Shown here one piece after another: positions 1 through 64,000 of a stretch of 64,000 bases of DNA. The notes under the pieces were generated by a model, which saw only the letters and a program-made list of their open reading frames with translations, was not told the origin of the DNA and did not search any database. Positions within the stretch are counted from its first letter, which is position 1; every line of letters starts with the position of its first letter. A program made the translations under genes and the position numbers. The stretch spans positions 27,624,001 through 27,688,000 of the forward strand of contig NC_053415.1 in the NCBI RefSeq assembly GCF_016859285.1, in the 5' to 3' direction. The DNA comes from Xiphias gladius (Eukaryota > Chordata > Actinopteri > Istiophoriformes > Xiphiidae).

Positions 1-60
1 AAAGGAAAAAGCCTGGAGCAAGAAATGCTGCACATCCGTGTGTTGATCATATTTCCATTT

Positions 61-308
61 TTACCTCCACCAACAGGAGCTTCTGTTTTCACCAGTGTCT
101 CTTTCTTTCTTTGTTTGTCAGCAGGATCACACAAATACTACTGAACCGATTTGCACCGAACTCGGTGGAGGGATGGGGCATGGACCAGGGAAGAACCCAT
201 TCAATTTTGGTGCAGATCTGGATCATTTACTTTGAATTTGAATTTTTTCCTCTGAAGTCTGGTATATGGTGTTTGACATTGGCCTTGGCGGAGGTCTACT
301 GAGCGCCC
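61..308 (+). repeat. Interspersed MITE/SINE-like repeat, copy 1
   Basis: This matches, with moderate divergence, the middle part of the reverse-strand repeat at about 10080-10320. Both contain CCGATTTGCACC, then CTCGGTGGAGGGATGG, then GGGAAGAACCCATT, and both end near GCGGAGGTCT. Short open frames crossing it are repeat translation, not genes. The class is uncertain: it resembles a non-autonomous element that I remember as common in teleost genomes. Confidence 0.75.
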
Positions 309-544
309 TTCTAGTTACAGCCCTAGCGGAAGCTCGTGAGGTCAAACATTTCAAACAGATTAGAGCAAAAAGACTGAACAAGGCCGTTCATCTTAGTGTT
401 GAGGTGCCCTCACATTTCATAATTCAAACGTTCTGTTCTTTGTGGTTTTTATCCTTGTTGTGACCGACAAAACCACTAAAGAGCTTTAGAACAGACTATG
501 ACAGAGCAGTCTCTGAGTATCACCACCATGTTAATTACAAACCA

Positions 545-900
545 TGTGTTAGGCACAGGCAGGCTGCTGCAGCGAAGGAACTTTAATAGATAGAATGATG
601 AGGAGTAGGCTGACGACAGGTGACGACACACAGGTAGCGGGCACATAAGGAAACACGCAGAGACATAAGAAGGCATCGGACAACTGACTGGGGGGCAAAG
701 GGCTGGTTAAAGTGCTGGCTGGGATAATGAGGAAACTGGGAACAGGTGTGTGAGTGGATATGGAGACAGGAAGAAGGTCCGGGGACATCTGGTGGGCGGA
801 TGGAGTGTGACAGGAGACTGCGCTGGAGGGAAATAATCTGAAAAATTAAACCATAACGAAACGTCCGTATTAAAGAACCAACTGCAACAGGACAGTTCAC
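545..900. repeat. Decayed interspersed repeat, family shared with 6465-6620
   Basis: The segment GCAGCGAAGG followed by ACTTTA recurs at 6508-6523 with similar flanking purine-rich sequence (GCAGGAAACAC, GGGACAGGAACGAGAAC versus GGAAACTGGGAACAGG). It has no coding capacity. The purine-rich, frame-free composition suggests the edge of an old retroelement, but the class cannot be assigned by eye. Confidence 0.4.
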
Positions 901-1224
901 CCTTCGTTAGCGAGGTTCCAGTCTTTTGTTTAGGTCTTATCTTTTCTGTCTTTATTTTTGACGACAGATTGGATCTTCCGGGACATGGATGACACCAACA
1001 CAGATCTGTGGACAGATGTTCTGCTTCTTCACAGATGTTTCGTTTCAGCTGCTCTTTGCTCCTCCTACTTTAAAACACTCACGCTAGAAAAATACCCCTC
1101 AGATTTATCCTGTGGCCCTCTGGGTAAAAATCCTTATGATGGAGAACTTTAACAGTGTAGTATTGTTGCTCTTTCTTCAGTAACTTCCTCCAACACTGGT
1201 GGGTGTGTGAGTGTGGGTGTAAAC

Positions 1225-1302
1225 CTCATGTGAGAGTCCCGAGGCATAAGGCAGAAATGGGCTGGGCGTCCACCTCTGGAACTGGAACAGGCGCTCATAC
1301 GT
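1225..1302 (-). CDS. mpp4: mpp4-like coding exon 3 (end of first L27 / linker)
   Basis: The acceptor is CTCTCTCCAG|ACG and the donor GAG|GTTTAC. The exon is 78 nt (26 codons), reading TYERLFQFQRW through ASGLSHE. The corresponding region of remembered human MPP4 reads KIYDCLQEF through VLSYE before its exon end, so both position and phase fit. Confidence 0.65.
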
Positions 1303-2866
1303 CTGGAGAGAGAAAACAGGAAATGACATCACCACTGGACAGATGACGGCGTCGTGTCCGTTTCAGTGCACGCCTGGTGACTCGGGCTGTACCTTGACCA
1401 GGGCGCGCAGCCACGGTGCACTCAGAAGTTCATGCAGCAGCTGGGCACCGCTGACGTTCCTGCTTACGGCCTGACCAACGTCCTCCACCACAGCGGACAG
1501 CACCTCACTGACACCTGCACACACACACACAAAGAAATGAAGATGTGCATCTTGTGAGCATAAACCACGACGTCCTCGTGTCCTCTTCAGCCGCTGACTG
1601 GCAGCTCTATGAATCAAGGTCTTGAACTGAGTCGATGTGTTGGGACAGTTCTGTGTGGAGGACCACAAGAGACAGGGAAACAGTAGTAAAGCGTCTCATT
1701 GATTAGCACAATAAAGACGATTTATTGATGGATTCATATTTCATGTGTAAATTCTTTTTATGATTCTGCTTTTTCTGCTCATTTAAATATCAAATAATGA
1801 ATCACTTTGTAAGTGATTCATTCACGATCAGTTTGATCAGTCACCCGATCGATCGACGAGCTGGCTCTCGGACGATCGGTTGGATTCGTGGCGGGTCAGA
1901 AGTTTTGGTCGTCTGTCTGCAGCCTGAGCGGTTCAGCTTCGGTTCAAGAGATCTGTTACAAACTGCAGTGAGCTTATTTAAGTTTTACTGAAGCAGTGTT
2001 TTCCATGTTGTGGCTAAAAGTCTCGACCGAGACTGAACTTCACTGCACAACAGACGCTGTATTGTCTGCGTCTACCAGCTCATTATCATTATCAAAGTAA
2101 CGCTGCCTTTCTCTCTTTGCAATAGTCTTTTATGAGGAAACTCCACAGAATTTTCTCAGTGGACAAACCCGACCAGGGGTTCGGTGCTAATGTCCATTCA
2201 ATCCGTCCAGTGTTGAGCATGACAGTCGCAGGTTCTTGTCGTGCAGGCCCTGGCGGTTAAAGAGTCGCTGCAGGGTCGAACGAGAGCAACAAAAACACAC
2301 GGTGCTTAACGAGCATCAGCGTCACAGAGCCGCCGGCATGGCTGCAGACTTTGAGTCTCATTCGGAAACGAGTCCCATTTCACTTCGCCATCGCGAGAAA
2401 GGATTAAGATTTAATCTGAGCTGATTTTAGGAACCATTTCAGGTGAGTTCTACAATCACAGATGAACAGAGCGAGTCAAATCAGACGAAGGGCAGAAAAC
2501 CACGTATTATAAATGTACAGTATGTCAAATATGATAAACGCTAGCACCAATAAGCATTGCACTGCAGGGGACTGAATCTATCCTGGATATTTAGACCTTC
2601 GAGGTTGGAAGTTTCTCCTGAGCAGAAGCTGGAAAACAGAAATGTTTGGGCCAGACAGGATTAACGGTACTGAGGAGCCCCCACCCCGCCGAGAGGCACT
2701 AATACCCTCTGAATTAGGTTTTAGATCAGATTAAACTCAAATGAAGCCCAGGTCAGGATTTAGACCTGAGTTCAGGGTTTAGCCTGAACTCAAGTGAGAT
2801 GATACACTATGAATGCAGCCAGTGAAGGTCATGGATAAGAGGGTCTAATGGAGGCCGATGCAGGGA

Positions 2867-2904
<38 letters not shown>

Positions 2905-2932
2905 TCTCACCGTCCTCCATCTCTTGTCTCAT
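1225..2932 (-). CDS. mpp4: MAGUK p55 family member, mpp4-like, 5' coding part (three exons; gene continues beyond left edge)
   Basis: Three minus-strand exons (2932-2911, 1514-1393, 1302-1225) join with consistent phases: exon 1 ends one base into a codon, exon 2 supplies the other two, and exons 2 and 3 end in phase 0. The product begins MRQEMEDGVSEVLSAVV and contains SGAQLLHELLSAPWLRALVK, then TYERLFQFQRW. The pattern LLxxLLxxPWLxALxKxY is the start of the first L27 domain of p55 MAGUKs. It fits remembered MPP4 (VCLLYDLLHSPWLQALLK) better than MPP2/3/6/7. MPP4 is a photoreceptor presynaptic scaffold with L27, PDZ, SH3 and GK domains; only the N-terminus is here. The frame is open upstream of the chosen ATG through 3034, so the start may lie further 5'. 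The next exon was not found before position 1. Confidence 0.75.
1393..1514 (-). CDS. mpp4: mpp4-like coding exon 2 (L27 domain)
   Basis: The acceptor is a (TG)n run ending in GCAG, directly before GTGTCAGTGAGG. The donor is AAG|GTACAG. The exon is 122 nt, taking two bases to complete a Gly codon and then 40 codons ending in ALVK. This is the recognisable L27 core. L27 domains mediate pairing with other MAGUK or Veli/LIN7-type partners. Confidence 0.75.
2872..2901. repeat. (TG)n microsatellite in mpp4-like intron 1
   Basis: An uninterrupted TG run on the plus strand (CA on the transcribed strand). It begins a few bases downstream of the exon-1 donor. Confidence 0.95.
2911..2932 (-). CDS. mpp4: mpp4-like coding exon 1 (start-containing)
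   Basis: ATG at 2932-2930 gives MRQEMED plus one base. The donor, GTGAGA on the minus strand, begins at 2910. A possible 3' splice site (TTATCTTCAG) ends at 2977, so the exon may span 2976-2911 with a 5'UTR exon upstream, or may extend to an alternative in-frame ATG at 3034. The start choice rests on similarity of N-terminal length to MPP4 and is tentative. Confidence 0.55.
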
Positions 2933-2976
2933 AATGATCGTCCAGGCCCGCTGCAGAGGAAGAAAGGCTTTCTCCA

Positions 2977-4754
2977 CTGAAGATAAAGGAAAATGAATTT
3001 TTAGTTTGTGTAGAAGCTTCTGAAGAGGTCTCATGACTTAAAACACTGAAAGACACATCATTAAAAACCAACTGTTAAAGGACACTGATCTCATTAATTA
3101 CTACTGTGCTGGACAACAGTGAGTGTGACACAGCAATGTCACAATCAAAAACCGACTCAGCCTGTGTTGTGTATCCGCCCTTATCTTACAAGATAAGATG
3201 AAACATCTCACGTGGGGTGAACAGCGGTGGAAGTGTTTGTCCCTGTTGTCTAAGCCACTCGCTTGGTGGTGAAACTGAGAGCGAGCTCTTCCGAAATGTT
3301 CAAATTCCGAAGGAAAACTGGGTGTTTTCACAACAGGGAAGTTCGTCGACAAAATCGAATGGATGAGTGCAACTGACAGGTTAGACTTTCATTCAACATC
3401 ACCGTGAACCCTGATTCCAACAGTTAGGTCGGCGGATAAAAAGCCACAAACCAACTAATCTTTTCTGAAATGTCTCCTCTGTAAAGCCCCGATCCCTGCC
3501 AGGGTTAACATCCACAGTTTATAAATTAGCTGATAACCGTCGTTGTGTTATTCATCTCTAATTTTAGAGGAGAGTTAAAATTTTGTCACATTTGTCCAGA
3601 GAGCCGCGTTGTCTGTATGCAAAACCCAGCTCGTGTTATTTTGGTTCCTCCTCTCACGGCACCAGGTTAGTGAACGAGGGCTAATTTGAGTTCACGTCTT
3701 ATCTGGCTCAGCTTCCGTTTCCACTTACACTGTCCAGGAAGAGCTTCAATTAACAGACCTGAAGTCTCCCAAAGTCAGGCGAGCACACCACGCAGCCTCA
3801 CTGAGCTTCATCGGAGAGTCCAGGTCCAGCTACTGAGGCCTGCCACTGTTACGGGTTGTCTGCTCGACAGGCGTTTGACTTGGGGGTATTTTGGAGTTTG
3901 ACAACTGTGGATATGTTTGTAGTTCTCAGCTGTAAAATTGTATAAATAAAGTTATCTAAAACATCAGTGTCTGACTTTTCCATAAAGTGGGAGGGCAACA
4001 TTTAACCAAAATGTTTGATCCCCTAGATTCAACCAATCCCTGAGCAGAGATGGATTATCTTTATACGCCATGGATCGTTTAGGTAGTTTGAGAACATTTT
4101 CTTCGTAGCAAACTGGGGGCGCTAACGCTCTGATGCTGTGGTGAAGCCTGTGGGTGGGGAAGGGGTTCAGGTGCGTTTTGCAGTTGGGTTGTACAGAGAC
4201 GTACCTTATAGGACACGGGGCTGGTCTTTGTGGGCTGCAGCAGCTGCGAAGTTTAAGTTGTTTGCCTGGAGGCTTCATTCTGCTGCGGACTCTATAAGCA
4301 GCGTCAGGCTGTTGGATTTAATATTGGCCCTAGCGAGAGGATGTGTTGTTGGTTTGAAATGAGCCGAGGAAACAGCATCGTGCCGCTGCAGCAGGGAAGT
4401 AACTGGGATGTGATCTATGAAGTACAGACACATTCATGTTCCTGATGGGAACGTTTTCCCCCGGCGTCACCGTGGGGTTGATATGAGCGGTTTCCTGGTG
4501 AAACGTCTCAACAACTGTTGGATGGACTGCGATGAAATGTGGTTCAGACGTTCACGTTTCTTTTCAGGAGGACCTGGAATGACTCTGCTGATCCTCTAAC
4601 ATTTGCATTTGTCCAGTAGTTGGGCTTCGACCAAAAACCTGCAGAACTAACTGCTGACGTGCCCATCAGCCTGGTAAACATGTTACTTTAACTTGGCATG
4701 TTAGCCTGGTCAGTGTGAGCACACTGAGTCCGTAGTACAGCCTCTCCCTCTCTG

Positions 4755-4800
<46 letters not shown>

Positions 4801-5041
4801 CTCCTTACATACAGTCAAACTTCCAGAGTCAGAAGTGTAAGATGAGACCAACTCACCACCTGCTCGCCCTCTGGTCCAGCGTCCTCAGCGCTGACGTTTC
4901 CGTGTGTGAACTCTGAAGTGAATCAGCAGTGTGTGAGCGTGTCAGCAGCCGCCAGTGGTGACTGACGTGGATGTGATTTTACTACCAAACCAAAACAGAC
5001 ACTAATCCTCTCTAACCCGCCTTAATCCACCAAGCACCAAC

Positions 5042-5081
<40 letters not shown>

Positions 5082-6464
5082 TCCTCTCTCTCTCTCCCCC
5101 TCTCTCTCTCTCCCTCCCGCCCCGTCTTCCCTCTGCCTCATTGCCTTCTTTTGGGATCTTTAAAATCCTTCTCCTTCCCCGCCGGCCCTCCCGCCACTCG
5201 CTCCATCTGTTGCTCTGCTGCGTTCTACGTCAGTGTCTCTCTCCCTTCTCTCTCTTCACTGTAATGGCTTCCTCCGTCCATCATTTTCTCGCTCCCTCAC
5301 TCACTTTAAGTACTTCAACAGATCACAAAGCTTCTTAACTCTTTGCTGCTTTTAGCCACACAACACACACACACACACACACACACGCAGGCAGCAGTTC
5401 AGACATGCTCAGCGGCAGGAAACACAGTGTTAAGAGGGCAACGCACAAACACACAATAACAGTAGTTGTGATGTATTAAATCCCTCTGCAACATCTGGAT
5501 CTTCAAGAGACCAGCCCTTACCAGCTGTGTGTGTGCGTGTGTGTGTGCGTGCGTCGGGGGTTATCAAAGGGTAATGGTCACTGGGTCACCTCCCGTGATT
5601 AACACTGATCCTTCAGAGAGAGAGAGAGAGAGAGAGAGATGGAAAGAGCGAAAGAGAGTCCGTAGAAACAGAGACAGATGTAAGAAAACATGGCCGCCAG
5701 AGAGGCTCCTCCTCCCACAGCGACCAGCAGCCGACGACCAGGCTGACTCGAAACAGCAAAGCCGCTCAGACAACTAACAAGCGACACTGAGAAAGTGGTG
5801 AAGTGGATTCTGAAATGCTGGGACTCACTCATCAACACATTTCTTTGTGTTCAACAAACTGTCTTTTTCGCTCCTAAGGTCAAACTGATCTTAAATATAA
5901 AGAAGAACATAGGAAACATTTAACGACCTTGGCTGTTACAGAACACCTGAACACCCAGCGGGCCCTGAAGGGGTTTTATTGTCTTGAAAAAAAAGACTGA
6001 GGGAGTTCAGGGACCAGATGCAGAAGATGTTTTCAAAGCCTCCTCATCCTCCGTCAGAGAACATGCAGCAACTACTAACAATGCAGCCGAAATAAGGCGA
6101 TTTCATTTCTCATCAGGGTGGAAAATTGTCTTTAGTGAGACATAAAATAGGAACGAAACCATACGATACTTGTGTTGTCTTATCGAATGCTGTAGCAGGA
6201 CAATTTATTTTAATCTCAGTTTGCTTTTTTGTTAATGTTTGGATCTTTTTTTAAAACATTTTTATGATGAAATATAATTTTATGTTGTTTCTACCTATGG
6301 TTTTATTTTATGTGCATTTATCTCCTATGTAATCAGAGTTATTAGGATGGGAGTATTGTAATTCCAATGAACCTTATTTATATAGAAGAACATAAAAAAA
6401 CTGAGCCTCATCAAAGTACAGGAGAGTATATTCGAATTACAGATACTGTACGTCGCAGCTCAGT
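2977..6464. other. Intergenic DNA with microsatellites, no gene recognised
   Basis: It holds simple repeats: (AC)n at 4756-4799, a CT-rich tract at 5042-5116, (AC)n at 5359-5386 and (AG)n at 5615-5639. Reading frames here are short, lack plausible splice context and carry no recognised domain. The 5' promoter and any noncoding exons of the mpp4-like gene should lie in the left part, but I cannot place them. Confidence 0.6.
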
Positions 6465-6620
6465 GATTTCCTGTCCCAAATGCAGACACACGAAGGCAGG
6501 TCGGTGCAGCGAAGGTACTTTAGCTGAAGACAGAACGGGCTCACAGACGGATGGTTGAAGCAGGCAGGAAACACTGGGATTAAAACTCTGGGACAGGAAC
6601 GAGAACAAAGCAGGAACGTA
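6465..6620. repeat. Interspersed repeat, second copy of the 545-900 family
   Basis: It shares GCAGCGAAGG-ACTTTA and the following GCAGGAAACACTGGGA/GGGACAGGAACG purine-rich tract with 545-900. No coding potential was seen. Confidence 0.4.
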
Positions 6621-9600
6621 AACATTTCTGGCAATTGTGTAGGTCACATTGGACCTGGAAAATGTGTGTATCGTGTCTGCGTGTTCACATTTTTACTGAG
6701 GGCGCCATCCATCCATCAAACCGCTTTCCCTTCTGACTCTGCTGCCGTTAATGGATGTAGCTTCGTTCATCAGGACAATTCGTTGCCTCTGAACAGGATC
6801 CAGCCAGAGATTATGTCTCTGATCTGACGCCCCCTGTCGGCAGCTGTTGCACACTTGATGTCAGTGCCTTCCAAAAATCCTTACAAATCACCGGGAATGT
6901 TATTTGATCTGATACCACCAGGGTTAAGGTTCGGTGTTTGGTTGGGTTCTGGCACAAAGAAAAACTGGTCTAGGGAAGGATCATTGGGTTATAATCAACA
7001 TTGTGGGTTTGTTTTGTTGACCCATCCATTCACACCAACCTCTCGCCTCTTCTCCCTTCCCCACCCTCTATAACACCATCACCTGACTTCCTCCTTGACT
7101 GGTAGGGGGCGCTGTTACTGGAATGTAAACACATGTTGTTTTTCTTCGGTAGACAGTCTCCAACCTTCTACCGCTTTAAAATCAAACTGTTCCCCAGGTA
7201 AACTGTATTTACTGTGTGTTTTGCCGGGAAATCATGTTTCAAAATGCGCCAAAGAGCAGCTGGAGATGGAAATGACAGAAGTAAATATTCAATAGACTCA
7301 GCGCAGCAGCTACTGCACCTGCTGAACACACTATCAGCATTGTCTTATAGATTCCACTGGGCGGGAGGCATTCTGAGTGACGCCTCTGCGCTCAGGGCGC
7401 CTCGCTTTCTAACTACGCAGCCATCCCTGTCTCCGAGAACTTAAGTTTATTTAGCAGGCTACTAAATTGTTTTCCCGGTTACGTTGTGGTGAAAAACGTA
7501 GATTATGCTCTGAGGCAACGTCGATGTGAGCGGATGAAGCGCCACACTTTCGTCACTCGGAGGCGGATGTACAAAGCCCAGGACCTTTTCTGCCAGAGAC
7601 TGAGGTTTATGTCCTGAGACCTGCTGTAGGTTTAGACAAAAAAAACAATAAAACCCTAATATAAGACCAATACATGCTCTTTAGGTTCCATATTGAAGAA
7701 TAATTGTGGTTTCTCAAAACTTGAGTCTTACTTGTGACCTTCTTTCTTATTAGTTATGATGACGTTATTAATTGTTAAAACCTGGAATTTGAGGGATTAT
7801 TAGTGACATTTTTCGGTGCCTCGCTTTCAGTTTGATGTCCAAACGAAGTGGTTTAGATCATCTAGATAAATGTTGGTTTGCTGATAAACAGTCGGATCGT
7901 TTGACTGCTCACGTTTCTTGATTTATTTATTTTTTTTGTAATATTTCATCATGGAAACTCTTCTTGGATGTTTGAGAGTTTTTGGTTCTCATTCTGGATC
8001 AAATCTGTTTTTATTCATGCAGCATGGGAGCATTTAGCGGCTGTTCTCTGGAAAGGACCTGTGGAGTTTCTACCTTTATACTATCACGTACACAGGTTAG
8101 AGGAAGCGCCATGTGTTGACTTAGTTACAGTTTAACGTAAGAGAAACCTGGTCCTGACCGGCTGCTGCATTCACACATATACTGTACATTTTGGGTGTTA
8201 ATCAGATCTAACGTGCTCGTTTTCCACAATTTCTGTTTTCCCGGATCCCAACAATAACTTTGATGGGTTCAGTGTTATATAACTGTTTCATAACTGATTG
8301 AAATCATGGGCTAAACTATGAATATAAGAACTACATCCTAATAAAAAAAAGTGGAACAAGCCTTTAAATGAGTGATTTGAAAACAAATGGAAATCAAATG
8401 CTTCACCAACAAAGACCTTTGAATTCACATGAAACCCTTAGTACGTTCATAAGTTTTCCTGTCTCAAGTACCACAGTATGTACCTCATTATAATCGGGGC
8501 CATCTAACTCATCATGCTGTATGAGTGTCGAAGAGAATCTGGAAAGTGACATAGAAACTGCGCGGCAAAGGTTGATTTTCAACCTCAACATCATCTCCTT
8601 TAACTGTAATTGACAATAAGGTACTGATATATATTTAATGCAGGTACTGCAACACAAACCGAGTGCTTCAAATTTCCATGTTGACAAAAGAGCAGTAGAC
8701 AAAAGTCTTTAAACACAATGTGCCTCTTTTTCTTCACCTGGGTTATCACGTGCAAATAATGCAAAAAGATTTAGAGCACATTTTGTTTCCTTTAACACAG
8801 TGCACCTCTTAAACAGCTGGGTAGTTTCATCTATACCAAAGAATCATAATTAAAAAGCTCATCACAAAGTTTATCAGTAAACTCTTAGTTTATTATAGTA
8901 CATTATACCATATTATATCATATTATAAGTGTCCTGTCTGTGGGGGTTTTACACCAGGCTGGAGTTGTGTTAATGTGTTTAATAGCTCTCAAAGGACAAA
9001 AGCGATAATGACCTGTCGACCACCTCTAACATCATTACTGGGATAATGACTTCACATAACTTAGCTACTTATTACACAGGCAATTAAAATAAAACTTTTC
9101 TGGTTCGGAGAGTTTGTAATCATAGGTCACGTTGGATCCTTTTGACCCTTCTCTCTGATTACAGAGGTAAAAGGTGTTTGCTTCGCAGAGCGTCCCATGA
9201 GGCCGGCTCACTGTGACCGCTGGGTGGTAATTAGCTGTTTCCAGACCGGCTGTAGCCAGGCCTGTCCCCCGGGGCCTCGCCTGTTGTTCACCACAGTGCA
9301 GGTGGCACGCATGGGGGGGTCACAGTAGAGGACACTAATGACACTCATTACAGTGTCCTTACATCAGCTCTGGGCTTCTGCGGACACCATGTTGGTGTTA
9401 TTGAAGTCAATTGCATCATGCTAATTGGAAATTGCTTTTTTCACTCATTCCTTGGTGGCACACACACACACATCAAAACAATACTCTACATCACCTTTAG
9501 GATGCACTTTCTATAAACTTTGTCACCGTGTTATGACCTCTTTGACCCCCTGTGAAAGTGTAAAAGTTATGCGACGCTTGACCTCATATCTCGACTCTGA

Positions 9601-9884
9601 ATGAATAAGCCGGGCTTCGTTCTTGATCCTCCACTGATGACGGTCAGCAGCTCAACTTTGTGGTCAGTGGGAAACTGCATTTGGAAATGTCCACTGTGAA
9701 GAAGACAGCAACTGAAGATCAAATGCATTCGTAGAAAGAGGCAGACAAACGTGTTGAAGCAAGCTGCCAGGAAAAGCATGGAAAGTGGTGAAGAGGAAGA
9801 TAAGATAAGAGATTTTACTCATCCTGGACGTACAAAGCACATGACTGTGACACTATGGCCGCTATGGGATTCGTATCTTGATTC
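6621..9884. other. Intergenic DNA, no gene recognised; possible conserved noncoding segment at about 9100-9440
   Basis: No coding exon could be supported. The stretch 9180-9440 has balanced base composition and several homeodomain-type cores (GGTAATTAGC near 9227, GCTAATTGG near 9420, CAATTGCATCATG just before it). This is the sort of sequence found in vertebrate noncoding regulatory elements. It is inference only; no alignment was available. Confidence 0.4.
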
Positions 9885-10460
9885 CAGTCTGTCGTTTAGA
9901 CAACAACAGCTCTTCGGTTAAGGTTCGGAGGAGATGGTGGTTTTGGTTCAATGTAAATAAACAGGTTGTGTCTGAAGTCACTGTGAACTTTTTCCTTATT
10001 AAACCGGACCAGGATCTTTCCTGAACCTGAACCAGGTGCTGTGAGAGTCCAAACAGAACCATAAAAAAGTTTAATTAGAATGGCACTCAGTAGAGCGCAG
10101 ACCTCCGACAAGGTCAATGTCAAACAACATACACCAGACTTCAGAGAAAACAATTCAAATTCATGGTAAATGATCCAGATCTGCCCCATAATGAAATGGG
10201 TTCTTCCCTGGACCAGGCCCCATCCCTCCACCGAGTTTGGTGCAAATCGGTTCAGTACTTTTGCATAATCCTCTTGACAAATTAACAGACGCGGGCGAAA
10301 ACATAACCTCCTTGGTGGAGGTAGCAAAGCTTTAGTCACTACAAGTGGATATTGTGCTGCAAGATCAGATATTCTATTCTCTGTAGGTGGGTGCGAGCAA
10401 GCAACCTGGGCACTGGCTAAAACAGTGACGTGATGTACATCGACCGGCATCACGTTGATA
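9885..10460 (-). repeat. Composite interspersed repeat (host element with nested insertion)
   Basis: Read on the minus strand, the outer parts (about 10460-10330 and 10075-9885) match the plus-strand repeat at 38020-38275. The middle (about 10320-10080) matches the repeat at 61-308 and is absent from the 38-kb copy. So this copy is either a repeat carrying a second repeat, or the 38-kb copy has lost it. A 185-codon open frame across it has no recognised domain and I do not treat it as a gene. Confidence 0.75.
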
Positions 10461-10569
10461 GATGAGGTAGCTAAAGTTACACTGTTAATATAGGTTGACT
10501 ATAAACTATATTGAGACTATACAAGATATACGACACTCCAGCGCAGGCACAGTGTTAAAACTAAATTTC

Positions 10570-10670
10570 TTGCATACAGTATCTTTAAGACCCACATGGA
10601 GCATCTGAAAAGCAAACTGAAGGCTGAAATTGGATTTTTGTTCAGGAACAAATCTCTTCTTCCGGCCGTT
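10570..10670 (+). mobile_element. LINE reverse transcriptase fragment (L2/Rex-like)
   Basis: The plus-strand reading gives FKTHMEHLKSKLKAEIGFLF followed by RNKS. This is the motif near the thumb of non-LTR reverse transcriptases of the L2/Rex type, as I remember it. Similarity stops after RNKS, where a locally duplicated segment begins. It is a short dead fragment. Confidence 0.65.
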
Positions 10671-10693
10671 TCTGCTACCATAGCAGAGATCTG

Positions 10694-11213
10694 CAGGGTG
10701 AATGGAGCTTTTATGCCTTGGATTTCGAACATGTCTTCTCCTAGGTCTTCTGAAAGTCATGGCTGTTTACATTTGCAGCGACTGGTGGCAAGTTACAGCT
10801 GTTTTTTCTTCCTAAATGCACTTTGGGAAACCTTGACAACACATCCCATGAAAAAACGAAACAAACAAACAAAAAAAAAAAGGAAAAAACCAACAATGAA
10901 TGGATCCCACTCACAAGTATAAATCACCTGTTCATCCCCGATTTGGATTCCTTGTCCCCCATTGGATGCTGGGCTCCTCTGGAACTTGGAGCTTAGGCAG
11001 ATGTTCCCAGTTTACTCTCACTTTATGGGTTTACCAGGGCTGTGCAGCTGCTTCCCCTGCAAAACGGTCCAACTCACGACCAGGAGGTGCAAAGCTGATG
11101 ATGTGACTGGGTAGTAGGTACACTTATGAATTATAAGTAGGGTGAATGGAGCTTTTATTCCTTGGATTTCGAACATGTCTTCTCACATAGTAGTAGTTAC
11201 ACTTATGAATTAT
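10694..11213. repeat. Local duplication of two short blocks
   Basis: AGGGTGAATGGAGCTTTTAT followed by CCTTGGATTTCGAACATGTC occurs at about 10694-10741 and again at about 11139-11186 with one difference. The second copy is bracketed by GTACACTTATGAATTAT at 11117-11133 and GTTACACTTATGAATTAT near 11196-11213. Between them is a non-repetitive spacer with an A-rich run at 10860-10890. Confidence 0.7.
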
Positions 11214-11489
11214 CTTGTGCTCTAATGTGGTGTTTTCTATGGACAGTGCGATAACAAAACCCCATTTGAACCACAAGTTTGGTTCCAAAGCCAGTGCAGT
11301 GTGTAGAGGTTCGCAGAGTGTTAGTACCGCTCCACCCTTCGCACTAGCCCGTGGACATCCGAGGCCCCTAGAGGTATTTTTCAAAGCCAGGGGTCAGCAT
11401 GCTATGGGTCTTGCCTTTGCCTTGTGGGTGGTTTGTCCACATGGCCCACATAAAGACACTGAAGATGTTTTTCGCATAACGCTTAAAAG

Positions 11490-12085
11490 CACTGCATACC
11501 CACCCAGGTATTTTCAGTTAGCCTGGCTGATTAGCCCTCCAAGGTGGAAGTTGGGTGGAGCTATGCTGCGATTCATGCAATGTCACCAAACTCTACGTAC
11601 TAATGAGAATGATAAAGGTGTAAGTTGTCAGCCCCAACAGGTGGAACAAAACGTCCTGGGGAAATAGTGAGGTTTCAGGCAAGTCCAGTTTGTAACTACC
11701 CACAAAGTCTTGGGAAGAGATCTAACAGGCAACAAAGGTGAGAACACCTCTGTGGGAGGCAGAAGGGTCTCAAGGGACTTTAAAGGCCTGCACACGCACA
11801 CAGGTGTTCCGAGTCCCTTTGACTGATAAGACCTCGGCTCAGATTGAAGATGGGCAGAGCTACCATACGTTGGGAACTATGTGAGGTCACCAAACTCAGC
11901 CCACCAACAAGAACGATAAACTCGTTTCCCACCTTAAGACGTACATCAGGACACTCAGGCAGATGTCAACCAAGCGCGATCTGTACACGCCCACACAGTC
12001 TTGAGAGGTCTAATGAGGCATAATAAGTGAGAACAGCTGTATGTGGATCATGGGTTTGCAAGGATTTTAAAGCAGAATCTTAACT
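11490..12085. repeat. Diverged tandem duplication, unit about 295 bp
   Basis: Landmarks repeat in the same order about 295 bp apart: CACCCAGGTATT / CACACAGGTGTT; GTGGAAGTTGGGTGGAGCTA / TGAAGATGGGCAGAGCTA; GTCACCAAACTC in both; AGAATGATAAA / AGAACGATAAA; CACAAAGTCTTGGGAAGAG / CACACAGTCTTGAGAGG; TGAGAACA in both. It contains a 150-codon open frame at 11215-11667 with no recognised domain, which I do not call as a gene. Confidence 0.75.
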
Positions 12086-13471
12086 GTGATGGACTGTTTG
12101 AAACATCTGGGGAGTTTCAATATTACAAATAAATGGCAGCAAATAGCTGTAGCCTCTTCTAACAGAAAACATAGAGCTCAGTAAACGTGAGTCAAGCTCA
12201 AGATAATTGGAATTAAATGTGTTAACAGGAAACTAAACTGCATATTTTGCTACAGGGTACGTGTTCTTTGTTTGAATTGAGACAGTTGTGAGATATCAAA
12301 TGTCCACCGGTGAGACTCCAGTGGGGCTGGTTACAAAGGGCCGGTCTTAAATTGGTGGTTCTGATAGCATCAGAACCAAAATACATGGGTGCTGCTATCG
12401 GTATCTTTACTATTTGAACATCGTTCATTCATTTAACAGCATTTTCATTCTCCTTAATGTTAAATGAACTAGATCTCTATTATCCTTCTGCTAATGACAT
12501 GTTTGTGAGTGATACTTGAGTGTTGAGTTGGAAAATAAATATTATTTACGTTTAGAGTAAATAGCAGGGGACCTAATATTGATCCTTAACAAGTTGGAGA
12601 CTTGTTTTTAAGCCATTTTAAGCCAAAAGCAGTTTGAAGTTATATTTTGACCCAGTGGAAGCAGCTAATTTAACAACATGCGCTCAGCAGAGTGTAGCAC
12701 AGTGTTGCTTTCACAGTATCAGTGACACAGACAATTCTTCAGTTTGATTATTTAGAAAAAATGTCGATGTTTTGAAGACTTATATTGTTCTTTATAACTT
12801 CCTTTGGATCCTGCTTGTACAGTCCAGCTCTGCCGAGTCAGTCATCACATTTCACCACAGTCCCGTATTCACTTTCATGCTGTAAATCGGGACTCTGGAT
12901 GATTCATGCACTTCACTCCGACTCTACTGTCAGACTTGTGTACTGAATGCAGTGATTGTCAGTGCTTTCAGACTGTCAGTGGTGGGGAACATAAGACATC
13001 AGAGGGACATCAATATCACTGTTACTAAAACGATTTTATTTGTTTGAATTGCATATAGAAATAAATCGAAGGAAAAATTTGTGAAACAAAGGCTTGTGCT
13101 TTTCTGTTCAAGGTTAAGAGTTTAAATATGAACCATCACATTAATTCAGTTCTTAAACTTGACTTTTCAACATTTAAAATATTTGTCTTCACTCTATGGT
13201 CATTATGAGCTTCTGCAATACAACTAGAGATACTGCAATACATATGAATGTCATTCCTAGTAACAAGGTTCTATTTTGGCACGGCTGAAACTTGTGATTA
13301 CCTGACAGAATAAAAACTGACTTTTGAATAACAAATGAGCACTCATCACATTGTTGAGGCTGACAATGACCTTTAACGTGTGTTAGTTATTAAAACAAGT
13401 CATGAAAAAGGACCAGACAGATCACATCTCTGCTTTTCTGAAGAAATGACTTTCGGAGTTATTACATCACA
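12086..13471. other. 3' flank of OR gene A, no gene recognised
   Basis: AT-rich DNA lying downstream of the minus-strand receptor A. No OR remnant or domain was recognised; the segment near 12540-12680 looks like an old interspersed repeat. Confidence 0.4.
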
Positions 13472-14392
13472 TCATCTTACTTGACTGAACAACCTCTTCA
13501 GGTGTTTGGAGATTTCTTTCATTTTTAGTCCGTATATGATTGGATTAAAGAGAGGGTGATACAAAACCACTTGTAAAGTCATTATTAAACGGGCAGTTTT
13601 TGGAAAATCTGATTCCAGTCTAAGTATAATAACATCATATGTACACAACAATGAAAAATTGATTAAAACCAGCAGGTGAGGTAAACAGGTCTGTGCAGCT
13701 TTTTTCCTGACTTCTCTACTGCTCCGATAGGATATGATGAGTATCCTTGTGTAAGTAAAAACAATGTAGAGCATTGGAAAAAATACAATATTGAGCAAAA
13801 TAATCAAACCAAGCGCAGAGAGCACTCTTGAGCTCACACAGTAAAGTTTGTAAATTAAATTGTTACAAAAAATTCCCTTCAAAGTAAAGTTACAGAGTTT
13901 TCTGTTAGCACTCAGTACAGCTGGTACTGCAACCTGACACGCTGGCAGGAGCCAGGCTAAAACCAGGAAAACCCTCACAGTGGTTTTTCTCATGATAGTC
14001 GGGTATTGCAGAGGTTTACATATAGACACATACCTGTCATAGGCCATGGCTGCCAACAATAGGAACTCTGAACCGCCTAAAGAGTAAAATATTTGAAACT
14101 GAAAGAGACAGGCTGAATAAGAAATGATCTGTTTTTCAGATAAAAAGTCAATTAACAACTTTGGGTACATTGCAGTGCTGAAAAGAACAGAGTTCAGTAG
14201 CAAGGCTGCAATAAAAACGTACATAGGCTCATGGAGGTTTTTGTGAATCACGATGAGGTACACAATAGTAGAATTACAGCAGATTATTAGGATATAGACT
14301 GTGAACATAATCAAAAAATATAAATATCTGTATTTGTTAACTTCCACATACCCGCTAAGAGTTATGTATGTTACATTTATTTCTTTATCCAT
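13472..14392 (-). CDS. Odorant receptor A, teleost-type one-exon GPCR
   Basis: A seven-transmembrane odorant receptor (306 aa) expected at the cilia of olfactory neurons, coupling to an olfactory G protein. The N-terminus MDKEINVTYITL has an N-glycosylation sequon. TM1 carries Asn in CCNSTI, followed by LHEPMYVF before TM2. The TM3 end reads MAYDRYVSICKPLQYP, the ICL3/TM6 entry reads ISYRSSREVRKKAAQTC, TM7 reads PLFNPIIY, and the C-tail is short (FSQVR). The start is the ATG matching the MDDE/MDK start of its paralogs; upstream in-frame codons include no ATG. It is the only intact receptor here on the minus strand, head-to-head with B. Its N-terminal block is nearly identical to C/D while TM2-TM4 resemble E, so it is a mosaic. 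Family-level identity is certain; the subfamily (probably teleost delta-type) is inference. Confidence 0.95.
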   Translation of the reverse strand: MDKEINVTYITLSGYVEVNKYRYLYFLIMFTVYILIICCNSTIVYLIVIHKNLHEPMYVFIAALLLNSVLFSTAMYPKLLIDFLSEKQIISYSACLFQFQIFYSLGGSEFLLLAAMAYDRYVSICKPLQYPTIMRKTTVRVFLVLAWLLPACQVAVPAVLSANRKLCNFTLKGIFCNNLIYKLYCVSSRVLSALGLIILLNIVFFPMLYIVFTYTRILIISYRSSREVRKKAAQTCLPHLLVLINFSLLCTYDVIILRLESDFPKTARLIMTLQVVLYHPLFNPIIYGLKMKEISKHLKRLFSQVR

Positions 14393-14586
14393 TGATGCTG
14401 TCAAACATTAACAATGTTTTAAACAGGCAGATCATTTAACAGAAATAGTTAAATTACAAATAACTGAGGAAGTCTCAGTTTGAAGATATATTTACCATAA
14501 AATCTGTATTTGGATGTCTCATTCGTTCACTGTTACCTTACTGTGACATGCACTTAGTACGTGTACAATCTTGAGTTTGTGAATGC

Positions 14587-14626
14587 TTTTATCAGATGGT
14601 GTCACCCTCCATGGATCTCATTAAAC
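14587..14626 (-). promoter_or_regulatory. Putative OR promoter module of gene A
   Basis: The minus strand reads GTTTAATGAGATCCATGGAG, then GGTGACACCATCTGATAAAA, exactly 40 bp. It has the same three parts as the modules before B, C, D and E: a homeodomain-like TTTAATGA, an O/E-EBF-like TCCATGGAGG and a TATA-like GATAAAA. It lies about 195 bp upstream of the ATG. Confidence 0.75.
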
Positions 14627-16130
14627 TTTTCACCTAAAGACACAACATGTGATCAACTTTGTCAAACTCTGGGGCATGTACCCCCCTAATGTTGTCTGTG
14701 CCTAAACAATTATGGTAACGCACTATGATTATATTCAGTGTTTATAGCTTTGGAAATTGACTACATTTCCTGCATGAATTGGTGCTGTTTCACACAAAGT
14801 TTGCATAGTAATTGATCCTTGTCACGTTTATGAAGGGAAAACACTGCACTTCAAGGACGAAAGGTAGTTCCAAATGGTAATACCAATCATTGGTAGACAC
14901 CATGATTTGCTTCTTTTGCGTCTCACCAGATGAATCGAAGGAATGGTTGATTTTCAGATAAGAGATGCACCGGATGAGACACCTCTTTATGACATTGCTT
15001 ATTGCATGCTTACAAGAGGACTCTCAAAAGGGTCGCTCCTAATGTTGGTGTTAGAAAAAGGCATTTGCTGAGGCTCCTGCCCTTGTAACTGAAGGAACAG
15101 TTTAAGACAATGCGATTCTTTGTGTTGTAGGACACCATGAGGACATCGACAGTGTGTGGAACTTTCATCGCATACCCCATTGTGATAAGCTTATTCGTTT
15201 TCCTTGGAGGGACATGTTTCTTTTCCACAGAAGGGCTGTGGCTCACCTATGGATGGACCTCTTTATCCTTATCCTTATCCTCAATGTGTTAATGCATGTC
15301 TCCGACCACATTCCCAGCATTTTGTGTTGGGCAGAATCCGAATTTTGACCTGTTCCTTTGAGAGACTCTTAAATACAAGGCAGGTTAACCTTCAGTCTGG
15401 CAAACTCGCGTGGATTCTCGGTTACAAAGTCAGGGATCATTAGTGTTGTACCATGAAACTTTGGCTCACAACTGGGTGGGGATGGAGAGCAATGCCACAC
15501 AGGGAAGGACATGGAGAAGCTCCATGATGAGCCTCTGTGTGGATTGCAGCTCAGTTTTTTTGTCTTTGATTGCTGTTGTCGCAGCCATTCTTCGAGAGGA
15601 GGCTTCAGGTGTAGGGTCGGAGAGTCAGGACCCAGACGGGCCCGGCTGCAGTGATTCAGCACTTGACCACGCACAGAAGTACAGTTTCACTCAGTGTGCT
15701 CTGTAGTCAGCTTCTTCATGGTTAGGATAAGGGTTCATCGATGATGGTCCTTAATGGGGGTCTACACGGTGGGCCAAATTGTGCACAGATTTATCATCCA
15801 CTTAAAACTAATGAAGCCAGTGATTGAAGCAAGAAAGACACTGAACAAAAACAGTTCCTTGTTAAAATCAATGTTCGTTAACGCTGTTTGGGGAGCAGCT
15901 GCTAGCCTAGCTTCCGCAAACATCTGCTTAGCTTGTTTCTTGGAAAACTTAAAAACCAGATGTCCAATGACTAAAAACCTTCATCCAATTAAGATATACA
16001 GTTAAAAAAAAAAAAACAGGGTTAAAGTGTGTCATAAAAATGCAGCTTAAATTAGCATAGAAGTAAATTTATGACAATATTTCAGGTGGGCACCTGCCCA
16101 CCTTGAAGGGTTGCAGAACAGATGATATGC
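14627..16130. other. Intergenic spacer between divergent OR genes A and B
   Basis: No intact gene recognised. There is a short CTTATC-type repeat at 15263-15282 and a run of A at 16005-16016. Open frames in the 15.1-15.7 kb stretch overlap on both strands and contain no recognised domain. Confidence 0.45.
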
Positions 16131-16290
16131 CAACTGGCCCCACTACCTGCTTACCACCTTAGAAGACGTCACTCCAAAACTGGTTGGAGCTCAATACTAC
16201 TACCTGACACACAGTTTATCCCTGTGCCCAGGCCTTTACCACTGCGTTCAGCAGGTACAACTCCCTCCGCCTTCCCTTCATGTATTCGGT
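16131..16290 (+). mobile_element. Ty3/gypsy retrotransposon remnant 1 (reverse transcriptase)
   Basis: The plus-strand translation includes LLTTLEDVTPKLVGAQY, the RT motif L-P-T-L-E-D-V with GA-x-x-F/Y. It is followed by a degraded GLYH-like stretch that also appears at 27665-27690 in remnant 3. It is a short, frameshifted fragment in the same orientation as OR gene B, 0.75 kb downstream. Confidence 0.65.
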
Positions 16291-16768
16291 TTTTGCAGAT
16301 ACTCTGGGAAATCAGAGTCAAATTGAGAGCGAAACAGTTGGATTGGTGCATCCCTAATATCTTCAAACACCTTAATCCCTGATGAGAGTGGCAACACTGT
16401 ATGCAATTGGATCACATTATAGAATTTCATCCAAAAAGGCACAGATGCACCTGGAGGAAGCTTATGCTCATACTTTTAAATCATGCTCATTAGTGACTGT
16501 GCGTCAAGTGGCACAAGTTTTTATTTCCATAGCAGTACATCCGTTACAACAAACAAGCATAAAAGCAATAAGGTAGAGTTGCAGTTGGTACAGAAAATAT
16601 CCACTTATTTCCATAGTGCTGAACTTTAATGTAAAATAGCTGTATAGTAGTTATATAATAGTATAACAGAGGCACACATCCAAGTAAAAGGGGTCAAACA
16701 GTTCTCTGACTTCAGGCCTCCAGGGTTTAATGAATGTCTTTACATATTAGAATCTAATTTAATGGAGG

Positions 16769-16808
16769 GTTTAATGAGATCCATGGAGGGTGAAGCAATC
16801 TAATAAAA
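16769..16808 (+). promoter_or_regulatory. Putative OR promoter module of gene B
   Basis: GTTTAATGAGATCCATGGAG followed by GGTGAAGCAATCTAATAAAA, 40 bp. It ends 228 bp before the ATG, the same distance as in C and D. A partial extra copy of the motif (GGGTTTAATGAATG, then TTTAATGGAGGG) lies just upstream at about 16726-16769. Confidence 0.75.
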
Positions 16809-17035
16809 ACTTTCCACAGACTGAATCAGTTCACTTTCTGGCTGTCGGAGATGAACGTACACCAAGTGCACTTTAAGGTCAGGCATCTGTGACTGAATAA
16901 GGCACTCCTGCACAGGTTGGATGTCAGTGGTATCGTGAAAGTGAAGCTCTTTTTAAATTTTCAGTAATGTATGCCGGCTATTTAATCTGCCTCTTATATT
17001 GTTGAAAATTTCAACACTCACAAAATTTCAAATTC

Positions 17036-17962
17036 ATGGATGACAAACTTAATGTAACAGATATAACTCTTGATGGGCACGTGGAAGTCTACAGATACAG
17101 ATATCTTTATTTTGTGATCATGTTTACAGTGTATATTCTAATTATCTGCAGTAATTCAACCATCATTTGCCTCGTCTGGATTCACCAAAACCTCCATGAG
17201 CCCATGTACGTTTTCATTGCAGCCTTGTCACTGAACTCTGTTGTTTTCAGCACTGCAATGTACCCAAAGTTGTTAATTGACTTTTTATCTGAAAAACAGA
17301 TCATTTCTTATTCCACCTGTCTCCTTCAATTTTTTTTATATTACTCTTTAGGCGGTTCTGAATTCCTATTGTTGGCAGCCATGGCCTATGACAGGTATGT
17401 GTCTATATGTAAACCTCTGCAATATCCGACTATCATGAGAAAAGCCACTGTGAGGGTTTTTCTGAGTTTAGCTTGGCTTGTTCCTGCTTGTCAGATTGCC
17501 GTTGTAGTAATAATGAGTGCCGATATGAAACTGTGTAATTTAACTTTAAAAGGAATTTTTTGTAACAATTCAATTTACAATCTCCACTGTGTGAGCTCGA
17601 GAGCACGATCTGTATTTGGTGTTGTTGCTTTGACAAACATTGCACTTTTCCCACTGCTCTTCATACTTTTTACATACACTAGGATACTTATAATATCTTA
17701 TCAAAGTTGTAAAAATGTAAGAAAAAAAGCTGCACAGACCTGTTTACCTCACCTGTTGGTTTTATTCAGCTTCTTCTGTTTGTGTGCGTACGATGTTATC
17801 ACAGTTCGACTGGGTTCTGATTTTCCAAAAACTGTACGTTTAATAATGACTTTACAGGCGGTTCTCTATCATCCACTCTTCAATCCAATTATATACGGAC
17901 TCAAAATGAAAGAAATCTCTAAACACCTGAAGAGGTTGTTCTGTCAAAGTAAAGTGATGTGA
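17036..17962 (+). CDS. Odorant receptor B, teleost-type one-exon GPCR
   Basis: 308 aa, intronless. The sequon is NVT at residues 6-8. TM1 is about 24-48 with Asn40, the LHEPMYVF motif is at 53-60, and TM2 about 60-82 has Ser68 where most ORs carry Asp2.50. Cys95 is the TM3 disulphide cysteine, and MAYDRYVSICKPLQYP covers 116-131. Trp147 lies in TM4, PLFNPIIYGLKMKEI in TM7/helix 8, and the tail is CQSKVM. It differs from its paralogs by ISYQSCKNVRKKAA in ICL3, where the others have SSREVRKKAA. The TM1 block (17090-17193) is identical to that of E. An AATAAA occurs at 18015-18020, about 50 bp after the stop, and may serve as the polyadenylation signal. Confidence 0.95.
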   Translation: MDDKLNVTDITLDGHVEVYRYRYLYFVIMFTVYILIICSNSTIICLVWIHQNLHEPMYVFIAALSLNSVVFSTAMYPKLLIDFLSEKQIISYSTCLLQFFLYYSLGGSEFLLLAAMAYDRYVSICKPLQYPTIMRKATVRVFLSLAWLVPACQIAVVVIMSADMKLCNLTLKGIFCNNSIYNLHCVSSRARSVFGVVALTNIALFPLLFILFTYTRILIISYQSCKNVRKKAAQTCLPHLLVLFSFFCLCAYDVITVRLGSDFPKTVRLIMTLQAVLYHPLFNPIIYGLKMKEISKHLKRLFCQSKVM

Positions 17963-18759
17963 TGTTTTAAAATGATGTTACAGGAATAGCAATGTTTTCT
18001 CTAATAATAATCATAATAAAACATTAACAATAATAATACTACAAGAGTGTAATGAAGGTATTTACTGTAAGCATTTGTTTCCATGGTGTAAAGAAGTTCA
18101 TTCCTATTTCTCACGGAAACAGTTCATTGTATCTTCAGTTTGATAGTTTCGTAGGTTTCAGTGCCTGTTAGGGTTCAGCACTTTAACTGTAATACTCTAA
18201 TCATCTCCTGGTCGCTTCTTATTTCTGCTACTGCCATGATACCACACACATACGAGCTGGTAGATTTTTATTTATTGTAAAAATAATACACATGTAGCGT
18301 CAACACTATTATCACTCTAAGTTGAGTAAAAACACTTCTTGATTTAGTAAGTTATCAGTTTTAAAGCTTTATTCTTTGGGAGCATAATGATGCACATTCT
18401 TTTACTTCTGGATTCATGCATATCATGCTCGTGTTCCCTGCACCCTCGTGGCCTGAAAGATGCACAAAACCTAATACTCGAAAAGTCGAAATACTCAAAA
18501 TGCTCAGTACATTTAGAGGTCCAGACCCGGGTATACCGGCGTAGAATAACAATTGAACCTCAGGGTACTAATCTGAATCAAACAATAGACATTGCAGTAT
18601 AGCATGTTCTTAACAACTAGCCACTAGAGCCACCTGGATGTCCCAGATTGATTGACGTGGAAACCATATCAGCTTTCTACACTGGCTGCGTGATAGCTTT
18701 AATCCTATTTTGAATCAGAGTGTCTGAATTGTTCCCAAGTCTCCTGTGCAACATCATCA
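17963..18759. other. 3' flank of OR gene B
   Basis: AT-rich DNA with a possible polyadenylation signal AATAAA at 18015-18020. No gene or OR remnant recognised. Confidence 0.4.
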
Positions 18760-19550
18760 TGAAGGAGTTTGCAGATGTTCTCCAGTGCAAAGGAAAATTC
18801 CCAGGATTCCCTGTTGTGTACCTGTGCATGACGCCATTTATGTTGCGAGATCGATCATAACAGGAACATGCATTTAAATGGGACGGAATTATTGCTAAAA
18901 AGCTTCACATTTGACGACTATGAGTGTGGTGAGACTGTTAGCGACCCACAGGATCCACGCAAAACAATTCAGAGGCCACACTATTTGCTTCCCACATTGG
19001 ATGATGTCACTCAGAAACTGCTTGGAGCCAAATAATTCAGATTCAGATACACAGTCAGGCCACTGAGCCGTCAGATGAAAACACAAAATGTTCCTGCTCA
19101 CCACCTTTACCACAGGACATCCCTTCAGGATAACGATGGCTACAGACGGATTCCAAAGGAAAATCACAGAGACATGCAGTATAAAGAACTCAGTGGCATG
19201 GTAGCCATAGTCAACGATATACTAGTTTATGGCAGAACCAAAGAGGAGCACGACACCAATCCTTGCACCATGTTGGCGTGCACAATCAATTGAGGTGTAT
19301 GCCTGAATCTGGAGAGAAGTGGGGTAGATGCAATGGAAGTCAGATTTTTTTGGGCACAAACTGACTTGAGACAGCATACAACCACACACAAAAGAAAATC
19401 CAAGCGATGAAGGGCATGACTCCACCAAAAAACAAAGGACACTCCTAGGACACCCCTAGGCATGGCAATTTACCTGGCTCGGTTTGCTCTGCATCTGTCG
19501 GAGGCCACAGACCACTACACCAGCTGCCCACCTCTAGCTTTGGAACTGAT
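18760..19550 (+). mobile_element. Ty3/gypsy retrotransposon remnant 2 (end of protease region through RT)
   Basis: In shifting plus-strand frames, in order: FADVLQCKGKFPGF (segment before RT), DPQDPRKTIQRP, LLPTLDDVTQKLLGA, the catalytic-box region VNDILVYGRTKEEHD (RT tower) and YLARFALHLSEATD (tether). The order is correct for a gypsy pol. Stops and frameshifts show it is dead. It lies downstream of OR B on the same strand. Confidence 0.8.
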
Positions 19551-19699
19551 AGGTGAAAAAAAGACTGTTTTCTCCACATCCACACCCACAACCGCCTTGC
19601 TGGGCCTGTTGTTGCTTCACCAATTGGCCAGACTGAGTCTGTGTCCACCTGCCATGACAAGGACAAGGGGTTGGTTTTGGGGAGGCAAGAGCAGCAAAT

Positions 19700-19983
19700 T
19701 TAACCAAAAGGGGCAAGATCAGGAATGACAGGATTAGAGAGATGGTGGGAACAACACCTATCCAGCATCACATAGATCGGCGAGAGGGTGGTGGTTTGGG
19801 CACATGGTGAGAATGTCTGCTGGCAAACCAGCTTCCTGGGCATGGAACCTCAATAACCCTGGGACTAGACCCAGAAACAGATTGAGGAAGCATTGGATGG
19901 ACAGGATCAAAGAAGCCCTACAGAACCACAACATGACCATCCTTGAAGCATGCACGCCACCTGGCAACAAAGAGGAAAAGTAA
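19700..19983 (+). mobile_element. LINE reverse transcriptase C-terminal fragment
   Basis: The plus strand reads KIRNDRIREM, then after a frameshift WWFGHMVRMSAGKPA, then RKHWMDRIKEALQNHNM and a stop at the end of KEEK. The pair RxxWFGHVxRM and GRPRxRWxDxIKEDL is the classic C-terminal signature of non-LTR retroelement RT proteins. It immediately follows the gypsy remnant, so this is a nested or adjacent insertion. Confidence 0.75.
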
Positions 19984-20224
19984 AGTATGTCAGTGCACAC
20001 TCAAATCACAGTTAGACCGTCTTTCATTTATATTAAAAGAGTAGCTGCATTTTAAAGTTCTTGATCTTTCCCCTGGTGGTGTACATGGAGTCTGCTGGCA
20101 AGCGTAGCAAAGGGTGTGTCTCCCTCTTCATCAGTGTCTGTAGCACCTCATGAAAACCTCGCCATTACTCCATTATCTTTGTAGTGCAACCAGGGTGGGT
20201 TAAAATTCAGTTACCTCAACATTC

Positions 20225-20770
20225 CATCGAACACGGTCTCCCAAGTGCTAGAACTCTCTCTTTCTCCTGTGCAAGATGCACCCTTGCAATTATCTTATGA
20301 GGTTTGGACGCTTCAGGTGGTTTGGGTACAGTGTGCCCTATCAATCACCACTAACCTGGGAAAGTTGTGGTTAACAATTCAGGGATCAGGTTGGAGGTTG
20401 GACAAATTTGGTTGGTCTTCCTTTCTCCTCATCTTCAGGGATGCCAAAAATCTTGAAGGTGTTCAGAGTGGATTGCCTGTCTGGGTCTGAGAGTTAAGCT
20501 ACAACTCGGCAAATGAAGTTTCCAGTGATTGAATTTGCTGCCTTTGATTTTCTGTGGTGGAAAGTGTCTCCGCAGGCTCTTGTTGGGTGGACACGAGACT
20601 CTGAAAACTCCATTCAAACTTTTCAAACTGTTCATGTGAAGACTGCAGGAGCTTGTTTGAGATTTTCTGTCAAATAAGTGAGTTCGTCCTCCTTTTTGGC
20701 TGAAGATGTGTCTGAAGTTTTCTTGCTAGCATGGTCTTGGCTAGTAGTAGCAATGGTTAACGGGCAGAAA
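20225..20770 (-). mobile_element. L1-type LINE ORF1 remnant, antisense to the OR genes
   Basis: The minus strand reads FKIFGIPEDEEKGRPTKFVQ, then after a frameshift NLIPELL and VVIDRAHCTQ. This corresponds to the ORF1p RRM/C-terminal features (NLRIxGIPE and IERAHR). An upstream Glu/Gln/Leu-rich stretch fits the ORF1 coiled coil. Stops and frameshifts make it non-functional. Its 5' side is cut by the inverted-repeat DNA element at 20779. Confidence 0.7.
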
Positions 20771-20778
20771 AACTCTCT

Positions 20779-22666
20779 GTAACGCTTTATATTAAGGTCT
20801 TTGTAATGCCTGTCAGTTAATAGGTAATAAGGACCTTATAAATCCTTATAAGATGCTTATTGAGATAGTTATGTGTTAATAGCAGCTGCCGGATCTAAAG
20901 CGAGAATAAATCCTTAATGCGTGAAAGTCCCACCAACGAAAAGGAGGCTGTCACTGCTGCTAGGTGGTTGCTGGGACACGGCCCCTGTAGACCTGACCAG
21001 GAAACCCCGCCAGCTCACTGAGTGGCACATGTCTCCGTTTGTTTCTTTCTTCCTTTTCCCCGCGGTGGATGGCGGGTGTTCACCACCGCGTTGCCGCGCG
21101 TGAATGTCTACCCGGTTGGGGAGTTACATATATACAAACATGTACTTCGTGTTTTATTTCAGCTGTTAACGGTGATTTTTTATTTTAAGTCAACTTTTTG
21201 ACGACTAAAACTCTGGACCTTTTAGTTTTGCCTTAGTCAAAGAAAAACAAACATTTTAGTCTAGTTTTAATCAAGACCGAGAATTAGCATTTTAGTTAAA
21301 CTTCAGCAAACTGAATTTTGAAAAGTCTGAAAATCTGGAAAGATGTAACATTAGCAAATCCATTGCAATCTAGCTCTTGCAATATGAGTCAAAAGGAGCC
21401 AGAAAAAAGAAAACCCTTCACAATAATAAAAAAAAAACTTGTACAACAGCCCTTCAATGAATCCTACCTTTATAAGGTTAAGTCTTGTCAGGACTGTGTC
21501 AGAGAGGTGTTGATATTACTCTGTAATTTTGTAGGCCGTAGTGGTAGCGTTGTACTAGATAATGTTATACAGGACGTGTTTATAACAGACCACATTAGCC
21601 ATCAGTGACATATGAATGGCCATTACGTTGTGTGTGCTCTAACATGGACGGCAGGTTCAATACACCACAACAAACAAACTTGTCTTAAGCTAAAAGTTGG
21701 CTAGCGTAGCTGACTGGGCTGCTGACTTTCAATAGGCTACTGCACACTGGTTTTTTTCTCTCAGCCGTGTTACCTTTGAAGTGGGTCCAAATCTCAACCC
21801 GTTTTGTTGGCGTCACATTCTTTTCCCTTTACCGCACGTTACCCGACATCCTTACAGCCGTAGCATTTCAATGCATTGCAAGGTCCAGTCTTGACCTAGT
21901 TCATGGGTGTGCTGGTGTGGTGGTGCGCTGCTGGTGTGCAGAATCTCCAGGAAGCTGATTTGAATGTGCGGGACGAGAAATGTGCAGCGCAGCCATTCAA
22001 AGAAGGACGTTTAGATCATGTCATTGTTTGAAAAATGCTCTATGTAAATTTGTCTCCTTTTTTTTACCTCAACAAAAATATAGAGAGATTTTGGTAAGGT
22101 TTTTATTTTCTAAACTACATTTTAGTCTGGTCTTTTTTTTTTGTCAGCAATATTACATGTTGATATAGTCACACGAGACCATGTGACATCATCGTCTCCT
22201 CTTAGTCATGGAAAAAAAGGTCTTTGGCAAACTTGTTTAGTCATAGTTTTCATTAATGAGAGTAACACTGGCTGAAAGAGACTTGTTGACATCCGCAAAA
22301 CAGCGGTTGCTATGCTTTGATAGATTAGAAATTATATCGATGTAACATTGATGTATTGATGCAACAAAAAAAAGCTCAGTAAAGGTTAAACAATGACATA
22401 ATAGGCAAGTTTGTTAAAGTCAGTAAATGTGTTTCTAATGCTAGTAGAAACAATTATAAGCAACTCATAGGGGCTTTTATTAATGACCTTAAGCACTCTG
22501 TGAATGGTTAACAAGTTCTGTATAAGTGCTTATGAATGATTTATAGTCTCACAATAAACGTGTTTATGATGCTACTATTAACACTTAGTCTTAATTAATA
22601 AGGATCCTATAGGATTGATAAGGGCCTTATTAACTAGAGCTTATTACGAGGACCTTAATATGAAGC
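20779..22666. mobile_element. Non-autonomous DNA transposon with terminal inverted repeats (1.9 kb)
   Basis: The left end GCTTTATATTAAGGTC and the inverse of the right end GCTTCATATTAAGGTC match at 15 of 16 positions. The similarity continues in degenerate form (GTTAATAGG / GTTAATAAGG, CTTATAAATCCTTATA / CTTATCAATCCTATAG, GTGTTAATAG in both). The direct repeat AACTCTCT flanks it at 20771-20778 and 22667-22674, an 8-bp target duplication as made by hAT-type elements. Inside, segments near 21170-21300 and 22190-22275 (GACTAAAACT..., TTTAGTCATAGTTTTCATTA) look like ends of a further nested element. No transposase is recognisable; the 96-codon frame at 21318 matches nothing I know. Confidence 0.75.
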
Positions 22667-22869
22667 AACTCTCTTTCTGCCTCGTGTACTTGTACCAGAC
22701 ATTCTTGTTTTCAACTCTCTGATGGTGTAAAAGGGAAAAACAAACAGCAGAGGTCTCTGAGCAACCGTAGAGAATCTGGCATTCGAAGTCAGAGTTTAAA
22801 ACTCATAAAAGTGGAAAAAAAACACACCTACACTGTGCTCATCTCACTGGTGACCCCCTCTTGTTGGGA

Positions 22870-22909
22870 GTTTAATGAGATCCTTGGAGGGTGAAGCAGT
22901 CTAATAAAA
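22870..22909 (+). promoter_or_regulatory. Putative OR promoter module of gene C
   Basis: GTTTAATGAGATCCTTGGAG followed by GGTGAAGCAGTCTAATAAAA, 40 bp, wait-free identical to module D. The end lies 228 bp before the ATG. It is followed by a second conserved 5' region (GAACGTACATCAAGTTCATT ... CTGTGAATGAATAA) also seen in B and D. Confidence 0.8.
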
Positions 22910-23136
22910 CCTCACCACCGACTCCGACTGTTCACTTCCTGGGTTTTGGAGATGAACGTACATCAAGTTCATTTCGAGGTCTGGTATCTGTGAATGAATA
23001 ACACGCTCCAGTACAGGTTACATGTTGGTGTAACTGTAAAAGTTAGACTTGTGTTTTGAATAATTCTGAACGTACAATGGTTATGTCCTGTAATCTGCCT
23101 GTTTTCTTACTGAATGTTTAGTTTTAGAAAGCATTC

Positions 23137-24063
23137 ATGGATGATGAGTTAAACGTTACTCACATAACTCTTAGCGGGTATGTGGAAGTTAACAAATACA
23201 GATATTTATATTTTTTGATTATGTTCACAGTCTATATCCTAATAATCTGCTGTAATTCTACTATTGTGTACCTCATCGTGATTCACAAAAACCTCCATGA
23301 GCCTATGTATGTTTTCATTGCAGCCTTGCTATTGAACTGTGTCTTTTACAGCACTACTATTTACCCAAAGCTTCTGATTGATTTTGTGGCTGAAAAACAG
23401 ATCATATCATATTCAGCCTGCATCTTCCAATATTTAATATATTATTCTATAGGCACTTCTGAATTCCTATTGTTGGCAGCCATGGCCTATGACAGGTATG
23501 TGTCTATATGTAAACCTCTGCAATATCCGACTATCATGAGAAAAGCCACTGTGAGTATTTGCCTGATTTTGTCTTGGCTTGTACCTGCTTGCCATATGGC
23601 GGTTCCTGCAATAGTGAGTGCTGAAGCTAAACTGTGTAACTTTACTCTAAAAGGAATATATTGCAACAATGCAATCTACGGACTTCAGTGTGTAAAATCA
23701 AGATTCATCACTATATATGGTGTGGTTGCTTTAGTAGATCTGGTAATACTCCCTACGCTCTTCATAATTTTTACTTACACAAGGATACTCATCATATCCT
23801 ATCGGAGCAGCAGAGAGGTCCGGAAAAAAGCTGCAGAGACCTGTTTACCTCACCTGCTGGTTTTAATCAGTATATTCTGTTTGTGTGCATATGATGTCAC
23901 TATAGCTCGAGTGGATTTCAACTTTCCAAAGATTGTGAGCTTTATAATGACACTGCAAATAATTCTGTATCATCCTCTCTTTAATCCAATCATATACGGG
24001 CTCAAAATGAAAGAAATTTCCAAACACCTCAAGAGGTTGTTCTGTCCAGCCAAAATGATCTGA
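23137..24063 (+). CDS. Odorant receptor C, teleost-type one-exon GPCR
   Basis: 308 aa, with the N-terminal sequon NVT at 6-8, CCNSTI in TM1, LHEPMYVF, and Cys68 at the usual Asp2.50 position. MAYDRYVSICKPLQYP ends TM3, and PLFNPIIYGLKMKEI is in TM7. The C-tail is CPAKMI. Residues 1-98 and 108-153 are identical to D, but 99-107 (YLIYYSIGT) differ at five positions from D (FFVFYSIGS). It has Glu instead of Gln in KKAAETC, and VDFNFPK in the third extracellular loop where D has LESNFPK. It forms with D a duplicated cassette that includes the promoter module and about 50 bp of 3' flank. Confidence 0.95.
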   Translation: MDDELNVTHITLSGYVEVNKYRYLYFLIMFTVYILIICCNSTIVYLIVIHKNLHEPMYVFIAALLLNCVFYSTTIYPKLLIDFVAEKQIISYSACIFQYLIYYSIGTSEFLLLAAMAYDRYVSICKPLQYPTIMRKATVSICLILSWLVPACHMAVPAIVSAEAKLCNFTLKGIYCNNAIYGLQCVKSRFITIYGVVALVDLVILPTLFIIFTYTRILIISYRSSREVRKKAAETCLPHLLVLISIFCLCAYDVTIARVDFNFPKIVSFIMTLQIILYHPLFNPIIYGLKMKEISKHLKRLFCPAKMI

Positions 24064-24117
24064 TGTATTATCACAGACTGCTCGTGTACAGCCTTTTCTA
24101 CTGCCACTGTTCGCTCT

Positions 24118-26325
24118 GCAGTTATTCAATCTTTTTATTCGACATTATCAAGTCTGACTTCTTCCTTGTGTTTTGCTTTACTGTCATTTCAAAAGCAAAA
24201 TTAAACCCTGTTTACAAGTGACAACATTCACATTAGTATCATTGGCTTCGGGTGTATCGTTATAAGTTTATATTAATTATTAGGTAAAAGATGTCAACGT
24301 TTAAATAGTGAACTTCAGTGATATAAATTATATTAATGCAGACGGCTAATGTGTCAAATCCTGACAACCTGAAAGTGTCTACACATCTGTGTTCAAGGGA
24401 TTGTTCCCTTTTCATTTTTTGTACTTTACAGACTTTAATGTACCAACATGTGTCCTTCAAACGAAGATTTTTTGAGTATCAATGATATTTACTGTTCCCT
24501 GTTTTTTGTCTTCGACTGCTGCACAAGCTGACTCCGGAGAAAATGATTGCTTTTCACTCCAAGCCGGTACTTGAAAGACCCTGTGTGCTTGGACGAACGG
24601 GAGAAGAAAGTTTTTGTGTGTGCGCGAGGGTGAATGTGTGTGTGGTGGTCGGTGCTCCAGCATCGGAGGTGATTTTCATGTCAGAGCTGGCAAATGGCAG
24701 CTTTGTCTGCAACAGAGCATTTAAGTTACGATTTGAAAAGTAAAAAGAAAATAATAATTATTCATAGACAGTCAACTATCATGGGCCCACCACAGCAGGA
24801 CACACACACACCGAACCAGCACTTTGAGGGAAACAGACTGAATCAGCCTGAGTCAGATTAATGTCGACGGAATAAAGCTTTCGTCAGTCATGGCACCCTG
24901 TGCTGTGGGAGGAGGGGGGATCGCTTCTGAAAGGCATTTACCACCTTTCCTCCCATTTGTTTGACCATATTTAACAAAATTAAGTTTAACATAACAGATT
25001 GCGTCATACAAAGGTGCATTGACCACAGAAGCTCACGTGGAAAATCCACACAACGAGCACAGGAAAAGCAAAAAGTCAGCAGCAATAAGAAATACGAGTA
25101 CAGACCACGGAACAAGCACTATCCTATTAAAAGAGAATAAATACTAGAAGTAAAGTAATGGGCAGCAGATTTGATCTCTACTAGAGTGGTCATGACTCTT
25201 GTTGCCCCTGTTTATTGGCATCACAACTTGAATTCACTCCCTTATGAAAAGAGAATCCTGGCAACATGAACTCAGATAACAATGGAGGTAGTGGAGAGAC
25301 ATGGCGTGAGAGATGCCAAGCCGGTCTATCTTACTTCATGCGAGGTTGAATAAAAGCGAGTCAGGAGTGTGGATGGTAACGTCACCCAGATGGCATGCAG
25401 GACTGTAGTTGGAGGTGGAGGCTGGGAGTTCAGAGGATCGCACGAAAGAAACAGAATGCCACGAGAAACATGGATTCTGGTGTAGTCCCTGAAGGGAGAC
25501 AGATACCCTGTGCAGAGGGTTTGGACGCGGAGGTCTGATGTCAGTGCTAAATGTTAAGGTGGTGATCATGTCTCGGCTTTTCACAGGCATTTGATTAGCA
25601 TATCCGGTACTCCCGTGGGCTTTTTGACAAAGGAGTGCAGCTGATGTAAACCCAGATGTTAGACATTTGTTGCGTTGAGAACAGAGTGGAAGGAAACAGT
25701 GTGTGAGGCTGTGTGAGGTGTAGAATGCTTTGAAACAATATGAGGGTCGGGTCCAGAGGGATGAAAGACAATTTGGGATTTAGGAATGAGGGGAATCGAA
25801 GGGGGCTGGATGAAATGGGGCTGAGCAAGAAGGAATGAACAGATGGTTGAATGCAAAGTCATGAACCAGGCATGGTAGGGCTGGTGGGGCATTTGAACTG
25901 TAGTAGACCGGCAACTCATTCATTCACAGCCTACTACCTAAGAATAAGATGGAGCACTTCAGGTGCCCATTTATGCTGACTGCAAATCAAAGTGTACAAG
26001 AATTGTGAAAACAGCAAAAGCCATCCTTTGTTCTACCTAAATAAGGCCTGAGCAGCTGCACTGCGAGATTCATTACTTCCGCGTCCCGCTGTCCTCCCAA
26101 GATGAACAGCAGAGTCAGTCGTTTCAACAATGCCACGTAACGACATGTGTTTATGTTCAAGTGACTAATGAGTAAGGCAGGAAAGTAGGAAATCAGGTGC
26201 CATTATTTTAGATCCACAAAGTTCATTTGGAGAGGAGGTCAGCGTGGATGAATGGGTCAACAAAACAACAGAACAGAAAGACTTTAACACGGGGAATTGC
26301 TGTTCATCTCCTGTTTCCAACTGTG
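24118..26325. other. Spacer downstream of OR gene C
   Basis: No gene recognised. An imperfect G/T-rich stretch lies near 24615-24650. The 25.1-25.9 kb part is a purine-rich plus strand with open frames only on the opposite strand, without recognised domains. Confidence 0.4.
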
Positions 26326-26329
26326 AGGC

Positions 26330-27055
26330 TTCAGTCAGGCCACTCTGCCATAAAGCCATATCGGTGGAGTGCTGCAGTGATTGTCATCCTTCTGGAAGCT
26401 TCTTCCTTCTCCACACAGGACCACTGGAGCTCAGCCAGAAAGACCATCAGGTTCTTGGTCACCTCTCTTACCAAGGCCCTTCTCCCCTGAAGGCTCAGCT
26501 TAGCTGGGTGGCAGCTCTAAGTAGAGTCCTGGTTGTTCCAGACTTCTTCCACTGAAGAATTATGGAGACCACTGTTCTCCTGGGAACCTTCGATGCAGCA
26601 GAAATTTTTTTGTAGCCTTCTCCAGATCTATGTCTCTGAGCTCTGCAGGCAGTTCCTCCGACCTCAGATATTCATTGCCAGCTGTGAGATCTTATGTAGA
26701 CAGGTGTGTGCCTTTCCAAATCACGTCCAATCAGTTGAATTTACTACAGGTGAAGTCCAGTCAAGAAGTAGAAACATCTCAAAGATGAGGAATGGGAGGC
26801 AACTGAGCTAAATTTGGAGTGTCATAGCAAATGGTCTGAATACTTATGTCAATGTGATATTTCACTTTTTCACTTTTAATAAATTTGCCAAAAATCATAA
26901 AATTCAGTTTTTGTTTTGTCCTTATGGGCTATTGAGTTTAGATTGAAGAGGGAAACAATGAATTTAAATGATTTCAGCATGAGGCTGCAACATAACAAAA
27001 TATGAAAAAAGTGAAGGGGTCTGGATACTTTATGAACGCACCGTACAAATGTGAT
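26330..27055 (-). mobile_element. Tc1-like DNA transposon remnant, 5' end of element
   Basis: Plus-strand sequence matches the antisense of a fish Tc1/mariner transposon as remembered: GGTGGAGTGCTGCAG, GTTCTTGGTCACCTCTCTTA, AGAGTCCTGGTTGTTCCAGA, TAGACAGGTGTGTGCCTTTC. It then runs AATACTTATGTCAATGTGAT into the terminal repeat GTGAAGGGGTCTGGATACTT at 27014-27033. Only the N-terminal transposase part (minus strand) and one end remain. Confidence 0.85.
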
Positions 27056-27439
27056 ACTGGACTATACTGTCTGCACAGGAATCATGAAGAGAGACGAGGT
27101 CGGGTGGGTGGGTTGGTATGCAACAAACAACTATGGGATCGGAATATCTGTTGATATTATATGGTATGTATCTTAACAACTACATCACCACAACCACCAG
27201 GGCGTCACAGATTGACTGCCATATTAACCGCAGCAGTGTATTACACTGTACACAGAGTGACTGTATTTTCCCAGAGCCTACTGGTTTTCCATTGTACACA
27301 GTTGTGTGAGATTTGTCAAGTACATCTGAGTGCACAGCTGTTGTATGGCTGAAGAGATGTAGTGCAGACACTACGTGTTGTGAGAGCAGCAGCTCCTTCC
27401 GTACACAACCTAACTCAAGCTAGTCCTGTCTGTAGATAG

Positions 27440-28938
27440 GCATTATCAGCAAAGTGACAGAGCCAACTGGCAGCCGCTGAAAAGCTTCACACTGGAAGAC
27501 TATTAGTGTGATGAGACTGTTAGTGACCCACAGGTTCCATACAAGGGAATTAAAGGCCACAGCACTTGCATTCCACATTGGATGTAGCACTCTGTAACTG
27601 GCTGGAGCCCAGAACTTCAGAGTCATGGATGCAGAGTTGGGCTACTTGGCCCCCAACTCGTTCCGGCCTTTACCACGGTGTATAGCAGATACGACTCCCC
27701 TCGCCTTCCCTTCGGGACAAGACATGCTCCAAAGGAAAATGGCGGACACATATTAAGAACTCAGTGCCATAGTATCCATAATGGACGATTTAGTGGCTAA
27801 TGGCAGAACCAAAGGGGGGCCACCGATCGCACCATGATGGAGTTCACAAGGACCCTGCTAGGTTTGCTCTACATCTGTCTGAGGCCAACGTACTACTACA
27901 CCAGCTGCTCATACAAGACTTCGAGTTCACTTGAGATAGATGTCATAACACAGCAAATGACAGAGCTCATCACCAGAGACCTATGATCCATACTCTGCTA
28001 CTACAAAAAGTGGTTTAAGAGCATTTGTGCTGCTAGAGTCCATGTACATCTGCTCCTAAACTAATATGTATACCAGCTGCGTATGCTTCAAGGTTGCGGA
28101 CACCGATAGATCGGCGGGCAAATTATTATGGGCAGATCAAAGAGAAGCTTTTCACTGTCTATTGAGCTGTAAAAGTTTCCTCGCTCACATGTACAGAAGG
28201 AAAGAAACAGCTGAGTCAGTCCACAACCCAACTCCCACAGCTCCAGCATGCCTGCAACAAGTGAGTCTGCAGCTGCAGTGATATGGCATTGAGATCCGGC
28301 ACTGCCCATGGAAGGCAACCCTGTAGCAGACACACCTCACAGGCAGCCTAACTGATGATGACTAACTGAGTGAAGGTATGGATGGGCAGGTCCATGCTGT
28401 CTTAAGCAGCTTGCCCGTGAGCAACAGAGGGTTTGTTGAGATGAAGACAGAAAATACAGAGGAGCTGCAACTAACCATGCTAAAGCAGACAGTCCTGTCA
28501 GGATAGCATAACGAAAGGAGGAAATGCCCTCCCACCCTCCTAGACCACCAGAACTTTAGAGACAAAATCACAGTGAGATGACAAACTGCTAAATGGAGAG
28601 AAAATCATAGTACCATCCACTTTGAAAGATAACATGTTGGAGCACAACCACAGAGGATACATGGGTATTTAAAAGGAGCAAGCCAAAGGTGAGGATGTCC
28701 TCTTCTGGCCTGGCACGGATAACGATAGCACCCCTGCTGTGGAAAATGGCTCCATATGCCAGGAACAACATGCCTCAAATCTCACCTCTCATCAGAAACC
28801 AAACAGACCATGGCAGACCCTCGAACTGTTCTCACGGAAGGTAGAGGGCTACTTAGTTGTTGTTGACTACTATAGCGGATATTTTTGGTTGAAAGATTGC
28901 ATAATGGGGCACATGGTCAACAAAGAGGTATTTCGGTG
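27440..28938 (+). mobile_element. Ty3/gypsy retrotransposon remnant 3 (RT, RNase H, integrase)
   Basis: The longest gypsy piece. In order on the plus strand: a degraded RT start (CTGTTAGTGACCCACAG, shared with remnant 2), RLPFGTR (RT palm), LARFALHLSEAN (tether), EAFHCLLSCKSFLAHMYRRK (RNase H region), IEIRHCP, VADT, LTDDD, then ICQEQHASN and RPWQTLELFSRKVEGYLVVV followed by DYYSGYF (integrase core). Stops and frameshifts are frequent. Similarity ends abruptly at about 28938, exactly where the duplicated OR cassette D begins. Confidence 0.8.
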
Positions 28939-28942
28939 GGGA

Positions 28943-28982
28943 GTTTAATGAGATCCTTGGAGGGTGAAGCAGTCTAATAAAA
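28943..28982 (+). promoter_or_regulatory. Putative OR promoter module of gene D
   Basis: Identical to the module of C (GTTTAATGAGATCCTTGGAG then GGTGAAGCAGTCTAATAAAA). It ends 228 bp before the ATG and starts four bases inside the duplicated cassette, immediately after the gypsy integrase fragment. Confidence 0.8.
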
Positions 28983-29209
28983 CCTCACCACCGACTCCGA
29001 CTGTTCACTTCCTGGGTTTTGGAGATGAACGTACATCAAGTTCATTTCGAGGTCTGGTATCTGTGAATGAATAACACGCTCCAGTAAAGGTTACATGTTG
29101 GTGTAACTGTAAAAGTTAGACTTGTGTTTTGAATAATTCTAAACGTACAATGGTTATGTCCTGTAATCTGCCTGTTTTCTTACTGAATGTTTAGTTTTAG
29201 AAAACATTC

Positions 29210-30136
29210 ATGGATGATGAGTTAAACGTTACTCACATAACTCTTAGCGGGTATGTGGAAGTTAACAAATACAGATATTTATATTTTTTGATTATGTTCA
29301 CAGTCTATATCCTAATAATCTGCTGTAATTCTACTATTGTGTACCTCATCGTGATTCACAAAAACCTCCATGAGCCTATGTATGTTTTCATTGCAGCCTT
29401 GCTATTGAACTGTGTCTTTTACAGCACTACTATTTACCCAAAGCTTCTGATTGATTTTGTGGCTGAAAAACAGATCATATCATATTCAGCCTGCATCTTC
29501 CAATTTTTTGTATTTTACTCTATAGGCAGTTCTGAATTCCTATTGTTGGCAGCCATGGCCTATGACAGGTATGTGTCTATATGTAAACCTCTGCAATATC
29601 CGACTATCATGAGAAAAGCCACTGTGAGTATTTGCCTGATTTTGTCTTGGCTTGTACCTGCTTGCCATATTGCAGTTCCTGCAATAGTGAGTGCTGAAGC
29701 TAAACTGTGTAACTTTACTCTAAAAGGAATATTTTGCAACAATGCAATCTACGGACTTCAGTGTGTAAAATCAAGATTCATCACTATATATGGTGTGGTT
29801 GCTTTAGTAGATCTGGCAATACTCCCTATGCTCTTCATAATTTTTACTTACACAAGGATACTCATCATATCCTATCGGAGCAGTAGAGAAGTCAGGAAAA
29901 AAGCTGCGCAGACCTGTTTACCTCACCTGCTGGTTTTAATCAGTTTCTCTTGTTTGTGTGCATATGATATCACTATAGTTCGATTGGAATCCAACTTTCC
30001 AAAAATTATTAGCTTTATAATGACACTGCAAATAATTTTGTATCATCCTTTGTTTAATCCAGTCATATACGGGCTCAAAATGAGAGAAATTTCCAAACAC
30101 CTCAAGAGGTTGTTCTGTCCAGCCAAAATGATCTGA
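29210..30136 (+). CDS. Odorant receptor D, teleost-type one-exon GPCR
   Basis: 308 aa and the closest relative of C. It has the sequon NVT at 6-8, LHEPMYVF, MAYDRYVSICKPLQYP, ISYRSSREVRKKAAQTC before TM6, PLFNPVIYGLKMREI in TM7/helix 8 and the tail CPAKMI. It differs from C mainly at residues 99-107 of TM3 (FFVFYSIGS) and in TM6/third extracellular loop. From the TM5 end to TM6, the DNA is almost identical to E (SSREVRKKAAQTC block). No features suggest inactivity. It sits between a gypsy remnant and an OR pseudogene. Confidence 0.95.
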   Translation: MDDELNVTHITLSGYVEVNKYRYLYFLIMFTVYILIICCNSTIVYLIVIHKNLHEPMYVFIAALLLNCVFYSTTIYPKLLIDFVAEKQIISYSACIFQFFVFYSIGSSEFLLLAAMAYDRYVSICKPLQYPTIMRKATVSICLILSWLVPACHIAVPAIVSAEAKLCNFTLKGIFCNNAIYGLQCVKSRFITIYGVVALVDLAILPMLFIIFTYTRILIISYRSSREVRKKAAQTCLPHLLVLISFSCLCAYDITIVRLESNFPKIISFIMTLQIILYHPLFNPVIYGLKMREISKHLKRLFCPAKMI

Positions 30137-30190
30137 TATATTAACACAGACTGCTCGTGTACAGCCTTTTCTACTGCTACTGTTCGCTAT

Positions 30191-30535
30191 GAAAACAGTA
30201 AAGAGTACGTAGAAGTGGATAAATATGGATATGTTTATTTTTTTATTATCTTTACAGTATGTGTTCTAATAAGCTGCAGTAATTATATAATTGTGTTTCT
30301 AATCTGGATTCACCGAAACCTCCGAGAGCCTTTGTACATTTTTATTGCAGCTTTGTCACTGAACTCTGTTCTTTTGAGCACTGCAGTTTACCCAGAGCTT
30401 CTGGTTAATGTTTTATCTCAAAAACAGATTATATCATATTCAGCCTGTTTATTTCAGTGGTGTCAATATTACTCTTTAAATGGATCAGAGTTCTTGCTGT
30501 GTCTGTCAACTCCTATGACCGGTATATAGTTCAGA
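30191..30535 (+). pseudogene. OR pseudogene F, truncated at both ends
   Basis: In frame from 30191: EYVEVDKYGYVYFFIIFTV (TM1 region), IHRNLREPLYIFIAALSLNS, YPELLVNVLSQKQIISYSAC (start of TM3), then SEFLL. A frameshift near 30497 follows: the expected Ala-Tyr-Asp-Arg-Tyr is read in another frame as SYDRYI. A stop comes at 30527-30529, after which OR similarity ends. The start codon and promoter module are missing because the 3' edge of cassette D joins here. It has diverged further from the others (LREPLY for LHEPMY), so it is an older copy. Confidence 0.9.
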
Positions 30536-30849
30536 GTCGATTTGTTGACATTCTTCGCGTTCCACGTCTTATCGAATACGCATGTGCGGCTCGTTCAGTA
30601 GCTTTGTGGCTGCACTTGAACATGACAGCCCTTTGTGCCTCTAACTCTCTGGGTCATCACTCATTTTAAATGTTACGTAGTCGATCTCACGGCACAGCTG
30701 CTGTCATCAACCTGGAGTTTGGTTCAGTTTGTCAGACGATGTAGTGATAGCAGAATAATGATTTGATCTGCAGGACACCACCTGGGTAATGACTGCTGGT
30801 TAACACAGTTGCCTATTCTATGAGCAGTGATCAGAATTCAATTTCTTAG

Positions 30850-32165
30850 TTTTGCCTCCGTACACCACCACAGTGGATTTGAAACGAAACTATGAGGATG
30901 TGATTGAAGTGTAGACTTTCAGCTTTAATTCAAGGGGTTTAACAAAAATGTCACATTAACCGTTTAGGAGTTACAGCAGTTTTTATACATTGTCCCTCAT
31001 TTTCAGATGCTCAAAAATAATTGGAGAGTTGACTGACAGTCAGTGACATGTTCAGGTGTGGCCTGTTCCCTCGTCATTTCATGACAAATGAAGGAGATAA
31101 AAGGTCTGGAGTTGATTCCAAGTGTTGAACTTGCATGTGGTAGCTGTTTTTGGGAACTCTCAGTATGTAGGAGGCCGTCATTAGGCTGACAAATCTAACC
31201 TAATAGACAAATGGCAGAAACTTTAGCAGTGGCCAAATCAACAATTTGGTACATTCTTAAAAAGAAGGAATGCACTGGTGAGCTCAGCAACACCAAAAGG
31301 CCTGGAAGACCTCGGAAGACAACTGATGTGGATGATCACAGGATTCTTTCTTTGGTGAAGAAAAACCCCTTCACAACATCCAGCCAGGTCAAGAACTCTT
31401 TGGAGGAGGCAGGCGTATCATTGGTAAAGTCTACAACCAAGAGACTTCATGGATATGAATACACAGAGTTTAGAACAAGCTTCAAACCACTGGTAACACT
31501 CAATAACAGAAAGGCCAGATTAGACTAAAACAGCCTGCCCAGTTCTGGAACAAGATTCTTTGGAGATTAACTTGAACCAGAATGATGGGAAGAGAAAAGT
31601 TTGGAAAGACAGAAATGGCTCATGATCTAAAGCAATATAACTATAAAGAGTCCAGTCTGGACCTGCTCAACATGAAAAGTGCCCTGAGATTAACCTCTGT
31701 TATGATTTGGTTGCTATATAAATAAAACCGAATTGAATTGAATTGAATATCACATCATCTCTCAAACATGGTGGAGGCAGTGTTATGGCATAGACATGTG
31801 TGGCTGCCAATGGAACTGGGTCACTGGTGTTTATTGAGGATGTGACTGATGATAGAATCAACAGGATGAATTCTAAAGCATATAGTTTTAAACTGTCTGC
31901 TCAGGTTCAGCAAAATGCTCAAAACTGATGGGATGGAGCTTCACAGTACGGATGGATAATGACCCAAAACATACTGAGAAAGCAACCCAAGAACATCTCA
32001 AGGCAAAGAACTGGAATATTCTTCAATGGCCAAGTCAGTCACCTGACCTCAGCCCAACAGAGCATGTTTTTTCACTTCCTGAAGCCAAAACTGAGGGCAA
32101 ATAGACCCACAAACAAGCAGCAAATGAAGGCGGCTGCAGTAAAGGCCGGACAAAGCATCTCAATT
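30850..32165 (+). mobile_element. Tc1-like DNA transposon, inactivated
   Basis: The left end has CGTACACCACCACAGTGGAT then CTTTCAGCTTTAATTCAAGG, as in fish Tc1 elements. The transposase fragment from 31211 includes KSTIWYILKKKECTGELSNT and KRPGRPRKTT (HTH and GRPR linker), SLVKKNPFTTSSQVKNSLEE and NRKARLD. After an insertion at about 31628-31748, the DDE half follows: CATGGTGGAGGCAGTGTTAT, GACCCAAAACATACTGAGAA, and CAGTCACCTGACCTCAGCCC (the SPDLSP motif). The frame is broken and the right terminal repeat is not recognised. Confidence 0.85.
31628..31748 (+). repeat. Short interspersed insertion inside the Tc1 element
   Basis: It includes GTGCCCTGAGATTAACCTCT, TTGGTTGCTATATAAATAAA and a terminal (TTGAA)n-type tail, AATTGAATTGAATTGAAT. 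I remember this as a frequent teleost retroposon tail. It interrupts the transposase between the NRKARLD block and the DDE block. Confidence 0.65.
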
Positions 32166-32508
32166 TTTTGAGATGCTTTGCTGATTTTTTTCTGTGCGTT
32201 AATGGTGCAGGCTGCGCTCCCATGTTTTGTGTGGGAAAGGGGCTCAGTGGCTTAAAAGACCCCCTACTAAGGTTGGGTAATGCAAACGTTTTACTCTGTT
32301 GGAGAACTAGGGTTGTGGAAGCCCTTCATGCATTTTGAGAGGGGGCGAAAATGGAATGTAATATTATCCCTGGCATGTTCAAGGGACTCAATGCAGCTTT
32401 GGGACCTTTACACGTGAAGTACTCACCCATTCCCCCCGTTGGTGCTCATGTGTACTGGCCTCCAGAGTTTGATGAAGTTGTTGGCATGTTAGTAGCTCTT
32501 GGTGGAGA

Positions 32509-32548
32509 GTTTAATGAAATCCACGGAGGGTGACGCGGTCCGATAAAA
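32509..32548 (+). promoter_or_regulatory. Putative OR promoter module of gene E
   Basis: GTTTAATGAAATCCACGGAG followed by GGTGACGCGGTCCGATAAAA, 40 bp. It is the most diverged copy, yet it keeps length, TTTAATGA, TCCNNGGAGGGTGA and the final GATAAAA. It ends about 189 bp before the ATG. Confidence 0.75.
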
Positions 32549-32736
32549 ACAATCTACAGAGCTGGATAGTCCCCTTCTGAAGGTGAATACACACAAGTGC
32601 AGGTAACTGTAAATGAAACCATCCTAAACAGGTTGTATGTAATCGTCAAAGACTTGATCTTAACGTTTTTATCCATGTATGCCTGTTGCAGAACCTGCCT
32701 GTTTTATACGGTAACATTTATTTTATGACAATCATA

Positions 32737-33663
32737 ATGGACGATGAATTAAATGCAACATTTATAACCCTTGACGGCTATGTGGAGTTGTACAGATACA
32801 GATATCTTTATTTTGTGATCATGTTTACAGTGTATATTCTAATTATCTGCAGTAATTCAACCATCATTTGCCTCGTCTGGATTCACCAAAACCTTCATGA
32901 GCCTATGTACGTTTTCATTGCAGCTTTGTTACTGAACTCTGTTCTTTTCAGCACGGCAATGTACCCAAAGTTGTTAATTGACTTTTTATCTGAAAAACAG
33001 ATCATTTCTTATTCCACCTGTCTCTTTCAGTTTCAAATATTTTACTCTTTAGGCGGTTCAGAGTTCCTATTGTTGGCAGCCATGGCCTATGACAGGTATG
33101 TGTCTATATGTAAACCTCTGCAATATCCAACTATCATGAGAAAAGCCGCTGTGAGGGTTTTCCTGGTTTTAGCCTGGCTCCTGCCAGCGTGTCAGGTTGC
33201 AGTACCAGCTGTAATGAGTGCTAATAAAAAGCTGTGCAGCTTTACTTTGAAAGCAATTTTCTGTAACAACACAGTTTACAAACTGCAATGTGTTGTCTCA
33301 AATACACAAATTATACATGATTTGGTCATTTTGCTAAATGTTGCACTCCTGCCTGTGCTTTTCATACTTTTTACTTACACAAGGATACTCATCATATCCT
33401 ATCGGAGCAGTAGAGAAGTCAGGAAAAAAGCTGCACAGACCTGTTTACCTCACCTGCTGGTTTTAATCAACTTCTCCTGTTTGTGTGCATATGATGTTAT
33501 CACAGTTCAGCTGGAATCAGATTTTCCAAAAACTGTACGTTTAATAATGACTTTACAAATAGTAACGTATCATCCTCTCTTTAATCCAATAATGTACGGA
33601 CTAAAAATGAAAGAAATCTCTAAACACCTCAAGAGGTTGTTCTGTCCAGCCAAAAGTATCTGA
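32737..33663 (+). CDS. Odorant receptor E, teleost-type one-exon GPCR
   Basis: 308 aa from the ATG that matches the MDDELN start of C and D; an in-frame ATG four codons upstream (32725, MTII) is possible but less likely. The sequon is NAT at 6-8. It has CSNSTI, LHEPMYVF, MAYDRYVSICKPLQYP, ISYRSSREVRKKAAQTC, and PLFNPIMYGLKMKEI with Met instead of Ile. The C-tail is CPAKSI. It is a mosaic: TM1 identical in DNA to B, TM2-TM4 closest to A (QFQIFYSLGG, LAWLLPACQVAVPAV), ICL3 almost identical to D. Its extracellular loop 2/TM5 entry (VVSNTQIIHDL) is unique. Confidence 0.95.
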   Translation: MDDELNATFITLDGYVELYRYRYLYFVIMFTVYILIICSNSTIICLVWIHQNLHEPMYVFIAALLLNSVLFSTAMYPKLLIDFLSEKQIISYSTCLFQFQIFYSLGGSEFLLLAAMAYDRYVSICKPLQYPTIMRKAAVRVFLVLAWLLPACQVAVPAVMSANKKLCSFTLKAIFCNNTVYKLQCVVSNTQIIHDLVILLNVALLPVLFILFTYTRILIISYRSSREVRKKAAQTCLPHLLVLINFSCLCAYDVITVQLESDFPKTVRLIMTLQIVTYHPLFNPIMYGLKMKEISKHLKRLFCPAKSI

Positions 33664-33724
33664 TGTATTAACACTAAAACAAATGTACAGACATCTTTTC
33701 TGTAACGTAATAATGGGAACTCTG

Positions 33725-33880
33725 ATCTTTGCAGCCCTGCAATCTACCCAACACTTTTGATTGGCTTTTTATCTGATAAGCAAATCATATTTTATTCAGG
33801 CAGTCTGTCCTTAATTAAATCATATATGGACTAAAAATGAAAGAAATCTCAAACGGCTGTTCTGTCAAGACAAACTGAAT
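33725..33880 (+). pseudogene. OR pseudogene fragment G, internally deleted
   Basis: Right after gene E: AIYPTLLIGFLSDKQIIFYS (TM2/first extracellular loop region) is followed within about 10 codons by IYGLKMKEIS (TM7 end) and a degraded tail. Everything from TM3 to TM6 is deleted. No ATG or promoter module is present. Confidence 0.85.
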
Positions 33881-34044
33881 AAATATATCAACAAAAATAA
33901 CTATTGTACAATCACATTTTTTGTTAATTTGGGGATAAGATGGAGAGCATCAGGTCCCAGATCCAGTGTGATCCTTGTGTTCTTTCCATTCCCCATGTTA
34001 TCTCTGCCTCTTTTACCCAGTTTCAACCCATTAGACTTTCAGTG

Positions 34045-34400
34045 TTGAGAGCACAGTGTCACACATGATCTCCTCCTCCTGCATCCTAGATATCATCCCC
34101 ACCTAGCTGCTGAGGGAGGTGTTCTCCACTGTTTGCCCTGCTATTTTACATTTTTTAAACAACGCACTGGCTTCTGGTTCTTTACCAGACAGTTTTAAAC
34201 ATGTCGTTATTCACCCTGTCCTTATGTAACTATGGACCAATCTCCAAACTGTCTTTTCTATCTAAGGTTCTGGAGAAAGTCATTTCATCTCAATTGATAT
34301 ATTTTATGAACATGATAGTGTTTTTAACAGTTCCCAGTCTGGTCTCAGAGCACTTCATAGTACCTAGACCGATGTAAAACTCTACATCTGTAGAGTGAAG
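34045..34400 (+). mobile_element. LINE reverse transcriptase fragment (L2/Rex-like)
   Basis: The plus strand reads ALASGSLPDSFKHVVIHPVL, then after a frameshift ISKLSFLSKVLEKVISSQLI and a following degraded F-x-N-E/M-H-D, SQSGLRALHS-like stretch. This is the finger/palm region of CR1/L2-group reverse transcriptases. It is dead, with several frame changes. Confidence 0.7.
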
Positions 34401-34865
34401 ACTGTAAGACTGTAAACACTTAATGCACCCTTTTCCAAAATACCTTGTTGAAAAAAATAGATGTTATTATTTTTATATTTAAGATCATATTCATTATAGA
34501 GATGTTACGGGTGTAACACAAAGACATTATCTGTATCTGTCAACCTCACAATCCTATCTGTATTTCTGTCCGTGCTCATAAAAATTACCCACATTTTCCC
34601 TGTTGTTCTACATTGCCATTCACACTGTCCTCTCATACTGTATGTAAAAGTTGGCTGTTCAGATAATGTACAAAATTAAAAAAAACTCTTACTTCCATAA
34701 AACTTTAATAATACATTTTTTAAATGTAGCATGTGATTTTAGGGATTCGGTTATGTTTCAATGTATGTAAAAGCTAACCAGCCAGCAAAGTAAAAACTAG
34801 AAAAATTCAAATACAAAGTACCTTTAAAAAACGTAATGTTAAATAAATATTATATAAACATTGCC

Positions 34866-34935
34866 TGTGAACATAATCCAGCCAGGGATTGATTCCCCAA
34901 ATAAATTGCCACCACAGCATAACTGGGAAAACCCT
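34866..34935. repeat. Short repeat block, copy at 34.9 kb
   Basis: GAACATAATCCAGCCAGGGA, then GCCACCACAGCATAACTGGG. It is matched by 38368-38430 (GAACATTATCCAGCCAGAGA, GCCACCACAACATAACTGGG). Confidence 0.6.
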
Positions 34936-34954
34936 TTATGAATATAAACTCAGC

Positions 34955-35410
34955 AGGCACTGTACTAATAGGAACACCTGTACACCTGCTCATTCATGCA
35001 ATTAGCCAATCAGCCAATCGTGTGGCAGCACATTAATGCATAAACTCCTGCAGCTACAGCTCAGGAGCTTCAGTTCATGTTCAAATCACACATCAGAATG
35101 ACACCAGATAACCACCGTTGACAGCTGTGGTGAGCAGAGAAGCTTCTCAGGATGAACAACACCTCCTGCCCTGAGGTGGATGGACTACAACAGCGGGAGA
35201 CCACGTCTGGATCCAGTAGAACCCCTTTGGGATGTGGTAGAACAGGAGACTGGCAGCATCAATGTGCAGCTGATAAATCTGCAGAAATGATGTGACGCCA
35301 TCCTGTCAACATGGACCAGAATCTCAGAGGAAAGTTCCCAACATCTGCTGGAATCCAGGCCACGAAAAGCAAAGGGAGGAACCACCTAGTATTAGTGTGG
35401 TGTTCCGACT
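34955..35410. mobile_element. Internally deleted DNA-transposon remnant, related to 63845-64000
   Basis: The left end reads AGCAGGCACTGTACTAATAG GAACACC. Further in are TCAGCCAATCGTGTGGCAGC, CCAGTAGAACCCCTTTGGGATG and ATGGACCAGAATCTCAGAGG. The terminal block 35313-35405 is the inverse of 63869-64000 (TGGTGGTTCCTCCCTTTGCT ... CAGATGTTGGGAAC). I remember this as a widespread fish Tc1-like derivative. No transposase frame remains. Confidence 0.7.
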
Positions 35411-36667
35411 AAAGCGCTTGGTGAGTGTTGATTAGAGAACACAAGTGAAGTCAGGTGTGTGTGGCTTTGCCCCGCACTGGACCCTGTTTGTACACATTGC
35501 TGCTTGCATCCCAGAAGCAGCAGAACATAAAGTTTCCACAACTGCTTCAGTCTGGATCAATGCAGGGTAGAGGGTCCATCTGTTGAACTCTCATTTGATA
35601 AGCCCATTATCAGACATTGATTATTGAAAGCCTTCACTTTTCTTATTAATAACTTGGTTGAACCTTGAAACTTAATACTTTGCTGGGTGATGTGTGTATT
35701 TCTGTAACTATTTTAGATTGCTTGGACTGTGGATACTTTCCCAGATATGTGGACTGTGTGCTTCATCGGTAATGCACACAGAGGACAATCAAGCAGTAAT
35801 ATTACAAACTAATATTAAGATGAGCACAAAAAATCCTACTGTGGCACCTCGTCATGCTTCAGTCATCAGTGTTTTCTGTATTTTTGCAGTTTTTGTTGTT
35901 TCAAATGTGTCCTCTGCTGTTGGCAAATCTTCTCCCATGCCAAGACAAAATAGTGGCCGCTGACTTTGTTTGGTCTGTTATTCATGTACAAGCTTTGACA
36001 GGTAAGGCCAGTGATAAACACTGTATAGTGGCTGGTTCTGCATGTGGGACATTTAGCTGTGGATGGAATATTTATATTCACACATTTTTATGTAATTCCA
36101 GTTGTAGGTAGGGACAGGATACCTTGATTCTTACTTCTATGTGACTTAGCTGTCATGGGATTATTCTGTATATTGTTCGGGACAAGTTTTTTAAATTCAT
36201 TTTAATTCGATTTTACTCAGTCAGGCCTTGGACGTTTCTTATCCAAGTGTCGATTTATCAGAATCAAAAAAAGTTTAATGATGGAATAATGCTGTGTTAC
36301 AATTGCAATAGGAAGTAATATGTAAAAACTGCTATTAATAGTAATAATAATAATAATATATACACAGTAAGAGAATATAAAAATGTACATTAAGTAATCT
36401 GGGAGGAAGAATCACCAGGTGTCTTTACGTTAGCATACCTGACTTTATGGCATTTTTCCTGTGGCCTAAATGTGTAAAAGCAAAAAAAAAACGGTTGTGT
36501 GTCCTTTTGATGGACAAAAGTTATGTAGTTGTTTGTTCCTGTTTTTCTTATTTCAGTAAAATAAGTTGGTTGGAGGTGGACAGAAAAAAAATCAGTCGGA
36601 CTGCAGTCTCCTGTCTCTCCACTACGTGGCAGCAAATAATGTCTAATAAGCCTCTTGTGGTGGTGGT

Positions 36668-36702
<35 letters not shown>

Positions 36703-36829
36703 TTTAAAGAAAAACAGACTCATTTTAAATGTTGCTCTTGTTGCTCCTCTGTCTAACCTTGACTTGACATAGAGGCTCGTACAGAGGATTCACAAAGTTC
36801 AGATCCCGTCGCTTTTTTCATTTTGTGTT
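35411..36829. other. Intergenic DNA, no gene recognised; (TG)n at 36669-36700
   Basis: AT-rich. Two overlapping frames near 35694-36111 have no recognised domain, no supported splice sites and a composition like that of their surroundings. The only clear element is the TG microsatellite preceded by a GGT run. Confidence 0.5.
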
Positions 36830-37960
36830 GTAGTTTTATTTGTAAATAGATAAAATTGTTATTGTCCATCAATCTACAATCAATAACCTATAATGACAAG
36901 GTGAAAACATGGTTTCAGGAAATTTAGCAAATTTATTAAAAATCCAAGACGGAAATCTCTTATTTTGAATCTCAAAAGTCTTCAGACCCTTAGTCCAGTA
37001 CTTTGTCGAAACCCCTTTGGCAGTGATCACAGGTTCAAGTCTTCTTGGTTTAGTCTCTGCCAGCTTTGCTCACCTGGATTGGGGCAGTTGATCTCTTTCT
37101 TTGTGGCAGATCCTCTCAGGCTCTGTCGGACTGGAAGAGAAGTGTCTGTGACCTGCGTCTTCAGGTCTCTCAACAGATGTTCTATGGGGATAAGTCTGGG
37201 CTTTGGCTGGAACACTGAAAGACAGTTAGAGACTGGTCCTGAAGCCAGTCCAGCGTTGTCTTGGCTGTTTGCTTTAGGTCATTGTCGTGCTGAGAGGTGA
37301 ACAGTCGCCCCAGTCTCAGGTCGCCTGCACTCTGGAGCAGGTTTTCTTCAAGGACCTCTCTGTATTTGGCTGTTTTCATCGTTGCCTCAGGTTTTACCAG
37401 TCTCCCTGTCCCTGCTGCTGAGAAGACCTCCCAGCAGGCCGTGATCTGCCTTTTACTCAAAGTGGCCTCAGTCCAGCCTCTCTACATAGAGACCTGGTTC
37501 ACGGAGTGCTGCTGAGATGGTCGTCCTTCCAGCAGGTTCTCTCATCTCTGCAGAGGATGTCTGAAGCTCTTCAGAGCGACTGTTGGTTTCTTGGTTACCT
37601 TCCTGACCAGAATTGCCCGGTTGCTCAGTTTGGTGGGACGGCCAACTCTAGGAAGAGTCCTGGTGGTTCCAAACTTCTTCCATTTCACAGTGATTGACGC
37701 CACTGTGTTCCTGGGAACATTCAAAGCTTTACAAATGGTTTTATATTTCACCCTAATCTAGGCCTCGCCACAGTTTTATTGCAGAGGTCTACAGAGACTT
37801 CTTTGGACTTCATGGCTTTTGGCAAAGTTGAACTCCGGTCGAGTTCTAGACACAACTGAATGATTTAAAGGAAACAGGAAGCACCAGACCACATTTTAGA
37901 GCCACAGCAAAGGTTCATGTTTTCTACGAACATAATGAGGAAATGCTGTCTATTTACAAA
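36830..37960 (-). mobile_element. Tc1-like transposon with decayed transposase
   Basis: On the minus strand, from right to left: MKYKTICKALNVPRNTVASI and VKWKKFGTTRTLPRVGRPTK (paired-like HTH), LSNRAILVRKVTKKPTVALK; then lower down TLDWLQDQ, SQSPDLSP and IEHLLRDLKT (DDE C-terminal half). These are standard fish Tc1 motifs. Frames are shifted between blocks, so no active enzyme is encoded. Same family as 26330-27055. Confidence 0.9.
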
Positions 37961-38019
37961 TCTGACAAGTCACAAACATGTTGATACTGAATGAATCAGT
38001 AAAATCTTCACAGACATCG

Positions 38020-38275
38020 TGTTTGTTTTCCACCAAAATGTCTGATCCTGCAGCTCAATATCCACCTGTAGTGACTCCAGCGTCATTAAACTGGTTTATG
38101 GTTCGGTTTAGACTCTCACAGCACCTGGTTCAGGTTCGGGAAAGATCCTGGTCTGGTTTAATAGAGAAAAAGTTCAAGGTGACTTCAGACACCAACCTGT
38201 TTATTTACATTGAACCAAAACCACCATCTTTCCTGAACCTTACCCAAAGAGCTGTTGTTGCCTGAACCACAGACG
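38020..38275 (+). repeat. Interspersed repeat, copy without the nested insertion
   Basis: ATGTCTGATCCTGCAGCTCA ATATCCACCTGTAGTGACT is followed directly by ATTAAACTGGTTTATGGTTC, CTCACAGCACCTGGTTCAGG, and TTTACATTGAACCAAAACCA. The minus-strand copy at 9885-10460 has the same two flanks separated by about 250 bp. Confidence 0.75.
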
Positions 38276-39499
38276 GGACTCTGGATGTGAACCTGGTCTC
38301 TGGCGTCACAGTCGTGCGTTTGTGCAGTTAATAAATGCAGCGCTTCGTTCATTCAAAAAACCTGTCCCCTGAACATTATCCAGCCAGAGACTACATTTGC
38401 CACCACAACATAACTGGGAAAACAGTCCAGTCACATGTAAACTTAATTTCTAGGAGACAGGGTTGGAAAGTTTTAGGAGAAAACACAAGCAGCTCAAACT
38501 GACCAATAACCATCTCTGTAGCTGCTGTAGCCCTGACATGTACTCGAGTTTTGAAGAGGAGTGTAACAGGGTCGTATGTTTGGTAACTTCTTCTTAATAC
38601 ACTTGAACAAAATGTGTCAAAATAGAAGCATTTACCTGAGTAGGAAGGCTTTCAAACTTAACGTTGGTAAGACGTGTATCCATAAGGTTCCCGTCCAACT
38701 CCCCACCTCCTTTGCCTCTTCTTCTCTGGTCTCCACTTTAAATTCCATTTGTCTTCTTCACCAATTCCCTTCTTACTGTTCTCCCGTGGGAAAGGTGGGT
38801 CTCAAATCTGTCATTTTAGTTCCATTTATTGTCGTCATCCCATCTTAATGTTTGTGGCAGTTTACTCAGTATATTTTTGTTGTTGTTTTTTTCGTGTGTG
38901 TGTGCTTGTCATTAACTATGAATTTCAGTTGTTTTAACAGGTAAACACTGCCAGCTTAAAGTTACAGTAAACTAATCAAACGCCCCCATTTTGTCTCTTA
39001 TTCCTGTCATTTGTGTAGCAGCTGAGCGCGGGGTTTTATTTACATGGAGGTTCTACCTTAATATTTGTCCCTTTCAGAATGGATTTAGATCAACTCCAAA
39101 GAGATCCTTCTCTCACGACATCTTGATTACTAGCCAGCACAACACAGAAGCCCCTGCTTACAGGGGCACCACAGAGGATATGTACGGGGAATCCATTGCT
39201 ACACCAAACACCCTCCCCATGGAAGTATAAATCATTCTCTAGCAACAAAACCAACTGTAAATCACTTGTATCAGTGTATTCATTAAGTTATTTTGATGGT
39301 CTACCCAAAAAAGGGGATTGTAGAGAGTCGGGACAGGAACGTATAGACATGTAGTTATGTATTTATTCAGTTAAATCCCTCCCACAGCGTGTGACCTCTC
39401 ACCTTCACTAATTCCAATCTGCAGTTCCTGCTTCACATTTGTTTGGAAACTACGTTCAGAAACCGCACAACAAAAAGACCCACTTCTGCCAACACACAC
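38276..39499. other. Intergenic DNA, no gene recognised
   Basis: It contains the short repeat block at 38368-38430 (see 34866-34935). Nothing else was identified. Confidence 0.4.
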
Positions 39500-39720
39500 A
39501 CACGTTTGTACTTCTATCTTTGTGAGGACACTCATTGGCATAATGCATTCCCTAGCCCCTAACCCTAACCTAAACCTAGATCTAACCTGAACCCTCAAAC
39601 CAGGTCTGGACCCTCAAACAGCCCTTTGAAGCTGTGAGGACCAGACAAAATGTCCTCACTCCTGAGGGTCTAAAACTCAAATTGGTCCTTACAAAGATAG
39701 ATGTACAAGGATACACACAC
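39500..39720. mobile_element. MITE-like element with terminal inverted repeats
   Basis: Left GTACTTCTATCTTTGTGAGGAC and right, inverted, GTACATCTATCTTTGTAAGGAC match at 20 of 22 positions. CA repeats flank both ends (39493-39502 and 39714-39724). The interior contains CCCTAACCCTAACC-like sequence and TGAGGACC motifs. Confidence 0.7.
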
Positions 39721-40104
39721 ACACAGAAACACGTAACCTCCCCCCTCCTGTGAATCCCATGGGAGTTCTGCCACACATTCTTTAGTGCACACTTCATTGT
39801 AGCAGTGATTCAGTGCAGCTCATGGCCAAATAAGACGAAAACCACTCAACTCGCTCGCTGGGTCTGCATCTGAGCTTTTGCTGCACACTGACATGACTGC
39901 TTGTGGATTTACAGTCTACAAGAAAAAGCACTAGGTTGTAACTCTGTGAGCTGGATGCGTTGCCGAATATTGGTATTTGTGTAAGACAACTTCTAGATAT
40001 CAATGTTTGACTTTTGCTTATGCATTACAGATGATGTCTTTCTAAGCCACTGCTGTGTGTACTATCTTTACAATGTGTTAAAAGAGAACTTACATAAAAC
40101 AGCC

Positions 40105-40590
40105 CCAGACTTGACTTGGGACTAGAACTTGACTCGACTTTGCTCTTACCATTCTTGACATCTGACTTTTTTGTCACATGGGACCTGACGTGTGGCTTGT
40201 GGGACCCGCCTTTCTTAATTTGGGACTTGACCTAAACTTGGACTGGCCCATCTTGACTTGGGAGTTCTTTGTATTGACATCATTGTATTGAACTTAAGGC
40301 TTGAATTGGACTTGACTTTGGACTTGACTAGAGACTTGCCAACTTGACTTAGGACTAGTTTTTCCTGACTCTGGACTTGATGTGAGACTTGTGGTACTTG
40401 CCTGCCCTAACTGGGAACAAACCTGGGGTTGACTTGGGTTGCTTTGACTGTCTTAACTTGGGACTTGTTTTTCCTGACTAAGAACTTGACATGAGACTTG
40501 TGGGACTGTCTTAACTTGGGACTTTAAGTAGGAGTTGCCTGTCTTGATTTCAGAACTGTGACTTGTCAAACACAGACTTGGCACCAGCCT
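40105..40590. repeat. Degenerate GACTTG-type minisatellite
   Basis: GACTTG (often GGGACTTGAC or GGACTTGACTTTGGACTTG) recurs more than fifteen times at irregular spacing, with intervening CTGTCTTAACTTGGGAC and TTTTTCCTGACT units. There is no frame of note. Confidence 0.85.
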
Positions 40591-41124
40591 CTGCCAAAAT
40601 GCCCCCCCCCTGCCATTAAGTATTCACTCAAATAGTGGAGTAGTCATCTGGTCCATAAATGGAGAAACTGGTTAATAAATTCAAGTAGAGGTTTCTGTGA
40701 GACCAAAGTGCGCATTTCTCTCAATCCTTTGGAGGTTTTCGCAAGAGAGGGTGTCACTACATTCCTACGTGTCTTTGACTGGATCCTACAGAACATCACT
40801 GCTTCTGTTTGATTTACCATTTATTCATCTGGCTCCTGTCAGGGTGCTGACCCCCACCGATGTCAAAATGGCCATTCGAACCAGAGTCGCTCACTTCCGT
40901 TCTGCTGATTCCTTACTGGTGAAAGTGGAGGCGGGTTTGAAAATCAGAAATTCCAAAACCTCAGGTCATGTAGTCTGTAAATCAGTGGAACCGGATAAAC
41001 AAAGCTAGCAACCGCTTGTTGCATTACAGTCAGTTGGTGCAACGTGTGATGTGATGCCCCTTTAAATCCCATTAAGCTGAGAAGCACAACACTGTGCTCG
41101 GTCTGAGTTTTTCATCAGCAGCTG

Positions 41125-41168
<44 letters not shown>

Positions 41169-41979
41169 AGTAAACACAGCCCACTGAGCAGCATGTGTGA
41201 GTGGATTTACCTCTGACCGAATGACGAACTGCATCGACAGTATCATCAGTAACTCAGTATGTGTTGCTTCACTTTCATGGCGACAGTTGTAGTAGCAGAT
41301 ATAGAAGTGACGATAGCAGTAGAATTAGTAGTTGTAAGAAATTTCAAGTTTTTAAAAATATCCTGTTCTTAATCTAATGTAATAATGTCCTGTGGTCCCC
41401 CTGTGGATCCTCTTATTTTTCACTTCTGTTTATTGTGGTTATTGGTACTTTGTGCAGTACGAAATGCAGAAATAAAATAATAAGCGAGGACTTCAACATA
41501 CTTTTGACAAGCAGTAAATACAGTACGTTAACAACAGATCGCAAACTTGCAGCTGCAAATCCAATCAAACTCATCCACATTCCCTCTTAGTAAAAATGTC
41601 ATGTTTTTGTAATGTTTTCTAGCTGGAGGCGTTGAATCACGTCTTTCGACAAGGCCGGGTGGGTTTGGTGGGTTCCTCTGCCTCCATCAGTCTACGTGCT
41701 TTCACACCAAAAACAGCCAGAGCTGGATCTGGATCTGTCTGAGTGGTTTCTCTGGGGCCTCAGACAGAGACTGGAAGATTTTAGTTGGGCAATAATGCTG
41801 GAGGTGCAGCCTGTGTAATATTTTGAGCTGTGGTTAATCCGTGTCTGACACACACACACACACACACACACACAGAAGGTCCTTTTATTGGTTGTCGTAG
41901 CTGTTGTTGTATCAGTCCTATTTATTACTACAACTGTTACAGCACATTTGATTATTATGACTATTTCAGAGCTCTTGTG

Positions 41980-42016
<37 letters not shown>

Positions 42017-43346
42017 GCACGCACGCACGCACGCACACACGGAAACATGCAGCTGATCATCAGGAGCTGATGACCCAGACTGAAGCCATGCAAGAAGTAA
42101 GGCAGGACCGGAAAGAGGACTTGAATAGACCCCCCCCCCCCCCATAACATTTCCTTGTAATTGGCGACGCCTGCCAGTCTCGCAGAAGTGCGCGTTCCCT
42201 CTGTCTGATGAGGAGGCGGAATGAACTTCCTGTTGTGCGGCAGCAGTCGCTGCATCAAGTCACCCGCGGACACGTCGGCCACCACAGGAAAGCGGCTCAG
42301 CCGTAAGAGTAAAAGCATGATCCGGCCGCTGCTTACATCTGTCAGCGCAGCTGGTTGAGTCGCTGCGTGGAGGGTGCGGTCGGACACACGCTGTAAATAC
42401 TCTGCTAACGAGCCTGTCAAGTCAAGACTGCAAACAGAAACAACAGCTCATCCTATTAGTGCAAGAACGACGAGGCTTGATGGGAGATAGGAATGTCAGA
42501 TTTCTTCCACTGTGCCCTTTTTGTTAATGTGTATATCTAATATTAGCGTCATGAGGCCTGAGACTCTCACTTGTGTGAGTGGCTTCGGTCCGGACGATCC
42601 CACAAATCCCGGCACCTTTGGTGAACTACAGAATGGATCCTATCGAGCCCAAACATACTGCAACCAGGGTCTTACAATAACCAATACCTGAGTGTAAACC
42701 CCCGCCCACGTGGCTGAAACCAACCCATGGCCTCGGTGTGAGGCCTGCATCACCATGACATCCAGGCATCGGTTTATCCCAACAAATAAAAACTCAGTCT
42801 TCTTTGACAAGCTCGTTGTTTGGCAGAACTGACTGCTGCGCTGAAGGTATCTCCAGAATTCTCCAAGACCCTCGGGGACGGAGAAATATTCCTCCCGGTG
42901 TCTACGAGACGTTACGATGCTTTATTTCGTATTTTCAAACCAAATGCCATGACTGCATTTTTCTTCTGCCGCACATATTTAACAAGAAGCTATGTCATTT
43001 CCTGCTAGTCGCTCAGTGGATTCTGTCATAACCACATCTTGATTTTTCCCCCAAAAAAACTGGGGCCAGGTCGCAGATACTCCTGAGGTCCGGTCCTCTG
43101 GTTATTTTACAGGCCGACTTCAGTATGTTTCCACTCAATACACTTTAATTTCACTAATAATAAATAAACAGACATTATCTCATTTTTCGTGAATAAAATA
43201 AAGACATAAAGTTAGAAAAGCTCGATTCACAACCGAAACTACTCCCAGCTTGGCAGTCGGCGATGCTTTTGTTTTGAAAGGGCTGAACCGGACGTGTGTT
43301 TCGATGTCCCGACTTGACCTCAGCTGGTTGGGACAAACCCGCAATG
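40591..43346. other. Upstream intergenic region of the integrin gene, with microsatellites
   Basis: Simple repeats: (TG)n 41127-41166, (AC)n 41849-41875, (AC)n followed by (GCAC)n 41986-42040, and a C run at 42130-42143. A minus-strand open frame of 242 codons (42420-41692) runs through two of these microsatellites and is not accepted as a gene. Confidence 0.5.
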
Positions 43347-43423
43347 ACACACACACACACACACACACGCTCTCTCTCTCTCTCTCACTCACTCGCTCGC
43401 TCGCTCGCTCACTCACTCACACA
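43347..43423. repeat. Compound microsatellite (AC)n(TC)n(GCTC)n(ACTC)n
   Basis: AC from 43347 to about 43368, TC to about 43386, then ACTC/GCTC units to 43423. It directly precedes the CpG-rich promoter region of the integrin gene. Confidence 0.9.
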
Positions 43424-43429
43424 CAAACG

Positions 43430-43767
43430 TAGTCGCGGCCTCTCCCCGGGATTGTTCCCGAGTTTCTCCAGCTTTTATCGGCTAAAACAGGCTAACGAAC
43501 CGCCGCCGAGAACCGGACCGAGTCCGGTCTCTTCGCTGCCGCTGCGCTCGGTTCCCGACGGCTTCGGTCCGAGCCGCGGTTGTGGTTTATTTAACACTTA
43601 CATGACGACTTGTTCTCCGTGCGGCTCCGGAGGACAGCTCCCGCTGGGAAGACTGAGATTTTAAAGCCGCTTAAAGCGACTCTGCCGGTGGACACACAGC
43701 GCGGGAGGCTAGCTTACCAGCGGGCATCTTCTTCGTCGGCGCTTCCCCTCGGTGCTCGGCAGCAGCC
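43430..43767 (+). promoter_or_regulatory. itgav: CpG-rich promoter and 5'UTR of the integrin alpha gene
   Basis: CG dinucleotides are dense (e.g. GTCGCGGCC, CCGCCGCCGAGAACCGGACC, TTCCCGACGG) compared with the CpG-poor surroundings, and no TATA box is evident near the start. This is typical of a broadly expressed vertebrate gene. The transcription start cannot be fixed by eye. Confidence 0.6.
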
Positions 43768-43934
43768 ATGGCGGGAGGTCGGTCCGGTCTCGGTCTGCTC
43801 GTCCTGGTCTGCGTCGGCTTCCACCGCTGCGGCTCCTTCAACCTGGACGTGGACGAGCCCTCCGTGTACTCCGGACCGCAGGGAAGCTACTTCGGCTTCT
43901 CGGTGGACTTCTTCAAGCCCCCGAACAACCAAAA
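43768..43934 (+). CDS. itgav: itgav coding exon 1 (signal peptide and propeller start)
   Basis: ATG in good context (GCAGCCATGG). It encodes [17 protein letters not shown] through [11 protein letters not shown] plus two bases (AA). The donor GTAAGA starts at 43935. 167 nt. Confidence 0.92.
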
Positions 43935-46900
43935 GTAAGACAGAGCAGATAGCGAGGATGAGGATGAGGATGATAGTGATGATGATGGTGGGGGTGGGGG
44001 ACATGCTCGGCTGGGGAAACGAGGTTTCTGCCCCTCAAGGCAACATTTTACCGTTACTCCATTTACTCTGGATACTGTAACTAAGTACTTTTACACAAGT
44101 GAATACACCTAAGTACAACTTCGAGGTACTCGTACTGTACTTCTACTGCCCCTCAGTCATTTGGCAGCTCTAGCTATTGGACGGTTTCACATTAAAGTCA
44201 CTTTAAGGCCCCGACGGAGAGCGGACTCCACCTGGGCCCTGGAGCGAGCCTCGGAGGTCTCCGAGTTGCTTTCAGCTCCAACACGGAGACATTTGCCTCC
44301 AAATTCTCACATGGTTTCAATTTAATCATTGTGATTTAAAGAGGCCAAAGTAAAAAAAAATCCAAAAAAATCACATATTTCAAAATTAGACAAAAGTCCA
44401 AAACTGTGAACGGAAGTTAGGGCTGCAGAACTTCCATCAGGTTCACCTGGTGACCCTGGGGAGGGGCCCGACCCCCAGGTTGGGAACCAGCGGACTGAAC
44501 TAAAAGCAGCTCCAGCAGTAAAACGCTGCCGAAGCCTCCGTGACTCTGGATCAATGATCTGAGAATCAGAGACCAGTCACAGGAGACAGGTCCCAGCACA
44601 ATGAAGTACTTTTACTGTGATACTGGAACTACAGGAAGTATCTTTACTGTGATACTGTGACTACAGGAAGTATCTTTACTGTGATACTGTGACTACAGGA
44701 AGTACTTTTACTGTGATACTCAGTTACCACTAGTCGATACTACTTCTACACACAGGAAGGATTTTTCACGCAGGAGTTCTACTGGGAACAGAGTATTTTC
44801 TACATGGCTGTATTGGTGTGGTGAAGTGAGGGTCTTGAATTCTTCTTCCACTACTCTCTAGTTTTCAGTTGACCTGTTGGATGATTAAACACATATTTGT
44901 ATTTTTAAAAAAGCCTTTGCAGCAGAACTGGATGCCAAACAGTCCAAAACCAGCCCCTACACATTGTGCCATGGCGTTAATAATTAAGGGGGTTAACCCG
45001 TGAATTTAAGGTGCGTTTAATCAGTCGTCCCATTAATAAAACTGAGCCGCCCCAAGTGAGTTAATGGAGCCTGGGGTCGTACTAAGTCCTGGGTTCACAG
45101 GTTAAGAGATAATTAAGGATTTCTGAAACTGTTATTGAGAGAAGCTTGTCCACTACTGCCATTACTTCAACTGTACATGGTTTATATTGTGTGGGGCCTT
45201 TGATATCACTATTACATTCCTATCATACGTCCATAAGTTTCCCGTTGTTGTTTCCTGCTGTATTCAAACAGTATCTGTTTGAAAAGATAAGGATACTGGC
45301 AACCTGCTCTTATTCGTTGCTTTTATTTTGTTCCTAGGATTAGACCTTCCTCACCAGATCCGCTAAAGCACTTTTGCAGTGTCCATGGTTCACAATAGTG
45401 AGTTTACAATGTACTTTTGAGGTTTTATCGTGTGTCATGGCAAATATTTGGCCCATTGCACACGCCGACGAGATCTATGCTGTGTATCAGCAGACATCAA
45501 AAATATAATGAGATATGGGCCGGATTTACAAAACCAAAAGAAAAATATCAACCGCAACATTGCGTGTACGTGTAAATAATTTCATGTAACGCGTTAATGT
45601 GCATCGTTTCATAAAGTCTGTGCCCTGTGAGAAGAGGAAGAAAAACAGATGCTGTAAGCCTGAAGGTTTATCACACTGTGGAACAAGAGCCCCCTTTTAC
45701 AGACGTGGCGGCAGTTCACAGCATTAGATAACATGAAACCAAATAAAAGTAAACAATACTGCAATCAGAACAATATCCCACACCTGTGGATAAAAAAGGT
45801 TCAAAAATAATTATAGCAGAAATAACCATCATTACATGATTTCAGTAAGAATAAAACATAACTTGTAAGTAAGACTCAGAGCATCTTTGTGCATTGTTAA
45901 TGTTTAAAAAGTTTCATATAGTTTCATTTCTGTTTCATATATACTGTGGGGTTTCTAGTAAAACACATTCAGATGTAGTGAAAGGTTACCGGAGCTGTAG
46001 TTTCCCTGTTGTTTTAGTCTCGTTCCACTGACTGTGCTCTGTGACAGCCTGAAAAGCAGACTCAATAAATCAATAAAACGGACTCAGTCTAAATGAGCCA
46101 GTGTCCGATAAACAGCGCTGTGTCTAAGAGCCAAGGCCCCTTGAAGCGTAAACGGTTAACATTTTCTTTGTTTCCGCGTGAATTGTAATCCTCTGAACGG
46201 CCCTTTTGCTTTCCAGCCAAGTTGGGAAGATAAATCCTTTTTTCGCTCTGCAAGGAAAACCAAGCTGGTGCGAACAAAGACGTTCTTTATTACTAACAGC
46301 TCTGTTGTGAACGCAGATAAAAGCTGTCAACCCACAACGTCACTGCATTTGGCCAAATCTTGTTTTATATCTCACAGCAGCACTTGTGTTCTATGTACAG
46401 GAGCTGCAGACGGGTGATAAATTCAGAAACAACATAGAGTGTCTCCGTAGCCTGGAGTCCTCTGGAGCGATTCAGTTTCTTTCAATAATCAGTTTATCAA
46501 CTTATAGTTTCAGCTCTGATTTTTATTCACAATATCCTTCTTTTCAGCGAGTAAGTTCAGGTGCAGTCGCCCCGGTATTCTCTCAGGACGATACATGGTG
46601 GAGGAGCCCACAAACAGGCAGAGCTGTGGCTAAGCGCTAATTGGCAACTGTTTTGGTAGTTGATTAAACATTTGAGTAATTTTTCAAGCCAAAATGTCAA
46701 ACATTCTCTGTTTCAAGCTGCTCAGATGTACGTTTTCTCAGCTTTTCTTCTACTTCATGTAGTAAATGAGACGTTTGAGAAAAAATTACACAAATTGAAG
46801 ACGTCCTTTTTGTTGTCATTTTCCACAACCTTTTGTTGCTTAATCGACCAAACGAACAGTCGAGGAAGTAATCAGTAGATTAATCAATAGTGAAAATCGT

Positions 46901-49186
46901 TAGTTAGTTCATTAGTTAGTCGCCACAGTCTGACAAAATGACCGGCCTGGACACAGAGGCAACACATTTACAACAGAAACTCTGCATTGCAAAAGGGGGG
47001 ACATGAATCATGTGGGCCAGTCTGGGAAGGTGTAATGAAAGATGCTGTCGTGTTGCATTGTGGGAATTGTAGTATCCAGTGTTGTTGGAGTTTGGTCCAT
47101 ATTAGGCAGTAAAAGTTTGTTTATATGTCAATATGAAGGCGTACAGCTACAGACTTCCACACATCTGCAGGAGAAAACGAAAAGAAGGGCTCTTTTGTTG
47201 TGTTTGGCAAGAAAAGGTCAAAACCTAAAATGGTGTGTGCGGCCGCTTAATGAGAAGAGGGCCAAGAATGGGAATACATTACACGGGCCGACGTGAGAGG
47301 CGTTGACAAGGAGATGCATCATACTTTCTGTGGCGCATGGGGTCACACATTATGGACAGTACGCAGACCTTGGCTACCAGGGCACATGAGGAAATGCAGA
47401 TCACATGGACCCACACAGACCCTTGCGGCCTGCGTGCATGACTCGGGCTTAAAAGTCAGGATGTCTCAGACTCTGCTGCTTCAATGTTGACCATGCTCTC
47501 TTGCAAGTCCCCCAACTATATGAATGTGTAAGGCTAGATTGCTGAAGCACCACTTTAAAATAATTCTCTGATCCTCGTCTCCTCTCCTCAGGTCAGAGGT
47601 TCTGATAGGAGCTCCTCGGGCCAACACCTCGGCCTCCAGCAGCGTTGTGGAGAGGGGAGCGGTGTACAGCTGCTCCTGGAAGAGCTCTTCAAACTGCCAG
47701 GAGCTGCAGTTCGACAACTCAGGTACCGGTAGTTCTGATTAATCTTCCACACTTTAGGGCAGCCATGATGACGTGCTCGGAATAACCCAGCTTTGATTTG
47801 TTTAGGGTGTTTACAGGCAGCTTTGATACCCTGAGGCGGGGGCCCCAGTTCCCTGAATAAGCCCCCCCTGCCTCCCTCCCCTCTGCAGCAGTGGGTTTCT
47901 CGTGACGTAAAGCAAAGAAATCCTCGTAATCCTAATCGAAATTGAGCGTAACAGTGTCTGTAAATATTTTGCCTACATGCAGAATGGAATAGTCATAGTT
48001 AATTCAAATGTCTTTTTTTTCTCATTGGAAACTTTAATAGGTTCCTCTTTGTTACCACACAGAGGAATTAACCCAAGTTATTTTAGCCGTGTAAGTCGCC
48101 CGGTTCAGCACCTGTGAATCGCTGCCCAAATCTCAGACTTATTCAGCAGCTGTACAGGTTGTTGTAACTCAGCTAGCCTGCTTCATCAGATCTGCTTCAT
48201 CCTGGGTGTGATCAGACACATCTGATGGTGACAACACGAGCTATCAATCCCATGAGTCTTATCAGATTTTGATTGGAACAGAGCTAAAGCCTGATTGGTG
48301 CTCGCTCGTAGTATGAAGCTATAGAGAAAGTATGTTATCAAGAAAACCTTAAGCGGCCATATTTACCTGATCAACAGGACGAAAATACAGTGCGTCAGTC
48401 GTTACTGTTTGGTTAGAGCAAAAAATGAATTGGCCTGGACAATTTATCGGTCTAGCTCCGCTGACTAGTCCGTCCCAGTTCGAATCAGAATCCTTACGAC
48501 TTCGGTCCTGCCTGATTTGACGACGCGTGTCGTTACCGCGGTATCAGCAGGTGGTTTAATACAACAGCAGACACCTTCTGAGCAGCTACTTCGTCAGAAA
48601 CCCACCATTAGAGCAGCCGGTGCATCTGTTTCCAGAGCAGCCAAACAGACTCAGGTTGTTTCAATGAAGACGTCAGTCAGCGGTGATCACGAGCTCCGTC
48701 TGATTTCGTGCCGCGCACAGCCAGTAGTTTTCCCCTCAGCAGCGGGACACGGTCCGAGGAGCTGGTTCTGGTGCTGAGGAGATGTCAACAGCTCGCTGTG
48801 CCTGCTCTCCACTCTTCATCACTCTCTCGCAAACATTAAACTTTAATACATTAAACTGTGATCCACAGACAAGAAATGCAGAAAATAGCCATCGTCTCTT
48901 TTTGAAGTTACATTTTTGCGTCTGCGGTCACCACTAACCACAGAGGAAATGATGTCGCTTTTCCTTCGGCCGCTACACATTAAAAGCCCCCCCCGTGTTT
49001 TGCCGGTCTTAGTCTTTTAATGTGAAGCAGCAGCAGCAGGAAGTGTTGCGTTAGCGTGACAGTAACTTAATCCAGCTGTGATCCAGATGTAGGAGAGTGA
49101 GCGGTAAACAGTGAGGCTGATATCCATCATATTAAAGTACAGACAGTAACACTGGATTACAGGCTGCGTCACTTCCTGTCAATCCC

Positions 49187-49241
<55 letters not shown>

Positions 49242-52200
49242 GTGGGGTGGGGTGGGGAAGGGTTGGAGGGTTAATGACTCTGACTCACTCAGTGTTGGTC
49301 TGTGGTATATTCTGGATGTCTAACCATGATGCACCACAGGCTTTTGTTCCTGCTGGGTTTTTAATCTGAATCCAGTGAGGGGATGATGGAGTCTGTGGCT
49401 GGATGGAAACTATTGTATATAAAAATAATATTGAGTATATCAAAAAACATGGGTTGAGTCCATGAAAATCTTAAGGATTATAACTTTGAGTATAAAAACA
49501 ATTGTCAAGATTTTATTTCAAAAAGCCCTTTTCAAAATGACTTATAAACTAAAAAGCTGCTTTGGAGGAGTAGCCAATAAGTAGCCAGAACACCGATGGG
49601 ACCGTTGGTCACTGAAAGCCAGTGATCTTTTTCATCTCTCAGTTTGCAGTAACAGGGAAGTATTGATGGGGTAATAAGGGCTCAGCTCAGCCTGCTGCTG
49701 TTGTCTCATGTCAGGACACATTCAGGAATGTGTTGCGAATGTGTTGTTTCATGTTCTTGGAAGAACAAAAATGAAATGAAACAGGAGCAGAGGACTGCTC
49801 TGTCATCACAAGACTGGGTTGAATGAAGTTTACAGCCCCCCACTCTCTTGCTCCCGCGTTGCTCTGTGTACTTTGAGGCAGTTAAAAAAGAAAAAGTGCA
49901 GTGAGATGCAAATGCGAGTCGACTCAGGGTCCTCTCGACTGATGCAACGACTTTTAGTGGGCAGCCCCACACAGGAGTTGGTGGAGACCAAACAAAGAGC
50001 TTAAAGAGAGTGCAATGTTAGACTTTTGATTAGTCAACACGTCTAAACTATTGCTAATGTTTCCCGTTCAGACTTAAAAGGGGATAACATGTAAGTGTTG
50101 TGTTTACAGCTTTTTTCCAATGTGGCTAAATAAAAAAAGTTATTGCAGGTTTAAACAGATAAAAAAGTGGACCACATTTTTCCAAATGACCTTCGTGTTG
50201 CTGAAGGTGAGACCGTGTAACTCTCAAAAGAAAAAAATAACAAGTTTCTCCTCTCATACAGTCAAAGTTCAGTTCATAAGAAATGAAACTCAGCTCTGTG
50301 TTCAGTTCAGTACACTAGGGGATTTTGCTGCTAGAGCCGTACTTGGTCTGGTTAACCAGGAGCTTATGGTAACTAAAGTCTAGGGTAGTTTTATGACTTT
50401 ATGACTCTTCTCTACTTGTGCTGCTTTTATGTTTGGGCATGTATCAGTATCCTCTAACGTCACTTGTGGCCACAGCGGCTGCCGTTCAGCAACCGTTATG
50501 TAGTATCACTTTAAAGTTATGACTTTATAGGCCTTAAAAACCAAATGTCTCAACAAGGAGAGCTCTCATCAGCTAAAGAACCAACAACATGTTTTTATTT
50601 CTGCCTTGGTAAAAATTTTTATTTCCTCATATTTTTCAATTGTCACTGACTGTTAAGTCTGTTTCCTGTGTGACAAGGCACAGCAGTTTAAAAAACTGTG
50701 TGGAGACAAAGCAGGATATTTACGATAACCATGTACCAGCAGCCATTTACATCTTACCTAATCAAAACACTAAATTAATTGTGCGTAAATGAGACAGTAA
50801 CTGAGACTGTCAGTCAGTGTGTACAATACCCTAACACAGATCACATGGTCATGGAAAGTTTAGGTTTGTTGTGCATCCCCAGGTCGAGTCCAGCTGTGGA
50901 CCTTTGCTGCATGTCTTCTGCCTCTCTCGCCTCCTCAAGTTTCCCATCTTTATCTCTGCCGCAACTGTCAAATGAAGGCAAAATGCCAAAACCCCCCCCA
51001 AAAAACACAAAAACGAAAAATAACTTCAAACTAAATTTTAGTGGAGATCCCGAAGTTGTGCCACACATCTTGATAAATATAGCAATATGTGATATTAAGA
51101 TATTTTGACCTTGTATTTTCCCAAGAAGGATTATTTTAATCTCCTTTTATGGGAAAGTGCTAATATTAACTGCAGATATATAAAAAACTGAAAGAAGTTT
51201 TAAAGATAAAAGATGAAAATTTGGTGGAAAAAAAGTGTAAAATAGCAGAGATGTTGATTTTTGAAAATTAAAAATTCTTTGTTCAGTTAAAAAAATTTTT
51301 TTTTTTAATTAATTTGATAACTGTAAAATGTTCAGCGATAACTGTTGCAAATGATCCTGAGGGGTTTCTTGGATGTTCAGTACAAATGTCAAACCAATCC
51401 AGTGAAAATCAAGCAACTGGTGAGGCTGGGAATACAAAGAATCACAGGGATGATGAAATTTAGCTCAGAGGGACAAACGTCCAAAAATTCCTGGCGGAGC
51501 TAGAGGATTTTGCACGAGTTTAATAGAAGTCTGCAAATGACGTTTTTTGCCTTCATCCCGTCCTTCATTGTCTCACACTGGGACACTTGATCCCGCGTGG
51601 TTGTTTACATCGTAAAAACACCCCCAGTGGCAGCTTTATTAGGTACACCTCTACGATCTGTTGCAATTCAATACGACAGCTTTGCCGTAAATACAGTTTA
51701 CAATGTTCAGTTTTTGTGGACTCAGATGTCCTTTAATTACATGTTTATCTCTGAGGCCAGAGTTTTGCTGGACTACATCATACTGAGAGGTGTTCTGAAT
51801 ATAATGCAGTCCAGTACAGTGAGCTGAGCGCTAGAACACCGAGTTGAATTAACACAGTGTCTAAGAAGACATAAAAGTAGACTTTGTGGCAGAACAAGCG
51901 TAACGGATGACATTCGATGTTCACGTGTTCCTAATAAAGCGAGCACCGAGTCAGTAGAGCTCAGAACGCCCCAGAGTTACTGCTGGTTTATCTGTCTCTC
52001 AGTCACGCTGGGTGTGGACACAATGCCTCATGATTAGGATTTAACTGAGATAATCAGCTGGTGGGGACACGGTGTATGAAAGGTGTTATTTCAACAAATG
52101 CCCAATCTCAGTGCTTCAGATGACAGACATGACTCTTGACTTTCATAACCAGCCCTTTTTATACGATTAACTTCTCCGCCAGCTGGCATTTTTAAGAGCG

Positions 52201-54147
52201 GGCGTTATTGTTTTGTAATCGGATGGTTTCTTTTGTGAGAGCACGAACGGAGTCTTGTGTCTTGTTGAAACTGAGTTCAGACAAAAATGCAGTGAAACGG
52301 GTGAAATCAACAGGCAGAGGAGAGAAGAGACGAGCCAGGTGCTTTATACAGAGATTAATATGATATGATGTAGCTTACGTTTTCCCCTCTGGGCCACTCA
52401 GGTCATGTAGCAACAACTGATTGATGCCCGCATGATGATGATGATGATGACGATGATGACGATGATAACTTGGCCCAAAGGGACAAATAAGGTTGTTCTT
52501 TTTTTTTTTGACATGTTCAAACCGGTACAGATTCAGAAACTATGCCCTCCCTTCCCCGTTGTGCTACATGTGAAGAAGTAGTAGAACTAGAGTGGCAACC
52601 AAGTGTTATTTTCATCAATATGCAGATTGTTTTTTTCAATTAATTAATCATTAGTTTTATAGATTAAAAAGCCAGAAATAGGGAAAAGTGCCTGTTACCA
52701 TTCCCACTGACAAAGGTGACATCTTCAGTTGTCTTTTTTGTCTGACCAACAGTCTAAAACCCAGAGAGATTCGGTTCACTATCAAGTCGTCACGCCCAAA
52801 AAATGCATGAAATCCTGACGTTTGAGTAGCTAAAGACAGCAAACATTCGGCATTTATGCTTAATAAACGTCTGACGCGATTATTCAGTTTTCAAAATGGC
52901 TGGTAATTTATTTTGTCTTGATGGACTAATCGACTAATCGTTGGCGCTCTAAACAGAACTGCGTCTTGTTTAACCCTTGGAAACACTGAAATATACTGAG
53001 CAAACGGGAGACAACATTAAAGACTAGAAACTAGAAGACAACAAAGAAAAATCTTTGAGAAACACATTTGTTGAACAAACGAGGGAGGTGCTGGAAGACT
53101 AAAAGTGAACTTTGAATCCCAGCAGACAGAGCAGTGTGTGTTTGCGTTTGTGGGACTGTGACTTGGGTCGAGGCTGGTTGGTATTCTGCGGAAGACCTCG
53201 GCCACGAAAGTAGGAAGTAACAAACACGCGGTGCTGCTCTGCCCCCTTTTAAATACACAACATAGACACCATGGCCCGAATACCGTGCGCACAGTGGAAC
53301 ATACTGTAAGCCCTTTGCAGACATGGAGTCACGGAATGTCAATCATAAATGGGTTTTCATGATTCAGACACAAGTGACTTTTATAATGTCAGAGTTCCTC
53401 AAGGCTTCATTCAGACATGACAGAAAGAGAGAGAACAAAAGAAGAAGAGTTTGTCTTTTTCTCAGGCTGCAGCGCTGACAGGTTTTTTTGTTGTCAAGTT
53501 TTAATTAATGACCATTTTGAGTACGAGGGACAGATGCCGCCGCTTCTCCCACTAATCCTCCGCTATATTTGCATCGGTTTCGTCATTTAAGTTATTAGAG
53601 AGTGGATTCTGGGTTCAAACCTCCCGTCCGTTTGGGTCCTTCCCGAGCAGAGCGTCTTCTCCCCGTGCCCTTCTCCCTCTACTGTTAAACACATGACACA
53701 ACCCTGATATGGGTTCCCTGGATGGTTTTTCTCTTTTCATTCTGACTAGGAAACACACAGAGTGGGGCATTTTACAGTTAAAAAACCCCTCATCAGTGCT
53801 GTCCGGTCATGTAATGGTGACACAGTTTCAAAAATGACATCAAACCTGGTCTGCACTGCAGGTCCTTGCCTTCATGCTGTGAACTGTTCCAGGCCTGTTA
53901 TGCCCATAAAAGGTGAATTTGTCTCGCAGAGCTTCGAAAAATCTTCGCGAGCGCGCCGTTTGCACAGGATGTTTACCTTTCAGCGGCGTTCAGCTCGTAC
54001 CCTGACATTATAACCGGCTCTCCTGGCCTGCTGAAGCGCCTTTGAGCAGGGCACTGGGACCCTGCGGGCACCGATGGAAGCTGAAACTGTACACTGATGT
54101 TGTTCGCTCTGACTGTAATGGTGTTAGTGAGTGGCCTAGTTATGTTG

Positions 54148-54197
<50 letters not shown>

Positions 54198-54245
54198 CTC
54201 CACAATAGAAGCCTTTGTTGTGGATTTGACCTACGTGATCGCTGG

Positions 54246-54316
<71 letters not shown>

Positions 54317-57300
54317 GTGGGGAAGGGTTGGAGGGTTAATGACTCTGACTCAGTGTTGGTCTGTGATATATTCTGGATGTCTAACCATGATGCACCACAG
54401 GCTTTTGTTCCTGCTGGGTTTTTTATTTTCTTTCAGAAATGTGACTCGTCCAGTCATGGTGCACTATATATTTAGACATTTAAGGATTTATTTTTCTAGG
54501 ACGTGAGTGGGAAACAGGATATAAGTATAACTCAGGCCCCCTACATTGTGATTTGACCACCATCGTTCAGAGTGGGTTCTGTGTTTAGAACTTGTTTCGT
54601 GTCCGTCCCGTTAGATCACTGTCAATTAAATATCTCTGGGTTCTGGACTGTTGGTCGGACAAAACCAGAGATTTGAGGACATCCCTCTAGCAAACTGTAG
54701 GGGACATGTTTTCACTATTTTTTACATTTTGTAGATTAAAGAATTGATTAAAATAAAAAAGCAATAGAATCAGTGCTAATTAGCAGATGTTAGCATGCTA
54801 TCGTGCAAAGGCAAGATGGCAACAGTGGTAAAAATGGACAAACGCTTATGATGAACACTTGACGGCTTAATGTTCAGGAGAAGTGTGCACGTCTGACATG
54901 TCTGTAGCTCACTTCTAATCTCTGCTCAGGCAACACCTACCGGTACATTTCATATCATAAAAGTTCACTCGCAACGTCACATGTCGACCTTGATTCTCAC
55001 ACCATTCTCACATGAATAAACGACGGCGCGCCACTCACACCTCTGACACGATGATGCTGACGACATGCTACGGCCAAACACGTTCACTCTGACGCCGCTC
55101 GGGCCGATATTTACATTTACTTCACGGCCACCGTTAAGGATCAGAAAACACGTTTTAGACCTGTGCGCTCTTATTCGTGTTTCAGTCACACTGTCAAATT
55201 AACTCATGTCTTTGGTTAAGGAACAGGCAACAGAGAGAGACAGAGTCTGTTGTCATGGTTACAGTGCTGCTAAGACGGTAACTAGCTGGCAGAAAACCCC
55301 TGGCATCATGGATGGCCGACTGACCAGCGTAATCACAGATCAGGGATTAAATATCTGATTTATCGCCAAACAGGGGAAATGAATCCTATTGTACTTTATC
55401 CACAACGTCTGTCTGATGGGAACCAAAACCTTCTAGCCGCTGTTTCTTCAGCCAGACATACTGTGCCTCTGAGAATTAGAGGACTTGAAATTCAACAGCC
55501 AACATTTGTCAGCAGGCTGGGGTTTCCCGCCCCAGTGGGAAAATCCCAAACATTTCCTCGCTGTCTAGGTACATTATTCCCAGACCAGGCTTAAACATTT
55601 ATGGGCTTCCTATCGACATATTGTGTCAGATGTGTGTGAGACTCCTCCTTTTGTTTCAGCGACCACACGGAGCTCTGTGGTGTTTTCTGCTCCGAGTTCA
55701 GCGTAACTGGAGCCAACTGGCACCAGGCTGAGAGCAGGGCCGGGCCGGCTGCTGGCGGTCTCTTCCTCACATTAACACTGTATTACTTGTTAGCATACGT
55801 ACGTGTATATAAAGGACAGTACGTGTACGTGGTGTACGCGATGCATTACTGTGGTTTTGATTTCATCGTTGTTCATTGGGTTTATATTTAACTCTCCTGA
55901 ACTTTATGAACTGTGTGTTTGACTCCAACTTTGCGAGAGGAATTCCGATAGCTGTTACAGAACCAACTTGTCAAAAAAGTCGGTCAGTGTCCAGTGGTGA
56001 AAAGTAACTACGTACGTTTACTCAAGTACTTACTTGAGTACAGTTTTAAAGTATTTATACGTGAGTATTTCTGCCACTCGACTACAGTTCGGATAGAAAT
56101 GTTGTACTTTTTACTGCACCGCATTTATTTGCCAACTGATGCCGCTGGTTAAATTGCAGATTCAGATCCACAATATAAAAATATAAATCACGATGTATTA
56201 TTATAGGTTATGATAAGATTAGACTTAATAATCATTGACAAGCTACTCAGCAGGGTATATTTAGTACTTCTCACATTAAACTCACATTATGTTTAACGTT
56301 TACACATTAATGCATCAATATTTCTGATCCAGTAGTAGATTTGTTCTCGGAGCCATTCACTTCATCAATGGACAGTTTCCACTGATGAAAAGTTGGTACA
56401 GTGCAGTACAGGGACTGCTTTTTGGGACTGTTTATTCATATCTTCCATTGCACTGTGGCTTCACTGTACTTTTTATTCTATGGCTTAATCTGTCTTATTC
56501 TGTTTTATCTTAACTTGTTGTAATTCCTTTATGTTTTACAGTATATAAAGTACTTTTAATTGCCTTGTTGTCGAAAGATGGGGTGCAAATAAATCTGCCT
56601 TGCCCGGCCTTACAATCCTATAGAGTCCAAATATTTAGAATAAGTATGATGGAGAAGAATAAAAACCAAAAGCCGTTTTAGTTCATTTTTTTCCTCTTCA
56701 AGTGTTGTTTCCAAAGTCTTATTTTTTGTGTGAAAAAGACTTTCCAGAACGGTTTTTCTTTTTAATTTAACATAATTTGAAATTTTAATTGTGGTTTTGT
56801 GTTAAAATTACATGAATATATTAGTAAATATCCATATCTGATAGATACGTTACATTGTTCTTAAAGTAATGTGTTTATAATAATAATAATGATGAACTTG
56901 AATTATGCAGCACTTTTCAAAACAGAAAGGGCTTTAGAATAAAAATCAAAACAGGACACAAATAAGAGCACAGAAGATTAAACGTGTTTAAGACAGCAAC
57001 TGAATAAAACACCAACGAAGTAATAGATAATTCACAAAGTCTGTCTAAGTCTGGACCTTGGAACAACAACCAGTGGCATCTGAGGATCTCAGGGGGCGGG
57101 AGGGGACATAAGGCAACAGAAGGTCATAAATATAACTTGGGTCGAGACCTCTCTGGGCTTAAAGAGAAGCAGTGCGATTTTGTAATCAAAACAAAGAGCA
57201 GCTGAAGCAAGGATCAGGGAAATGTGATCATGTTTCTTTGCACCGGTTAAAACCCTGGCAGCTGAGTTTCGAATGAGCTGTAAGCATGAGAGAGATTTTC

Positions 57301-58431
57301 TCCTGAGAGAGAGGGAGGGAGCAGGGAATTACAGTTGTCAAATAAACTGGTAATGAAGGTGTGGATGACAGTTTCCAGACTTTCAACTGACAGAAATGGT
57401 CGAATCTCTGGTTTAATGGTCTAGTGTTTATCAGACGTAGAAAACAGGAAGGAACCATTATCTAAGCTGAAGTTGCATTAAGAAAGGAAAACAAGACTCC
57501 CGCAGGTACTCTGTTACTGAGTTACTGAGAGGAAGTTCCGATCCTTGGGCTTCATACCTGTTGCAGCTGGCCTGTAGTCAGCAATACCTACAGGGAAACA
57601 CCTGCCTTTTAAGTAGCACCTGAACCAGTGCAGAGCACTGCCATGTATACCCACCTGGGTTTCAAGGCGGTTTTAACGGTATCATCATAACCCACCTCAA
57701 ATGAAAGGAAAAAAATCCCAAATTACTCTTTCATGCCTACGTTTGTTGGAAGGACGACAAATCCTTTCCAAAAATCGGGCTACTACTTTGATGATGTGGC
57801 AGGTTTGCGGCTCTGATATTTGGTGTCCGTCAAATCTGCCAACACTGCTGGTCCAGGATGGTTTTGGACTCTTATGATCCTAATACTGAAGTTCTCTGAT
57901 ATCTCAAAAACGTGCTGTTTTTGTGTCAGTTAAGTCAGTTAATAATAATTACACTAATTTCCCTCTTTGCAGATGACAGGAGGAATTCAGACGGGGCTCA
58001 GATGGAGTTTAAATCCAAGCAGTGGTTCGGAGCCTCGGTACGATCCGATGGAGAGCACATCCTGGTAAGAAGGACTGCACACACACACCTAATTCTGTAA
58101 TAGCTACATTAAATTGAGTTCAGCCATAGCATCAGCTGTTACGATGGATGCAAAATATTCATTCTGTGTAATTCCGGTAAAATTTGAAGAGATCGTAGAG
58201 AACCCAGAGGTTCTACAAAGGCTTTAATCCACCTTTTATATATTCAGCAGTTGTTCATAAAACTCCTTCCTCCACACTCACCTGCCAAGTGGTTAGTCGG
58301 TACATCTGTGTAGTTTGTTGAACAGCATTAACTATACCAGTTTCAAAAACACATAATTTACAGTATTTGTAAGACAAGACGATTGTTTCCCAGCCAGGGT
58401 CCTGGTGCTCCGAGTGGTTTGGGTTTTTATT

Positions 58432-58469
<38 letters not shown>

Positions 58470-60790
58470 CAGGCCTGTGCTCCTCTGTACCAGTGGTCAA
58501 CCTTTGGTGTCTCTGAGCGTGAGCCGGTGGGAACGTGTTACCTGAAGAAAGGAGGCACAGTGGTCGAATACTCACCCTGCAGATCAAGTTGGTTCCTTTC
58601 CTCTCCCTGTTCTCTTCGTCTGTCTTCTCTAGAGTTTACATGCAACAAACGCTGAGCCATGAATGTTGCAGGTGTTGCCTGTTTACAGAGTAACTTAACA
58701 CCAGGCTGAAAAGCAGGGCTTTTGCTGTTCTCTGGGGTTGAAAGGTTCACGTCTGCTTCACCTCTCTTGGTTGTTAGCCACATGTGAGCTTAGTCGCACC
58801 TGTAACCACACCTAACAGTGATTTCACAGTGTACTGGAGTACACCTGTACATCAGTGCAGCAAGGTGGGAAGTTAAACCAGTGGAGGTCAGCAAAGACAA
58901 GATTGTCAGGGGATGTTAAGTTACTCTTTTAATGAATACATCTGCAGCTCTCCTCGGCTTTACGGAGCTTTGCAGTGACTCCCAGCTCATTGTATATCTG
59001 TTTACTGCTCTGGTTCACTACCTGCTCAGCAGCAAACAGCAGACAGACACAGTCAGAGAACAGCTGGTGAACATGGAGGAGCATTTAGCTGCTAAAGAGC
59101 CAGATGTTTCCCTTCAGGAGCTGGTGCAGACCAAAACCAGAGCTAAAAGAAGGGGAGTACCGGACTTAGATTCATCAGGTGACTCAGACACCAGATCCAG
59201 ATGAATGGATCTGGATGTGGAAATAAGCATCTGTCTGAGAACAAGTTCAACATATCAACTTAAATAATGATGATATGTCAGTGTTGTGTTGACTTGTTTC
59301 TGCTGAAAACAATTGGACAAAAATCATTTAGTCCAGGTTGAAATAACTAGCTCTGATCCAAGTCCGTACTACTGCATCCTGGATCAGGGCTCAGTGACTA
59401 GTACCAGCTGTAAATATTTCAGACAAACAGTGCATCGCGCACTAAGCGTTAATTAGTGATAACATCGCACACCTACAGACAAAATCTTCAAACGTCTGAT
59501 GAGCCTGCTGATGGAACGCACCCAATCTCCTCTCTAAACGACGCTGTTGTTGAAATCACCATTAAAATCACAGTCGTGATGTGTGTCTGTTAAGCTGCTG
59601 TGTAATAAATTAAAACTGATTTACCAGTTTGCCTTCATGTGAGAGAAACAGATGACGAAAAACGTTCACAAACACTCTCCAAAACCTTCCTGCCTCTACA
59701 CTCATGAGTAATCTCATGAATGAACCCTTGACCAGCAGGTAACCACCAGATGCCAAATCCCTTCCATTCTTCTCCGGTTGCATTTTTTCACTGAAGTTCA
59801 GCGGTGAAAAGGATGTTATCAACAAGCTCACAACCGTATCGCCACTTTTCACGACTTCTAGCTGGTGGAAGTCCTCGCTGCCTTATCAATAAAAGAACCC
59901 GCCCTCTCAGTGGAATGTGACTGGTTAGTTTTCACGTTGCATTAACAGGGCCCTTCGCCAGTCACTGATCTAGCTAAAATAAGGTGCTGATTGGGCGGGA
60001 CACAGGGAATTTCTGTTTCTTTTCTTGGTTTTTCCAGCACAAACTGCAGCGGCGTTGGGAAGGACAAATGTTTGAGTTTGAAACATTGAGATTTTATGGG
60101 AAATTATTTAAAAAACATAAATGAATATAAAATGAGAACGAATACTTTTTACAATTAGATCTTGATCTGTTTATATTATATATGATAAAATGTTTGATTC
60201 CTCTGTCCAGGTGCCAACTCACCAGAAGGGCAGGGCTTCTGCCAGGCCGGCTTCAGTGCTGACTTCCTTAAGGTAGGTATCCAAGACTAACCCAGAAAAA
60301 CTCAGTGTTTTTGCAGGTTTTAATTCAAAGGGCTTATTGCTGCAGCACTGTGAGTAGAGCTTACTGTTGCGTGGAGGTAATAACAGAGTTGGGAATCACA
60401 GGTTGATTTACAATTAGATTAGATTCAGCTTTATTGTCATTGCACATTGTAAGTACCAGTACAGCAAATGCAGTTTTTTTTTTCCTACATCTAACCGGAC
60501 TGTTAAAACAATAGCAAACTGTATTTAGATATACATTGATGTGTGGAAAAACAGTGTTGTGGTCGGGGTTTCATCCTGGGCCAGCAGTGCAAGCATCTGG
60601 GTCCGTGTGGTTGTAGAGGCTGACGTGTTATCATTAACCCCCCACACCTCTTGAAATAAGCACTGGACCGTCTTAAAGGGCCGAATACGAAAGGAAAGTA
60701 ATGAATTTGTTTCCTTTCCCTTTTTGTTTTTGTGGGTTCAGAAGAACAACAGAGTGGTGGTGGGAGGACCTGGCAGCTTCTACTGGCAGG
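43768..60790 (+). CDS. itgav: Integrin alpha chain of the RGD-binding group, probably alpha-V (first six coding exons; continues beyond right edge)
   Basis: Cell-surface receptor subunit that pairs with beta subunits to bind RGD ligands. Six exons (43768-43934, 47592-47722, 57973-58064, 58473-58587, 60211-60272, 60742-60790) join in phase without stops into 205 codons plus one base. Signal peptide residues 1-23 ([10 protein letters not shown] core) precede the mature start [20 protein letters not shown]. Beta-propeller FG-GAP repeats follow: YFGFSVDFF ... [10 protein letters not shown], then QWFGASVR ... [22 protein letters not shown] and [31 protein letters not shown] and EREPVGTCY point to alpha-V over alpha-5 and alpha-8. 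However, [13 protein letters not shown] resembles alpha-8, so a related paralog is possible. The next exon (GQLISDQ-like in alpha-V) was not seen by 64000. Confidence 0.9.
44050..44165. repeat. Intronic repeat with AAGTAC motifs
   Basis: GTAACTAAGTACTTTTACAC, AAGTACAACTTCGAGGTACT and CGTACTGTACTTCTACTGCC resemble the frequent teleost 'AAGTAACTAAGTACATTTAC' element. A better copy lies at 55990-56160. Confidence 0.65.
44604..44730. repeat. Minisatellite, 32-bp unit, about 3.7 copies
   Basis: The unit runs AAGTATCTTTACTGTGATAC then TGTGACTACAGG. Copies start at 44604, 44636, 44668 and 44700; the first and last carry AAGTACTTTT instead of AAGTATCTTT. It lies in itgav intron 1. Confidence 0.9.
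46640..46930. repeat. Intronic repeat, TTAATCGA-type, inverted relative to 52620-52965
   Basis: It contains TTAATCGACCAAACGAACAG, TAATCAGTAGATTAATCAAT and AATCGTTAGTTAG. The 52.6-kb segment has AATCGACTAATCGTTGGCGC and TCTGACCAACAGTC. Both look like the common teleost element ending in CGATTAATCG. Confidence 0.55.
47592..47722 (+). CDS. itgav: itgav coding exon 2 (first FG-GAP blade)
   Basis: Acceptor CTCCTCAG, donor GTACCG. It completes Lys and reads [20 protein letters not shown], then [20 protein letters not shown]. The Cys pair matches the first disulphide of alpha chains. 131 nt. Confidence 0.92.
49187..49370. repeat. Intra-intron duplication, copy 1: (TG)n plus 120 bp
   Basis: A (TG)n run to 49239, then GGGTGGGG, GGGAAGGGTTGGAGGGTTAA and TCTGGATGTCTAACCATGAT, ending GTTCCTGCTGGGTTTTTA. 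It matches 54247-54425 almost base for base, apart from a 4-base CACT insertion and different GGGGT copy number. Confidence 0.95.
49960..50040. repeat. Short repeat shared with 59070-59180
   Basis: CAGGAGTTGGTGGAGACCAA then AGAGCTTAAAGAGAGTG. At 59117-59155 the sequence is CAGGAGCTGGTGCAGACCAA then AGAGCTAAAAGAAGG. These are two pieces of one interspersed family in itgav introns 2 and 4. The 90-codon frame at 58932-59204 belongs to this repeat. Confidence 0.65.
51625..51960. mobile_element. MITE-like remnant of a Tc1-type element
   Basis: Left GCTTTATTAGGTACACCTCT; right, at 51930-51950, TTCCTAATAAAGCGAGCACC, roughly the inverse. There is no transposase. The ends resemble the 'CTTTATTAGGTACACC' termini of a fish element. 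Confidence 0.65.
52620..52965. repeat. Intronic interspersed repeat ending in CGACTAATCG
   Basis: AATTAATTAATCATTAG, AAGCCAGAAATAGGGAAAAG, GTCTGACCAACAGTCTAAAA and GACTAATCGACTAATCGTTG occur in the order of a known teleost element. See also 46640-46930. Confidence 0.65.
54247..54425. repeat. Intra-intron duplication, copy 2: (TG)n plus 120 bp
   Basis: Partner of 49187-49370, 5.06 kb downstream in the same itgav intron and orientation. A further (TG)n run lies at 54150-54193. Confidence 0.95.
55990..56180. repeat. Interspersed 'AAGTAACTACGTAC' repeat in itgav intron 2
   Basis: CCAGTGGTGAAAAGTAACTA, TTTACTCAAGTACTTACTTG, CTTTTTACTGCACCGCATTT. This is a common teleost repeat, here with moderate divergence. 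Confidence 0.75.
56900..57470. repeat. Interspersed repeat in itgav intron 2
   Basis: Features such as CAGTGCGATTTTGTAATC, ATGTGATCATGTTTCTTTGC, CCTGGCAGCTGAGTTTCGAA and AATTACAGTTGTCAAATAA follow the order of a long repeat I remember from fish genomes (probably the 3' part of a LINE). There is no coding frame. Confidence 0.5.
57973..58064 (+). CDS. itgav: itgav coding exon 3 (second blade)
   Basis: Acceptor CTCTTTGCAG, donor GTAAGA. It reads [20 protein letters not shown], then [11 protein letters not shown]; 92 nt, ends in phase 0. A 10.25-kb intron precedes it. Confidence 0.92.
58434..58464 (+). repeat. (GT)n tract forming the 3' end of itgav intron 3
   Basis: About 15 GT units, followed by TTTTCC and the AG acceptor at 58471-58472. 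It replaces the usual polypyrimidine tract. Confidence 0.95.
58473..58587 (+). CDS. itgav: itgav coding exon 4 (ACAPLY ... PVGTCY)
   Basis: The acceptor is a (GT)n run followed by TTTTCCAG. It reads [20 protein letters not shown], then [18 protein letters not shown]. The donor TCAA|GTTGGT is weak, but it is the only one that keeps phase with exon 5. 115 nt. Confidence 0.88.
60211..60272 (+). CDS. itgav: itgav coding exon 5 (specificity-loop region)
   Basis: Acceptor CTCTGTCCAG, donor GTAGGT. It completes Ser and reads [20 protein letters not shown]; 62 nt, ends in phase 0. Confidence 0.9.
60405..60490. repeat. Short interspersed repeat in itgav intron 5
   Basis: ATTAGATTAGATTCAGCTTT ATTGTCATTGCACATTG followed by a T run at 60476-60483, a very common teleost repeat. 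Confidence 0.75.
60742..60790 (+). CDS. itgav: itgav coding exon 6
   Basis: Acceptor TGGGTTCAG, donor GTGAGT. It reads [16 protein letters not shown] plus one base; 49 nt. GGPGSFYWQ is invariant in alpha-V and alpha-8 as I remember them. Confidence 0.9.
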
Positions 60791-60800
60791 GTGAGTGTTG

Positions 60801-60803
<3 letters not shown>

Positions 60804-60845
<42 letters not shown>

Positions 60846-60860
60846 TGTGTGTGTGTGTGT
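60804..60860. repeat. (AG)n(TG)n microsatellite after itgav exon 6
   Basis: AG units from 60804 to about 60842 and TG units to 60860. It begins 14 bp after the exon-6 donor. Confidence 0.95.
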
Positions 60861-63844
60861 TGCTGCAGGTTTGGTGACTCTACCCTCTTTTAAACAGAGA
60901 TCCCACTATATTGCCGTCAGGAGGACCTTTTACACAGACGTCGATCCGGCTCTGTGAATGCCCCCCCCCATTCTGTGTTTGTACCTTTTATACAGGACAA
61001 CGAGGAAGGATAAGCTTGAACAGGCTGTATGTATGAAAAGGGCGTCAAACTGAAAGAGAAACAGGTCAGATCCAGGCAAGCTGACTCCATTTATACTTCG
61101 TCGCTCTCTGCTTTCACTTTTCAACTAGTTAAAAGTGGATAGATGCACTTTATTTTTGTAGTTTTTTCCATTGTTTTTATCAGTGATAACAACATTTAGG
61201 GTATTTCCAATGCAGGAATGTTCCAAGAGCTAAAGCTGCGCTTCGACTGGAGGAACCAGGGATCAAATCTACATCCTGTACGATAGTTCCAGGTGCCCTG
61301 GTTCAGAAACTTTATGGGTGGGGTGATTGAGAGTGACTGAGAGGCAGTAGAGGGAAGAAAATACAGAAATAAAACTTGTTAATGGTTTCATAGTGGTGAC
61401 GTTCTAAAGCAGAAATAAATAACCATCAAACAACAAACAGATCATCTACTGTAGAAAGACATGCTCTGGAGTTGTTAGTCTCCTCTTTATCCATTTATTA
61501 CATCAACTCAGACATCAGCCACACAGCAGTGAATATCAAGAACGACAGAGTCATGCAGGGCCCTTCGCACTGAGGCACAGATGTGACACATTCTGCCCCA
61601 AACGCTTTTGCTGTCTTCATCAAAAAGTCTCAGCAGGCCGGAGTCGCAGTTTGCGTTTCATTTGTACGCATGTCTGTAGTGTGTGTCTCACTCATTACGT
61701 TAGCATTTAAGGGAGTAAACTGTTTACAGAGGATGATTATGTATATATGCAACTGTCAGTTTTGTGGGGAAAATTCTCCTCCTCTGAAAAGGAGGCGTAA
61801 ACACGGCGCAGATGGGATTTACATAAGTAAAGTATCAGTTGAGTCGGATTCGGGACCTTTTGTCGGCTCTCCCTCTCCCCCAGCCTCCTCCTCTCTCTCC
61901 TCATTTTGGTTTTTAATATAATCAAATGTAGACCGCTTCATCTTTGGAACACGGTACCAGCTAAATGGATCGTGCCTGCAGGGAGACTCTGACTGAGCCA
62001 GTGAAGAAGATGAAGTACTACTTTCAACCACAGTTATGGTTGAAAGTAGTACAGTAGCACACTCACACATCACATCAGGAGCCCTGATGTGAATCGGTAC
62101 AGACTGCAACTAAACTTTTCTTTGTTTTGTAAAAACATTTAAGTGAGAGTTTGGGTGCAGTACCGGGGTCAGTCCAGCAGCTCACGGTGTAATGAGCTGC
62201 TGTCTTAGTAAACCGGACGCTGATACACACAGATTGCGGTCGCAGGCGCAATGAAAACTGTAGCGCACGTTTGCGCAAAGCCTCATTCTGGTTCCATAGT
62301 TTCTGGAACGTTTTGATCAAAAAGAGCTACTTGCAACCCACAAAGTTAAAGGCGCCCTGTGGAGTTTTTGACTGCGAGTAGTGTGGTGGAAATTCTGTAA
62401 ACACTCTGGACACAGACAAAAATAAAGCACAGACACTGATGGATTTGAATATTAATGTGATTATTATCGATCAATAATAGGAGACAGCAACTTACACAAG
62501 TCGGCGAAACACCCCTGTCTCCTAGTCTGTTATAGTTTTCTAGAGAACAAAGAAACTCATTCTGGTTGGTCAGTACATATCAATGTATAGTTCAGTCCAA
62601 TGGTCAATTTGCCAAACATACATTCACATGCATATGTATAGGAAATAGGAAACCACGAGCCCAACAACTCAACTTCATTAATCAACACTACAGTACAGTG
62701 TTAACATCTTTGGTCATGAAGACACTGAAGCCTTGCTCTTCTGTTTACATTACATGTTACATAAGACAGACTATCTGTTGGAGCTGAATCTGGGTTTAAG
62801 TTGAATCCTTCTTTAAAAATGATATTTAAATGAAAATCCCACTAACTTTCCTCATTTTCTATCACAGTAACACTGTGGAGGGATGTGTCTATAAGTGGGT
62901 ACCCATTTTGTTTACGTATTCCTACGAATGGTTTCCAGTGATCTACAGGAGGCGGTAATATACCAAGGTACACGGTAATGTGTAATAAAAGGCAGCGAAG
63001 AAGACAAGTGCGTTTAAAATATTCAAAAAATGCTGGAAATTTGTTGTGTTTGTTAGAACAAGACAAAGATACACACAGTGCATTTTGGGTAAAAAAAAAA
63101 ATCACTGAATGTAAACAAAACCCTTGTTTACAAGAAAACTGGTTAGATAGGAATTTCAGTAAAAACAAAATACAAGACAGGTGTTTAAGTTAAATTTTTA
63201 TTGGAAGAGGAAACAAATGTGAACAGTATTATTACCCAAACTGTCTTACTGTTGGAAAAAATCCATGTCAGTGTATAGACCCACTTTCTGCTTCATCCTT
63301 GATCTACTTACTGCAGTTGTACACAATGAGGGTTTATTAACAGAATTTCAGTTGCTCATTCAAATAAAGTGGTTTCAGATAATCTGGATAAACTGATGGC
63401 TGGTTTACAACCTGTCAGATCGTCAGACTGCTCGTCTTTCTTTCCTTGTCGAACCTCGTTCTACTGAAACTGTGGAGTTCTCAGATATCAGGAATTTCCT
63501 TGCTGATTTCAGTTTTATCATAACTCATAGAAATGATGGCCAAAACTAATAAAATATGACCATGTTGAAAACCCCAACTTGACATTTTTCCCAAAATGTC
63601 AGACTTTTCCTTTAATGACTACTCTGGCTTATGCGGACTGTGTTCTTTAGTCCAAACAAACCAGAAACTTGAAATGCATCCCAGATTGTTGATGACATGG
63701 TGTTGTTGATTGGCTGGGTTGTGCGTTGTTTTTTGGTGGTTTTTTGATGCCGCTGGATCACCATGAGCAGAGTGAGTTGTGTCATTGTGGGCACGGCCTA
63801 CTCTGGGATCAGGGAGTAAGTACAGAAAAATCATCAAATGTCAC
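60861..63844. other. itgav intron 6, no further exon recognised
   Basis: I looked for the next alpha-chain exon (Gln-Leu-Ile-Ser followed by a DDSYLGYS-type block) on the plus strand and did not find it. A perfect inverted repeat lies at 62015-62052. Open frames near 61.6-62.3 kb and 62.8-63.2 kb carry no recognised domain. Confidence 0.5.
62015..62052. repeat. Perfect 16-bp inverted repeat (hairpin)
   Basis: GTACTACTTTCAACCA, a 6-nt loop CAGTTA, then TGGTTGAAAGTAGTAC. A smaller inverted repeat, CACATCAG / CTGATGTG with a 5-nt loop, follows at about 62072-62092. These may mark the middle of a palindromic MITE. Confidence 0.85.
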
Positions 63845-64000
63845 AGTCCAGTTTCATAAATATACCCTCAGCGAGCACTTTGTTAGGAACACCACATTAA
63901 TACTTGGTGGTTCCTCCCTTTGCTCTCAAACAGCCTCAGGTCTTCGTGGCCTGGATTCCACCAGATGTTGGGAACTTTCCTCTGAGATTCTGGTCCATGT
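63845..64000. mobile_element. DNA-transposon terminus, inverse partner of 35313-35405 (cut by window edge)
   Basis: GAGCACTTTGTTAGGAACAC, GGTGGTTCCTCCCTTTGCTC, CAGATGTTGGGAACTTTCCT and TCTGAGATTCTGGTCCATGT form the inverse of the right end of the 34955-35410 element. Confidence 0.75.

Follow-up and report, generated by a model that had tools for sequence, protein, structure and literature searches.

The window analysed here is a stretch of 64,000 nt of Xiphias gladius DNA (GCF_016859285.1, NC_053415.1, 27,624,001-27,688,000, forward strand). It carries the only intact members of one odorant receptor (OR) subfamily, O1 to O5, with 74-94% identity to O4, the next intact receptor being at 37%, together with two broken copies:

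13472..14392, minus strand: O1, intact odorant receptor, 306 aa, 7tm_4
17036..17962, plus strand: O2, intact odorant receptor, 308 aa
23137..24063, plus strand: O3, intact odorant receptor, 308 aa
29210..30136, plus strand: O4, intact odorant receptor, 308 aa
32737..33663, plus strand: O5, intact odorant receptor, 308 aa counted from the conserved ATG
30182..30525, plus strand: 5′-truncated OR pseudogene, from about codon 7-15, no block
33717..33877, plus strand: OR remnant, codons 67-96 and about 274-307 only, no block

Upstream of all five intact coding exons, 228-267 bp from the ATG, lies a 40-bp block, found without indel at the positions and on the strands reported by the initial annotation:

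14587..14626, minus strand: O1 block; core 14602-14626; TAATGA 14618-14623; EBF-like ATCCATGGAG 14607-14616; GATAAAA 14587-14593
16769..16808, plus strand: O2 block; core 16769-16793; TAATGA 16772-16777; EBF-like ATCCATGGAG 16779-16788; AATAAAA 16802-16808
22870..22909, plus strand: O3 block; core 22870-22894; TAATGA 22873-22878; EBF-like ATCCTTGGAG 22880-22889; AATAAAA 22903-22909
28943..28982, plus strand: O4 block, near-duplicate of O3; core 28943-28967; TAATGA 28946-28951; EBF-like ATCCTTGGAG 28953-28962; AATAAAA 28976-28982
32509..32548, plus strand: O5 block; core 32509-32533; TAATGA 32512-32517; EBF-like ATCCACGGAG 32519-32528; GATAAAA 32542-32548

The exact layout is GTTTAATGA, RA, TCCNNGGAGGGTGA, 8 bp and RATAAAA, with constant internal spacing. 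The fixed length had been read correctly; the RA that joins the first part to the second had been omitted, and the stretch described as 8-10 bp measures 8 bp in all five. From O1 to O5 the centre dinucleotides of the TCC-NN-GGA palindrome are AT, AT, TT, TT and AC, the first four as previously given and the fifth not the CG reported. Farther upstream there is an extra copy of GTTTAATGA in O2, with altered counterparts in O1 and O5 and none within 60 bp of the block in O3 or O4:

16725..16733, plus strand: extra GTTTAATGA copy of O2, 44 bp 5′ of the block
32467-32475: altered counterpart in O5, GTTTGATGA, 42 bp from the block
14659-14667, minus strand: altered counterpart in O1, GTTTGACAA, 41 bp from the block

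The initial annotation had proposed to search the genome of the species for the pattern. Over 690,834,319 bases, and with up to two mismatches allowed, the 25-bp core has five matches only, upstream of the five intact subfamily genes, while the reversed pattern gave 0 matches in the same search; in the window no sixth core appears at up to 6 substitutions. Since O3 and O4 share 96.7% identity between the stretches 22863-24118 and 28936-30191, the five blocks are not five independent witnesses. With O4 left out, the four lineages differ pairwise by dS of 0.33-0.74, with dN/dS of 0.21-0.32, and 22 of the 25 core columns are invariant, compared with 8/73 upstream, 53/234 in the leader from block to ATG and 163/309 at third codon positions. 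None of 100,000 column permutations equalled this value, the binomial P being 2e-4 relative to the rate at third positions and 7e-12 relative to that of the leader, and the core is the best-conserved non-coding stretch of 25 columns in the alignment. The block is under constraint well above that of silent sites and of the leader.

Similarity among clustered paralogues could also stem from common descent or from gene conversion among tandem duplicates, the block having no function. Conversion does happen in this cluster, as indicated by the uneven divergence of O3 and O4 (4 mismatches in the first 569 bp of the shared stretch, 37 in the other 687) and by the mosaicism of O1, whose codons 1-68 are 94% identical to O3/O4 and whose later codons are closest to O5 (88%). 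However, the leader has diverged to the extent given above, with indels, so that in O1, O2 and O5 no recent tract connects the block with the coding sequence. Moreover, the upstream copy of the 9-mer has changed in O1 and O5 whereas the block itself is intact, and dS between lineages reaches 0.74. A functionless block is thus improbable. The lack of the block in both broken copies, previously put forward in favour of function, is real, but it results from their 5′ truncation and is therefore uninformative in this respect. The first pseudogene starts 46 bp past the O4 stop, about where the homology of O4 with O3 ends (30191).

The pattern TTTAATGA-N2-4-CCCNNGGG has 50 matches in the genome against 6 for its reversed control. 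A single string, the same each time, makes up 13 of these 50 and, among the other 24 N2 matches, 16 of the 20 with inspected flanks have flanking bases in common beyond the pattern. The excess is therefore mainly a dispersed repeat, and genome-wide enrichment of the composite grammar was withdrawn. As to whether the block itself is a fragment of such a repeat, acquired in the subfamily ancestor, copies such as C9:14390499 (L069) contain ATGAAACTTTAATGATCCCCATGGGGAAATT and are core-like in TTTAATGA and CC-NN-GG, and a repeat profile gives O1 3.6 bits, compared with 2.8 for the best site in the reversed window. Yet the search pattern itself accounts for part of this likeness. With the same profile, O1, O2 and O5 score 3.6, 0.5 and 0.8 bits (E of 3, 29 and 23), O3 and O4 are not among the matches listed, and two other sites of the window outscore the blocks. 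Of the 7 bases that precede the part in common with the repeat, the blocks share 2-3 with it, and of the 7 that follow, 1, whereas 16 of 20 repeat candidates reach at least 5/7 on one side. A 340-bp query made of the O4 block and leader matches O4, O3 and O2 only. Origin from an unrelated repeat family, which the initial annotation had named as contrary to its proposal, is very improbable given only five core copies found in the genome and flanks common to the paralogues only.

The first half of the core reads well as a homeodomain site, as had been suggested: TAATGA, of the TAATKR type, is present in all five blocks. In the available portions of PMC7804114 and PMC8213819, the extended homeodomain site of mouse OR genes is AACTTTTTAATGA, and the 21-bp enhancer repeat is ACATAACTTTTTAATGAGTCT, which includes TTTAATGAG. 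TTTAATGA, the 3′ part of AACTTTTTAATGA, is exact in the five blocks and TTTAATGAG is found in four, which likens them to the extended site and to the 21-bp homeodomain repeat (H, P and J elements, P3 promoter) as these portions present them. Unlike the mouse site, the fish blocks carry AAG, GAG or GGG 5′ of TTT.

Concerning the second half, EBF identity is uncertain. For the O/E site initially proposed, agreement with TCCCNNGGGA is limited to the inner CC-NN-GG, 4/8 informative bases. Compared with YYYCARRRR, a pattern taken from PMC5638857, the palindrome agrees at 9/9 positions in O3/O4, 8/9 in O1/O2 and 7/9 in O5. The mouse Lhx2-Ebf composite also has 1 bp between its homeodomain and Ebf sites, according to the available part of PMC11643329; TAATGA-R-ATCCNNGGAG, present in all five blocks, would place the two sites at this distance and in the same order if the palindrome is the Ebf half. 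The 17-bp pattern published for this composite agrees with all five blocks at 16/17 in the TAATKR register and, in a shifted register, at 17/17 in O1-O4 and 15/17 in O5, although it is degenerate enough to be present in 5.1% of 9137 sampled 40-bp windows. The homeodomain site and the 1-bp homeodomain-EBF spacing fit published patterns. The blocks have four mismatches to the idealised 17-mer, and four or fewer are reached at 83 of about 128,000 window positions, the five blocks included, and TAATKR with CC-NN-GG at block spacing occurs in the window at the five blocks only. Outside the window, the TCCNNGGA version gives 13 matches at block spacing versus 5-10 at eight other spacings, a weak excess. 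Three core columns vary, namely the single base separating TAATGA from the palindrome and both centre bases of the latter. These are the positions that a TAATKR + 1 bp + TCCCNNGGGA site should leave unconstrained; by arithmetic such a placement is 1 in C(25,3) = 2300, noticed post hoc. The likeness to the Greek-Island composite (PMC5608512 / PMC11643329, available parts) comprises the TAATKR-type site, the 1 bp and the TCC-NN-GGA palindrome. The fish TCC/GGA half-sites are one base off that published pattern in the TAATKR register; pyrimidine-purine half-sites are said to be tolerated in composites.

The block could also be a core promoter whose second factor is not EBF, with a POU-type TAATGARAT, a zinc finger (CACCC/GGGTG type) on GGAGGGTGA and an incidental palindrome. 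The conserved string, TAATGARATCC with R variable, agrees with TAATGARAT, which we take to be the Oct-1/POU element. The idealised Lhx2-Ebf site leaves unexplained the invariant GTT 5′ of TAAT and the invariant GGTGA 3′ of the palindrome, for which EBF gives no account, and the EBF agreement is restricted to the inner CC-NN-GG. (A/G)GGAGGGA is present upstream of 4/5 aligned ORs of the C7 26.9-Mb group; GGAGGG shows no enrichment over the 41 ORs counted. On the other hand, both centre bases vary between fixed flanks, as predicted for a dimer site with a free centre, and the spacing is that of the published composite in the available part of PMC11643329. We regard a factor other than EBF as rather unlikely.

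To set the block beside other OR genes, a 7tm_4 search listed 99 matches; set aside were the partial and stop-bearing ones, eight weak-scoring genes at C17 0.88-0.93 Mb and further weak matches. Upstream regions were taken for 52 ORs, 47 of them outside the window (41 without near-duplicates). TAATKR-NNN-CCNNGG lies within 1 kb of the ATG at none of these 47 loci, and an extension of the arrangement to fish OR genes in general is not supported. Within 600 bp of the 41 ORs, best scores of the idealised composite are not clearly different from those of shuffles at five spacings; at 1-bp spacing and up to three mismatches it is found in 7/41, with 3.5 expected from shuffles. At the same threshold, OR loci with near-duplicates (136.9 kb) have 38 matches versus 16 for the reversed control. 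Once six near-duplicate loci are removed (116.5 kb), the 1-bp spacing has 25, ten other spacings 18-24 and the opposite-orientation homeodomain 28, thus the excess is not composite-specific. An excess of the published pattern at -400 to -200 was rejected as largely a microsatellite in the single locus L054. A core-like site at C15:2487398, with no RATAAAA in the flank viewed, was rejected too, and pattern matches at four bacterial loci were taken as chance. A k-mer search of the 41 other ORs gave no convincing common motif, and in viral contigs the pattern was absent and no OR relative could be confirmed.

The block ends with RATAAAA in all five genes. Counted from the R of RATAAAA, the initiator consensus, YYANWYY, is found at +31 in O2, O3 and O4 (three genes, two lineages), and is absent from +25 to +35 in O1 and O5. 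The TATA-like character initially proposed is therefore plausible, agreeing with the first three genes and not with the last two. Predicted starts, placed by this offset, are:

16833, plus strand: O2, TCACTTT, initiator-like, at +31
22934: O3, same offset
29007: O4, same offset
14562, minus strand: O1, same offset, CA only
32573: O5, same offset, no A

A second YYANWYY is located at +26 in O2. A role in RNA or translation was also considered, the block being a 5′-UTR element or closing a short upstream reading frame. The frame TTT AAT GAR ATC CNN GGA GGG TGA is open with a stop at its end, leaves two of the three variable positions silent and, in O5, has no stop in any of the 50 upstream codons viewed. 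Nevertheless, it meets stops in O1, O2 and O4, is open but unrelated in O3, and has the TATA-like element on its 3′ rather than its 5′ side, leaving such a role scarcely credible. A coding origin of the block was rejected, upstream stops breaking the frame in three genes.

We suggest that the block probably serves this subfamily of five genes as proximal core promoter, made of a homeodomain site, most likely an EBF site, and a TATA element, and it is most likely a common on-switch of the five sister genes. The core promoter put forward by the initial annotation as defining the subfamily holds in that the block is constrained, subfamily-restricted and 228-267 bp from every intact ATG; its O/E part holds only partly. 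A homeodomain protein of olfactory neurons, of the Lhx2/Emx2 type, would bind TTTAATGA. One base on, a second factor, for which an EBF (O/E) dimer at a weak site is the likeliest candidate, would occupy the palindrome ATCC-NN-GGAG(GGTGA), and RATAAAA would serve as TATA element for a start about 31 bp on, giving a leader of roughly 170-200 nt. The block may both drive expression and set which cells express the subfamily.

Which promoter sequences allow each olfactory neuron to select a single receptor gene is an open question, on which little was found for fish. A short, sharply bounded block restricted to the intact genes of one subfamily is an easy target for reporter assays and mutagenesis. 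Should both the homeodomain half and the EBF half be borne out, mammalian enhancer grammar would be at work in fish promoters. In the available parts of PMC5608512 / PMC11643329, the mouse composite is enriched in intergenic enhancers and depleted from OR promoters, whereas the fish block is promoter-proximal in all five cases. The 1-bp homeodomain-EBF composite, a distant-enhancer signature in mouse, might stand directly 5′ of TATA in every promoter of the subfamily and, each gene having its own site, choice of the subfamily might depend less on a common enhancer hub, a reading that we consider unlikely. Mouse OR promoters are enriched near the start in homeodomain, O/E and TATA sites (PMC3247239, available part), and the fish blocks resemble them by their place near the expected start, homeodomain site, O/E-like palindrome and TATA-like element; they differ by a compact arrangement fixed at 40 bp and common to a subfamily. 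The predicted distance from start to ATG, about 170-200 bp, differs from the mean of 4.2 kb for 314 mouse starts in the same source.

The 40-bp block preceding each of the five intact odorant receptor (OR) genes O1-O5 is real, constrained and subfamily-specific, and most likely represents a proximal promoter. All five blocks announced by the initial annotation were found in place, each reading GTTTAATGA-RA-TCCNNGGAGGGTGA-8 bp-RATAAAA. The parts and their order stand, but the RA between the first two had been left out and the fifth centre dinucleotide, given as CG, is AC. The coding regions are intact ORs (Pfam 7tm_4) of 306-308 aa, whose ATG lies 234 (O1, minus strand), 267 (O2, O3, O4) or 228 bp (O5) from the block.

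The 25-bp core, searched with at most 2 mismatches through the whole 690.8 Mb assembly (window at C16:27624001-27688000), occurs at 5 places, all inside the window (reversed control 0). With a shorter pattern, of 19 bp, exact matches in the genome rise to six: the five blocks and one on contig C15, where RATAAAA is absent from the flank examined. As a 340-bp query, the O4 block and leader (the sequence from block to ATG) match O4, O3 and O2 only. With the O4 protein, 60 matches were listed, five being the subfamily's intact genes (O4 itself, then 94, 78, 76 and 75% identity; 74-94% by BLASTP); outside these five, among the matches listed, a local pseudogene shows 58% identity to O4 and the next intact gene 37%. 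A stop-bearing fragment on C7 is 39% identical. By the published 60% and 40% rules (PMC1325023), O1-O5 form a single subfamily to which no other gene of the genome is closely related.

Enrichment of the block upstream of other ORs in the genome, suggested as a check, did not emerge, the module being absent from all OR loci searched outside the window (0/47). Neither the published pattern, idealised composites nor k-mers gave a clear common promoter signal at other ORs, and apparent composite support there came down largely to a microsatellite in locus L054. Among the nearest outside relatives are the C7 ORs at 26.87-26.99 Mb (L035, L039, L044, L048); in 4/5 aligned ORs of this group the sequence ahead of the ATG includes (A/G)GGAGGGA, which recalls the block's GGAGGG.

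Since O3 and O4 are near-duplicates, four lineages (O1, O2, O3, O5) are left for counting invariant columns. These number 22/25 in the core, 31/40 in the whole block, 53/234 in the rest of the leader, 8 of the 73 columns upstream of the block and 163/309 third codon positions; none of 100,000 column permutations equalled the core. Among the four lineages dS is 0.33-0.74 and dN/dS 0.21-0.32. Another GTTTRATGA-like copy lies 41-44 bp upstream of the block; it keeps TAATGA in O2 only and is changed in O1 and O5, and so provides a small internal control. The view of the block as a subfamily-defining element is borne out by the core search and these counts: it is constrained and restricted to the five-gene subfamily.

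Gene conversion does occur in the cluster; with the exception of O3/O4, no recent event of this kind has linked block and coding region. O3 and O4 have in common about 1.26 kb (22863-24118 and 28936-30191; 96.7% identical, flanks unrelated), a stretch that opens 7 bp ahead of the block and ends about 55 bp past the stop. Identity is 99% in the first 569 bp and about 95% in the remainder, suggesting local conversion. O1 (13472-14392) is a mosaic, with 94% identity to O3/O4 (O3 23137-24063) over codons 1-68; beyond these it is closest to O5 (32737-33663; 88%). The 5'-truncated OR remnants 30182-30525 and 33717-33877 start within about 60 bp of the stops of O4 and O5, respectively, a pattern that looks like two unequal exchanges, each ending right behind a stop codon.

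RATAAAA, invariant in the five blocks except for R, is a plausible TATA element. Counting 31 bp from its R, the initiator consensus YYANWYY is present in O2, O3 and O4; looked for 25-35 bp after R, it is found in neither O1 nor O5 (at +31, O1 has CA and O5 no A). In mouse, a TATA box was called between -60 and -10 in 39% of 314 OR promoters (PMC3247239).

A homeodomain site in the block is likely, and an EBF site possible; TTTAATGA is present in 5/5 blocks. We parsed the block as TAATKR + 1 + TCCCNNGGGA, the latter being what we take to be the EBF decamer, which gives TAATGA-R-ATCC-NN-GGAG. Only the spacer and the two palindrome centre bases vary within the core. The outer half-site bases differ from the decamer, TCC/GGA versus CCC/GGG. 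Homeodomain sites of the form TAATKR, O/E-like sites YYYCARRRR and an extended site AACTTTTTAATGA are described in mouse OR enhancers (PMC5638857, PMC7804114, PMC8213819); the palindrome agrees with YYYCARRRR at 9/9 positions in O3/O4, 8/9 in O1/O2 and 7/9 in O5. The mouse Lhx2-Ebf composite, as described in PMC11643329, has two sites 1 bp apart (fuzznuc pattern WWAHDRRBHHHHNDRDD); site order and spacing are alike in the block so parsed, which misses one position of this pattern in the TAATKR register. For Ebf halves inside mouse composites, PMC5608512 reports that other pyrimidines and purines are tolerated. Since the composite is enriched in mouse enhancers and depleted from OR promoters (PMC5608512, PMC11643329), a promoter position of the fish block would be a difference.

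Genome matches to TTTAATGA-N2-CCCNNGGG, initially read as composite support, belong mostly to a dispersed repeat, with flanks common to 16/20 fetched copies. The initial annotation had named derivation from an unrelated repeat as a refuter. The repeat profile gives no significant score on the five blocks (O1 3.6 bits, above the reversed-window best of 2.8) and the repeat's flanks are not found there, so we do not regard the block as a fragment of a repeat. The repeat is genome-wide (e.g. L059-L066, L068-L071, L074, L075) and holds TTTAATGATCCCC-NN-GGG between common flanks; its likeness to a homeodomain-EBF composite would mislead motif scans of the Xiphias gladius genome.

The block is ordinary in kind and useful as a target. 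Among the results of literature searches on OR promoter motifs, some directed at fish, no title or abstract opening describes it, subscription papers being mostly outside this scope; early zebrafish OR-cluster papers may bear on it.

Exact TAATKR-N-TCCCNNGGGA sites number 21 in the genome (reversed control 13). One, at C16:7020059, is close to two ORs (C16:7.008-7.014 Mb), the nearer of which it precedes by about 5.6 kb on the upstream side, with CTTTAATGAGAGCCCATGGGA about 100 bp away. This pair, and further features that lie in the window, are as follows.

G000:C16:7019957-7020075 (L058:1458-1576): pair of homeodomain-EBF-like composites, about 100 bp between them
44603-44720: tandem array, 32-bp unit, 3.7 copies, 93% matches
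9880-10075 and 38085-38281: inverted copies, 89% identity
62-317 and 10072-10323: inverted copies, 81% identity

The C16 pair is a candidate for the fish equivalent of an OR enhancer. Its second site, however, scores 6.6 bits against the dispersed-repeat profile (E 0.017 in 3 kb), so the pair may instead be a remnant of that repeat. The two inverted-copy pairs are perhaps transposon remnants.
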